This document shows, piece after piece, positions 1 to 62,254 of a stretch of DNA of 62,254 nucleotides. A program made the position numbers and the translations under genes. Source of the DNA: Scedosporium boydii (Eukaryota > Ascomycota > Sordariomycetes > Microascales > Microascaceae); contig NJFT01000233.1 in assembly GCA_002221725.1 (NCBI GenBank), positions 1-62,254 on the forward strand, written 5' to 3'. Under the pieces are notes generated by a model. That model saw nothing but the letters and a program-made list of their open reading frames with translations. It did not search any database and was not told where the DNA came from. The stretch's first letter is position 1. Each line of letters opens with the position of its first letter.

Positions 1-1494
1 AAAAAAAGGACACTTGCTCGTAGATATTATGGTTTGGCACACGCCGAGCTCCCCAGTATTCGGATCGCCAACAAGCCCAAAATTCATATCCTTTCGCTGC
101 TGTTCGGCAGACTCGTGAAGCTCACGACGGATCTCGTTCGCCGCGTGCCACAACGGCAAGATTGAGTGATGTTGGTCGTCGTAGATTTTAGAAGAGCACT
201 TGGACATTATGCGCGATAGCATCACGAGTGAGTTGAGAAACCGATCGTGTGGTGGTACCGGCACGTTGGACCCTGGTTCTGGAATCGACCGTGGTCGGCC
301 AAGGCTGAAACACGTCCACCTAGCAAAAGAAGCACGTTAATATTAAGGAAGAGGTGGAGGATCCCAAAGACCCTGAGGCCGCCCTGGATGTAAGACGTAC
401 GTCTCCCAAAAATATAAGCTCCATAATGTCTTTCGCCCACGTAATACTTCTTCTTGATTCTGCCCACGACGCCCATTTACGTCCTTGTGCAAACCCGCGG
501 CGACGGCCTTCCTCACCGCCGTTCCCGTATGGAGAAATCCAGCGTTGGGTCGCGCCCTTTCAGCCTGGAAATGGGCGTGCACACACACAAGAATAATGTT
601 AGCTAGCTAGTCTTGATACTTTCTCCTCGGCAGCAAACTTATCATCATTAAAGCAATCTGGACAGCCTGGACATTCACCAGCTCATCCAGCTTCGCCGCG
701 CCGTTCTTCGCTTTTTGAAACAGAAACTCGGCAACGTGGTCCTCGTCCAGTACAGACGCTCCAAGCGCCATGGCCAGCATGACGATGATGTTGTCTGCGG
801 AATCGTACGAGAATATCGCGGGCGATCTGTGCAGCTTGTCGAGCTGCCGTCGGTACTCGGACTGGGATATGACGGGGAGGACATGCCAATACGTCGAAAG
901 ATACGTCTCCACCAGACGTTGAGACAACGCGCGATCCAAGAACATGGCTGAGTAGTCGTTCGGTGTCGGTAACGAGGTCTTGCTATCGATCCAGTCCCCG
1001 AAGAAGAGGCGCCGATTGCTAAAGCGGTCCAAGCCCGGCCCGACCTCCTCGACATCCTTCTGCGAGCCCGGCGCCACAGCAGTGCCTTCCATTTGATGAT
1101 ATATCGAATGCAGCATCGAGAAATTAGATGACGGGCCATAGTATAGCTCGAGGAAGCACGACGGCGACGTGCGATGCGTAGCCGCCACGCTATGGATGTG
1201 AAGACTCGGACTTGCGGTGTCCTCTATCTGCTCCTCGGCCGGCCGAACCCCCGCATCCGCAAACGCCGCGCCAGCCCCAGCCGCAGCTGCCGTCGGCCGA
1301 CTATCGTCCGACGAAGCGACGCTCGAACCCGGCGCCAGGGGAATCCTTTTCGCCCTGTTTCGGGCCTTGGCCCTGTAGACGCAGACGAGGCGGCGCACCT
1401 GACACCGCTGGCACGGGTCCTCGCCGTTGCATCTTATCTTCTTGACGCGGCACTCTTGGCAGGCCTTGGACACGCGCCATTTTGTTGAATCCAT
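1..1494 (-). CDS. Zn(II)2Cys6 transcription factor, 3' end cut by the window edge
   Basis: Exons read as 620-1494, 401-556 and 1-319, the last running off the window. The N-terminus has a complete binuclear zinc cluster of spacing CX2CX6CX5CX2CX6C at about residues 12-38, followed by a basic linker, so it should bind DNA in the nucleus. The fungal-specific transcription factor middle domain starts near residue 190. It continues through exon 2 (GTAVRKAVAAGLHKD) and across the second intron (WTCFSLGRP) to the edge (ANEIRRELHE). Exon 1 alone ends in a stop a few codons past its donor, so an unspliced reading would give a falsely truncated protein. The first intron (557-619) uses a CTGAAAG acceptor; the more obvious upstream CAG breaks the frame. 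It lies at the left edge of the metabolic cluster, but the AAAGTCCG motif found in the other cluster promoters was not seen in its own upstream region. Confidence 0.85.
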
Positions 1495-2526
1495 TGCTTG
1501 TGTCTATTCAATACCGGGAGATCTCGGGTCTCGGGGCTCGGGGATCCAGAAAAAAATTGCGTGGATGACGGAGTTAAAAAGTTTCGGATCTGGGGTGCTT
1601 GTGCCGGACCCACACAAAATGTGCTAGATCGAATTGGGATTGGTTTAAAAAGGAGAAGAGAGGGAGGGAAAAAGGTTCCAGTTTGAGTTTCGGGATTTTC
1701 TGGCGCTGTCAAATGCTGGCGATCTGGTCCAGGCCCACTAAGAATGGGACGTACATTACCGCCGTTAACGTTAAATCATTTGTGAAATTGTGCCTCTCTT
1801 GAGGTTACTTTTAATGATTGGCTGGGGTCGGTGCCGTTACCATGGACTACTCCGGATCCTGTGAAAGACTGTTCCTGGGACGAGGTGTGTGAGGAACGAT
1901 AAATGTATTTGCATGGCAGCGCACGACCGGAGCCTTTGTGCCAGAGTGGCGGACGGGCAGCCGACCTCTCACCCCCCCCTGCGTGATTCAAGTCCAGACA
2001 TACAAATGCATTGTAACCTGGCTACTTCGTATTGCCTATGTTGTCAATGAACTAGTAACGGCCTTTCAGTCGCCCGAGAGTTGGAGATTAGTCAGCTGCA
2101 GCAGGGGAACTCTGCAGCAGCTTCGCTACTCTACAACTCACAGCTCTACTAGGCATAGCTCTTTCCTAGCATTCCTATGTTCCAGTCCTCTCAGGAATCG
2201 GCATTCTTTCGGATATTAAAACCCGAGTCTGAGAATCGCGTAATGCCAATAATCATAAACAAGTCATCCGGCGGGATCAGCAACAACCGAGCGAGTCCTG
2301 TCAATCGGAGGTACCGTAGTCAATTCTGCACGTTTCCAAGGAGACCCCCTTAAACTAGACGGACTATCATAGACTTTGTTCACTTGCCGGGTCGAAACAA
2401 CCACGCAATCCAAATGCGACTGACACACAAGACGAGCGAGAGCGAGCCAATAATAGCGACATAAGGCGTTGCGGGCTGTTGCCTTGCGACTTTCCATACC
2501 GACATCTCTCGAGCGGACGTCGCAAA
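1495..2526. other. intergenic, regulator promoter and transporter 3' flank
   Basis: No convincing gene. The stretch contains the upstream region of the left-edge regulator and the 3' flank of the MFS gene. Open frames here are short, lack family features and have no splice structure. Confidence 0.6.
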
Positions 2527-4352
2527 CTAGTACATGTATCGCCAAGTGATGGCTCTATCGCCCAAAAATGAGAGTTGCTCCTCAGTAAAGTCAGCCCTGC
2601 GCCCATTCCTCAGGGCTTGCGCCCTCTTCCTGTTTATCAGGTAATAAGCCGCCACTAGGCCGGATGCAGTGATGATACCGGCGACGACAAAGCCCATCGC
2701 CAGGGAATGGCCTAGGATGTATCGGGGCATATCCTGAGCACGGTAGAAATTGGAGGCCATGGCACCCCCTAGGTTGCCCACCGAAATTTGAAGGGCCATG
2801 CCGGTGCTCCGCTTGTAGCTGCCACTGAGGTTGTTGGCGAGCCAGGTAATGGTGCCGGGCGTGGCAGCGTACACGCCGATCACAGCCAGGACCAGACCTG
2901 AGTAGACGACTCTGCGGTTCGCGGAACCGAGACACCTGGCAGTCGGAGATTGGTTAGCAGGCAGGACATGACTATAGGGCCACGTATGGTGCGTACATTG
3001 CTAAGCCTACCACTGTCAAAGTTAGACACCCGATGATAAACGGACTTCGAAGTTTGGCTCGATCGGAAAAGTAAGCGACTGCAATCGAGGCGAACGAGGC
3101 TGCCACGTAGATGGGGATCGTCATGAGCTGGGAGGTCGAACGTTCGTAGCCCATATCCTTGATAATAGTGGGCAGCGATAAGGTGATGCCGAAAATAGGG
3201 CATACGACCTTGTGCATGACAAAATTATTGGCTGCAAGTCTATGAAGGGTCAAGAGATAATGGCTTTACTTACCGCCCAGTAACATATGATCATAGCCCA
3301 GGCCTGGAAGGCTTTGAAGGCTTGCCGGACATATTCCCACTTGAACTCTTGAGCTTCTTCTACGCTGGGCCCAACATCTTCGTTCAATGCATCGTCTCGC
3401 GTGCCACCTTGGTATCGAAGGCGGGACATAACATACTCTCTCTCGTCCTGGGTCAGGAAGCTCGCGGTTTCCGGGAAGTCAAATAGGGTCCAGAACGAGA
3501 AAATGGCTACGATGACAGTCGCCAGACCCTCGAGGATGAAAATCCAACGCCAGCCGGCTAGACCGCCCACCCCATCCATCTTGGCAATAGCAAAGGCGAG
3601 CAGGCCGCTAAATGCCCCTGCGGCGGATGCAGCAGAAAAGAAGAGGGCCTGCCGGATTTGTAATTCATGACGGCAATACCACATGGTAAGGTAGAACTAC
3701 CCGAGCGAGACGATTAACGAGACAAGAGCCAAGCCGAAAACATGTACAGAATTTTTATGAATGCGCACTTACAGCAACGCCTGGGTATAGCCCAGCCTCG
3801 GCCACGCCGAGAAAGATTCGAGAAATAATCAGGCCGTGATAGTTTTGCACAATGCCTGTCAGGGTCATGACCACGCCCCAGGCAACCATAATAGTCGGCA
3901 ACCATCTGCTCGGCCGAATTTTCTTGAGTACCAGGTTGCTAGGGACCTCAAAGGCCGAATAGGTAAAAAAGAAGACGGTCAAGCACCAATTGTACTGGTT
4001 GGGTGTGAGGTCCAAGTCCTCTGCAAGGCCCTCGATCTTGGCATTTCCGATACTTCCGCCTTTCCCAGCATGTCAGGCCGTGCCAAACGAGACGAGAGCG
4101 CTAGTTGGATAACTCACGGTCTAAGTAAGCGAGGAGATAGAGAAGCGTCAACATGGGGATGATATGTAGGTCCATCTTGCGCAAAATCTTCTTCTCGTTG
4201 AGGTGGTCGGATGACCATAAGGTGACGTTTTTGGCCTCGGAGCTCGTCTGGGCGCCGGCAGCCCCCATTTTCTCTATCGCATGTTCTGTTTCGTCGACAT
4301 GGATCTTGACGGAGCCAGAGGACCGGGTGTTCTGCTCTAAGTCGATCGCCAT
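2527..4352 (-). CDS. MFS transporter, anion:cation symporter (Dal5/allantoate permease) family
   Basis: Five exons: 4118-4352, 3773-4059, 3274-3696, 2997-3208 and 2527-2935, giving about 521 residues with 12 predicted membrane spans in two halves. Family landmarks are visible: LLYLLAYLDRGSIGNAKIEG at the end of span 1 (formed only after splicing), RIFLGVAEAGLYPG, GWRWIFILEGL, and WLANNLSGSYKR in the second half. Members of this family import carboxylates and related organic anions such as allantoate, nicotinate or pantothenate by proton symport at the plasma membrane; the substrate here is unknown. An in-frame TTG lies three codons upstream, but the first ATG is at 4352. The third intron acceptor was chosen as CACAAG because it restores both frame and family sequence. 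It is divergent to the alpha/beta hydrolase, with a shared promoter, and probably feeds substrate to the cluster. Confidence 0.88.
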
Positions 4353-5836
4353 GTTAAACAAAGTATGTGTATGTGGATGTCGAGTAGAATCACTAATGCT
4401 AAAGTAAACGCATCCCTCGTGGAGGAAGAAGAGACAGAACAGACGCAGTCATCGTGGAAGTCGTGATATCCGATCAATCATATAGTACAAACCATTGGAG
4501 TGATGTTCGATTGCCCAGCGACGCTAAAAGAAACCGACAATCAAAGTCCGGAGGGAGAGTTAGTCCAATTTGCCGTCATGCAAGACAGTGGGGCTGAACG
4601 GCCTCGCGTCGCCCTCGCATGCGGGGAAGCTGGGGTCGAGGGTGGAGGTCAAGGTTCGATCTAAGGTTAGATCCGATGTACTTAGCATCCCCTTTTCTCC
4701 ACACCATCTTATACATATTCAAGCATTGTCCAGAAATCTAGTTTTGTACTGTGATGGTGGAAAAGGCGACGGCAGTGAGAAAGGTGCAGTTCTCCTTTGG
4801 GACCGCAAAGACGAGGGCGGAAGAACATTATTCCTCGCCATGGACCAGGGCGTAGTTGTTTCTTTTCTTTCCTATCATCTCGGAGAGAGGACAACAAGTT
4901 CAACATCATCATTAAGTCAGGTCTTTTTAATTCAATTTACTTCTTTTAAACCAGTTCTCACAGATCATCTTTCATGATGACCCCTTAAGGAGCTTTACTG
5001 CTTGTCTTGTGTGCCCAAGTGTCCCGTATTAGACACTTACATGATTCTTCACCTCTCCCTATTCAGAGGTCTCCTTTTTTTGCATGTTCTACTGTTATTT
5101 CCGTTGATCAACGGATCCGACATCTGTCCATTCCTGCACGGGGACCCGTGCAGCAGATTCTTGCAGGAATTGTCACAGACCATTGATCACACCCATTTCC
5201 TTTTTCATCCATGTGATGAGCGGGTAGGCTGCACTACTCCGTTACAGCAACCCCCCATATTTCCCCTCCTAATTTGCCTGTAAGGTGGCCTACCAGGTAC
5301 TTGGTCCTTTATACTACACCAAAAAATAGCCCAGCCTCCACTCAGAAAAAGCTTTTTACTTTAAAATCAGAATTTACCCTCTCTAATAACAAATTGTAAT
5401 TATACAAGTCCGAAATCAATTCCCGGAAAACCCAGCTATTCTTCGTTCTAAAAATATAGCGTAGTTGAAACTATGTACCTACGAAAAGTACTATGTAAAG
5501 TGACATTGATGTTTGGGTGAGAATGAACGTTTTGGTGGTGGGCACCCAGTCTAGGGGCAACAACACTCTCTCGGTGTCTGGTGTCCGGGGGCACGGGTAA
5601 GTCAGATTCGTCAGAGTTTGATTAATCTTACTAGAGTACAACCTCGGGTTACAGAGCAAGGCCACTGAAAGAGCACCATCTAAATCTTCAAGTGGATTTC
5701 CGAAATATCCCAACCAGTACATCAATATTGATTCTCTCCTTAACTAATACTACTAACCATATCCCAGTTCTGCGCAAGCCGGGCGGCAAAAAAATCGCAG
5801 CGTGCTTCCCCGGACAGTTGAGAATCGCACTATAAT
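4353..5836. other. divergent promoter region (MFS transporter / hydrolase)
   Basis: About 1.5 kb separates the two start codons. It contains an AT-rich and pyrimidine-rich centre and the octamer described separately. A 135-codon open frame on the plus strand near 4570-4977 has no recognisable features and is not called. Confidence 0.6.
4543..4550. promoter_or_regulatory. AAAGTCCG motif in transporter/hydrolase divergent promoter
   Basis: The octamer lies 191 bp upstream of the MFS start codon, in the sequence CAAAGTCCGG. The same octamer occurs in the other three divergent promoters of the cluster. A one-mismatch copy, CAAGTCCG, occurs at 5405-5412 on the hydrolase side. Binding by a cluster Zn2Cys6 factor is inferred. 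Confidence 0.5.
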
Positions 5837-6986
5837 ATGGACTTCTCAAAATACGGCTATGCGAGTGCGCAGTGGCGCGAGTTCCTCACCACAAATCCTA
5901 ACGCCGCGCAGGATGGCTTCAGTGGAAACAATCCATCGAAAGCCATCCAGCTGCAGGAGACGACAAATCAGACAAGGGCCACGGCCGGCGCGGAGTTGCT
6001 CGCAAAGTCAGGCTTGGACAGCAAGGTCGACATCTCCACAACGTTCGTGCCGTCAAGACATGGGCATCATCAGATCGCCATCCGACGTTATACGCCTAAA
6101 GCCCGCCAGGGGGATGTTGAGGAGCGAGTGCTCGTGTATTTCCACGGCGGAGGCTTCTTGTTCGGCTCCGAGACGACGGAAGATTTTCTGTGCGCCGAGA
6201 TTTCAATGGGTGTGGGTATCACTGTCTTGAGTGTGATTTACAGCCATACACCGCAGTACGTGCATCCTACGGCCCACGACGATGCCCTAGACGTGTACGA
6301 CCACATTCTGAAAACCGCCTCTGCCTACGGAGTCTCATCAGGCGCTGGACTTGCTGTGCTTGGTATTTCAGCTGGAGCAAGTCTCGCCGCGGAATTCGTC
6401 CAACACGACTTGACGCTTTCCAAGACAAGCCCGCCGCACAAGCGGTTGGTTGCTGGGGCCGTTCTTTCAATGCCCTGGCTTATACACGTCGAGAATGTCC
6501 CCCTGCACCTGTTCAAGTCACCCGAAAAGGCTTCCAGCATTCAGTGCCGCGACGCGCCCGTCATTCCATGGCCGCGGCTTAAACTGTTCAGCGATCTACT
6601 GGCTGCCGAGGATATCACAGATCCGAAGCTCAACGCAGCCCTCCGCCCCGATTCTGAGCTGCAAGGATGGCCAAAGACAGGATTCGTGATAGCGGGCATG
6701 GACCCTTTGAGAGATGACGGGTTGATCTTTGCCAAAAGGCTCCAAGCGTCTGGGTAAGCAACGCAATTTCCCCCTGGATATTGGTCTGTAACTGACAAAT
6801 AGGCAACCGCACAGGACGCCAACAAGTGTTCATGTGTTTGCGGGTGTTCCTCACGGATTTCGACGCTGGCCAGACTTGCCATGCGCAAATCAGTCCGATG
6901 AGAAAACAATGGACCTTATCCGTTGGGTACTAGAGCTAGACGAAGCACAGGGGGTTTCAATGCCAGGATGGCACGAGTATGCATAG
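5837..6986 (+). CDS. alpha/beta hydrolase, HSL-like (Abhydrolase_3) esterase/lactonase
   Basis: Exons 5837-6753 and 6803-6986 give 366 residues, usual for this family. The oxyanion-hole motif HGGG is at residues 103-106, the nucleophile elbow GISAG at 176-180 (Ser178), the catalytic Asp in GMDPLRD at about 289, and the catalytic His in GVPHGF at about 323. The His is encoded only in the second exon, so the intron is needed for a complete triad. No signal peptide, so it is probably cytosolic. The family hydrolyses carboxylic esters and lactones. In this neighbourhood the natural guess is that it opens the ester or lactone made by the Baeyer-Villiger monooxygenase, but that is inference. It is divergent to the MFS gene and convergent, 45 bp apart, with the CMD-like gene. 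Confidence 0.9.
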
Positions 6987-7031
6987 ACATGTGGGATTAA
7001 ATTGTATCTAGGTCTATATATTTGGATTCTC

Positions 7032-7819
7032 TTAGTTCTTTTCTATAGGAAGCGTGGGAATGGGAACTGGCTCGAATCTGAACGTGACTCCAAGGATCTC
7101 CGCCAGCCCAAGAAGTAACTTCTGAAGCTCTAGAAGTTCGTCCCTACTGGCACCGTTCAGCAACATGCCAATCATGTGGTTTCGTATCTGCCCTGGACTG
7201 TCCATCCCATATAGTGCCGACACCATGGCGTACGAGGAGGTCATGTCATCGAGGATCGCGTCATATGAGAAGAGTCTCCCGTATACAATATCTGATGCGG
7301 TAATCAGCCAAAAAAAAAAAAATTTTCCTCTTTACGTCCTCAATGATAAAACTTTATACCTTTGACAAGGAAGAGATAGTCAGGGCTGGCTCTCTCAGTG
7401 TCACGCACGTCGAAGAGTGGATTGCGATCATAGATCCTGCCGAAAAACTCGTTGCCCCTCTGGATGGCAGTTTCCTCCGTTTCTAGCGATCTCGGCGAGC
7501 TCTTCAACCTCAAGTTCTCGGGCGTACAGTGGGAAAAGATGCGGATAGCGTTTCCTGTTCTCGCCGCCCCGGCAATGCCGAGAGATTTTGTGATGCCCTC
7601 GCGAATTCGGTGAACAGCCTCGAAGCGGTCATTGTGAGAGAGCTGACACAGGAGACTGGCGTCGAGGTGCGAGTACACCTGGGGGATAACATCGGCGTAA
7701 TTGAGGGACGAAAGATTGACGATGACACACATGTACCATCGAATCTTGAGATCTCTATCTCTTATGGCAAGGACCGGAGCATAAAAAGAGTCCGGGAGTA
7801 TGGGAGTTGGCGGTGGCAT
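7032..7819 (-). CDS. carboxymuconolactone decarboxylase-like (AhpD-like fold) protein
   Basis: Exons 7360-7819 and 7032-7291 give about 239 residues. The frame is open upstream to a TTG, but the first ATG is at 7819. The pattern AREGITKSLGIAGAARTGNA-like in the first half, and SPGQIRNHMIGMLLNGASRD after the splice, match the helical repeats of CMD/AhpD-like fungal proteins. The CxxC of true AhpD peroxidases is absent, so a thiol peroxidase role is unlikely. Relatives act on lactones or remain uncharacterised. The 68-nt intron has a long poly-T tract on the sense strand. Divergent to the ABM-like gene over a 427-bp shared promoter, convergent with the hydrolase. Confidence 0.8.
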
Positions 7820-8040
7820 TGTTGCTGAGATCGCGTCAAAAAGTTGAGTCAAAAAAAATGATGATAGAAGTAATACTCCCAGTGAACCTGATCAGGTCGA
7901 AAGCTCAAGTTGGCTGCTGCAACGACATCATATGTCCACGACTAATCCGCGGGATGATCTACCACGGAATGCAAGTCGGGTAAACGAAGCCGAAGACGGG
8001 GAATTGTGAGTTGGTGGGGAGTGAGGGGCTGTTGGAGTTG

Positions 8041-8048
8041 AAAGTCCG
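8041..8048. promoter_or_regulatory. AAAGTCCG motif in CMD-like/ABM divergent promoter
   Basis: This copy of the octamer lies near the middle of the 427-bp region between the two divergent start codons (7819 and 8247). It is identical to the copies at 4543 and 15539 and to the complement of the copies at 11054 and 15531. Confidence 0.5.
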
Positions 8049-8246
8049 TGAACAGGGTTAGATCCGGTCATCCGTGACGCACTACGGGCGCTTGGGGTAT
8101 TTCAACGAAGTGGAGCTGTGGAGCTACTTTTGGCGAGTTTGTTCATTATTTGTACATCCCAGACGCCGGGGGGGGAGAGGAAAACCCAGAGATACCACTG
8201 CACCCCAGCTGAATCCTCGGCCATAGAGATCACCCGTTTCGTGGTC

Positions 8247-9059
8247 ATGTTTGTCCTTGTTCCGTTGTGCGACGTCCCGTCTCGGGAGAAGAGCGATCGG
8301 GTAAGTATATCCAGCAGCGGCCAGCATTCATGTCTGCGGACTAAAAGTCTTTCGCTCGACAGCTTCTCGAATTAATTGCGCGAATCGCACCTTTTACGGC
8401 CCGGAGTGAACCCGAATGTCGTGCGTACGCCTGGTTTCGAAACGCTGAGGACACCGACGCGGTGCCCGGTCACTGGGTCCGCGGCATAGAAGTGTTGGTT
8501 GTTCCGTTCATTAAATGGTCGAAAGTGAACTACAATAGAGCTGATGATGGGTAAATGCACCAGGTATGAAACCCATGAGGCTAACCGGGAGACGCACCGC
8601 GCCGGCGAGGCGTACCGGGAATTCCGCGCTGCTGTTGCCGCAGAAGGCTTGCTCAATGGATATCCCGATATGCGATTCTGGTGTCCCACTGGGATGGGGT
8701 TCTTGACGCGTGCCCCAATCAACATGATGGAGGGCCGTGAAGCGACGAAGAAACAGTATATTGTAGTGCAGGATTTGTCTCCCAAGCAAGGCGCAAAGAG
8801 CAAGGTGCTGGACACCCTCGGGTCCGTGGTCAACTCCGTCGAGAGCGTTCCCAGTGTTGGCAGCTTTTGGGTGCTCGAACGGGAAAACAAGGAGGATGGT
8901 GATGATGTGATAGTGTTTGCAAGATTCGACTGCAAGAGCAGCTACGAAGCGTTTATGGCTACGGACGCCGCGCAGACTTGGAAAATTGTCGGTGATCTCT
9001 GTCAGGCGGCACTGACGACGACGTGGACCGAGGGTGGGATTGGATTCTTAGGAAGGTAG
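8247..9059 (+). CDS. antibiotic-biosynthesis-monooxygenase-like (ABM, dimeric alpha-beta barrel) protein
   Basis: Proposed exons are 8247-8300, 8363-8524 and 8580-9059, about 231 residues. The first exon (MFVLVPLCDVPSREKSDR) joins through a GTAAGT..CGACAG intron to LLELIARIAPFTARSEPECR, the typical first strand and helix of an ABM domain. The long third exon carries a second, ABM-like half ending TTTWTEGGIGFLGR. The second intron is the weak point: the donor at 8525 is GTGAAC, and the acceptor may be 8579 or a later AG near 8612 that sits at a better distance from a CTAACC branch. ABM proteins are small cofactor-free oxygenases or decarbonylases on quinoid or polyketide-like compounds, but many fungal ones are untested. 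Cytosolic by lack of a signal peptide. Confidence 0.68.
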
Positions 9060-9473
9060 ATGACCGATGATACCATGTTCTCATTGAGGGTTGGGGTTGT
9101 AGTCGATTGAAAATAGATCTCGAGTGTCAAGGTGCTTCGGGATAGCATTCTCACGTAGTTCGTTCAAGTAGTCCGCATAGGAAACTGGAAAACCCACATG
9201 CTCTATATTGTCAGTATTTTGCGCATGCGAATGAATATTACAGAAACCGTTACTATGTGACGAGATAAGGAAGAAGCCATACACTCATTCACTGTTTGTG
9301 GGACATTGGTCTCGAAGTTCAGAGTGCGTTTCTCAACTAGAGCGGAATCGAATCCCACGTCGCGCCGGTTACTAATAACGTAGAGTAACATTCGGTTACA
9401 GTTTTAATGGTCTTATGTTTAAAAAAAAAGTAGGGAGTGATTCATTGAAGTTGCCGGCAACTCATTGTGCGCT
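9060..9473. other. intergenic between convergent genes
   Basis: About 410 bp between the 3' ends of the ABM-like and cyclase genes. I see only a short poly-A tract near 9420 and no gene. Confidence 0.6.
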
Positions 9474-10751
9474 TTACATGATGGCGGTAGCGTTTGGCGG
9501 CGACGCTACGGCCCCTGTGTAGTTCAATGGAGACGAGGTGAAGAAAAAGGACCATCTCTTGTTCTTCTCGCATAAAGATGCCAGCCCTTCTAAGTCAAAG
9601 AGCTCCCCAATGGGCGTACCCCAGCCTGAGAGCACAATGGGGTGGAGGAACCAGTCGTGGTCCGCCGGTGCTAGTCGATCACAGAAGTAAGTAAACAGAA
9701 AATCACCCTGTCAACTGGAGGAAGAACTCACGCAGCATTTCGAACCCAGGACAGTCAGCCGCGAGGGCCGCGAACTGCTTGCCCCATAACCATTCCACCG
9801 TCTCTTTCCCTTGTGACAAGCCGACCCATTTGCCTTCAGCCGCCAGCTTGCGTCTCGCCTCGTCTGCGGCCTTGTACGCGGAGACGTAGCCTGTCCTTAT
9901 GAAGAGGACGTCGCCGGTATTAAAGGTGACGCCTTGCTCCTTGGCGATGACCTCAATATCTGCCACGGTGATGGGATGGCCGGAGAATGCCTCATAGGAG
10001 AGAGCTTGTCGCTTAGCATATGAGGCGTAGTCGATGAGAACGCCACGGCCCGCAAGATTGCGGGTCGTCCATGGCTGCAAACTATTGTAATCGGTGCGAG
10101 GGGCAGAATGAATCTGTTCCTGGGTCGTTCTAACCACGAGAAGAGTCAGCAGGTCTTTCATATGACCGAGAAAATTGTATCAGGTAGGTGTAGGTATTCT
10201 CAACCCATTGTAGAATTTCTTGTCTTTTTGATATGCAAAGTGGCGAAGGCTATCCCATTGCGAGCTGCCCTGCGTGTTGAACTTGATCTTTCAACAGAGG
10301 TCCTGTCAGTTATCATCTCTGGAACACTGGCAACAAAGATCTTACTACGTCATCATTGATGACCCGGGGATTTTTGTCGATAACTTTCTGTTCGAAGCCA
10401 ACTCGGCCGAGGAGAGGCGGGTTGATGAGATCCAAGGGAAGGCTACCGGCGCCGCATGCTTCCAGTCAGCAAAGATGACCCATGCAAAAGACCTTCCCAC
10501 GTCTGGCTTGCTCTATCGCCCATGTTGTTATATCGGCTGGCAACCTACTTAAGCCCGACTCGCTCGCCGGTTTTCACTTCCTCCTTGATGGTTTTAAGGA
10601 CAACCTCATCCGTCAAATAGTTTAGGCTGCCCAATGCGCTATCAGGCCCGCTGCCCCAGAGTCCCCAGGCCGAGTATGCGGGGTCGCCCTCTCTCAAGGG
10701 CAGCTTGTCAATGGTGGGGATGGGATTCGCTGGGGGCGCCATGGGCAACAT
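9474..10751 (-). CDS. cyclase-family metal-dependent hydrolase (PF04199, kynurenine-formamidase/isatin-hydrolase-like)
   Basis: Five exons: 10549-10751, 10346-10442, 10205-10287, 9732-10129 and 9474-9670, giving 325 residues. After splicing the order is GERVGLNLPLDL, a NDDVIKFNTQGSSQWDSLRH core, GRGVLIDY, GDVLFIRTGY and, in the last exon, LSGWGTPIGELFDLE. This is the usual fungal cyclase-family layout. Bacterial members have an HxGTHxDxP metal motif; here the equivalent stretch is SSQWDSLRH, the fungal variant. The family opens cyclic amides, lactones or N-formyl groups using Mn or Zn. The third intron has a weak GTTGAG donor but both flanking frames fit. ATG is at 10751, with a second ATG three codons later. 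Divergent to the EthD-like gene. Confidence 0.85.
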
Positions 10752-11053
10752 TCAACTCGGCTCCTGTGATGGGTATGGTATTCTTGAATGGGCTGGTATG
10801 TAACTGTGGCAGCGAGAGGATGCACGATTCGGGTTTGATGGTCACACTCCTGGATATAGAAGAAGGAAGCAGAAGAATAAGAAGAAGAAGGAGGTCCGTA
10901 TTCGAGACTGTTCGATCGCACTGGTTATTTGTTCGGGGCCTGCTTGCCGAGGGGCACCTTGCCTGGAGAGTACTCCATTCCTAATAAGTGTCTAGTTAGT
11001 TTCCATCACCCCCTCACATTCCGCATTTTAATGTACGTCCCCGCACGACTTTC

Positions 11054-11080
11054 CGGACTTTACGTCGGAATTCAAAGTCC
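11054..11080. promoter_or_regulatory. CGGACTTT with inverted AAAGTCC in cyclase/EthD divergent promoter
   Basis: CGGACTTT lies at 11054-11061 and the inverted half AAAGTCC at 11074-11080, so two half-sites face each other with 12 nt between the seven-base arms. It sits between the divergent starts at 10751 and 11406. Confidence 0.5.
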
Positions 11081-11405
11081 ATGGCACTAAGTACCAGGCT
11101 GCGTTTGGGGCTTTTGGATGAAAAACCATAAGACTCGATGGCTCAAGCGTTGCAGTTGGGTGCGCAGTCCTGAATGACTGCTTGCCGCTCTCCTTCAAGA
11201 CCTTAATCTGCGGTTACTTCGTAGTCTTAATATTAAGGCGCTGGACAACCCACCCCCTCTCCTCATCTTTCCTCCTTTCTTCTTTGTGATTGATAAATAT
11301 TTTTGCAAATATCTTAAGCTGCAATTCTTCTATATCGAGGCAGAGACCATCTAATACACGTTCAACTTCCCACCCAACGCTGCAATCACTCCAGCACTTG
11401 TGACA

Positions 11406-12065
11406 ATGGCCATCCCCGGAATCATCATGCGCATGGCTCAGCCTCACGACCCGCAAGCCAAGCTCCCCCAATCTATCCTGGCACCTCCGGCGCTGTGCCC
11501 CAACGTGGAAATGTTTTATATCTTTGTTGCCCAGGATGACCTGGCCCCGCGATACAACACTACCTACTTCCTCAGCGACATTCGCCCCGTGCTGGACTCG
11601 TCGGCCTACTACGACAATGATGTCAAGGCGACCGCGGACCATCTCGCGTCGTTGGCATGGGAGGTATGCGCCTTCATGCACGGCCGCGACACCATCGAGG
11701 CCAAGGAGCTCTCATCGCAGCCACACCTCCTACCCAAACCACCAGCCGTGGGCTCGACAATGGTCAGCAACGGTGGCACGCCGGGGCCTGGCTGGGAACA
11801 GGATTACAACGACTGGTACAGCCTCGAGCACAGTGCCCTGCTGAGCTTGGTGCCCGGCTGGAACAACTGTCGTCGCTATCGCCACGTCAAGACGCACGGC
11901 GAAACAGACACAGCGTCGTACTACGGCTGGAACTATTACGACGCGGAGAATGGTCTTGGCGGGCCTGAGTGGCAGGCGAGCATGACGGCTTGGACAGAAA
12001 AGGTCCGGGGAAATGCCAGTAAGCCGAATCTCCGCCGCGTGTGGAAGGTCGTCGAAACCAGCTAG
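11406..12065 (+). CDS. EthD-like dimeric alpha-beta barrel protein
   Basis: A single exon of 219 residues. The frame is open two codons upstream to a GTG; the first ATG (11406) follows a pyrimidine-rich leader. The C-terminal half has the EthD/REDY-like signature (YNDWYSLEHSALLSLVPGW followed by CRRYRHV) and ends with a Trp-rich strand. Such proteins act as small cofactor-free tailoring enzymes (decarboxylation, dehydration or cyclisation of aromatic or polyketide-like substrates) or as accessory proteins to oxygenases. The N-terminal half (residues 1-110) is less clear and may be a second barrel repeat. Cytosolic by lack of a signal peptide. Convergent with the regulator gene, 97 bp apart. 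Confidence 0.75.
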   Translation: MAIPGIIMRMAQPHDPQAKLPQSILAPPALCPNVEMFYIFVAQDDLAPRYNTTYFLSDIRPVLDSSAYYDNDVKATADHLASLAWEVCAFMHGRDTIEAKELSSQPHLLPKPPAVGSTMVSNGGTPGPGWEQDYNDWYSLEHSALLSLVPGWNNCRRYRHVKTHGETDTASYYGWNYYDAENGLGGPEWQASMTAWTEKVRGNASKPNLRRVWKVVETS

Positions 12066-12162
12066 GCATATTTGAAGGTAGCTTACAAGAACGATTATTA
12101 TGGTTGCAACCTTGTCACGTATCTGCTTTGCAATGCTTTGTTTCCCGCTGTCTCTAACCAAA

Positions 12163-14824
12163 CTACATCGATGAGGTGAACAGGCCGTAGAGCGTATCTT
12201 GCCAGATTTGCTGTTCCTGCTCATCGAGATATGTCATGAGGCCGGCGGTAGAGGTGTCATATGAGTAGTAGTCAGAGCCCACCACAGACATGCGATTACC
12301 ACCAGGAGCAGAGTGATTCAACATGAAGCCATCGTCATTGGGGATGTGCACCACGTCTGACGTGGCGTCGCCGACGGAGGGGTGCGCCGGCAACGGGAAC
12401 TCAAAGAAGCTCTTGTCCAGGCCGCCCTGCACATATTTGTCACGGCCGCCGTCGTCGTCCGACGCCAAGGCCGCTATACCGCTCTGCTTGATGCTGATAT
12501 CATACTCGCGAACCATTTCCTTGAGGATAGCCAGCGGCTTCTTCATGCCAAAATTGCAGCCTCTCTGCATGTCGCTCAGGCACGTCCAGAAAAAGGATAT
12601 ATGCTCCATAAACCGGCCCCTGTGATTTCGTTCCTGGCGCAGGACAACGCTTACGGCAGAGTAGGTGGCATAACACAGCAGAAACGGCGCGCAGCGCAGC
12701 GTGAATGTGTCTCGGAACGACCGGAGCAGCTTTTCAATCATGAGTGCGCTGTGAAGACAGGCCTCCTCACTACGAGTCGTCACGCCGCTGTCTGAATGGT
12801 GGAATAGGTGCCCGTCTTCTAAAAAGGCCCGATGTAGTAAGATATTGAGGGCATGGAAGGTGGTGCTATGGAACGTAACCTGTTAGAGTTGGCGAAGCAG
12901 CTACGGATATGGGGAGCGCGCATCGGGGATGGTCAACGTACTGAGGTGTGATCTTATGAGGAGGGGGTATAATGGGTCCTTCCGGGTCGAAACGGAGGTG
13001 GCTCGGTAGCGAGTCACTCCAGTGCTGGAGGTTATGCTCAATGTCTGTCAGTTCTCTCTGCATATCCTGTGCGTGGCCTTTGATGGCGTCAATGCCGTAC
13101 ATCTTGGTAATCCTTGTGGAAATCTGCAAAAGACGGGCAACCGCACCAAAGGTCGACACGGCGTGGGCTGGCTGCGGGGCATATGGCGGTGGGCAGTATT
13201 GCGGCGTTTGATCATCAACGTACGGCTCCCATTTTGCCAGCTCCTCAAACGTGTCCAGAAAACAGAACGGCACCCTGGCCTCGACCGGAGCAAGCATGCA
13301 CGGCCGGCCGAGGTAGAGAGACTGTGTAGCGTCCGTCGCAAATGCTCCCCAGTACAGTCTCTTACGCATCTCCTGCTCGAGGTCCTGGCTAAGGGCGCTT
13401 CTTGCGCTAGAGTGCATCATCGCCTGCGCCTGGCAATCGGGCCCAGGCGTGAGATGACAACCTAAATCGATGACCATCCGGTACGCGAGTCCCGATAAGT
13501 TCCATCCGGCACTTGGACGGCCGTGGGACACCAGAGAGGCACTCATGAGGAGTAGTGCCACCGCAGACGGGATACTCGGCTGGGCGATCTCGCCGCCCAG
13601 TAGCTGACAGAACCGGGCGTAGAAGCGAGAGCCGATACTCTGTGGGTCGTTTGGATCTTCCTGGAGACACGGCCGGTTGCTGTAGAGGGAGCTGGAGTAG
13701 TATATGGCATTCAACAACAGCTTGTTGACCCAGGGGCCCCCACCGCTAGCCAAGCTGTCCATGATGGCCGGGCGATAGGAAATGAGATAGACACAGTGCT
13801 GCATGTTGAAGTGAAGCTCTATCAAGTGCTTTGCCAGGTCAACATCGCACCCGTCCAGGTCAATAGTGATCTGCGGCTGGTTGTACACCCAGGCCTCGCG
13901 TTGGCTCTGGAGCGCCGCGTAACTGATCAGCCGGGCCTTCGAAGCCGCAATCCGAGCTTCGTCCTCCTGCGCCATCCCGGCAACCGCCGTTATCTCCTTA
14001 TGCCTTCCAGAGCGATTGTTCATCGGGCTGGCCAGGCCGTGGACAGACGAAACGCAGCCGTGCTCATGGGATACGCCGGCGACGTGCGCTTCGCCGGGAG
14101 AAAGGCCAGAGAGGCGGTCCTTTCCCTCTCGACTACGATCGCTCACCTCTGACTCGGAGGCTTCTGCCAGCGGCTGTGTTTGTGAGGCGGCCATGATGTC
14201 GGTGGATATGCTACTTGGGGTCAGGCGCTGGCTGGTGTTGTTATTGTCATTATCGACCCTTGTAGTCGGTCCCGGGTCCGGGTAATCCATGGCGCATTTG
14301 TCCATGGTAGTCTCTGCGGGCGAGTCCAGGTGGCGAGACGGTGAGGGAGATGGTACAATGAGGACTCCTTGTTGGAGCATCGTTGCGGTTGTCGTGTGGG
14401 TGATACCTGGTGCCGAGTTCGCCTCATCATCATGGCTCCGGGGCCGCTCGAGTTGGTGTTCAACCTGTCCTCGCGCCGACAAAGATTCGCCACTTCCAGC
14501 GACGGCGCTCGAGATCCACTCTTCCGTGCTCGTGTCCATGGGAGCAAGCCCAGCGGCCTTCATGCGGTCTAGCATAGCCTCGATGGTAGTCTCGAGCCTC
14601 CTGACGCGCGCTCTCGACGGCCGCGGCTCCTTTCGCGCATCCTGGGGGTATACACACTCGAGCTCATCAACGATGCACTCGGTGCACCTGGGTTGGCTCC
14701 CGGAGCATCTGACCTTTTTGAGGCGGCAGGATGCGCAGGTTTTGCAAGTTTTGATCGCCGAAGTCGTCTTTTGGCCTATACTGGTCTGGCTTGTTTTTCT
14801 ACCAGCTGCCGCCATTCTTGCCAT
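12163..14824 (-). CDS. Zn(II)2Cys6 transcription factor with fungal-specific middle domain
   Basis: Exons 12938-14824 and 12163-12879 give about 867 residues. The zinc cluster CASCRLKKVRC..CTEC..C has spacing CX2CX6CX6CX2CX6C near residues 28-56. It is followed by a basic segment and a short coiled-coil-like helix (RRLETTIEAMLDRM). A low-complexity acidic/Ser region spans about 100-290, then a Fungal_trans domain (LIELHFNMQHC, MRKRLYWGAFATD, LYLGRP). The intron donor was set at GTTGAC, which joins ITPQY to VTFHSTTFHALNILLHR in frame. An in-frame TTG lies five codons upstream of the first ATG. It is divergent to the monooxygenase gene, and their shared promoter holds the palindromic CGG-N10-CCG site. 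It is therefore the best candidate for the cluster activator, possibly autoregulated. Confidence 0.88.
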
Positions 14825-15757
14825 TTTACTATGCTGCAACGGCGCTGTAGAGGTTCGCGATTGTAGCCGAGATGGAATTGCTCTGTGGTGGGTGGGTGAG
14901 CGTGCCTCGAGGCAGGTTGATCACGGAGGGCGGTATTCGTACATTAGGATCTCTCAGATCAAGGAGATCTGCCCCGAGAAGCCGGGCTGTAAGCGTACAA
15001 GGATTATGCGGGGTAATCAAGCTAGAAATGCAGAGTGCTCTCTAAACAGAGTAGCGTTATAATTTTAGTAATTAATAGAGTTCTACAGAGTTTTTGTCCT
15101 AGTTTTATTCCAAGCCTCTACTAGGGGGGGGGGTCCAAACGCCAGCTGAAGAGACCGTCGTCACCACCCAACATATCCCAGATAAGGTCTTAAATAGGTA
15201 CATCTTCTAACATTTTATATTTGAAAAGACCTCTCAGATACCTATCTTGAGATATTTCAGGTGGTGGATCTGATCTCTCAGGCTAACGTTTAGACCCCTG
15301 GTAGAGGTTTATTAAAGGGAAGAACTTGGTCGCCTCGGTAAATGTCAACGAATTAATAGCACTAGGGTTACCATTTGCAGTCAAACTACCCCAGACAGCT
15401 TATTCGGACACTATGCCGAACTAGCGGGACTCAACATCCGGGGAAGTCTACCATCCCCGCATCTCTGCTGATTTAGGTTACTTCTGAGCAGCCAGCCAGG
15501 GCTACCTCTATTACTACCTCTACCTTCGCCCGGACTTTAAAGTCCGCAACGAGGTAAGTGCACAAGTACCGCTACCCTCTGGTCAACTGCCAATGAAATC
15601 CCCCTTTCGGCGCATGATAACTGGAAAGCAACGGAAATGTTTATGTATGTATATAGGCAGTCAATAATCAATGGGCATTTGTCTCCCAGTCCAATAGCCA
15701 TGCACTTGTCGCTTTGTCAAACTTTGCATTACTCGAACCTGTACCCTTACCTCGATC
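14825..15757. other. divergent promoter region (regulator / BVMO)
   Basis: About 930 bp between the two start codons, with a run of nine G near 15124, TA-rich segments, and the palindromic candidate site described separately. No gene seen. Confidence 0.6.
15531..15546. promoter_or_regulatory. perfect palindrome CGGACTTTAAAGTCCG (CGG-N10-CCG)
   Basis: A 16-bp perfect palindrome 212 bp upstream of the monooxygenase ATG. Zn2Cys6 dimers of the Gal4/Put3 type bind inverted CGG triplets with a fixed gap, and Put3 uses a gap of ten as here. It contains two head-to-head copies of the octamer found in the other three divergent promoters. Regulator identity is inferred from proximity. Confidence 0.6.
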
Positions 15758-17817
15758 ATGGTCCCCGTGACTCTAGAGCAGACCGCCGCAAGAGCAATGG
15801 CCACCGGCCAGCCCGAGATGATCAAAGCTGGGGGCAAGGCTGCCTACCAGAATAACCATCACAACGGTGTTGGTTCCGTCGGCGACGTTGACGACGCAAC
15901 GGCCAAGGCGGCTACTGCCCACCTCGAACAGTTCTACAAAGTCATCGAGAAACCACTCGGCCAGCGACGCCACATCCGCATCGCTTGCTTGGGCGCGGGA
16001 TACTCGGGCCTCATGATGGCCATCGTGTTTAGCCAGCGCCTCCAGGGCAAAAATGCCGAGTTTGTTATTTACGAGCGCAACGAGGACCTGGGTGGGACGT
16101 GGCTAGAAAATAGGTTAGTCTCTATCATTTTTTTCCTCATTCTTTCCCCACGGCCAAATGCCTAGAGCTTCCTCCTGTCTTTACCTTGGTTTGATTTTCG
16201 AAAGCAAGCTCCGTTCTCAACGTCAAGGTATAGGTACCCCGGATGCAAATGCGATATCCCAGCCCATAACTACGCCTTCAGCTTCGCTCCCAAGGCCGAC
16301 TGGCCCAACTACTACGCTACATCCGAGCAGATCCACCAGTACATGCATAGCGTGGCCGACCAGTATGACTGCAACAAGTACATCAACTATAACCACAGCA
16401 TCAAGTCCGCCGTGTGGGACGAAAGTAAGGCCAAATGGCAGGTCACCATTGAAAAGTCACCTCAACGTCTTACATTCGTAGACGAGGTCGATATTTTTAT
16501 CAACGCTGGAGGCGTTCTGAAGTATGTCCCCCCGGCGTACTGTCGATGATTCCTCTCGAAGCTAACTTTGACTGATCTAGCAACTGGAAGTGGCCCAATA
16601 TCCAAGGCCTAGAGACCTTTGAAGGCGCGCTGATGCATTCGGCTCGATGGGATACAGAGTACGACTTCAGCGGAAAGCGAGTAGCCATTATTGGCATCGG
16701 ATCTTCCGCTATCCAAATTGCGCCCCAGCTCGCTAATATCTGCACCTCTCTGGACCTCTTCGTCCGTAGCCAGACGTGGATCTCTCCTGGTCCCGGCATA
16801 AATGAGCCTACTGCCAACGATCCCGAAATGGACTCGGAGTACAACTTTTCGGAAGAGGCGCTCGAGCTGTTCAAAGACCCCCAATTCCTTCGCGATTATC
16901 GCGCAGCCATTATTGATCGTCGCAATGACAACTACAAGCGTTGGATAGCTGATAGTGACGAGCAAGCAGAGGCCGTGAAGCTCTTCCGTGCAACGATGAT
17001 ACAGAGGCTTGGCGACAGCGAAAAAGGTCGTAAGGCCGCCGAATGCCTCTTGCCCTCATTTCCGGTCGGATGTCGAAGGCCTACCCCGGGCCCTGGATTC
17101 CTAGAGGCCTTGACCAGAGACAACGTCGATCTGCGCTGGGATGATATCGGCCAGATCACGCGCAGAGGGATACTCACCAAGTCAGGCGAAAAGGAGTACG
17201 ATGTTATCGTCTGTGCTACCGGCTTTGATACATCCTTCAAACCTTCCTTTCCAATCATCGGTCGCAATAAAGTATCTCTCGCTGACAAGTGGACCGAAGA
17301 GTTGCCAAAAGCGTACTTCAGTCTTACTGTGCCTGATTTCCCGAATTACTTCTGCTTCATTGGTCCGAACAGTGTTATCAACAACGGATCCTTGGTCCTT
17401 GGCATTCAAATGACTGCAGTTTATATATATAGATGGATCGAGAAGATGCAGACGGAATTGCTTCGGTCCGTTGAGGTGCGCCATGAGGCCAATGAAGACT
17501 TCAATCAGCACATACAGGCCTATCTAGAGCGTACGGTGTGGACGCGGAACTGCCGAAGCTGGTATAAGAATGGCACCATTGACGGGCCCGTGACTGCTGT
17601 GTATGGCGGCACCACTTTTCACTTCATGGAGGCTCTCAAACACCCGCGTTGGGAGGACTTTCACATGACCAGAGAGCCTGGGTCGGTGAATCGCTTCAGC
17701 TACTTGGGTAATGGCTTCACGCTCAGCGAGACCAGAGGCGACAGTGTGGGCGTGACGCAGACTATCAACTTTGACGACTTCATGAGCCTGTTTGTTCTGC
17801 CAAATACCTATAGCTAG
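15758..17817 (+). CDS. Baeyer-Villiger flavin monooxygenase (type I)
   Basis: Exons 15758-16113, 16234-16521 and 16581-17817 give 626 residues. The FAD Rossmann motif GAGYSG is at 79-84 and GGTW at 112-115, followed after the first splice by RYPGCKCD. The Baeyer-Villiger fingerprint FxGxxxHxxxWD (FEGALMHSARWD) is at about 228-239, and the NADPH Rossmann motif GIGSSA at about 253-258. These together separate it from ordinary FMOs and N-hydroxylases. Type I enzymes insert an oxygen next to a ketone to give an ester or lactone, using NADPH and O2. The N-terminal extension of about 70 residues is longer than in bacterial cyclohexanone monooxygenases but usual in the larger fungal/steroid-type members. 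No signal peptide. It is probably the key oxidative step of the cluster, with the esterase-like hydrolase downstream in the pathway. Confidence 0.93.
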
Positions 17818-18728
17818 TCTAAACTAGAAGCTTAAAGGATACACATATCTACCGCAGGGCTTACTATCATCTCTTGACCGCTGTACTGAATCAACCACCC
17901 GTATTGTCTGTCTATATTCAAAGAGGTCTTTTTTTTAACCAGTCTTCAACTATGTGGCCTGAATTATTTCAATCTCCAAACTGGGGTACCTACACTGTTC
18001 AGCGGCGCCATTAACGCCCAAGGACTTCAAGAGGTACAAGTGCCACGCCCGAAACGTACTTATCGGGGGTGTCCTGGGGTGCTAGAAATAGATGGCCCTG
18101 ACTGCTAAAAGAGGAAGCCAGGACAGCGACATATGAACTAAGAGTATATTTTAAGATTGATAAAATAAAAAGGACAAAAAAAGGAAGACAGATTTAGGAA
18201 CGTTAACATGAAAAGAATAATTAGGAAAGGAGGCCAAAGGAAAGAAAAAAGGAAAAAAAAAAGGAAAAAAAAGTTGTTCTATTCCGCGCGCGCTGCGTTT
18301 CGAACCCAGCAGGTACTTTCTGGGGACCCAGGAGTTCAAGCATTCCATTGATGAGTGACTCCCAAGACGCGCCGCGCTTCCCTGCTGGTGTTAGGAATTC
18401 TGGCTCCAGATTTGGTATTTAAGGCTTATTCCGGGCTTGAAGATGGGAGTTAGGAAGATGGGAAGGCGCGATGCTGACGAGGTTCAATGTTCTTTCCCTC
18501 TATCAAATGCTGCCTCATTGGAGTCCTCTTCAAGTTCCTCAGTCGATAATCAGGAGCAAAGGGAAAGAGGAATTTCATAGCATCATGCCTATTATGCGGT
18601 ATACTAAACGATAAAGAAAATAGGTCAAATAAACTAAATAATAATTGAATCCTAACTCCACTCGCTCAGCCTTCAAGAGCCCGTCGTCCCTCTGATACCT
18701 CCATCAACAATCCGTTACGTGCCCTGTC
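17818..18728. other. intergenic, purine-rich tract
   Basis: No gene. There is a polypurine stretch (AAAGG-type) around 18165-18275 and an AT-rich segment around 18600-18650. This marks the right border of the cluster, where it meets an unrelated secreted protease gene. Confidence 0.55.
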
Positions 18729-20192
18729 TTAGGCGATTCCGTTATAAGCAATTAGATTAGGGGTCTCGTATTTCAACTTCTTGGCTTTATTCTTCGTCCC
18801 GAGCGCCTTGAGTCGATTCGTGAGCGCATCCGGCGTGGTGATATTCTCGGCGATCATGAGATACACCGACAATCCCGTAACGTGCGGCGCGGCCATGGAC
18901 GTTCCGTTGAGCGTTAGAGTATTGGGCCCCGTGGCATTAACCTGCCTCCAGGCGGAGAGAATGTTCACCCCTGGGGCGAGGATGTCGACGGTGCGGCCGT
19001 AGTTGGAGAACCACGCCTCCTCCCAGTTCTCGTCGATGGCGCCGACTGTGATGGCGTTGGGTTGCGAGCCGGGCGAGCTCTGGGATGCGAGGGTGTCGTC
19101 GTTTCCGGCAGCCGCTACGACTGGGATGCCTGCGTCGTAGGCTGTTCGGACTAAGGCATTCAACGCGTAAAGTCTATTGCCACCTAGGAACAGAAAAAGG
19201 ACGTTAGAAGTGAAGCTCCATTTTAGGAGAACAGAGGTGAGGGGCGAGAGGGAAAAACCGCAATTTTCTTTTTTCATCCTTACCGAGAGACATGTTGATA
19301 ACCGACTTGCCCAGCCGACCCTTGTCGACAATATCGCGGATGGCCCACTGCAATCCCTGCAGGACGATAGAGCCATCAGTCTCTTCATTGTCCAGAACCT
19401 TGACAGAAACGAGCGTAGCAGCCTTAGCCACGCCGTACGTCTTGCCACCAATGGTCCCGGCAACGTGAGTGCCGTGACCGGCATTGTCGACAAAGCGAGT
19501 GAACGGCACAAAATTTTGACCCAACTGCGCGCGCCCATCGTTGAATTCCGGGTGCTGGTTGAATAGACCAGTGTCGATGATGTACGCGTAACCTCCCTTT
19601 CCGGCGGAAGAGTCGTAGGTGTAAATCTTGGAACCCGGGGTCCTACTTGAGAGAGTTCCGAGGCCCCATTCTGCTGCCTGCTGCGAGGCGACGGCGGTTA
19701 TCCTGAAGATCTGGTCGGGCTCGACGTATTCGACCTAGGGCGAAAAGATGTTAGGCTACTGGACCATGACAACGGTGATTCTAACGAAAAGTCGTGTATG
19801 CTCGGGGCCGGAGAGGGAGGGGGCTTGAGAGAAAGAGGATTGGAGATTTGATGTCACCTTACCTCTGGGTGGTTCCTGATCTGCTCAATCGTCGCATCGT
19901 CAAACTCTCCTGCGTATGCTCGGAATCTAGCCGCTTTGTACGTTTTCTCCACGCCCTTGAGATTTCGCCCATCAAGACTCCGCTTATGGACATTCTGCAC
20001 CCAAGCTAAGTGGGACGCGGTAGTCGCATCAGTAGTGCCCTCTTTGAGCGTAATGATGTATTTGCCTGGGATGCCGGTCGACTTTTCCGACTTCGACGCG
20101 TTTGGCTCTGACCCCTCCGACTGCACGAACGCCGCGGCAGCAAATGGTACCAGGGAGATAAGGAACACGGTCACCCGTCTAAGGTTGACCAT
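18729..20192 (-). CDS. secreted subtilisin-like serine protease (S8A, proteinase-K type)
   Basis: Exons 19863-20192, 19284-19734 and 18729-19183 give 411 residues. A signal peptide (hydrophobic core VTVFLISLVPFAAAA) is followed by an I9 propeptide inhibitor domain (GKYIITLKEGT..., ending near VEYVEPDQ). The catalytic triad is visible: Asp164 in IIDTG, His197 in HGTHVAG, and Ser356 in GTSMAAP. Ala-Ala-Gly-Asn (VVAAAGN) supplies the oxyanion Asn. Length and order match fungal proteinase-K-like endoproteases that act outside the cell. The third exon begins at GG of the conserved MSLGG segment. The neighbouring genes do not suggest a shared pathway. Confidence 0.93.
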
Positions 20193-23100
20193 CTTCGCGG
20201 TTGGGTGCGTTCGTCAGAAAGTATATTCCGGCAAGTGATAGTCGCGTCGAGCGGTAGTTTTGGTTGAGTCGTAAGCTTGTGCGACGGATAAGGAAAGGCG
20301 CGTTGATCTTGGGCTGGGGTCACTTGTATTGATGGGAGATGGCCTCTTGTTGTACGACCATGGTCCGGTATTCTTTTTCCTCTTTCTCCGATTTCTGTTT
20401 AGATCGTGGATGGCCCTCTTCTGCTCAATCACTCCGTGCCTGCACGCGGTTGAAGTTCAAGACGATTCTTCCCACGTGGGATCAGAGGAGCAGAATTGCG
20501 GCGCAGCCAAGAACTCCAAGACGTCCCCAGCGCTATTATTTATATATAAAGCTCTGGAAGAACTCCAAATACTTTTACTTGGCAGAAGAGAACATTGTGG
20601 GGTTCGGGAGAGCGAACCCGGAATAGCCAAGTTTACACCTGTGTATATCAACTGATGTATAGATGTCTCTGTAAGTTCCGTGTGCCGTGGCTCGTGAGTG
20701 TTTGTTTAAACATCTATGCTTCCAGATCAACATCCATCGGATGTTACAAGCAATCTACTTCCTATCTCCCCATGTCATGCTCCGTTGGTAAGAAAACAAC
20801 CCAGAGAAAATTAATCCCCACGGCAAATCAACCCTCCATCGCAAAAGGGCATGCATCACGGCATCGGCACTGGTCTGGTCTGTTGTGGTGCAATATAACC
20901 GGTTCCGCACTCCTGCGTCCTCCGAGTCGCCACTCGCGGTACATCCAATTTCGAGCCCAATATCGAGGAAGAGGAAGCTCACCTCCCGGAAGCTTCCCGT
21001 GAGCAGTCTCCGATCAGACAGTTCGGTCTTGACGACGCCGACAACCGACGCCGATACCCGAGGATGGGGAGGGAAAATAAAATGAAGCTTCTACGCCGCA
21101 CTGCTACATTTCTTCATACTCCAGCATCTCGGGCAGGATTTGATCGCCCTGGGATGGAAGCTTGGCTTCCTGGTTTCGGCAGTTGATTGGATGTCGATCT
21201 CAACCGGGAGGGGACCATCACTTTCACTCCCTCCGGCAGCACAGAACGTTGAAATTGGGCTTATCGAACGCGGAGCATTGTCGCAGATATACTGCTCGAA
21301 TGTGCCGATCCGTGGTTGCTGCACGAGACAACCTCCGTCCTTGAACAGTTGATGCCCCGATCCAGATTAATTCAACTGCATCCTGCTGGCTTCCCACGGC
21401 AATTTAATGCATGGCCAATCGCATTCGGGATGTTGTTTATTGGATCATGTAGCATCCGGTTCGGAAATTTGGTGCTGGGCGACTGGTGTGTATCGGAAGA
21501 CTGGAGGGTTTCCACTTAAGACACAAGTCTCGATTTATCCAAGTGAATTGGCAAATTAGCTGCTCCAATACAAGTACAGTCAGTTGGGAATTCGTTTCGT
21601 TATGCTCTACTCTACTCTTGTCTCTCATCCCCTCATTCTAACATGGAACTCGCCTTTCTCCTTTGTAAGAAGGCGTATTATTACCAGTGCCGCCCGAACC
21701 GTAGTCTAGCTAAGGCCGCTACCAGAAGGAGACATCTAAGAAGGACGGACAATCGTTTCCAGTGGAATGCTGATCGTTTTTAATCTACGGCTCCAACAAA
21801 GTGATTGCCACTCCAAATAATGCAAAATCCCACCCAGTACGCCCGACCAGACTCTATGATCTACCCGAACAACCAACCGGCATGGAATCTGAAGATCTCG
21901 ACACGCAGCCCTCTCCAATCCTCATCTGGCCATGATCCTTGAAAAGGGGGCATAGACTCAAAATTGATCTGGAAACAATAAATTATTCGAGATGTCACCA
22001 ACCTAGTGACTACTACATTTGTATTGAAAGGGCCACAAATCTATGGCCACTGGAGTCATGAGATGGAACTTTTGGATCCAAATAAGAAGAAGATGTCCGC
22101 CTATCCGTTCTTTGTTATTCTTCATTCTTAAAGTAGTAGCAAACCCTCTTGTCTGAGTTGGATCACACACAGCACTTCAATCGCCTCTCCTGTAACTCCA
22201 CACCATCCATGCCTAACACAAGAGGAAATCACCCAGTCGACGAAATCAATCAATCTTTTCACACCGTCAACCAATCCCCGCTGCGGTAGCTCCCGCACTT
22301 GAAGATCCCCAAAGGGCCGCGCAATACGTAAGCTGACGTCTCCAAGACACGTTCGAGCGGCGGATGCTACATATTATTGTCGCAGTTATGTGAAGACGTC
22401 ATGGCCAGGTCTGATTCTGCAAACCCAGCTTCCCAATCATCCGATATTGCCTAACCTCCTTAGAGACGCGGTAGAGTGAGTGGGGGGTTTCTCGCCGATC
22501 TTCCAACGCATGTTCGCGAAAAGACCTGAGAGTCACCTCAGTCGACTGGCAGCGAATATGTACTACGAAAATGCCTATCGCGCCATCAGTTGCACCGATA
22601 ATGTCAGTAGCCTATCACTACTCGCTTAAGACTAGCCCGCTTGACGATTATGCAAACCCGGCTCGCTGATAGCTGGTGGTTCCTGGTTCCTTGGTTAGAG
22701 CCGCGTAATCATGCTCAAGCGACTTTGGCATCATCGTTCGCTTGTTTTTATTATTGATTTCTTAGCTTCGGGGAACTCAAAGTCCATTCATTGCTCCAGG
22801 TATCTACATGAAGTTTTACCAGGCCGGGCTGTCTATTTAGCAGTGAGCAGCTGATGAGTCTGCATGGGAACCATGGAGACGATGATATTGATGTACCCGT
22901 CTTTACTCTATCTGAGTTCGACTCTAATAGCATTAGGATACCAAGATCCACGACGCTATCACCAAACTAGGAGTTCGGAAACCATATAATGTGCTCTAGC
23001 CAATCGAGTAGCATGGACATGTAAGGACAGCTGGCGCAGCGGCTATATAAAACTACTCACAGCCAAGTGACCCTAGCCGCGACACTTGGAGCACCGTTCT

Positions 23101-23204
23101 GTTGCCATACAGCCCAGCTGCAAGTGAGCCAAACATGACAGGACACCAGGCAGTTGTCATTAACCTCCTCAAACCGCTCTATATTCCTGCATAAACCGCC
23201 TTAT
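20193..23204. other. gene-poor stretch, 3 kb
   Basis: Apart from the protease promoter, I see no gene, tRNA or transposon reading frame here. Open frames are below 140 codons, overlap on both strands and show no domain. A CAAAGTCC sequence near 22780 resembles the cluster motif but lacks the final G and has no gene beside it. Confidence 0.5.
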
Positions 23205-23534
23205 TTACGCCTCGCAGAAAAATGGCAGTAAGTCGCCGCAAGGTGCCTCCTCCAACTGATCCCCACCCAAATATCTATTCAAACAAGTACAGGACCCTCC
23301 CGCCCGACGCTGAATCCAGTACTTATCATTTGGTTGTGCTTCGAGGACACCATAGACTGGGTCTGTTGCAGTAGCGGGAACAGGGTAAATCGTGTGACCG
23401 ATCCGTCCGCAATAAGACCGTGCTTCTTGCCACTCCATGGGTGTCGGGATGACGATAACCGTAGATGTTTGTGCCATAACCACCGGAAGGTTGAGACACA
23501 TAAATGCGAGGAGCTTCCCCGTTGGGGTGTACAT
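23205..23534 (-). CDS. small secreted C-type-lectin-like protein
   Basis: Single exon of 109 residues from the ATG at 23534; the longer open frame upstream to 23750 is low-complexity Lys/Ser-rich and is treated as 5' leader. Residues 1-22 look like a signal peptide (LLAFMCLNLPVVMA-Q). The mature part has the spacing of a C-type lectin fold: WQEARSYC near the start, YWIQRR and GSCTCLN in the middle, and a final C...PFFCE at the stop. Five cysteines are seen in the mature part. The Ca-site EPN/QPD and WND motifs are not obvious, so sugar binding cannot be claimed. It is isolated in a gene-poor region next to diverged repeats, a setting typical of effector-like genes, but that role is only a possibility. 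The first Met could also be internal. Confidence 0.65.
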   Translation of the reverse strand: MYTPTGKLLAFMCLNLPVVMAQTSTVIVIPTPMEWQEARSYCGRIGHTIYPVPATATDPVYGVLEAQPNDKYWIQRRAGGSCTCLNRYLGGDQLEEAPCGDLLPFFCEA

Positions 23535-23820
23535 TTCCACCCTTTCTGAGAATTTTGTGCTTTGCCTTTTTTTTTTTTCCTTTCTTTTTGAGAAAACGCG
23601 GTTCGATGATAGTTCGAGGCAATCAGGGAAGGTTGACGACTGCGGATCGGTAAGCTTTGTGAAAGGGAAAAGAGAAGGGTGAGAGAGGCCAATGTTTAAA
23701 TATCTCCGGGACAAACGGAAACTTACCATTGAAGCTCCCCTTCCGATCAAGTGTCAGACCATGTCAACTTGTTACTCCGACTTTGCTCTCAGTGGACTCA
23801 GCTATCTATTTTTGGGGACA

Positions 23821-25610
23821 CTTTTGTCGATTGGATTCGTAGATATACGACGCAATGTTCGCTCAAATGTATATAGAGATCCATACCGAGGTATATCGCT
23901 GAAAAGGAGCCACGTCAGATCTATCCCGGTAGGGTCATCATCGGGGAGACAATCGCACCGGCTGATGGCCCTGCGCATTCGACAATGGTGGATTCACACC
24001 TCACTTGCTTCCAGTCACCTCACTCCTGTCGAGTTACGGTTTAAATCCGCGCTGTAACACTGTTTCGCTGTCAGTCTCCAGGATGTGCAAGTAGCGTTTC
24101 TTTCAGACCAGTCTTACCAGATATCAACCCCGGGAAACTGCCCGACACATACGTACGAAACGTCACCAGCGGCGACAGATGCCGCTTCAGCTCCTGCTGC
24201 ATTTAGGCCAGTATAATCAACAGTTGGTCACAGCGATGCCTGTCACGGGCGTGCAGCGCAGAACTGAGGCCAAGTAAGTGTGCAACTGCTCTCTCTTTCT
24301 CTCTCTGAACCTAACCGAACCGGAATCATCGTGAGCCGCGACAGTTCCCCCAACAACATCAGCTACTTTCCGGGTAGGTATATAATCCACAGTGATACGG
24401 CCATGGCGGTTGCCATCATTTAATTATATAGGCACGGAACTAAAGCCAAGTTAGTTTGCAACTGCTCTCTCTCGCTGTGCGTCTCGGCTCCATGGACAGT
24501 CCAGTCACATCTTGGCTTACACAATCGGCGCTCCTACTGCCAATATGATGATTTCCAGCGCTAGGTCTGGCTGATTACGACTCGGCGACGAATATTGCCC
24601 ATCACTGGGATGGCTATTTCCTGTTTCACGTTTGTTCGTATATATTGACACCTCGTCGCCTGTCTTCATTATGGTGTGAGCCCCGCGTTCCCTCTCGACG
24701 CGTTGTTGTTGGCTACCCGACTAATAACGAGCAGGACTTTAGGCTCCATTCCCTGCGGCTGGGGATATTGGGTTTTGGTTGGCAGTTTTTGGTTTTCGAT
24801 GGGTCCGGTGATCTGTTATCGTTAGCATATCTATGATATTTCTTCCTGGCTAGGGCAGTTCTGTGGACGATCTGACCAAGTGGTGGATGCAGGCATGGTA
24901 TCTGTGTTTGGATACCTCCTGACCTCGGGAGTGTGGAGTGTGATAGTTATTGTGATAAAAGGAGAGGATAACTGGGGACGAAAAAAGGATACCTCGAGAG
25001 GATTTTGGGATAGGTGGATTGAGGAGAAGATTCTGGGATAAGTTAGGGGAGGGAAAGATAAAATAGGTAAAATGTAGGTTTTCCAGGAGATAGGTACAGA
25101 AGGAAGTAGAGACTTCGTGGGGGGAGCACAAGTCGGGCAGGCATCCACGGCTCCATTGGACCAGATCCGAGAGGAAGAAGATGGAGAATCCGATGGGAGC
25201 TGGTACTTTCCGCTCCTTTGTATCCACTTTTGCCTTGTTCCATCCAAAACCGGCTGGACCTCGCAGCAGGAACCGTGGTGGGAGCCAGTTTTGTTTATTT
25301 TGTTTGCACATAGGGTGCAGTGCCGCCTCTGCCTAAGTGATGAACTTTGAACACAACCCTGTAACTTATCGGGGGTTCTAAGGCGAGCTACAATATCTTA
25401 ATCACTAACAAGACTCGGAAGGTGCTTCACCTGGGAATGAGATTACGTAGTAGGTACATAGCTCTATCGCGAGGGGGTTGTTAAGATTAATTGATGTTAT
25501 TCTCTATTTGTCAAGATCACCGAGATATAATACGGCTCCTCAAGTCTTGGGTCTCTACTTTTGCAATTCAGATTCTATTACCACAACCTCCAAGCCAAGT
25601 ATACAAATAC
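23821..25610. repeat. diverged direct duplication, copy A
   Basis: Copy A aligns by eye with copy B over almost its full length. Shared blocks in the same order include GTCGATTGGATTC-like at the left end, AAGCCAAGTTAGTTTGCAAC with CT-repeats, GGATACCT, AGTGTGGA, GGAGCCAGTTTTGTTTA, and GGCGAGCTACAATATCT at the right. Differences include many transitions. Copy A also has an internal second copy of the CAAGTAAGTGTGCAACTGCTCTCT-type block (about 24255 and 24435). No conserved reading frame is seen. Confidence 0.65.
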
Positions 25611-25666
25611 ATCTCTTATAATACAACGAGTTTGTTCTTGGTAGCCTTGGCAGCCTATCCGGCAAC

Positions 25667-27320
25667 TCTTTCGTCGATCTGATTCATAGAGATACAAAGA
25701 GTATTCTATCGAGCCACCAACCAAAAAGGTGCCATGTCAGACCTACTCCCACTGCATCCCCACGAATTAACCGCTAGAATGGCAATCCAACCGGTCAATA
25801 GTCCTGCGCGTGTTTGGTCATAGTGTGAACGAACCTCAGAGGCTACCGGACTCATCACTGCTCCGAAAGCCCACGTTGTTACGCTGCGAGCCTTTCTTTC
25901 AGATAAGTTTCACTACCCACGGACTATTGCTCATTTTTCGCACGGTATGTGATGGCGACCCAGTGTCCGTCCCCATTCGTCAAGAAAATCAGCAGTAATA
26001 TGCTCCCTCCGGTCCGCATCGCTTGCGTGAGGCGGGGAACTAAGCTCAAGTCAGTTTACAGCTGCTCTTTCTCTCTCTCTCCCAGCCCCATGATATCTTG
26101 ACTTACACAATCCTCGCCCCTGCTGCCCGTGACGGCCTTCCCTGAAATGCCGCGACGGCCCTCTGGTATTTGACCTTTCTGCTTGGATCCCTGGAGCATG
26201 TTTCCGAGGGGACAAACGAGATTGACTCCAAGTCTAGATCGGCTTGATTATGTTCTAGCGGTGAGTTCGTGGGCTGTGCTCGTGTGGCGCGCCAAGACGT
26301 CAAATTCCATCCTCCAATGGACCGAGAGCCTTTTACTTGTTTCCACGCGTCGTTGTTTTCTCGTCTACGAGTACTAGGGCCTCTGGCTTCGTTCCCGGGG
26401 ATAGATGGTGTGGGGCTGTAGTTTCTGTTTGGGGGACGGTTGTGTGGTCTGTTGTTACCAAAGTACCTATGGAATATCTTCTTAGCTATGGCAGTTCAAT
26501 GGACTACATGACCACGTGGAGGATGCAGGGCCAGGATGTCTCACCTTGATTTTGGCTGGTCGTTCCTGGAGGTTTGCTGGCAGGAGATGACAGATTTGGT
26601 CTGCTGGACACGAGGGTGATAATTCTCTGGCCTCTCGGCCAGTCGGTGGGAAGGTTTCGGATCCATCTTCGCCTAGGGAGTGTGGATTAGTGTTAGAGAT
26701 AACTATTTTGATGAAAGGAGAGGAGGATTTTGGGGAAGGGGAGGTAATCGATGTGGGACGAGGAAAGGATACCTTTGGAAGATGATCTAGTGGAAGTTGA
26801 TTGGTGATGTGTGAAGGTTAAGTCCTTCAGGAGAAGATGAGGATGAGAGGAAATCAATAGGGATGCGAGACGAAAACACAAGCCATGTAGGCATCCATGA
26901 TTCCGAATTCGAGAGGAAGGAGCGCAAAAGGGCTGACGGAAGTTAACTCGCGATCCTTTGTGGCCATCATTGGCCTCGCTCGAGCCGCGTCCTCGCAGCC
27001 AGAAGCTTGGTGGGAACCGGTTTTGTTTACACGTAGGATACAGTGCTCACCTTAGCTTAAGTGATGAGCTTTGAAACGCCTTGTAAGCGATTGGGAGAGC
27101 TAGGGCGAGCTACGATATCTCAACTCCCAAGACTGGGAAGATGATTCACTCGCGACTAAGATTACGTCCTCAAAGAAAGCTGTTCTGCCGAGATGGGGGC
27201 GCCAGGATGCCATTCTTCATTTGTCAAAAAGACTACCGCGCTTCAAGTGCCCGGCCTCTCCTTCGCATGTCGGATTCTGTCACCGTAATCTCCAAAACAA
27301 CACAATTTTACAAACTTCGA
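25667..27320. repeat. diverged direct duplication, copy B
   Basis: The second unit starts almost directly after copy A. Matching blocks include GTCGATCTGATTC at the left, AAGCTCAAGTCAGTTTACAG before a CT tract, AAGGATACCT, AGTGTGGATTAG, GGGAACCGGTTTTGTTTA and GGCGAGCTACGATATCT. It is about 140 bp shorter than copy A, partly because the CT block occurs once here. Confidence 0.65.
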
Positions 27321-29917
27321 CCCCTACAGAACAACAATCAAACTGCTTAACCAGCCCTGGCCCATCGTCTCCAACTACTCTATCTTCTTGTAGGGATCGT
27401 AGCCTTACGTCACAGTCACGGTAGACATGACCCATGATATCTCCCTAAATGTCTGTAGAATTCATCATAGTAGCCCCCTGTTAGATGGTGCCTTCGATCG
27501 AAAATAGTCGTGTGCGGACCGTTTCTACGTTCGTTAGAATCATCTCCGGGAATCAGAACCTTCATGAACTGTGGACTTACACGATGACTGCTCTATGAGT
27601 AGTCCACGGCCGAAACTGATATGTGGCAACGGCGATTATGTATTTAATCCTTCTCATGGGCTTCTTGTTGAACATGAAAGGTGGGTTGAACATGACTTCA
27701 TTGAAGTTGAGCCTATCACCAGTTAAGATCGTTTCGTAGAGATGACAGGCCACACGTCATTACAAGGGATGGAACTTAAATTTCCAGAAGCTGTTTGTTA
27801 ACATAAGAGAACTTGTGTTAAGGTAGGTGTTTTACGATGTTGATGAAAAGGAAAGGAAGAAACCAGAACAAAATGGAGGAATCCGAAAATGACCTTCAAT
27901 GATCATGGATCATGAGAGATGCGTGTAAGCCGTCGATGATGCTGTACTGGAGCAAGTCTTTCTTGTGTCTCCGGCAGCACGGGTCTCAGTCCCTCCTGCC
28001 TTCCGTCACGAGAATGATCAACAGGACTCATGTTGTGTCGATGCTGAAAGATTCATAAACAGCTACTATCGCACGACCCGCTGGGTCAGGGCCGCCCGCG
28101 GCCTACACGCGTGTCCAGACGAGACGTGGCTCACTGAATGACAAAGTACCGGCCCAGCATGCTTTCATGTGCCAGTGAGAGAGCGTTGTAATAAGGCGGT
28201 GGGCTCAGCCTCGCCTCGCATATCTCATCTTCCTTGACGCCCACCGCGAGATTCCCCAACTCTCATTCCCATTCCACTAATTCAAGTCTACCAGAGAACC
28301 TCTTTCAGCACCACTTCTTCTGAAGCAAGTTGTTGGGTCAGCTTCTGTCCCATCCTGTCCTGTCCTAGTCCCGTCTCATTATTTCTGTTGTCTCTTTTTT
28401 ACGCTTCTTCTTTTAGGAAAAGTCGCGTCGCCTAATGAGAAAGACAGGAGATTAACCTAGGTTTGTCCCCTTGGTTGTCCCTCGTCCGGTCGATGAATCA
28501 CTATTCCGAGAGATCGTGGTCATGGCCCTGTCCGACGTGGAGCCACATCATCCTGTCAACCCGAGTACGGCATCCCAAGATGGTGGGGGGCGCTTTGAAC
28601 TAATCGCCCCGACTTCCAAGAACACTCGTCCCCTCATCGACATCATCCAGTTGACTTCTATTTAACGATAGAGTATTTGTCTCATGATGAGCCATAAACA
28701 AGGACCTGTCTAGAACCAGAAACTCTAACTCTGGGAACTTAGGACCAAAAGAAGCGCTTTATTCTACCGGAACGAGGGCTAATCACAATGTGAAGGTACC
28801 GGAACACAAATTTCCGTTCTCAGCCACTCAAGGCGATCGTCGGCATGGATGGGTTGAAGTCCATCATCCGTTATGACCCTACGGGTTAGCGGCTGACATG
28901 TTGTCCCACCCCACACAGTTCTAATACAGACCTTGATTGGCCTTGATCGCTTCTGTCTTAGACTATATCTCGACCAAGACAACCCTTTTCAAATCGGAAA
29001 ATACTTCCCTCATTCTCCGTAATCCTATTTGACCGAGAAGGTGGGGACATATACCAGGAGCCCCCTCACGGTTTTTTTTTCCCGGCCAACTACGACTGAC
29101 TGTATGGCAGTCAACCTCCACGATGATGAAGCACTAATATGACAGCACCCTCGTCTCGGGGTGTTGGGGCCCAGGCTTTCGAAAAATGGTCTTTTAAGTT
29201 GCAACTTTGTCTTCTCGACTGAAGCTCCAGCTAAGTCATTCTGGGAGGCTAACGACATCTCTACGACTCAATATAGAATTGGTCTAAGTTCCAGCCACAA
29301 GAACATCGGCAAAGCCCATGGGCAACAGAGTCAGAGCACGCGAATCAAGTGTAAAGAACCGCGAAGTAACCGTCTCAAAGTGATCCCAGAGACGCGAGAC
29401 TAATTCTTTGTTTGCAATGGGCAAAAGGAGGGAAGACTACATGGCGAGGTTCTCTCGAGATGAATCAATCACTGTTGGCACAACCGCTCTGATCTCTTCT
29501 GAAGACAGCACCCCGACCGGACACTGCCAAAATAGAGGGTGGCGCCTAGTCTGATACTGCTGATACTCAAGTGCGAGCCGTCACGGATACCAAGCACGAG
29601 GAGGTTCGCAAAGATGGTTAGTGCCAGCATCGTTGAGCATTAGACTGGGGCTCTCCTTCTGGTCCTTCTGGAGTCTGCAAAGACTTGTCGACAAACCACT
29701 TTAAGACCGCTGTACCGCTGTTCTTCTTAGCCAGGCTTTTATTTCACATCCGAAATCTTCATCAAGGTTACATTATGCATTAAATACTTCATACAAGACA
29801 ACCAAGTCTCTAAAAGCCGAATCCCTCGTCCGGCTGCTCCAGAATATTAAAAACTCCGCTTTTGCCTCCCTTCCGAAATGCAAAATGTCATGGTTTCACC
29901 TAACAAATAACGCCAAC
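27321..29917. other. gene-poor stretch, 2.6 kb
   Basis: No gene called. Segments around 27560-27900 have short resemblances to blocks of the duplicated unit (a CTTACACGATGACTGCTC block; GTTGATGAAAAGGAAAGG) and could be the remains of a third copy, but I cannot show this without an alignment. Confidence 0.4.
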
Positions 29918-31593
29918 TTAAATGGCAGCACCACCGCCGCAGGGTCCAACGTGATCATGCGCATAATGTCCATGACCAGCGCCATCCTCCCTCTTCACAA
30001 ACTTCGTCCTCTCCTCGCTCCAGCCCCTCTTCGCCTTGTTCACAGCCGGAAGCGAGTCGAAGCTAAGCGCGTACTTGGCAACGGAGTTAGCGATGCTCTT
30101 CGTGTTGAGTAGATACGCGTCGTGAGCCAAGTTGTTGATATCGTCGCCCTTCTGGTGGTAGTTGACGTCGTAAGCGACGCCGGCCTCGCCGCCGAAGAGC
30201 TTGGCCTCGGCCTCGGTCTTGAGACCCTCGGCACCCGTGAAGAGACCGCCAGAGGGGATGCCATTCTCGATGAAGGCGGCGTAGTCGGATCGGCCGCTGA
30301 ACTCGGTGGGGACGTGGCCGACGCGGTTGTGGTCGTAGAAGTCCTCAAAGTCCTTCTCGATGACGTCGGAGCCGGCGGGGCCGGTGAGGTTGAAGGCATC
30401 GCCGTTGCCGTCGTAGATACCGTAGATGTAGTTGGGGCTAGCGATCTATTTGATAAAGTTAGCTTGGGTTTAATTGAAGAGGGTGGGGAACGAAGAGAAA
30501 GAGGTAGATGTAGCATACCATGTCAAAGTTGAGATATGCCCTAATCTTGGCGAGCTCGGTCGAGGAGGTGTTAAGCTGCTTGATGTAGTAGTACGATCCG
30601 AGCTTGCCGTATTCCTCGGCTCCCCACCAGGCGAAGCGGATGGCGTTCTTGACACCAAACTTGGAGAGAGCAATAGCGACGTTCAAAATGCCAATGGAGC
30701 CGGATCCGTCATCGCTGCGTTTATTGTTAGCGTCTACGACTAATTTCTTCTGTTTGAGCCAAAAAAACTCACTTGACACCAGGGCCAGCGGCGACAGAGT
30801 CAGAGTGACCTCCGAGGACGAGCACGTTGTTGTGGTCACCTCCCTTGGTCTCAGCAATGACGTTAAAGTTGACGCGGTCCTCAACGGTCGCTTCGACCTT
30901 AAAGTCAACCGTCACCTCACCAGCTCCGACCGCAGCAACGAGCGCTTCGCCGTCAGCCTGGCTGACGCCCACGACGGGCGCATACTCGCCGAAGGCGTCG
31001 CCGAGCGTGCCGCTCAACGTGCCCTCGACATTGTTGTACACAATTAGACCCGCCGCGCCAGCTGTCTTAGCGTTGGTGGCCTTCGAACCAAAAGTACAAG
31101 TACCTCGAGAGACAAGAGCAATGTTGCCCTCGACCTCAGCAGGGAAGTCGCTGGCCTCACACCCGAGATTCGTGGCAAGGACGAGCTTCGCGCTCACGGT
31201 TCCAGCGGGGCTGTAGGTCATGATGGTGCTGTTGAGCTCCTTGCCATCGACGGAGATGGTCGCATCTCCGTCGAAGAAGATCTCGTTAAAGGGCTGCTTG
31301 ACGACGTTGTAGTAGTTGAGGGAGTTGAGGGTGTCGTAGATATAGTCGACGGTGGCGTTGTGGCCGCCGCTGCCGAACACGCGGTTGCCTCCGTTGGCAT
31401 CGGCGAAATCCTGGAGCTTCTGCGAGCCGGCAAGAAGGTCCTTGAGCTTGATGTGCTGCTGGAGCTTCTTGGAGCTGACGAGAGGCTTGTTGCACTGGCC
31501 ACCGTGGCCGCCCTTTCCGCCCTTTCCGCCAGCGAGGCCGAGGGCTGGAAGTCCCAGGGCGGCAGTAGCGAGTAAACCGGTGGTGAACCTCAT
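29918..31593 (-). CDS. secreted M28 aminopeptidase with PA domain (aminopeptidase Y / leucine aminopeptidase 2 type)
   Basis: Exons 30773-31593, 30519-30714 and 29918-30445 give 514 residues. The ATG at 31593 precedes a signal peptide (LLATAALGLPALGLA); a TTG four codons upstream is in frame but not needed. A Gly/Lys/His-rich stretch follows, then a PA insertion with ALVSRGTCTFGSKATNA and GAAGLIVYNN. The co-catalytic zinc site is spread over all three exons: His263 in GGHSDSV, Asp275 in NDDGSG (formed at the splice), Glu307/308 in WGAEEYG, Asp338 in NFDM, and a His in NYHQKGDD. It trims N-terminal residues from peptides outside the cell or in the vacuole. A TATATATA lies about 180 bp upstream of the start. 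Confidence 0.93.
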
Positions 31594-33061
31594 GTTTGAA
31601 CGCAAGAATAGATTAAGCGGCTCTTAAAAAGGAGTGGAGGTTAGAAAGGCCTTTGATTGACGGGGGGCAAGCGAGGGCGGGAGGTTGAAGGGGGAATAAA
31701 AAGAATGAAGAAGGCTCTTGGAGGACAAGATGAGCTTTTGTTTCTATTTTCTACGGAGCTTAAGACACCCAATATATATACACGGCCGAGACGTAGACGG
31801 AAGCTGCCCGAGTCATGTAGCTATAATCTATGCGAACCCTCGCGCACTTTCCTCAATGGAAGACGCAACCGCATGCCAAGAGAAACTCATCTCATGAACA
31901 CGATTATCGATCAACGGGTAATAAACCACAGGAACTTTTTTTCTTCAATCTTGACAGCAGTACAGCAGTTGCTACTATAGCCGGGGTCTAGGCACCGACG
32001 TCAGTGGTAATCAGAGGCTAGTCAGTGGTACTTTTTGCGGGAGGAGGGCCGGGATTCTCCAGCATTACCCCACGGATCGCCTGCCTTATTTTGATAGCGC
32101 TTTAATTAATTTGGAAGCACGTCCTCCGCCTGACAACAGACTTGCGCAGGACGGGCCAGGCTAAAAGGGGAAGGTTACCGGCTCGTAAATGGCAGGTCGA
32201 GCTGACAGAAGTGCCATCGGCAGAGAGATCGACGGACTCACGTGGGAATGCCAAGCCGGGCGAGTCTTAAGAAAGCTTTGAGGCGTCCAAAGAGAGGAGG
32301 CTTTATGTCAGGAAGACTAGCATATATCGGGCCACTGGGGGACCTTTCGCGAGAGGTGATAAGTTGATAAGACGGTGTCACGGTAGCATTGGCAATATAG
32401 GTTCCGGTAGTATTGCACGTGCCATGGGTCCGTGGATTTCCCAGATCCGTTCTAGGGGAACCTTTGGGAGAGGGGAACTGTGATAACATCAATTTCTCCC
32501 GGGAATGCGTGCTTCCTCTTTCTCTTTTCCTGTCGCAATCCGAAGGTGGCAGAAGCCAAAAGGGCAGGTCCTCTCGCTTGGGATTAAATTCAAAGGATTC
32601 CGCGTCCAGGCTCTTCAAGCCTTTCGACACTTTCCGCATGTTTTCGTCCGCAACAGAGCGAAGACCAAGAGCCAAAGATTCCCGCCAGGATTTACCCTGC
32701 TCTCGGTAGATCGTCGCTGACTTCCCGACAACGAGCAAACAACACGGAGAATGGGATGCTGATTTCGTCCGTTGAGAACAGTCGGCTTCGTGATGAGGGC
32801 AAGAGAGAAGAGGGGGCCGAGAGCTGTCAGAGTCTGGTCAGTCGATATTCGCGGCTGCCTTCCACAATGGAAAAGCTATTATTATCAAGAGGATGGAGTG
32901 AAGTTAATCAGGCCATTCAAATCCGACGTCAGATGAAGATTGAAGGCAGGTCGGATTTGGAGACCTGTAATGCACTCTCAATCTTCGGGTCAATCCTTCG
33001 CTTCCAGAGATTCATTTCCTAAATTCCCGACACGGTCTCCTGGTCCCGGCCCGACTATCTA

Positions 33062-33269
33062 CAGCTGCCCACAGCTGTCCTGTGAACGAGTCTCCAATTT
33101 ATATCCCACGATATGGGCACTTGATTCCAGCTGACTGGCACTTCCCACGTGATGAAATGGATCACGTGGAAATAATATTTCCTCCAGCTGTCAAGATTGT
33201 GTTGCCACCTGTAAAGTACTTTGTACTTGTCTGACCTGCGTTCCTGAGCTTTACCCTTTTCGGCAGCTG
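33062..33269. promoter_or_regulatory. cluster of E-box sites with inverted CACGTG pair
   Basis: Five CAGCTG sites begin at 33062, 33072, 33128, 33185 and 33264. Between them, at 33145-33169, is an inverted repeat with nine-base arms (CCACGTGAT / ATCACGTGG) around a 7-nt gap, giving two CACGTG boxes. Seven bHLH-type sites in about 210 bp suggest an enhancer-like element, though no factor is identified. Confidence 0.4.
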
Positions 33270-33957
33270 TCAAATTCTTAGTGCTGATTCCGCCTCCCTC
33301 CATCTCCACCATCATCGTCGTCGGCCCCTGGCTTCATTTCCAGCATGAATCAATTTCGTTGGAAAATTAACAGAAAATCCTGAATTGCTCTTCCGGAGCA
33401 TCTACGAAGAATGTGCGAAGTAAGCTCCAAGTACGTGACAGGACGAAGGAGGGCATCCACCCAAACTGCTGCTGTGCGACCTGGACCATAGATCTCCTCT
33501 CGCAGCTCAACATCCACGGCCTCATCGTTTTCCCCAGCCACGTTGATTGTTTATTGCATCTCCATCTCCCGTTTGTTTGAGTGAGCACCGACAATATTAA
33601 CCGGATTCGGGTGAGGAGTGCGAGCGGATCGCCAAATTTCCCAATAAACTGGAACAACATTCCTCTCCCCTCAGCCCTACAAACAGATCGACAGACTTTG
33701 CAACAGAGTCTATTTCGCCATCCCTGTTCAATTGCTCAATAGCGTGATTCACTTCGAGGGGTTTCTGAGTGCCAACAGGCTACAGCCCACATGGGTCCGG
33801 CGCCACCAAAGCCCCTTTAATTCCCACAAATGGCCCCAAATGAGACATTATTTTCGGTTCCGCTCCGGCTGGGATGGCTTCCACCACTGAGGATCGATGC
33901 GATTGACGACTAACTGCAGGGAAGGATGCAGAGTTCCGGGACTAGTTTTTCTTTTCC

Positions 33958-33983
33958 TTTTTTTTTTTTTTTTTTTTTTTTTT
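33958..33983 (+). repeat. poly-T tract
   Basis: A run of about 26 T, preceded by TTTTTCTTTTCC and followed by ATTATTA. Probably a simple-sequence tract. Confidence 0.8.
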
Positions 33984-35201
33984 ATTATTATCAGATTTAG
34001 GTTGACTTTGTTGTCTAGTTATCGACCTTTTCCTTTGGGAGTTCCGCGGTGTCCGGATCGGGAGCCAGGGGCGCATATGCAGGGGAATAAACAAGGCAAC
34101 ATCGGAAGTGTTGCGAGGAGGCGAGAGATGACCTGTCAGTCGTCTTTATTTTTTCCTTTTCCTCGCCACACATTCTCTCGCATTCAGGAACACAATTGAT
34201 TCAAGGAAAAAAAGAAATTGTCTCAGAGCGCAGGCTTCCGTTTGATGTCATCTCGCCATATGCCAAGTCCCAGCGGACCCCCCTCGTCTCATTCCAGTTG
34301 GTTTCTGTTTGACTGTTTGTCTCGCTGCCCTCTGACCATGGTCGGCACCAACAAGACCGCCCACGGATGAAGGAATCCCTTGGCAAAATCCATCCAATCT
34401 TAGGCCCCAATGTTTGAAACACCGCAAGGACATCGACGCACGCTCGAGGAGAAACATCTGGAAATAAACTCTGGAAAGGAGACGCACGCGCCAGCGCCCC
34501 TCCACATCCTCTCCTCTTTGCCTCCGTGATCCTTGCTGCTCTGTCCTAGCATCGTCCAATCTTTCTCCCGGTGTCTCACCGTGCTCTCTCTCAGTGCCAC
34601 TTACCATCGTTGACCATGCATGCACTCCCGCCCAGGAGCTAGAAAGGCGCTTAATCCACCCCATTTCAGCTCATATTTTCGTGACGACCGGGGTCAAGGG
34701 CATAATATTGCTGTGATGACGGACGGAAGGACAAGGCAGCCCGTGGGGCTGGCCCTGCTGGCCCTATCGCATCTTGTCGAGGTGTCAACCCACGGATCTT
34801 GGCGCCCCTGAATTCCACATCCCGCTCAATCCTTAGTCGCTGGAGCTAGCGCTTTGCGGTGAGGGCTGAGATCTGTGGTGATTTTTGTATTTATCGTGAC
34901 ATGTTTCCCGCCCGCTTCACTTCCGACTCTCCTTCCGTTTCCTTCCACCACAGGGACTCGGTCACCTTCATTCATTCCTTTCTTAAAAACACTCCAACTC
35001 GAGACTGCACTGGTCAGTCCTGATCATTTTTGATCATTGTCATTCCTTTTTTCTTCGTTCTTTCAAACAATCCAATTTTTGGGCTGCACCGGACAGTTCA
35101 CGACACATTCCTTTCTCTCCCGACACAATAGCATTTTTTTTCTTTCAGACCATCCCACCACGTTCTAGACTCCAAGCTTGTTCTTGCATCCAGAATTCAA
35201 A

Positions 35202-36648
35202 ATGCGTCCTTCGATCATTTCTCTCTTTTTGGCGGCTGGCGCCACTGCCCTCCCTCGCCGACCTTGCAAGCGGCCCGGACAGGGACAAAATCTCTCGGCG
35301 TTTTCCGCTCACCGTGGTTCAGTCGACATCCCGGAGGTAGATGTCACTCGTGCCCGCCCGTCCGTCTCCAAAGGGGCCCGTCCCCAAACCTCTCCCAAGG
35401 TGTCCGTCCCAAAGACATCTCCGTCGCAGACTCCCGCCACGAACGATGAGACCGAGTCGGATGCCTCTGAAGATTATGAAGAGCCCGAGTCTGATGTCAG
35501 CGCTCCGGCACCCTCTGCCCCCGCCAAATCCGCTCCCGTTGCGGCTGCCCCCGAAGAATCCACCCCTGAGGAGTCTGCTCCTGCGGCACCTGTTGAAGCC
35601 CCCGCCTCGGGAGGCACTAGCTCCGTCTCTGGCCTGCCCTCGTCCTGGAAGCCCGGTGCTAAGTGGCAGATCGTCATCGATGACCCCGTCGACATCACGA
35701 AACCGCTTGACCCTCCTGATGCGCAAGTCTGGGTTGTCGACTACTTCCACTCGGTCGAGAACCCTGACATTATTCCCAAGTTGGTGAGTGAACTATCCCT
35801 CCCCCAATATTTGCAGAAATCATGTCCTAATCCGATCTTTCTGAAGAAATCCCCTTCGGCTGGCGTTGACAACACTGTCATCTGCTACATCAACATCGGC
35901 GCCATTCAAGAGTCCGAATCCGACTACTCTAGCTTCCCCAAGGATGCCATAGGCAAGGACTACGACGGCTATCCGGAGTGGTGGATCGACACAAGCCGAT
36001 CCGACGTCATCGACTTCATGAAGAAGCGCTTGGCCAAGGCCGCCGAAGTTGGCTGCGACGGCATCGACGGCGACAACATTGACGGATGGGTAAGCAAATA
36101 CACCTTAAGAAATGATGAGCAAGGAATAAAACTAACTCTTTGTTTCACAGGACTCCGGCAGTGCAGGCGACAAGACCGGCTTCGCCCTCACCAAGGCCGA
36201 ATCCATCAACTACATCCGCACCCTCGCCACCTACGCCCACAGCCTCAAGACCAAGCGCGGCCTCCCCCTCCTCTTCGGCCAGAAGAACTCCCAGCAGCTC
36301 ATCCCCGACGTCGCCGACTACGTCGACTTCGCCGTCCTCGAGGACTGCCAGGGCTCCGGCGACTGGTGCGGCGAGTTCCAGGGCTTCATCACCGGCGCGG
36401 CTCGCTCCGACGGCGCGAAGCTCCCCGTCTTCGATATCGAGTATCCCGATTCCGGCGTCGATGGCGATGCCTCGATTGCTCAGAGTGATTGGGATCATTA
36501 TTGCAACAGGGATCCCGCCGTCGTTGGCAATGCCGGGTTCAGCACCATCATCAAGAGGACTTCGGGCGAGCTGGACGGATGGGTGCAGTACTGTGAGGAC
36601 AGCGCCAGCGCTGGCGTTTATACCACCAACATGATTCAGTGGAATTAG
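35202..36648 (+). CDS. secreted GH114-like endo-alpha-1,4-polygalactosaminidase
   Basis: Exons 35202-35783, 35847-36089 and 36151-36648 give 440 residues. A signal peptide (IISLFLAAGATALP) leads into a roughly 130-residue Pro/Ser/Ala/Glu-rich linker. The catalytic barrel then begins at WQIVIDDPVDI. GH114 landmarks are VWVVDYFHS, VICYINIGA, GCDGIDGDNIDGW at the second splice, LLFGQKN, and DFAVLEDCQ. The first acceptor was taken as CTGAAG (after a CTAATCC branch) rather than the in-frame TTGCAG upstream; the shorter loop fits the family better. Known fungal GH114 enzymes cleave galactosaminogalactan, a cell-wall/biofilm polymer. No galactosaminogalactan biosynthesis genes are adjacent. Confidence 0.85.
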
Positions 36649-37218
36649 AGTAGAGAGTTGTTTTCAGTTCATTGGGAGAAGACAAAAATCATTTGCCCAA
36701 GGACGGAAGGTCCGAGGCATGAAACTTGCTTTCTTGTATATAGGTTCTAACTTTGTTCAAAACGGCCATAGAGCCTCAACCTTGTATCAGATATACGATT
36801 TACGAGTAACGTTGACAGTTTTCTTCATGATCTGTTTCATGTCCTTTCGTGACGTGTAGCTCCTTGGCACGATGACCATATCTGAGACCATCCCGACCGA
36901 CTAGCACAACTTGAATTGTCGACCACTTTTGGTGTTGAAAATCGAGACGCAATAACGGGTAAGAGGGACAGGGCAGATCATTTCCCCCACGCATTGATTG
37001 GCCAGACGTAGCTCATGAAGTTCCCCCTTGAGTAGTGGCACGATTTTCGCTCCCATGGAAGTTAGAAAGAAGCCACTTTGCCAAGCGTTTGCCCCTATTC
37101 CCACCGGGTTGGCATTCGACAATGAGCAGGGTAGAAACTGTGGGAGTTGTGAAACATCATCCCCAGAAAAGAAGAGAAAAAGAAAGGAAAAAGAAAGAAG
37201 AGGCAAAAAGATAATGTA
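36649..37218. other. intergenic, GH114 3' flank
   Basis: About 570 bp between the GH114 stop and the tRNA gene. No gene seen. Confidence 0.6.
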
Positions 37219-37304
37219 TGCACTAGCCCGGAATCGAACCGGGGGCTAGTCGAAACCTGCGTATGACATGGCAACGACCAATTTTACCACTAAACCACTA
37301 GTGC
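37219..37304 (-). tRNA. tRNA-Gly(GCC) with a 15-nt intron
   Basis: The 86-nt span folds as a full cloverleaf. The acceptor stem is GCACTAG/CTAGTGC with discriminator A. The D arm is the short glycine-type GTTTAGTGGTAAAAT. The anticodon stem is GGTCG/CGACT with loop TTGCCA plus T after removing an intron at 37254-37268, directly 3' of the base after the anticodon. The T arm is CCCGG-TTCGATT-CCGGG. The D and T arms match yeast tRNA-Gly(GCC) closely. GGT within the intron can pair with the GCC anticodon, as expected for a splicing-endonuclease substrate. Confidence 0.93.
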
Positions 37305-37858
37305 CTGATTTTCTTGGCGCATTCACCCCTTCACTGCCTTCATGAGGCGCTGCTGCATCATGGTTGTCTAGATTACAAGGCCCATCGATCCGAGAAGCTA
37401 TTCGCTGCTTGGCGACATTACGCCCTGAAAGAACGTTCGTTGTTTTCGCTCGTCTCTAGTCAATCATCATACAATAGTAAACCAAGAACCACGGAGCTGC
37501 TCTACAAATTTGAAATCGGCAACTGTTAACTCTTGTTCTATTCCTGCCTTTTCTAAGGCAAAGGGCGGGGCTTGAGCCTCTTTGCAAATCTATCTGAGCC
37601 CATGGCTTTTCAGCTCCTGGCCAGAAATAGATAATATTTCATTCCGCATCCAATAGAAGTCTGCCTTAGTTCTTAAGTATGCATCATCTTTCAACAACAC
37701 ACATTTCCCGCAGCCTGGCCTCAACACGGGCGGGGTATTGGGCTCGAGTTGGGCTATGAATGCCTATCTGCTGTTGTCTACCCGGTGGCTATTTAGTTGC
37801 CAACATTGTATTGAGTACAGCTCTGTTTAAAAATCTATTCTCTCACTCTCCAGCGATA
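37305..37858. other. intergenic, tRNA upstream flank to NLR relic
   Basis: No gene seen. This includes the external upstream flank of the tRNA and the presumed promoter of the NLR relic. Confidence 0.55.
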
Positions 37859-40800
37859 ATGGACCCCGCTACTATTATCGGCGTTGTATCCGGGGTTCTC
37901 ACGTTCGTCGGCGCGGTAGAGAAGATCTTAAAGCTATCATGGACGATGTACAATTCGGTTGAGGGATCTTCAGAAGAGACAGAGCTGCGGTTAAAACTGA
38001 ATGCTGGCATGGCTGTTATAGGGAAACGAATATCTCTTCCTAACTAGTCTATCCCAACCGAAGAGGACAGACCTCTTGTCGATCTTGTCCAGGAGTGCAA
38101 TCAGCTTACGAACGACATCGGAAAGGAGCTGCAGGCTCTCAAGCCTAAGGGACGCAAATCCAAGGCCCGGGCCGTCTTTGCAGCCCTAAAAACATTAAGA
38201 GCTGAGCCGAAGCTTAAAGGCCTCGAGAACCAGCTGCAACGCTGCCATGACCAGCTTCATTTCTATTTAACCTCCTTGTCAAGGTAAGAGTGGAACTGAG
38301 AGGATGGGGCCCCCTTACGGTTGAGCTATGTGACAGCAAAAGATGCGTCAAGTAGCGTGGTCGGCGGCTCTTCAGCCTTATATGGCCATGGTGCCCGGCT
38401 TCTTCCGCATTGCGATATCATCTAAATTTGAAAATTTTAGATAGTAGCTAACTCAAAAGCTTGTAGTGAAAATATCAGAGCACTGCTAACAGCATCCGAA
38501 GATGGTGGAGCCAAGTTAACGCGACTTGAGCTCTCTGTTACACAATTGAGGCAGTCCTTGCAATATATAACAACAACAAAGGTCGACTTCATCAGCGACC
38601 AAGCCTTGAATCAACTGAAAACCCTGCTGCATGTCAGGCAAGACACGCTCAATAATGTTGCCCAAGACCAGATTCTGAGAGGGATCAAGGCTGGATTCAA
38701 GGACATGTCGTATCGTTACCAGGAGATTGATAATCCTTTCAGGGGGACATTTAAATAGATCTTTGACCTCAACAGGGAATCCCCAGAGGCTTATAAGTTC
38801 ACGAACTGGCTATCGTCTAGGGATGGCATCTTCCACATATGTAGCAAGCTTGGCTCTGGAAAGTCCACGCTGAGTAAGTCCTGAAGTGTCCCTGTTATAA
38901 TTATTTTCTTGTCTTTCTAGGCTTTTCAAGACTGCCATATCGGTGTTGAGAAGATATAGGATAGACTAGATACTGACATATACTAGTGAAGAAGCTGTAT
39001 AAGCATGAGCGGACTAGAGCTAAACTAGAGAAGTGGACGCGTAAGTTGAATCTCGTCGAGAATCTCTTTGTCACTTTTGTTTTTCTTTCGCTAACATCTG
39101 ACTAGAGGCCAAGGGAGGGCGAAAGCTGATTATGGCCCACTTCTTTTTCTACGCCCTCAGCTCGGACCCGCAACGAAAGTCTTTAATGGGCCTCTATCAA
39201 ACTCTACTATACCAGATCCTAATGAAAAACCCCGCACTCACACAGCATCTGCTCCCAGACCAATGGACTATAGTCTTGTCACAACCAAAGATACATTCAG
39301 CATACAAGATCCTCAACAATGATATAAAGCTGGCCTATGAGCGGCTGTCAAGGCAGGACAACAATAACTTCTTTGGCGAGTACTGTTTTGGCTTCTTTAT
39401 TGATGGCCTGGATGAGTATCAAGCAACCACCCACCGCAGTTGACCATCATAAGATGGTGCATTGCCTCAAAGATTTAGCCAGCAGCACGTCAGGAGGGTT
39501 CAAAATATATGTCTCGAGTCATATAGGGAATCCATTCATGGACATATTCTCTGAGGATACAGGCTCTACCTTCACGAGTTGACAAGGCTAGACATGAAGG
39601 ACTATGTCTAGGGGAGTTTGGAACACGTCGAAACCCAGGAAAAGCGTCAGCAACTCGCTTACGCCATCACAAACAAGGCAGAAGGCATATTCCTCTAGGT
39701 CGTCCTAGTTGTTCAGAACATCCGAGAACAATCAGATAATGGGGTTCAATTCTCCGGACTGCTCAGTGTGATTGAGTCACTACCGACGGAGCTGGACGAA
39801 CTCTTCCAAAGAATCCTGGATACTCTCGGAGCAGCAGATCGGAGACTAGCGAACCATACTGTCTCCCTTCTCTATTTATTGGGATAGATTCTAGATGCTA
39901 AAGAGAATTGCTTATCGCTCACCTTGGCTGATTTCTCCTTTCTAGAGGACTATGAAGCTGATGCACGATTTGCTGAGGGAGCAGAATCCCCGAAGTCGGG
40001 ATCCGAGACAATCAGGAAGCGTGAAATTCGCGCCAGGCGGTGACTGAGGGGCGCCTGCAGAGGACTTGTGGAGGCAGACGAGAGAGGCGACCTTAACTTT
40101 ATGCATTGCTCCGTCGGGGATTTTTTTAATCTGCAGAGAGTTCGGATCGAAATGCAGGACGAATCCTTCGACGATATGGAGGCGTTGTCTCAACTAAAAC
40201 CCGCCAGTGTGAAGCAAGATTTATTGGAAGCAGAACAATGGTTTTGTAACGAGTATACCAAGTTCTGCATGATAGACCGTATCCACGACAAAGCGATACT
40301 GGTGGGATTCCTGGTCAAACAGCGACGAAGACAACAGCTCGACGTACTCCCTTTCACTTTCCTTGAAAGCCTTGATACCATTCCGCAGCTATCCGCGACG
40401 AAAATGGTCCGCTACTCGGGCAGCCCGGTAGCTGCATTTCACATCAATATGGCCTGGACAACGCGCCGTCACCAGGAACGACCCTGGAGAGGCCTCCTGC
40501 CGGTTGACTTCGAAATCTGCCACTCTTCGCGATTCACCCTCTCACGCTCTAATGATGGGCGAGTATCTTGGTATCAGGCTATGGAGGAATTTAATTACGG
40601 GAAGTCTGCAAGGCCGAAGCAATTCCGACGGGTTGAGAACCTTTTTTTGAACCCTTTGTACGTCATGCTCCTGGCTCATTACCCCTAATCTCGCCCCTGT
40701 TCACCGAGCTACTTTCAGGGCGATTAGGGTATCCCTATTGGAGAACCAGGCGTATCCACGATGTGCCCCTGGAATGGGATACTCTCGTCATTCTCGTGTA

Positions 40801-41422
40801 CTGCGCCATAGCTGGAAGTTTCCCGAGAAGTGCACCTACTCACAATGTTGGTGATAATGGAGACGATGACAGCGATTGCGGAAGTGGTGATCACGGCGAT
40901 TTAACGGTTCCCAGTCTCGACTTTCTGCGGCATCTTTTCGAGCAGCAAATTGTCTCTCCAAACTCACTGACTCACTTGGGGTTTGGTGGTGGCGAGGTCG
41001 CTTGCTTCCGCATTGCCGCCGGAAACCAGCGTTTGTCAATCTGGCAGCATTTCCTATGTTTTTGGGTAACCATGGCGGCAGTATCCGGTGATTTTGCAGC
41101 AGAGAGAGATACTAGTTCTGGCCATGAGTCCTCTAACTACTCCAATGACTCCAATGAACAATGGAGAGCAGGTTCCGTGCTGGAAACCTTTATAAGGAAC
41201 GGCGCAGATCTGCACCTGACTCTCCAAATCGGAGATCCAAGCAAATATACTGACTTTCACTACAAAGTCTCACTATATCGCCTGCAGATAGTCCCGAATG
41301 GCGGGGAGACGTTAGAGCTAGACGTGGTGCTACACTTGAACGAAAAAATTCATGGTGGTACGGGCCAGCAAAAAAAGGGATGTTTAAAAAAAGGACGTGG
41401 CCGAATTCGCCCCTTCGTATAA
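37859..41422 (+). pseudogene. decayed STAND/NLR (NACHT NTPase) gene with in-frame stops
   Basis: From the ATG at 37859 the sequence reads as a fungal STAND protein. An N-terminal helical domain (ATIIGVVSGVLTFVGAVEKI) leads to a NACHT core with Walker A LGSGKST near 38860 and Walker B CFGFFIDGLDEYQ near 39400. Introns still look intact; for example the one after GKSTL joins in frame to MKKLYKHERTRAKLEKW. The reading frame is broken by TAG at 38045, 38756, 39609, 39696 and 39885, TGA at 40041 and TAA at 40687, plus apparent frameshifts near 39440 and 39580. Several TAGs sit where Trp or Gln would be expected (FK*IFDL, IFL*VVLVVQ, DYV*GSLEH). The last open piece (40763-41422) has no repeat domain I recognise. 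Intact relatives act in non-self recognition; this copy should be inactive. Confidence 0.8.
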
Positions 41423-42091
41423 GAGATTGGATTAATCGCTCTCAATTGCCCAATAAAAACGTCCTATTGAAGTTGATAGATGAGAAGTTGGGCGTCCCAG
41501 CTCGGGAGGATGCGTTGATGTTGTAGCCTACACTAGGGCAAACCGGAAGGCATGCAATCATAGGCCGATGGTGTCGAGCATTGGGCAATCAGCCTCTGGC
41601 GGCGTATATAGTTTGCCACGAATAGGCTAATTTGAGAACCATCTGCTCTAAACTTGGTGAAGTGAATGGAGGACTGTGACGCTGCGGAGAGAGGGGATGA
41701 GTCTCCAAGAATTAAGAACGTAAAATGTGTAATAATAGGAGGGGTAATAGGAGGAGCGGCTGTTGCAGTGGAAAGACTAACCTGACAAGTACGGCCTAAC
41801 GTGCACGGCGAACCCGTTTATGCCTTGCCTTGGGTAAAGTGCAATTACTTTGTACAATACTTTTAGTAGCCGTTGTTGAGATACGGTGGCTCGTTTGTTT
41901 TGTCCACCCACTGTACGCCTTACTCCGTATTATGTTCGAGTATTCAGACTTCAGCCGCCTCGGCGTCAATATTAACAAAATAACATTAAAAGTTAAGTAG
42001 ACAAGGATAGGTACAGTTAAAAAGACAGTAGCACCTTCCGATGACCCGATGCTCTGTTTACACTTCAAGCTCCATTCTTTTCGAAAATCCC
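41423..42091. other. intergenic
   Basis: 670 bp between the NLR relic and the 3' end of the phosphatase gene; AT-rich around 41940-42010. No gene seen. Confidence 0.6.
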
Positions 42092-44374
42092 TTAGTGAGT
42101 CTTCTTACCCTTGCCCTTGGGCGGCTTAGGAGTACAGCTATCAGTGCCGTTTCCCTTCCCCAGACCAAGACCGAAGCACTCGGCGAACTTGTAGAAAATA
42201 TCCACGTTGTTATAAACACCACCAAACAGGTTCTGGCAAGGACCCATAGCGAACACGGGGACGTCAGTAAGCGAGTGGACGCCGACGCTCTCAACGGGCG
42301 AGAGGGTACCGTTGACGACGAAACCGTGAGGGGAATCCTTGGGGTCGACGAAGTACTCGCCGGCGATGCTCTTGGCGGGGTTGCGGGGGCCCTCCTCGTG
42401 GAGGTGGAAGTCCTCGCGGTGGTCGGGGTTGGCGGCGACACCGGCGGCGATGGCGTAGCGGGGAGTCCAGTTGAGGGGGAAGTTGGCGCCGGTGTTGTAG
42501 CTGATGCCGGGGGTCTCGTCGGTGTACTTGGAGAGACCGGAGTTGGCGTAGGTGCCGATGGCGCGGCGCTTCTTGCGGTCTTCGCTCTGGGAGGCGAGGT
42601 ACTTGGTATCGGCGCTACCGAAGACGCTATAGGTACAGGCCAGTTAGTTATCATGTCCCTTTTGTTCATCTCAAGAGTGAATGTACTTACTCGAAGCCGT
42701 GACCGTGATCAGCAGAGACAACGATGAGAGTCTCGTCGAGGACACCGAGCTCCTCGAGCTTGTCGATGGTAGCCTTAACGGTGTCGTCAAGCTCAAGAAG
42801 ATCACCAAGAGCCCTGTCGTAGTCGAGAGCGTGCATCTGCTTATCAATGGAAGCAGCCTCGCTCATGAGGAAGAAACCCTTGTCACCACCACGGTTGTGA
42901 AGAATCTCAACAGCCTTGACGGTCATCTCCTTGAGGCCGGGAAGGTCAAGAGCGGGGGCCTCTCCGCCGAGGGGATCGTTCTTGAAAGCCTTGAGGTTCT
43001 CGGTGTAGACGTTGCGGTCGAGCCAGACGGGGAAGTGGCTCTGGCAGAAGATGCCGAGGGCCTTCTCCTTGGGGTCGGCGGCGAGGAGGGAGGTCTTGTT
43101 GAGGGAGACGGTGTAGCCCTTCTTGGCGAACTCCTGGTAGTAGTCCTTGCCTTGGTAGGAGCCCTTGCCGGGGTAGAACTGCTCGGCACCACCGCCGAAG
43201 TAGACGTCGGGGCCGTTCATGGGAGTCCAGGTGTAGTTGGTGATACCGTTGAGGGCCTGGTCGATGATGGGACCGTAGAGGGCACGCTGGCGGGTGTGGG
43301 CGGTAAGGGCGGCGGGAGTGGCATCAGAGAGGGCAGCAGTGGAGACGGCACCCCAGGCAGATCCCTGACGAATTGATGAGTATGAGATGCATTGGAATGA
43401 AGGGTGAAAGAACGGAAGGCAGGGGAATGTCAATTGACTTACCCAGATACGGGTGATGAGCTCAGTGATGGTCTCAACCTTGGGGTCATCGAACGCGTCG
43501 GGAGACGAGTCGACATAGACACTGCATGGAGTTAGTTTGTGAAATGAGAGGGAAAGAAATGAAAACATAAGGAGACTCACCCCATGGCGTTGACGGTACC
43601 CTTGTGACCGCTGTAGAGGGAGGCGGCGGAGTTGGCAGAGTCGGTAATGTACGAGTCGATAGAGTGCGTCATCTGGTGGCCGAGGACGGGGAACTTGTCA
43701 AGCTGCAAGAGCGACTGGTACTTGCCGTTGATGCTCTTGTGTCCGAGGAGACGGGCAGCAGTAACCATGTTAGTGGTCATGCCATCACCTATCGACTATT
43801 GTTAGCTGCATTGACACAACGATAACTCCGGAGAAGGAAGAACAAACGCACCAATGAAGAAGATGATGTTCTTGGCCTTCTTCTTATGAGAGATGGGCCT
43901 GACGACCCAATTGGCAACAGTCTTCTTGTTACCATAGTACGAGAGCGTAACCTCGTACTCGCCGGGCTCCTTCAGCACAATGCGGCGGTAGATCTTGCTA
44001 GCAACATTGACCAAGCTCTTCTGCTTGGCATCCTCAGCGAAGAGGTCCTCATACCAGCTAAACTTCCAAGTCTCGAGCTCGGGCTCCTCGACGCCGAAGA
44101 AGTCGGTGACCTTTTGGCTGGCGGCGCCCTTCTTGGTGACGGTGACGGAAAAGTCCTTGTCGGGGACGCCGTTGTTGAAGGCTTCGGAGCCGTTGACGGG
44201 GGCGTGGACCTCGACGCGGAGGTCGAAGAATTGGCCGGGGAGGAAGTCGGCCTGGTCGGGCGGGAAGACGCAGCCGAGGTCGGGGCAGGCACCGAGACGC
44301 TGGAAGGTCTGGGCCGAGACGACGGAGAGGTACGCGCCCAGGAGGGCGGTGGCAGCGCTGAGGCGGGAGACCAT
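42092..44374 (-). CDS. alkaline phosphatase (PF00245), secreted or vacuolar
   Basis: Five exons: 43852-44374, 43581-43788, 43443-43521, 42691-43364 and 42092-42626, giving 672 residues. A signal peptide (ATALLGAYLSVVSA) precedes a roughly 150-residue N-terminal beta-rich domain, then the phosphatase core starts at NIIFFIGDGM, with the metal-binding Asp at the first splice. The phosphorylated Ser is Ser225 in ITDSANSAASL. Further core motifs are NAMGVYVDSS (third splice), GFFLMSEAASID, and VVSADHGHGFD (fourth splice). The tail after the core is Lys/Pro/Gly-rich. The enzyme releases phosphate from monoesters at alkaline pH. The upstream region contains CACGTG boxes, the core bound by PHO4/NUC-1-type factors, so phosphate-starvation control is plausible. 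Confidence 0.93.
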
Positions 44375-44921
44375 TGTGCCTGGAATTAATACAGGAAAAG
44401 GAACTAAAAGGGGGGCAAAAAAAGAAGAACCTGGCCGAGGCAAACGAATGGACGGGTATGGTAGCAGTGCAGGACAACACTGTGCCTTTGGGGAGAGACA
44501 AGAAAGGGCGAGGAACAAAAGGAAGGAAAAAAGAATGAGGGATGCAGGATTGGGATTATTTTAATATTTGCCGATCGTTATGATCGTCCGCCTCGTTCTC
44601 GTGGGAAAAAGTATCGAATCCCTCTTCTCTTCGCATGCTCTCCCTCAAAGGCATCAATTATTGCTGCTTTTTTCTGCCCTCGCCTTTGCTTTCTCGGGAG
44701 ATTAAACAATGCTGCAGGGTTTCCTTGGGATTGGATGGGTACATGTCACCTCAAGGTGAGCCGAGTCAGAGAAGCGAAAGCGCATGGCAAGCAGCAGCTG
44801 GGCCGTACATGCATCTCGAAAGGCGTCTCGGTGATCATATTCGTACAAGTGTGGCACATGTATGCCTATTAGGAAGGCGTCAATATCCGATGCAGCCGCC
44901 CCAAAGAATGGAAATAGTGCG

Positions 44922-44948
44922 GTAGCAGTAGCAGTAGCAGTAGCAGTA
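44922..44948. repeat. GTAGCA hexamer microsatellite
   Basis: About four and a half tandem GTAGCA units, roughly 550 bp upstream of the alkaline phosphatase start codon. Confidence 0.8.
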
Positions 44949-45151
44949 ATAGAGCATTCCGTTCCAAGGCATCATCATACTCCACCACGGGAAAGCGGGG
45001 AACGGGGGGCCGGGTCAAAGTAGCAATCGTACGAATTAGTGCTGTGCTGATCATTGACCAGTGGCTTGGGGAACCTGGGAAGAGGGATTGGACAATGCTG
45101 AACCCTGGAAAGATCGAACGGGCTTTGGGGACGATGAACATGGGTCAGCTA

Positions 45152-45223
45152 CACGTGCAGAATGCGGATCCCCATCTTGGATCCGTGGGCTTAGCGGCTC
45201 ATCAGAAGAAGCGGATACACGTG
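45152..45223. promoter_or_regulatory. paired CACGTG boxes upstream of alkaline phosphatase
   Basis: CACGTG occurs at 45152-45157 and 45218-45223, about 780-850 bp upstream of the phosphatase ATG, with a third at 46010-46015. CACGTG is the core bound by PHO4/NUC-1-type bHLH activators of phosphate genes. Function is inferred; other CACGTG copies exist elsewhere in the window. Confidence 0.35.
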
Positions 45224-48175
45224 TTGGGAGAAGGAGATGGGGTAACGCGGCGAGGGTTTGGGCCAAGAGCTTAGAGGATCAGAGCTAGTAGCTGTGCTAG
45301 AACGAAGGGCTCCGTGCCATTGGAACAGCATTAGAACACACCGAGAGGAAGCCCAGCTAAGAGAAGAGAAAATGATCTTTTGTTGAAGCTGTGGGCCCGG
45401 AACCAGACGAGGGCGGGCCTCGTAGGTCATGGGAAGTACCAGAGTCGGCGCGACGCGACACGACAGCTCTTCGGCATGAGGCCCAGAGCTGCTCTGATCT
45501 TCCGCTCCTCTGACTGGTTCAATCGCTGTGCTGCTGTGATCCGTGGAGTTTAATTCGTGACGTGGACGGGAACACAGCAGGTCTCGGTCACCAAACGGTA
45601 GTCGAGTATTGAATTTCTGATCCCACAGCCCCCAAAAAGGCCGAAGAGAGAGAAAGAGACCAACAAGAGAAAAGTAATCCCCATCTCCCCCCTCACCTCT
45701 CAGGCTCTTTTCCCCCACGACCGGCGGATTCTCCGTGCATGTGGCGCCGGCTACGCTAGGCGAATCTCGACATCCCGTGCCTGGCGTCAAGGTGCTGATT
45801 GGTCGTGCGCCCCTGCTCGCAGCCACGGACAAAAGATCCGCTTTGGTGTGTCTTGGCCCGGAGAGCTAATTTCCCGTTTTGGCATCTCGTCTTTTTCCTG
45901 CGTGACGGAGGAGTCTAACCCTGGGATATTCCAGGCTGCATCAGAAGCAAAAAAGCTGGGCAAGCTTCGATCGAAGTAGTTTATCACTTATCTTTACATT
46001 CTTAAACAGCACGTGGGTCCGTGAATTGGGTTCATGAATTCATCGTCTTCGTTAGATTCTTCTTGGCATCTCCAGTCATGGCGTGAAAAGGGCACAAGGG
46101 CACAGTCCCCCTCCACTGGCTTGAGCTCTTTTTCGAGGATTTATTGGTGCGCATTGAGGAAGGAGAAGCCGACGCATAGACTCCCGGAATTCGGCAGCTT
46201 GGGACGGCTTGGCCAAGACTCGGGATCGAGATGGGACCGTCCGGGATAGATGCACGTTCTGAGCGAGTGGTTCGGCCGAAGTCCTAGGATAAGGTGGAGG
46301 CAAAGCCGCCGACTTCAATCGTCGCTGCGTCCGTGTATGCAGGAGCAAATTAATAGCGTAGAGTGGATAGATCTCGGTGTTGAATTCGTGCATGCAATGT
46401 CCTATTGAGACTGGGGCGCGGTGAGAATTCTTTGCATTTTCTTCCGACTTTCCTAATCGAGTATTTGGCCCTCATTAGCACGAGTCTCGAGCGCCATGCA
46501 AGGAAAGATCAAGCCGAGGAAGATTTCAGTCAAGTGGAATGCATTTGATCGTTGACTGTCGCGTTGAATTTGAGGTTATTTCGCTTCGGTGTTTGGTTTG
46601 TCGGACTATCAAAGAATCTATCCGCCATGCTCCCCCAAGAGGAGAATCATCGTCGAGCTCATATCGATTTCGATGGGAGGTATCGTGTATGCGCATGTTT
46701 CGGGTCGAGAAAGAGAGCGTACGAAGTACAGAACGCTATGGCACCTGACGACATGCGATGGGGGGTCAAGGGAACTTGATCAAGAATATATAATCTCAAG
46801 TCCTGCAACCTTGATAGATCACCGCCACCATCATAAGAGCCACCAGGACAGTCTATGCAGGTCCCGACGTTCCCGCACCCTCCTCCGGAATGCTGCAACC
46901 CTGATGGGCAGCAACAAGCAATGTCAATCTGTCGATCAGCTCCTGTGCAAGGAAGCTGGAGCAGCTGATCGGACACGGGTTCAACCCGGCCCTAATGCTA
47001 CGGACCCCAGCTGCGAGGTAAGAGTAGCCCTAAAGCGGAGCACAGGACACTCACATCAATAGGGCCGATGCGCCCTTTTGGTGGCAGAGTAACATTTATC
47101 TTGGTCTATAGCCCTTATCGTCTGTAATCTGGCCTGGTCTTGCTAGTAACCTACACCGATACGGCAGGTTGGAACCCATTCTATCGTAGGTTGCCATCTT
47201 CTCTGTCATCACTCCTTTGAATACATCCCGTCGTAGATTTGCCATTGGTAGTATCATAACATGAGCTACAACATCCCCTGTTGACAATCTCGAGCGTCCC
47301 CGAGTTGACATGTCCAGAGTCTTAAGTGTCGGGGCCGCAGAAGACGAATAAGACCTACGAAACAGCAGGGAAGCCAAAAGTCGCTCACCACTGATGGAGA
47401 TGCCGGCATTGGTCATGGGACGGTGTTATTTCCGTCAGATATGACGCCTAGATGCATATCGTTCCAATAAGAACATAGACGCGCTGTAGGTTTGTGCCGA
47501 AAAACGAGGAGAAGAGTTATCTTGCATCTGCCGATCCTCATTATCATAGGAATGTGACAATCTCTTCTCCAACAACTCCCGCGCACCAGATGAAGGCGGA
47601 TTTGGTTAGAGCCTCACCCCGTTAGTAATTACTGAGTTCGAGACGATCATCATCTTATCGGAGCAGCGATTCTCCTAGAACTGCTTCCGTCCCTGATATG
47701 GCAGTGCCTCCCTAAAAACCGGGTCACCGATACATCTAGGTGGGCAAAGAGCAGATGTTGACGTGACCCGCGGAGTTATCACAGGTCACGGAAATAGCTT
47801 GCGAGTTTAGTTCCCCTTACGGCTTTTTCCTTCTTGGTTGTTCACAAACGATAAATAAACGAAATCCCCGTCGGTGACAAGTCGATGCCTAAAGCTCGGT
47901 CTCTTAGGTTGAGGCTACACACTTCTAACGACGATTAAACGCCCGATTATATTATCCATCAGTTTCACTGCCTTAACCTTCTACTTATCAACATAGGGGC
48001 AAAAAAGTATTGTTCTCACTTTAGTGGCGACGCAAACTCGGACATAGACATAAACCTACCTTCTGTAATACAGCTGGAGCAAAAATCGCCCGAGCTGGCG
48101 AAGCCTCACACACATTCTCCATATCCCAAAATCCCACCGATATGTCAGTGCTCCTCTGAGCCTCTGAGCAACCCT

Positions 48176-50427
48176 CTACTGGAACTTAATCTCTGCCTCC
48201 TGAGCACCGAGTCTCTTCCCGTTCACATAGACACTAAACTCAACCGAGGCACCAGATGGGATAGCCTCAATCTCAAACTCCAGCTTCTTGCATGCCCTCC
48301 CACTGCTCGATTTCAGAGTAGGCAGCGACAAAAATGGCGTGTCTAGAGCACAATCGATTGTGCAGAGACGCTTCACGCTCTTTGTTGCGCGTGGGGGCGC
48401 CTGTTCATCCTCGCACTGGTGAACATCGACGGAGAAGATTCCGCCAAAGTCCTCCCGGTAGACGTAATAGTATGAGTGACGGACTGGTTGCGCCTCATCG
48501 ATTGAAGATCCCTAACAAATACCCCAGTTAGAGACGGAACGGCTTCAGAGATAAGAAACGGACACGACCGGTGGCGGCAACTTACTCGGACAATGTACCA
48601 CTCCATCCGCTCCTTGGCAAAATAACGCTCCTCCAGCGGGCACCACACCTTATCTTCGCTAGGGAACTTCCCGTCAACCCACGGCGTCCGGAAGATATCG
48701 CCAAAACTGGCGCGAGATATCTTTGACCCAGCGATAATCGAGGCGGAGCCGTTGACCTTGACAGAGCTGCCAGCTCCACCACTGAGGATTCCCTTTAAGA
48801 TGGCTCCTCGACAAATAGCCGTGCGTCTGTTATTTTACGTCAGTGTAAGTTCCCGAGATCCTCGGAGTTTAGGATACTCATCGCAGCTTACGGTTTGATG
48901 CCTCCGGACTGCAACACGCTAATTCCCTTCTTTGCGTATCTCTGCTCGACAAACTGATACAAGAATGGGCTCGCGCCCAAGCCACCAACAAGGATGACAG
49001 ACTAAGACGCCCAGTCAGTGGATCGTCAGTAATAAAACGGACAACTTCACGTTGAGATGGCTTACCTTAACCGTCTTTCCCTTCGCGGTGGACTTGTCGA
49101 TCTGCTCGTCGATGAGCCTCCCGATCTCGCCGAGGACTTCAGCAAAGGCCTGCTCCAGGTGATCCCTGTCGGAATGAAAGATTAATACCAATCGTGAACT
49201 ATTGGAGGATTGTACCTACCCCTTGAAGTGAATGCGGCCGTTCTTGATGAATGGTTCTCGGCTCGTATCGTCAAGTTCCGAGTCGACGAAAGCCTCGGCG
49301 GGAATGCTGATAATGTATTCTTTTGTAGCGTTGGCTGGGTCCTTCTTGAGTTGCGGTTTGACGTAGTGCTCCCACTCCCCCGTCATCACTTCTTTGATGC
49401 CCGCCTTGCTGAGACGGTCCCATCTTCTACCCAGGCGAGCCTTGCAAATGCGTTCGAAGGCTTCGTCAATGAAGATACCACCGCAGAGACCACCCGTGCC
49501 TTCGACGGCTTCGTCGAGGCGTATCGGATCAAGGCTACCGACTTGGTAGCTGATCAAGTCCTGGGAGTTAAGTTAGTAAGAGTGTCTCTAAGCCGTCGGC
49601 ATTTTGATTTTAACAAGAACGGAGTAAACTACTTACGACAGTACCACCACCGGCATCACAGACCACATATACCTCATCCGGATTCAGCTTCCGGCCCTTT
49701 TCACAAAGAGTGGCGAGGGCCGCCGCCTCGGGCTCCGGCGCGAAGACCAATTCCGTCTCGCCTCCGGCTCGGTAATCGAGGATGCCGGCCTGCCTAGCAG
49801 CATCCTTCATCCCCTGCCTTGCATAGTTTTTCCAGATGGCAGGCACAGTGATGACGACGCGGAACTGATATGCGTCCACGACAGATTTGCCACGGGCCTT
49901 CTCGATGGATGCCAGAGCGTGGGCCCAGATACACCGCAGGTAATCAGCGATGAGGTCTATGGCGGTCTTGCCGTTTTCCCGAAGCATCTTCCTGGCCCGG
50001 ATGAGGAACTCGGATTCGCTCAGGTCCGAGGGAATATCTTCGTTCTTGAGGAGAAGGAGTTTGAACCAGCGGACGGGGTCACCGTCCCGCGGCACCTCAA
50101 ACCCCCACATGGTTTCTCCATCCTCGTAGAACAGCTCAGTGGGGACTTTTCCTTCTTCGCGGCCAGTACCGGGCCAAGTGGTGATCAAATGAATCTCGTC
50201 GCTCTCCAGGTCATCGATGGTCGCCCATGCAACACCAGAGAAGCTGGAAGAAAATCCACGTGTTAATATGAGGTGGCTAGGACATGCCGCGACGCACTTA
50301 TAGCTTGAAAAAAACGATAGACTCACGTTGTTCCAAAATCAATGCCGATGATGAGGATCTCGTCCTCGTCCTCCGACTGGCCAAGCTTGGCCTGATTAAG
50401 AAGGTTTGCCAACGCATCCGAGGCCAT
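48176..50427 (-). CDS. Hsp70-like (actin-fold ATPase) protein, divergent fungal type
   Basis: Seven exons: 50327-50427, 49637-50243, 49220-49560, 49066-49165, 48892-49001, 48586-48826 and 48176-48511, giving 611 residues. The ATPase landmarks are all present: phosphate-1 IGIDFGTTFSGVAWA (spans the first splice), phosphate-2 VCDAGGGTVDLISYQ (second splice), and the adenosine loop SVILVGGLGASPFLYQF (exon 5). The C-terminal ~200 residues are not a standard Hsp70 substrate-binding domain, and there is no EEVD tail. This pattern fits the expanded fungal Hsp70-like group rather than the housekeeping chaperone; the client is unknown. The ATG at 50427 gives a short acidic lead before the ATPase fold. 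It lies between the NLR relic and an orphan coiled-coil gene. Confidence 0.88.
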
Positions 50428-51342
50428 GCTCGCGTGTTACTCTATGGGATTTGCAATCGAGAAAGGAAGTAGTGAGACTATATGAGTGTAAGATGGGAAG
50501 ATTTGTTCCTAAGAGTGAGGTTTGCTTGATGGAAATGGTAACAGGCATAATTATAATTATTCTTCATGGGCATCTCGATTCCTGCCTCGGTATTATATTG
50601 ATACCCGGCTGCTCACACGAGCCTCTCGCGCGCACTCGTCATATCGAAGTAGTGGCCCGAGATGCCTAGAGCCAAGAGTCAGGCCTCAGCCAATCCACGC
50701 CAGCCCTGATGAAGCAACCATGTTTTTCTACTTTCTTCAAGGGGTCAGGCTCTGACGACACCCAGCAGGGATCTACAAAGCCACCCCGCCTCAGCCCTAG
50801 CCTGCTCCCCAAAAGCCCGCAGAAGTCGGGTGTCTATGGCGACGAAGTGGCAGCTTCTGAGGAGCGCCCGGCGCCTAATGTAACACAACACGAGAAAAAG
50901 GAAGACGCTACCGGGAATAGACTCATTTATTGGATTTTTTTCTATCATTAAAGTGCAGAATATTGCCAATGTGTATGTGTAGGGCTTAGCTGCCTACGCC
51001 TTCATGTCAAACCATTTTGCCCCCTGGTTGCCCCAAGCCTGAGAGGTCCAGCACCAGCTGCCGTGAAAGCCCTGCGTTCGTTGGGCGTGGCACCACAGAA
51101 CTGGCCTACTGATACGATTTTTACCCAACATCGCCCACCTAACCTAACCCAGACCCGTAGGACTTCAGATGGGTCGAAACCTCTGTCCTTCTTGCACTGG
51201 ATGGGAAAGAATGAAAGTCCTGTCTCCCCAGGCCAGAAAAGCCCCCAATTAGCTTTTCGTCCTTGCTGGGTAATTTTTTAATTTTTTTTTTTTTAATATC
51301 GCCTCTCGTTGATTCGAAATTGTTATTGGAAATTATATCATC
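50428..51342. other. divergent intergenic (Hsp70-like / coiled-coil gene)
   Basis: About 900 bp shared upstream region of two divergent genes. No gene seen; a T-rich tract lies just before 51300. Confidence 0.6.
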
Positions 51343-53032
51343 ATGTCCGGTATCTTCAATTCATGGCTGCCAGGGCTATCGCGGTCGCCACCAGGCCGCG
51401 GATCCAAGTCAGGTCGTCGACAGAGCGAGCGTCTGAAAGAGCGCCACGGCGAACGTCGTGCTGAACGTCGTCGACCGGAACTTGCTGACACGAAACTGGA
51501 CCCGGACCTGGAGCCACAGGTGGAGGATGGCCCACCGCTTCCCGAGAGGACCAATCCCTTCTCTCCTGGTCAAGAAGGAGTCCCGGTTGACTCTACCGAT
51601 GGCGACACCAAGATGGAGGATGCAAATGACACCGGAGTTGATTGTCCACCAGGTCCTGAAGAAGATTGTCCCCCGCTGCATCCTAGGGGGTCCGAGTTCG
51701 AAGGGGCTCGGCTTGACGGGAGCTGCCCCCATCTTGAAGATCTCAAGAGCCACATCGAAAACGGACAAGTGCTTCAGTACCAACTCGACCTGGTGCAGGA
51801 GGAATGCAGAACAATGAAGAAAGAAAACATACGACTTCAGGAACTGGTGGATGACAAGAGGGCCACTGTCAATGCGCTCTTGTCAAGCCTGAGCAGGGAA
51901 CGAGCTGCCAAGGAGAGCCTGGGTCGACAGCTGGAGGTTACAAAGTCCAACATGGGCCGCCAACTGGAAGCGACGCAAAGCTCTTTGACTACGTCGCGAT
52001 CGCAGCTTGAGCACGCCGAGGCCGAGAAGAACGAGTTCCGCCGAAAGTGGAAACAGTCGGCAAAGGAGCTCGGGCAGCTCACCAGGACATCGCAATCCGC
52101 GTCGCAGGTAACCGACAGCGACCTCGACAAATGGGCCAGCCAACTCCGCACGGCTATTCGTGATTTCGCGATTCGCTATTTCGAGAGCGATGGCTCCTTT
52201 CCGGACTTCCAGGAGAGGTTCGAAAGGGCGAAGGGTGCCGTGGGTTTTGAATTTATGAGGGAAACCACAGCAGGCACGACCGACTTTATAGGATTCCTGG
52301 TATCTCCGACCAGGCGCAGTGCCGTGATCCAAGCATTCATCTGGGCTTTTCTTAACCAGGCGGTTTTCTCCGAATTTCGTTGGGCCGGAGAGCTGTCGTA
52401 TAACGTTTTCCGCGTTCACATAAAGCTCCGAGACGGTAAGTGACACCTGTCTCCCTTTCGCCAGGACATAATAACGAGCTTGGCAGAGTTCTTACGCTTA
52501 CTTCTTCATAGCCGCGAGGGACGCCGAGGCACGCAGGAAATTCAAGTCATGGGTCGTTTCCACGACGAAACTCCTCGTCGATCTCGAAGCAATCGAGAGC
52601 GAAAAAGAGGCACTGGAGCAGGCGAGAAAAGTTACCATGCAACGTCTCGCCAAGGAGATCCTCGGGATTATTGGCCCCTTCGCCAAAGTTGACCCAGGGG
52701 CTGACAACTATGAGGATTTCCTTCAGGAGATGGAAGGCGTCCTGGAGCGAGCTATCGCTATGGACCGTGATATTTGCCTCCAGGCTGCTGATGTTTCCTG
52801 GGGGTTTGGGCCGACCCTCCCTTGTCAGTTTGACGCTGCAACCATGACGGTGGAGAGAGGCGAGATGTTCCCTTCAACTGAATCTGCCGTTGTCATGGTC
52901 ATATCGCCGGCCATGTACAAGAGAGGCAGATCTAACGGGGACGATTTGGAAAAGCCCCGACAGTTGATTCTGCCGATGGAAGTTACCTGTAGACCGTTGG
53001 AAGATGTACAGCAGTTCAGCAATCTGCCATAG
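51343..53032 (+). CDS. orphan coiled-coil protein, function unknown
   Basis: Exons 51343-52435 and 52512-53032 give 537 residues. I do not recognise a family. Layout: a basic Arg-rich N-terminus (residues 10-50); an acidic Pro-rich segment with several CP pairs (70-125); a long coiled coil of about 140 residues (125-260), including two similar RQLE(V/A)T(K/Q)S segments; then a compact mostly helical C-terminal part (RYFESDGSFPDFQERFERA, FRWAGELSYNVFRVHIKLRD) continuing across the splice. No signal peptide or membrane span. The basic head, acidic segment, coiled coil and globular tail suggest a scaffold or nucleic-acid-associated protein, but this is only shape. Its neighbours are an Hsp70-like gene (divergent) and a lectin-like membrane protein (convergent). 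Confidence 0.7.
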
Positions 53033-53154
53033 GGAAGGGATTATTGTTATTGTTATACTTCTATTATTATCATTGTAATAATTCATTTCATTTCCGCTGT
53101 TGTACAAGATATGTGGCATACCCCAGATGTTCACCACTGACACGCACATTTTCT

Positions 53155-54544
53155 TCATAGTGTGCCGGTGTGCCTGGGCGGGCGTTGTAATGCTGGCAAC
53201 TCAGGATCAAAATTTCCTAGACCCGCTTGACTATCTCTGCTCTCTCTACGAGGACTCGAATTTGACAAGCCAAGGAGCCTCAAACCCTTATGGCTGAGGT
53301 CTTTCAACCATTGCTTCACGACCTTGCCCTTCCTAGTCCATCTAAGCCACCCCCATCCCGAAATTAGAGCTAGAAATGCAATCACGGCGGCCACTACGGC
53401 AATTATGTTATCCGTGCTGAGAGGCGGCTTCGGTTGAGGAAGTTCAAACTCCGCAAGGGGCATGTGAAAGAAGGCTCCCTGGGCAGAGTTCTTTGCCAAG
53501 TAATTGACTCGCCCTCCGGACGCGGTGTAAAAGTACTCGATGTACCTCCCCGAGCTATTCGAATTCCGCGAAGCAGCGACGGGTTCGCCTGCGACGACAG
53601 CCTCTGTTATCGGAAGGAAATCCGTTGTGTTGGACCAGGATCCGCTTTCATATGTCCATTCGTTGGCCAGCTTGTGTTCGTTGATGTGAAATACACGAAT
53701 TATCAAGGGGTTCGACCAAGCCACAGCCGAGAAGCCCGTACCTGCTTTCGAGGTAAAGTTTGGTATAGGAGGCAGGACTAGATAGAGGTCATCGTAATAC
53801 AGGTTAGTTTGCTGGGGATGAAGCAATGGAGAATTACCCAACTCATACCTTCTGACCATCCGGCACCATTGAAAGTAATCGAAGAGAGGGACAGATCCTC
53901 AGAAACGAAGAAGACATGAATATCGGTAGAACCGACCGGAACAGTGGCGGATATAAGTGATCCCTTTGCAGCTTTAGGTCCAAGACCACTCTGCCCGCTG
54001 TTCATGGCTTCGACGACAGAACCTTCATCGTTGATGTAGAACCGCCGGCGTTCACCATTCACCGACGCTACCGCGACGCCAGAAGCGGACTTGCGGTTAG
54101 TCGCGACAGTAGATCAATTAATGAAATTTCCGTCCTGATAGCGGCACTGGACGTCAATAATCTGGCTGTCCTTGTCGAGGTACGATAGAAGGATCTGGGA
54201 GCCGGATGTTAGAACCAAGGGTCAGAAGAGGCGGAAGGGGAAAAACCCACATCATCTGCACCTTTGGGTTTGCTGCTAGGACGGTAGACTGCCGCAAGCG
54301 GTGAGTTTTTCTTGGCAATGATAGCATTAGAGACATTCCCACTCTCGAGGTGAGGACGGTGCTGATAAGCTATCTTTCCGTCTGGAAGCTGCCAGAAAAC
54401 ATAACGAGCCCAGCCATCACTGATCCCGGAGTAGTAGGCTGCAGCTATATTCACAGCCACCGAGTTTTTATTATCGGCCGCTACCGGTATGAAGGAAAAG
54501 AAGAGGCTCAAGGAGAAGAGAAGCGCTATGTTGAGGGTGTGCAT
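53155..54544 (-). CDS. membrane-anchored fucose-specific-lectin-like protein, with one in-frame TGA
   Basis: Exons 54251-54544, 53849-54194 and 53155-53777 would encode 420 residues. A signal peptide (LNIALLFSLSLFFSFIPVAA) is followed by beta-propeller blades like the fungal fucose-specific lectins. The blade signatures are NSPLAAVYRPS, ILLSYLDKDSQIIDVQ, STDIHVFFVSEDLSLSSITF and GTGFSAVAWSNPLIIRVF. Then come a linker, one membrane span (IIAVVAAVIAFLALISGWGW, about residues 337-360) and a basic Arg/Ser-rich cytosolic tail. The frame is continuous except for a TGA at 54114-54116 between NFIN and STVATN. It could be a real nonsense mutation, a base error, or lie in an intron from a non-consensus GTCCAG donor to CGCAAG behind an ACTAAC branch, which would delete about a third of a blade. 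The layout suggests a surface sugar sensor or adhesin. Confidence 0.7.
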
Positions 54545-54576
54545 GACGAGGAGAGGTGGCTTGAGCAAAAAAAAAA

Positions 54577-54659
54577 CAGAGAGAGAGAGAGACAGAGAGA
54601 GAGAGAGAGACAGAGAGAGAGAGAGAGACAGAGAGAGAGAGAGAGAAAGAGAGAGAGAA
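54577..54659. repeat. (GA)n/(CAGAGAGA)n microsatellite in the 5' leader of the lectin-like gene
   Basis: About 83 bp of GA repeats interrupted by evenly spaced CA dinucleotides (CAGAGAGAGAGAGAGA units), after a run of ten A. The tract begins 32 bp upstream of the ATG of the lectin-like gene, so on the transcript it is a CT tract in the leader or core promoter. Confidence 0.85.
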
Positions 54660-56178
54660 TGAGAATGCTGTAGAAAGGATACAAACGTCGTGTGAGGGCC
54701 AGGCTGTGTGCCTATTTAAGCTCCCTTGCAGTAGCACGACGAAGCCCCGAGTCCTTTGACCCTGGGCTCTTGGGGCGCGGATCATTGCAGGACGCGGGGC
54801 CATCAATGTGCAAGCAGAAGATGCACCGTTGCTCTTCCAGCCGCAGAAAGTGAAGTAAGGGCTTTTCACTGCTTGGCCATCTGATACTCTGCAGCTTGAC
54901 CGTCATAACTTCATAAGCGCCAGCCTGGTGATATCCCTGGATGCTGCGCACCGATCGGCGGGATAAATCCTCCTTTCCTATTGGCCAAAGGCCATGTTTC
55001 ACAGTCACATAGAGCTTCATTGGGAAAGCTTTGACTCTTCAGCTCGGTCTTCCCTCCTGCGGCCCAACTTACTGGGATGTTGGCTCGTTGCTAAGGATCA
55101 ATAGACTTATTTCATCGGTGTCCTCCGGTCGGCGGCGAGGATTCTCATCGACGGGTCTTCCCGTTACGACCTGCCCTTGAGGGAGGGGGACCAAATGCAG
55201 GCATTTTCCATTTGGGAATCAGGTCAAGAACGATTTTACTTCATTCATCGGCTCCTAGATCTTGGCTCATCTTTCCATGCGTCCAGCCTTCCGTTAGTGA
55301 TCTAGATTCCAGAACCGAGTTTGGTAGTTCCCGCACGCTCCGAGGCGATGCTCTTAACCTCCAACCCGAGTGCGATTTCATCCCCTACCTTTCCCAATCT
55401 AGTTAAACGCCAAGATTAGTGGCCTGGATAATAATGCAGATCAGCCACACCACTTCACTATCTCCTTTTCTTATGGTGAAAATGGGATCTGGCGGAGAGT
55501 GCTTCGCAGCTTCAATCAAGAGATCATTGACACAAGTCCTGTCAATTCTCCACTGTCTCTCCTTTTTTCGATAGAATTAAAGATCATCTCGACTTGACAC
55601 GACTGCTCCCGCTTCTTTGTCTCACCGCTTTGCGCCTCTCCTTGGGAAATCCCTCATGATAAACAAAACCTTATTTCCACTGGTTCAGACACCGCCAATC
55701 CGGTTCCGGGGATCCAATGCGACCTAGTTTCTCTCGCCACGAACGAATCATCTTCTCCTCCGTCTCCATTCCTAAGGCGATCAACGCTTGGCAAAGGTGT
55801 GATTGCCAAGAGAGCACAGCCACAGTGAGATGCTATGAAGCCACGTCCAATTATGATCGTCCACGAACCCCTGTCCTTTTGTCGAGCCCCCGTTTCGGAT
55901 TTTTTTTACCCGCCTGAACTCTGAACTTCCCACCTGAAAGGCAGAAAATAGGGTCGCGCGACATTCAAGCCCTTTCTTCAGTCTCCCTTTCAACCACCGC
56001 CCGATTGCGACCGGGGGAGAGAGAGAGTGTGAAAGAAAGAAAGACAGCCAAAAAGAGATCGGGATCGAGAGAAACTTTCTTCGACATCGACATGCCATGC
56101 CGATTAATCTAGAGCCTCATCGCCTCACCTAGCTCCGCCTACAGAGGAGGAGGCCTCCCTCCCCCCCGCTCACCCAGG
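54660..56178. other. divergent intergenic (lectin-like gene / membrane protein)
   Basis: 1.5 kb with no supportable gene. Pyrimidine-rich near 55550-55620, with a GAGAGA..AAAGAAAGAAAGA purine tract around 56010-56045 before the next gene. Confidence 0.55.
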
Positions 56179-58145
56179 ATGGTGCCGTCCACCATTCCCG
56201 CCCTCAACTTCACCTGGGACAAGTTCATATCCCGCAGCGACCAGATCGCCAACACCCTCCTCCAGTCCTTCGTCGTCCTCAACGCCACCGCCGTCGGAAG
56301 TTACTCCCCGCAAGATGACACCCCTCGAAACGATGGCGTCCAGGTCGAGGTGGAGGACGTCGTCAACATCAAGCTCGACTTCACCGGATGCCCGATCGAT
56401 CCGATCCCCGAAGACTACAACTTTGACCCCCACAAGCGTCGAGACTGCTCCGTCGCCTGCCACAACGCCACCAACCTCTTCTCCTCCTACAGCCTGTACA
56501 ACTGCGCCGTGCTGGCCACCTCTGCTATGCTCGTGCAGAACGGGTCCCTCGACGTCGACGACAAGGCCCTGAAGCGGTACGATTCCGAGCTGCACTTCGG
56601 ATCGCTGGAGACGTTCGCCTGGGCCGACGTGCTGGAGAACATGGCCCGGTGCACCGCCGCCACCTGCGATACGGGGGATTACGGCGAGTGCCGATACGAC
56701 GATTATTACGGCGCTTTGCTGGAAACGTCGTGGTCGGACATTTCGGTCAAGGACGGCCTGAAGGCGATGGGCCTACTTCTTCGCGAGTTCGACTGGCTGT
56801 GCACGCCGCGGACCGAGGCGAGTGATGAGTCTGATGTAGACATTGGCGGGCCGGGAGTGAGCATCATGCCCCTCTTTTTTTCGAACCCTGGTTAAGTCGT
56901 GGTGGCCGTTGGACTAATCATGTAGCGTAGGTGCTCATAGGATACTTTATCCAAATCAGCATCGCCATCCTCTTCTTCATGTTCGCCAACGTCCTCATCT
57001 ACTGGACCAAGCTCCCCGATTTCCTCATCTCGACCCTCTCCAAGAAGCCGAAGGAGGAGACTCTCGGCGGGCTCGCCCAAGTCCAATCTCGACGTCCCAT
57101 CGGCACCGTGCTCGACTACATCCGAAACTCCCGCGTCGCTACCGCCCTGTTCACGACCATGGCCGACTTCCAAGAGGTGCAATCCTTCTTCATGATCGCC
57201 ATCCAACTCGCCACAATCATAATATACGGACCGTCCTGGGCCCCGAAGGAATTCACCAGCGCACGATCCTCGGCCTTCTTCGCCGTGACCCACGTCCTCC
57301 TCGTTCTCATGATCCAGTCCTCCCTTCAGCGTCTCGGCGTGCGGTGGTGGTACACCTTCCTCCTCTCCGTGGCGGTATACGTCCTCGGGGTCATCATCGA
57401 CCAGAGCCACCTGGCCAAATACGCCGTCGACCCGCTCCCCGAATGCGGAGGGAACCTCAACATGCACCCGCTTCGCCTGTCACCCCCGGACGGCGATGAC
57501 ACGACCATCCCGAGTATTTACGGTCGGCGCCTGGCTCGCCAGTGCATCGCGGTGTCGCACCTCTTCATCTCCATCCTGGCCATCGATCAGCTCGTTCACA
57601 GCTCGCTCTTCGGCAAGCTCCGCCAGAAGATGGACCTCGAAAAGTATCCCATCGTCGCCGTTATTCTACACTTGCGATGGGCCGTCCTCGACCTTATCAT
57701 GGTGGTATTTCTGCTGAGATACATCATCTCGATAGATTATTCTATCGGCTTGACTTTTAGTGCTCCTGGAGTATGGGATTACGGCCAGATCATTGCCATC
57801 TTGGTCTGGGCCCCCGTTTTTATGAAGTGGATGTATTCTTCGATATGTGAGTGTTCAACGCGCGCGCGTGTTCGTTCGGCCGTGCACACGACTCTAGCTA
57901 GGTTAATTACTAACTCTTGCTGTCTAGTTGGAGTCGAGGAGGGTGTCGGAAAGAGGCTCGAGCCTCACTACGTCGTCTTCCGTAGAACGGATGGCAGTGG
58001 CAGGCGCAGCGTCGAGACCATCGGGAGCAGCACCGCTGGGCCTAGCGCTGGTCCTAATGATGAGCATTTTATTTCTGGAGCGAACCAAGAGTCTTCTCCT
58101 TCCACGTTTAGGTTACTGCCTTTGCGACGGCGGCAACCTCCTTGA
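56179..58145 (+). CDS. multi-pass membrane protein of unknown function
   Basis: Exons 56179-56856, 56931-57846 and 57928-58145 give 603 residues. The N-terminal 225 residues are hydrophilic with eight or more Cys (CPIDPIPED, CSVACHNAT, CTAATC..GECRYD) and N-glycosylation-type sites, suggesting an extracytosolic or lumenal domain. No classical signal peptide is evident. The first splice joins DIGGPG to VLIGYFIQISIAILFF, the start of about seven predicted membrane spans (to FMKWMYSS near residue 530). The C-terminal tail is Ser/Gly-rich and basic. The last intron is 81 nt, a multiple of three with no stop, so retention would insert 27 residues without breaking the frame. I do not recognise a named domain. 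Convergent with another membrane protein gene. Confidence 0.78.
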
Positions 58146-58365
58146 TTTCCCATGATTTTCCTTGCATACTTGGAGCCGGTCTTTGCATGACTGCGAATCT
58201 GCAGTTGCCATGTGGATATATGCTATGCTATTTATTAATGATGATTATTTACAACTTGACATGGCCGTCTCGTTAATATGGCCCACATTTCTCTCTCCTA
58301 GGATATGAATTCGTGAAATGGATCGATCCAATCTGCAAAAGTCCTCAAGCTCCCCTTCGAAACAC

Positions 58366-59239
58366 CTACCCAAATCGCGGAACAGCAAAAAGCCCCCGTC
58401 CATCCACTCGATCCCTAAAAACAAGCTCAAACACCAAAAGAAGCAACGCCGCAATCACCACCGTCAGCCACTTAGCCGCCATCTCGTACCGACACGCCTG
58501 CGACGGCAAGCCCCCGAACCTGACGTCGAACGTGTGCATCCTCTTCACCGAGCATGCCCACACCTCCGTCGTGAAGGTGCCCTTGTCGTATACGAATTCG
58601 TCCTCGGCCCTGCTGGCCTCTTGGAATGCGTAGGCTTCGTCGAATCGCGCGGATTTGTGGTTGAGGACGAAGGTGAAGATCATGGAGGCGAGGGCGAGGA
58701 CTTCGTTGAAGGCCATGGCGATGAGGAGCGCGATTCTTCCTTTGAACGGCATCTGATTGAGTACCTCTGTTAGTCTTGATTTCTTTTTTCCTTCGCCAGG
58801 CACCGTTTTGAGAGGAAAATGGGGTGGGGGGGAACAGATTTAGTCTTACGTTGAATGGCTTCCTCCACACAACACGCGCAACGAAAAAAGCTAACATGAC
58901 AGCTTCAAACAGCGCGATGCCCGCGGCAATGGACTGAAACACGAGCTCCTCCTCCATTATCGACGAGGGCCACAACTCCATCTTTGGCTCAATCTCCTCT
59001 TGCGGGCCGAACCGTATCCAGCTTTCGGAGATGTAATCATCTAACAGGCTTTCCCGGGGAGCGGCGAGTTTGAGGACTATTTCGGAGATGCAGGTGATGG
59101 CGAGAAGGGGCACGGCCAACCACAGGCCCCATACGGAGACTGGATAACGGGTGAAGAGTCGTGGGGTTGTGTATCTGTCCATCACGAACGAGAAATATTT
59201 GAATCTTTGTGATGGCTGGAACTTGGAAGGTGCTGGCAT
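58366..59239 (-). CDS. small four-span membrane protein of unknown function
   Basis: Exons 58850-59239 and 58366-58752 give 258 residues. Four hydrophobic spans are visible: WGLWLAVPLLAITCISEIVL, SIAAGIALFEAVMLAFFVA, ALLIAMAFNEVLALASMIF and WLTVVIAALLLLVFELVF. Between spans 3 and 4 lies a loop with two Cys (TTEVWACSVKRMHTF and PSQACRYEM) that could form a disulphide. The splice joins VWRKPFN to MPFKGRI, with GACTAACA as branch point. No signal peptide. The layout resembles small fungal tetraspan proteins, but no family is assigned. A further 3' exon is possible because GTAGGT overlaps the stop region. Confidence 0.7.
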
Positions 59240-60165
59240 CGACCTATTTAATGTCGCAGATATAAATGAATATTATACAAATGGGCGATGGCTCGATGGA
59301 TCCAACGTCCGCAGAAGATGAACCAGGTTGAGGGGAACTGAAACGATCAGGGTCTCTCGCCATGGATGCCGCTGCCGCTCAATATATTATCCTTTTTGAG
59401 GCTCCCGGCTATTTAGGCTCTGTCTGTCCTCCAACCGCTGCGGCATGGACCTTAGTATTCCCGAGAGGTTTGTGTTACCTACCTAATCGGTTGGGCCGTC
59501 CTTGGCCAGTCGCATACTGGAGATCCCCCGTTACTCGGCCGAGATTTCTATCAGGGCATTGGGATGATCGTCGCGGAATTGTACGACATTAGGGCTGTTG
59601 GTAGCAGGATTGTTATAGAGTCGGCGGCCACCAAGAGGAGGGGGGGGGGTTCCTTGAAGGATTCTCGGACACGAAGACTCTCTGCAATACCCACGGGACG
59701 AGAAACCGGTGTATTGGCCGCGTGACTCTCGACCCTGTCGAGATCATGCAAGTGGTGGTTATTTTCGGAGAAGCCAACGGCCGGACACTTACTGTTAATT
59801 TATGCGAGCCGTAATTTTGCCTCCTTCATAAATACATCCAGGAAATTCGTGAGCTCGCATCTTCTCACTATCCTAGTAACCAAACGACTGGTCACTGCTT
59901 GGTCCTGTCTCATAATCTTTATTCAATTTTCCATTGTTTTCTTATCCTTTTCATAGCTTCTAAAAACGCTTCTTTGACAAACGCTGACCAGCCGAGGGCA
60001 CAACGAACTTGTCCCTCGCCAGTCACCACTCTCCACCTCGGTATCATGAAGGAAAATGCGAACGAATAACGGGAACACCTGGTGATAGCAAGGAACAACA
60101 ACTTCTAGTATTAGGGGACACAGGAAAGGAGGGAAGAAAAAAAAAGAAAAAATAAATCTCCCTCT
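59240..60165. other. intergenic
   Basis: About 930 bp between the tetraspan gene's start and the glycosyltransferase 3' end. There is a run of G near 59640 and no gene. Confidence 0.6.
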
Positions 60166-61840
60166 TCAAACAAGCTCCAGTATCTCCCGAGCAGCCTTCT
60201 CCCGCCCCTCACCCTGGGGATGTCGAGCAGCAAGCTCCCTCGCTCGAGCAAGGATATTCGCAGACTCCGGACCAAACAAAACTTCTTCGAGATAAGCCGC
60301 CAGTTCCGTCTTTTCCCACCTCGGCTTGGCTTTCTTGTTCGCCCACCGGCCAACGCCGAGCAGTTCGACACGGTTTGCGAAGTCGTAGCAGTCGGACCAT
60401 GGTGGGAGGAGGACCTGCGGGACGCCGGCACTAAGACAGGGCTAACGTTAGAAGAAGAAGGTGGGTGATGGACGGAGGAGGTATGATGTCTTACCAAAGG
60501 GCCTCGTAAAACGAACTTGCCCCTCCGTGGTTTACGGAACAGACAATACGCCCAGATTCCAACACCGACTTGGGCTCGGCAGTCACCCACTCAGTGATGC
60601 GTATCCTACCAGCCTCAAACTCAGGCTTAAGCACATCAACGATGGGCTTCCAGGGCCCATCATAGACATCCCTCTCCAACTTCTCGCCGTCGATGTTGGC
60701 CTTACGACCCAATTTCCAGAGGATCTGCAAAGGCTTCCCACCCTTCCCGCCAGCACGATCCAGGACAGCCCTAAAAGCCCGCGCCATCTCCAGGGCCTCC
60801 GCCGGACTAGCCTTAAGATGCGTCCCCAGACTCACGAAAACAGTCGGACCGCGACCAAGCCACTCAGCCAGCGCCGGATCCACAGAGGCAACGGGCGGAG
60901 CAGCGCGTACGATAGGTCCACAGGGGATGACGTAGTTGGGAAGCACGTCGAAGGGGTAGTCGATGTCGGGGCTGTTGGCGACGAGGATGCGCAGGCCGGC
61001 CGGAGGGGGTTTGAAGACGCCTAGCTCGTTGGCGGTTATGAGCGTGATGGAGGTGTCGACGTCGCGGTGGAGGGCGTGGGTGATGTCTTTGATGCGGGTG
61101 TCTGTTAGGAGGGCGTAGCCGGCGACTAAGTTTAGGGCGATGTTGCGGGGGATTAAGCTCAGTGGAAGTGGGAAAGGCATGGCGGAGCAGACTCTAGGGA
61201 GAAGTTGGGCGCATGTTAGCCGTTTACCCATGCAGACGGCCCTCTCTTGTGTTCCTAGGAGGTGGAAGAATACTTACAGAGGGTACTTCCATAACATCGC
61301 CAACTTCGGTTGTTTGGGGATGGCAAAGTCCTTGATGGTGTTGGGCGCCAGCACGGTCCAGTTCACGTTTAACTGGTGACACAAGGTCAAACCCGGAGTA
61401 AACAACGGTTCGACAACGATTAAATCGGGCTTCACCTCCTCCATCACACGCTTCGCCTCCCAGTAGATCCCCATGAACTCGTCCGGCCGCCAGGGAAGCA
61501 TGATGGCAGGAATGCGCGAGATGCATGTCGCCGAGTTGATCAACCCGGGCTTCAAATCGTAGGCTGCAGCCACGCCTGTCTCGGGGCGAAAGGAAGCCGG
61601 GCCCCAGCTGATACCTTCGATGCCATGGAAAACGATGGGTTTTGCCACTCGTGGTTCGGGCAGGTCTTGGAGGGCCAGGTTTGATGTGGCGTCGACGGCA
61701 TCTTTGAGGGCATGGAAAGCGGCAATGTGAATCTCAATGTCTTGGGCGAGATGAAGAAGGGCGTGAGCTGTGGCAAGCACGACATTGGCCTGGCCGTAGT
61801 CGCTATTCGTAAAGAACAGGATCCTCTTTGGGGATTCCAT
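60166..61840 (-). CDS. GT1-family UDP-glycosyltransferase
   Basis: Exons 61278-61840, 60495-61193 and 60166-60430 give 508 residues. The N-terminal acceptor-binding half starts FFTNSDYGQANVVLATAHAL, a variant of the usual GHxNP-type start. The C-terminal nucleotide-sugar half has TVFVSLGTHL, WVTAEPKSVLESGRIVCSVN, HGGASSFYEALCAGVPQVLL (Gly-rich donor motif spanning the second splice) and the DCYDFANRVELLGVG segment. The usual DQ pair at the end of the donor motif is DCYDFAN here. No PH/GRAM domain, so it is not of the Atg26 sterol type; no signal peptide or membrane span. It should move a sugar from a UDP-sugar to a small lipophilic acceptor, perhaps for detoxification. A TATATA lies about 100 bp upstream of the start. 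Confidence 0.9.
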
Positions 61841-62254
61841 GTCGTATAAGTGGTCTGCTGAGGAGCGGTCCTTTTCACTACAGCGGTTGAAAGAGGTCGT
61901 GATGGGAAATATCTAGGTTGGGTCTTGGGCTAGAGATCCAGAATATATAGACGCGGGCTGGAAGCAACAATTATTATCGAGCTTTTTATTTGACGCCAGG
62001 GTCCAGGCTCATTCGGACATGGCGATTCTCACCGTCAGCACTACAGACGCATCTCGGGAATCTTGTCCAATAACAACCTTCCAGCCCTCGTCTGCCGACG
62101 TTACATTAATCCCCAAAAAGCCCAGACATCAGCACGTATCCCTTCAGCCAATAAGCACCGGGAAGTCTTAGATTTTAGGTTGCAGCGGTCGTGCCAAGTT
62201 CGGTGTTACTTCTTTCATCGCGGCGCAAGTAAGAGAAGTCAGGGACAAAAAAAA
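61841..62254. other. right-edge intergenic
   Basis: Upstream region of the glycosyltransferase gene to the window end. No other gene seen. Confidence 0.6.

Follow-up and report, generated by a model that had tools for sequence, protein, structure and literature searches.

A CGG-ended octamer shared by four divergent promoters of a Scedosporium boydii gene cluster and found again in a second cluster: a candidate half-site of a GAL4-type regulator

In the apicidin F cluster of Fusarium fujikuroi, an 8-bp motif named the Api-box (5'-TGACGTGA-3') is enriched in the cluster promoters, with one copy in each of three bidirectional ones, and is attributed to the in-cluster regulator Apf2; conservation in two species and mutation of a promoter are reported for it (PMC4109984). 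The terrein cluster of Aspergillus terreus contains an in-cluster GAL4-type Zn2Cys6 activator, TerR, with sites in bidirectional promoters (PMC12848540, PMC4528345). A cluster-wide set of Zn2Cys6 sites, as proposed here, is of this well-known kind. The present cluster shares with the Api-box an 8-bp motif, CGGACTTT, in the bidirectional promoters of a fungal cluster with a candidate in-cluster regulator, and shares with TerR an in-cluster GAL4-type Zn2Cys6 gene and candidate sites in bidirectional promoters. The differences are as follows: Apf2 is of the bANK type and not Zn2Cys6, its motif is another one, and CGGACTTT is known from the sequence of a single genome and also marks a second cluster; the sites of TerR consist of CGG in direct repeat (TCGGHHWYHCGG), whereas the clearest sites here are inverted (PMC12848540, PMC4528345); and the terrein cluster has a polyketide synthase, whereas no polyketide synthase or non-ribosomal peptide synthetase was found among the nine cluster proteins or ten of the longer downstream reading frames. 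The motif was not found in a survey of the published literature that covered the octamer and the palindrome as well as N10 spacing and clusters of a similar kind, a partial survey that does not establish absence from print.

The window was a stretch of 62,254 nucleotides (contig NJFT01000233.1, hereafter C233), in which the gene models confirmed the four consecutive divergent gene pairs originally predicted. An MFS transporter (2527-4352, minus strand, 512 aa, 5 exons; PF07690, E 2.3e-35), for which the best NCBIfam models (TIGR00893 and HpaX) each scored under their own cut-off, is separated from an esterase-like alpha/beta hydrolase (5837-6986, plus strand, 366 aa, 2 exons; PF07859, E 6.3e-37) by the promoter at 4353-5836, between the ATGs at 4352 (-) and 5837 (+). 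The promoter at 7820-8543 lies between a CMD-like protein (7032-7819, minus strand, 239 aa, 2 exons) and an ABM-domain protein (8544-9059, plus strand, 171 aa; PF03992, E 2.6e-05); the former had no family in Pfam or NCBIfam and was matched by phmmer to the gamma-carboxymuconolactone decarboxylase 2af7 (E 6.6e-06). A putative cyclase family protein (9474-10742, minus strand, 322 aa, 5 exons; PF04199, E 3.7e-14) and a protein labelled 'EthD' (11406-12065, plus strand, 219 aa, gene model) flank the promoter at 10743-11405. The 'EthD' label was not borne out: searches of the Pfam and NCBIfam type gave no family match, the genome contained a single distant relative (36% over 84 aa) and the predicted structure was unusable (mean pLDDT 31.2). 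The fourth promoter, 14825-15757, separates a regulator gene (12163-14824, minus strand, 861 aa, 2 exons) from a Baeyer-Villiger monooxygenase (BVMO; 15758-17817, plus strand, 626 aa, 3 exons; PF00743, E 2e-17) that matches phenylacetone monooxygenase 1w4x (E 1.9e-52).

The 12163-14824 product is a GAL4-type Zn2Cys6 regulator with a CX2CX6CX6CX2CX6C motif (PF00172, E 8.5e-08; PF04082, E 5.4e-18), and its binding domain was matched to GAL4 (E 8.9e-08), PPR1 (2.9e-05) and PUT3 (4.7e-03). It is thus a regulator of the expected class close to the sites, and other Zn2Cys6 genes are also present. A second candidate regulator is a small Zn2Cys6 protein (607-1494, minus strand, 295 aa; PF00172, E 5.5e-09), in which the middle homology domain was not found and which had no Fungal_trans match.

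A scan of both strands of the window returned five exact matches to CGGACTTT, at 4543 (-), 8041 (-), 11054 (+), 15531 (+) and 15539 (-). These agree exactly with the predicted positions (4543, 8041, 11054 and a palindrome at 15531), no exact copy was present elsewhere in the window, and each divergent promoter contains at least one. The matches at 15531 and 15539 form one perfect palindrome of 16 bp, CGGACTTTAAAGTCCG, and the independent positions are therefore four. Written as AAAGTCCG, the octamer begins with CGG and is the only one common to all four promoters.

Inverted CGG triplets form the operators of yeast PUT3 (spacing N10) and yeast GAL4 (spacing N11). When CGG-Nk-CCG dyads were compared over spacings of 0-29, N10 alone was present in all four window promoters; the everted form, CCG-N10-CGG, had four copies in two promoters. 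In the MFS/hydrolase promoter, the octamer (4543-4550, minus strand) lies 191 bp upstream of the MFS ATG with a poor partner half (3/8), and the hydrolase ATG is preceded by a near-octamer, CGGACTTG (5405-5412, minus strand, 425 bp), and an N10 dyad, CGGTGTCTGGTGTCCG (5572-5587, 250 bp). The CMD-like/ABM promoter carries an N10 dyad, CGGGTAAACGAAGCCG (7977-7992), 158 bp upstream of the CMD-like ATG, followed by TGGAGTTGAAAGTCCG (8033-8048), in which the octamer (8041-8048) is joined to a degenerate left half (3 mismatches to the palindrome), and by CGGACTAAAAGTCTTT (8337-8352), an inverted pair of degenerate half-sites whose spacing is one base shorter than N10 and which lies 192 bp before the ABM ATG. 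In the cyclase/'EthD' promoter, an N10 dyad, CGGGGCCTGCTTGCCG (10934-10949), lies 192 bp upstream of the cyclase ATG; the exact octamer (11054-11061, plus strand) has the predicted inverted partner, AAAGTCCA, at 11074 (12 nt past it), and CGGAATTCAAAGTCCA (11066-11081, 3 mismatches to the palindrome) stands midway between both ATGs (324 and 325 bp). The regulator/BVMO promoter contains an N10 dyad, CGGGACTCAACATCCG (15425-15440), and the palindrome (15531-15546, itself CGG-N10-CCG), respectively 318 bp and 212 bp upstream of the BVMO ATG, and for the regulator itself the distance between the ATG and the closest site is 601 bp. Most of the N10 dyads stand apart from the octamers: octamer and perfect N10 dyad coincide in the window at 15531 only, and three of the four promoters are without such an overlap.

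A second cluster of the same genome, on contig C187, also contains a BVMO, transporters and Zn2Cys6 genes, one of which encodes a Zn2Cys6/Fungal_trans regulator. C187 was chosen because an inverted site (50560), a BVMO and a relative of the regulator had surfaced there in three separate lists, and the comparison is partly post hoc. Its proteins matched those of the window with E 4.9e-74 (BVMO), 2.9e-70 (MFS) and 2.2e-09 (regulator); the two regulators are distantly similar (44% over 32 binding-domain residues, 27% over 186 elsewhere). Between 12001 and 62000 of C187, the octamer occurs four times (27073, 38396, 46457 and 50570), in each case 196-387 bp before a start codon: MFS (196 bp), BVMO (245 bp), a second MFS (248 bp) and PhyH (387 bp). 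The first two distances compare with 191 bp and 212 bp for the MFS and BVMO genes of the window, and a divergent FMN dehydrogenase lies 470 bp from the octamer of the C187 BVMO. At 11 other BVMO loci of the genome (5 + 6), the octamer was absent. The octamer is not confined to the window cluster, as it also marks promoters on C187. Two of the C187 sites are inverted repeats, TTCGGACTT-N4-AAGTCCGAA and TTCGG-N5-CCGAA, with CGG spacings of N12 and N5. By reading of the sequence, a further Zn2Cys6 gene lies at about 30134 of C187. One C187 N10 dyad is less than 1 kb from the BVMO start, within the neighbouring gene.

Taken together, the sequence evidence leans towards CGGACTTT being a half-site, with variable dyad spacing, for a Zn2Cys6 regulator of the GAL4 type; the 12163-14824 product is the likeliest candidate, and both clusters may be in its range. 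The original prediction, a Zn2Cys6 operator of a local regulon, is partly supported by the CGG half-site, the one perfect dyad, the in-cluster GAL4-type gene and the recurrence on C187, but 'local' looks too narrow. A fixed CGG-N10-CCG operator also looks too simple, because in three of the four window promoters the octamer is outside any perfect N10 dyad and the spacings on C187 differ; the N10 dyad also counts for less because it is not repeated in the octamer-bearing promoters of C187. The palindrome at 15531 resembles a PUT3 operator in its inverted CGG at N10, whereas the binding domain of the regulator is nearer to GAL4 than to PUT3 by sequence and the spacing varies between the candidate sites.

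Under the favoured reading, the regulator would occupy CGGACTTT about 160-390 bp before the start codons, as a dimer at sites with an opposed second half-site, of which the 15531 palindrome is the best case, and perhaps singly at the others. Each bidirectional promoter would have one such set of sites, and through it the genes on both sides would be activated together in the presence of a substrate, which might be an aryl or cyclic ketone imported by the transporter. As CGGACTTT marks the BVMO/transporter cluster of C187 too, both clusters may be under a single regulator or under two related ones. A more speculative and only possible extension is a split regulon: the C233 and C187 clusters, which both encode a BVMO, a transporter and a Zn2Cys6 protein, might be switched on together by one regulator through flexible CGGACTTT half-sites (inverted at N10, N12 or N5, or single), as two parts of one breakdown pathway. 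If true, the favoured reading would offer a way into two uncharacterised fungal clusters (a likely switch, the gene membership and sites to mutate), and a word common to both would tie them into one response; the general view of how such clusters work would be left unchanged.

It is doubtful that the octamer is a real Zn2Cys6 site with another reader, which could be the 607-1494 protein at the edge of the window cluster, the Fungal_trans-type or the further Zn2Cys6-type gene of C187, or an unlinked factor, although an octamer present in both clusters is equally explained by a factor encoded outside either. If a different regulator had many targets, its sites should be numerous; yet the genome search proposed for CGG-N10-CCG with the octamer core recovered the perfect 16-mer at 15531 and no other exact copy, and places with up to 3 mismatches numbered 106, below the 177 of the reversed control. 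Moreover, the best site (15531) adjoins the large regulator gene at 12163-14824. A genome-wide regulon based on the palindrome was rejected on the single occurrence of the 16-mer. The consensus YGGANTTNAAAGTCCR, built from three cluster sites, had exact genome matches at those three only, which is circular by construction, and with one mismatch gave 32 matches (52 for the reversed control).

Coincidence would mean that a common octamer fell by chance into four neighbouring promoters and that looking further turned up more chance matches, in the form of the C187 sites and the N10 dyads; we consider this unlikely. The case was selected from much sequence, octamer and N10 dyad overlap at a single site, and CGGACTTT is itself common: 1155 copies were counted in the 42.9 Mb genome, or about 1.7 in every 62 kb, where the reversed control had 1022, and within the window it was at chance density when up to one mismatch was allowed (53 found, 52.6 expected). 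Dinucleotide shuffles of the window contained 2.22 exact copies on average, and at least five in 2 of 100. Since the word is not rare, the evidence lies in its placement. Sharing of any octamer by all four promoters has a chance of 2-4% (0.020 of 400 shuffles; 0.039 of 1500 real non-coding quartets), falling to 0.005 and 0.012, respectively, for octamers with at least 4 G/C; against coincidence, an octamer with terminal CGG was shared in 0.0007 of the real quartets.

The N10 dyads also argue against coincidence: their presence in all four promoters was expected at 0.0003 (0.0007 in another estimate; 0 of 1000 shuffles), and at 5 in 20000 with the palindrome removed. Some CGG-Nk-CCG spacing was common to four promoters by chance in 0.9%; in quartets drawn from all DNA, coding included, N10 was shared in 0.27% and any spacing in 6.6%. 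Palindromic 16-mer seeds reached a score of 37, equalled by 1 of 1000 shuffles, and shared 16-mers free of the palindrome requirement were weakly unusual (best score 38, reached by 4 of 150 shuffles; 37 in 62 of 150). On C187, four octamers in 50 kb are by themselves a weak result (1.35 expected, P 0.048, or P 0.15 for the three beyond the one used in selection), and the reversed control word has 3 copies in the same stretch. All four C187 octamers are less than 390 bp from a start codon, and seven upstream windows of 400 bp contained three of them where 0.075 were expected, the size of these upstream windows having been fixed after the sites were seen.

A dispersed repeat or transposon remnant that copied the motif into several promoters is highly improbable and was rejected as the origin of the palindrome: a 62-bp stretch of the regulator/BVMO promoter (15250-15311) has two other genome copies (82-90% identical), but the remainder of 15250-15757, palindrome included, matched nowhere else in the genome, and the octamer flanks differ from site to site, with no homology across the octamers of any two promoters so far.

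Among the first eight octamer loci listed outside the cluster, all on contig 1, two were inside a reading frame of at least 150 aa and six were not, too few for a general non-coding preference. Two near-palindrome places outside the window, among 50 of the 106, were read closely, and were labelled from reading, without a family search: that at C5:399593 lies downstream of a coding stretch resembling a KH-domain gene, and that at C434:4814 within a retroelement-like coding stretch. The site at C62:87849, also by reading, lies in an apparent intron of another Zn2Cys6 gene.

The window is the whole of contig C233, and its gene content is fungal (fungal Zn2Cys6 and Fungal_trans domains). Exact scanning of it for the octamer CGGACTTT/AAAGTCCG, an 8-bp word with a terminal CGG, gave five matches: 4543 (-), 8041 (-), 11054 (+), 15531 (+) and 15539 (-). 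The last two together form one perfect palindrome, CGGACTTTAAAGTCCG. The gene models place the matches between the genes of divergent pairs, four in a row: MFS transporter/alpha-beta hydrolase, CMD-like/ABM, cyclase/'EthD' (family label unconfirmed) and regulator/BVMO. Each intergenic region (1484, 724, 663 and 933 bp, respectively) carried a copy, in agreement with the original prediction; the distance to the start codon is 191 bp for the MFS gene and 212 bp for the BVMO gene. AAAGTCCG was the only octamer common to all four promoters, with no copy elsewhere in the window.

In the genome (42.9 Mb, 442 contigs), 1155 octamer copies were counted, against 1022 for the reversed control word. This corresponds to approximately 1.7 per 62 kb. 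The word itself is not rare, and its weight rests on placement. With up to one mismatch, the window contained 53 copies versus 52.6 expected, i.e. the chance level. At least one octamer was common to the four promoters in 2.0% of 400 promoter shuffles (0.5% with at least four G/C); in 1500 non-coding quartets taken from a set of loci in the same genome, a shared octamer was found in 3.9% (1.2% with at least four G/C, 0.07% with a terminal CGG). These odds include no correction for the selection of this cluster in the original prediction. The placement is real and the octamer sites are probably functional. Elsewhere in the genome, two abutting direct copies, CGGACTTTCGGACTTT, were present at G000:C2:402122-402137.

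Contig C187 was singled out because three listings share it: those of regulator relatives, of BVMO relatives and of inverted CGGACTT pairs, which occupy 8 places in the genome. The 50 kb examined (12001-62000) encode a Zn2Cys6/Fungal_trans regulator, and also an MFS transporter and a BVMO that match their window counterparts (E 2.9e-70 and 4.9e-74, respectively). Pfam further assigned a cytochrome P450, a DAO-family oxidoreductase, a cytochrome b5/FMN dehydrogenase, PhyH and another MFS transporter. The remaining six window proteins had no C187 match at E 0.001 or better, so the C187 cluster is similar in type without duplicating that of the window. Four octamers were found. Two precede the MFS genes, at 196 bp from the start of the first and 248 bp from that of the second; one lies 387 bp ahead of PhyH, and one 245 bp ahead of the BVMO start, where the divergent FMN dehydrogenase is 470 bp away. 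Two of the four lie in inverted repeats (TTCGGACTT-N4-AAGTCCGAA at 50560, TTCGG-N5-CCGAA at 38396). The BVMO, both MFS transporters, the regulator, the FMN dehydrogenase and PhyH, with octamers in promoters, fall within C187:22001-52000 (L056-L058).

By number, the C187 octamers are weak evidence (four in 50 kb where 1.35 would be expected, P 0.048; P 0.15 for three once the selecting one is set aside), and the reversed control word had three copies in the same 50 kb. Their placement is stronger evidence: apart from the selecting octamer, three fell within a total of seven upstream stretches of 400 bp, against 0.075 expected (P 6.7e-05). However, both the limit of 400 bp and the choice of genes were fixed after the sites were seen, and part of the C187 genes were modelled. 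The octamer was absent from eleven other BVMO loci (five loci, six 1-kb upstream stretches), checked from a larger set; the BVMO search gave 84 matching pieces, including the window's own.

The regulator (12163-14824, 861 aa) carries Zn2Cys6 and Fungal_trans domains, and its binding domain matched GAL4 (E 8.9e-08), PPR1 (2.9e-05) and PUT3 (4.7e-03) among solved structures. GAL4-type factors act as homodimers that usually recognise CGG triplets in inverted orientation (PMC5215518). A small Zn2Cys6 protein is also encoded at 607-1494, besides the 12163-14824 regulator. Its C187 relative is only distantly similar, with 44% identity across 32 binding-domain residues, so the two clusters may share a single regulator or may use two that recognise a similar half-site.

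Among CGG-Nk-CCG spacings (k = 0-29), only k = 10 was present in all four window promoters (5572, 7977, 10934, 15425 and 15531), and no other spacing exceeded two copies. N10 in all four was reached in 0 of 1000 shuffles, 0.03% of 20000 randomisations with CGG and CCG numbers kept and 0.07% of 1500 non-coding quartets; for any spacing of 0-24 the values were 0.3%, 0.9% and 1.1%. Quartets drawn from the whole of the DNA, with coding sequence and a higher G/C content, gave 0.27% for N10 and 6.6% for any spacing. With the palindrome removed, each promoter still had a dyad (5 of 20000 randomisations). Three results count against the dyad: the everted CCG-N10-CGG had four copies, in two promoters; only the dyad at 15531 contains the octamer; and on C187 the promoters with octamers had no N10 dyad between genes. 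For the window cluster the excess of N10 dyads may be genuine, but the octamer is better supported.

Allowing up to three mismatches, the 16-mer palindrome occurred at three places in the window, all within divergent promoters: 15531 (0 mismatches), 8033 (3) and 11066 (3), the last at the midpoint of its promoter, 324 bp from the cyclase start and 325 bp from the 'EthD' start. Genome-wide the count was 106, below the 177 found for the reversed control. For palindromic 16-mers, 1 of 1000 shuffles attained the score of 37 shared across promoters; when words of any symmetry were allowed, the signal was weak (best score 38 in 4 of 150 shuffles, 37 in 62 of 150).

The gene families make it plausible that the window cluster imports a ketone or aromatic compound and degrades it oxidatively. 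The best solved match of the BVMO was phenylacetone monooxygenase (1w4x, E 1.9e-52); its partners are an esterase-like hydrolase (PF07859), a cyclase-family protein (PF04199), an ABM protein and a CMD-like protein matching 2af7 (E 6.6e-06), and the MFS transporter was nearest to organic-anion carriers, below their cut-offs. The proteins scanned, which cover part of the window, included no polyketide synthase or comparable core enzyme. In the apicidin F cluster, three bidirectional promoters each hold a single copy of the 8-bp Api-box, and its mutation lowered production about 100-fold (PMC4109984). In the terrein cluster, the Zn2Cys6 activator TerR has its sites in bidirectional promoters (PMC12848540). 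The present arrangement is of the same kind, with a different regulator-site pair. It is ordinary in kind; what is less usual is a second cluster that shares the word.

Downstream, the frames 18732-19697, 30772-31623, 35169-36485 and 42690-43697 match subtilase, PA/M28 peptidase, GH114 and alkaline phosphatase families, which sets them apart from the upstream metabolic cluster. Besides 15531, two perfect 16-bp palindromes occur in the window (about one expected by chance), TCCGTTGATCAACGGA at 5100-5115 in the MFS/hydrolase promoter and GCACAATCGATTGTGC at 48348-48363. CGGACTTTCAAAGTCC lies at C62:87849-87864 (L052 1501-1516), in an apparent early intron of another Zn2Cys6 gene. A 62-bp stretch of the regulator/BVMO promoter (15250-15311), perhaps a repeat remnant, has two more genome copies, at C86:3281-3341 (90%) and C319:12281-12342 (82%).
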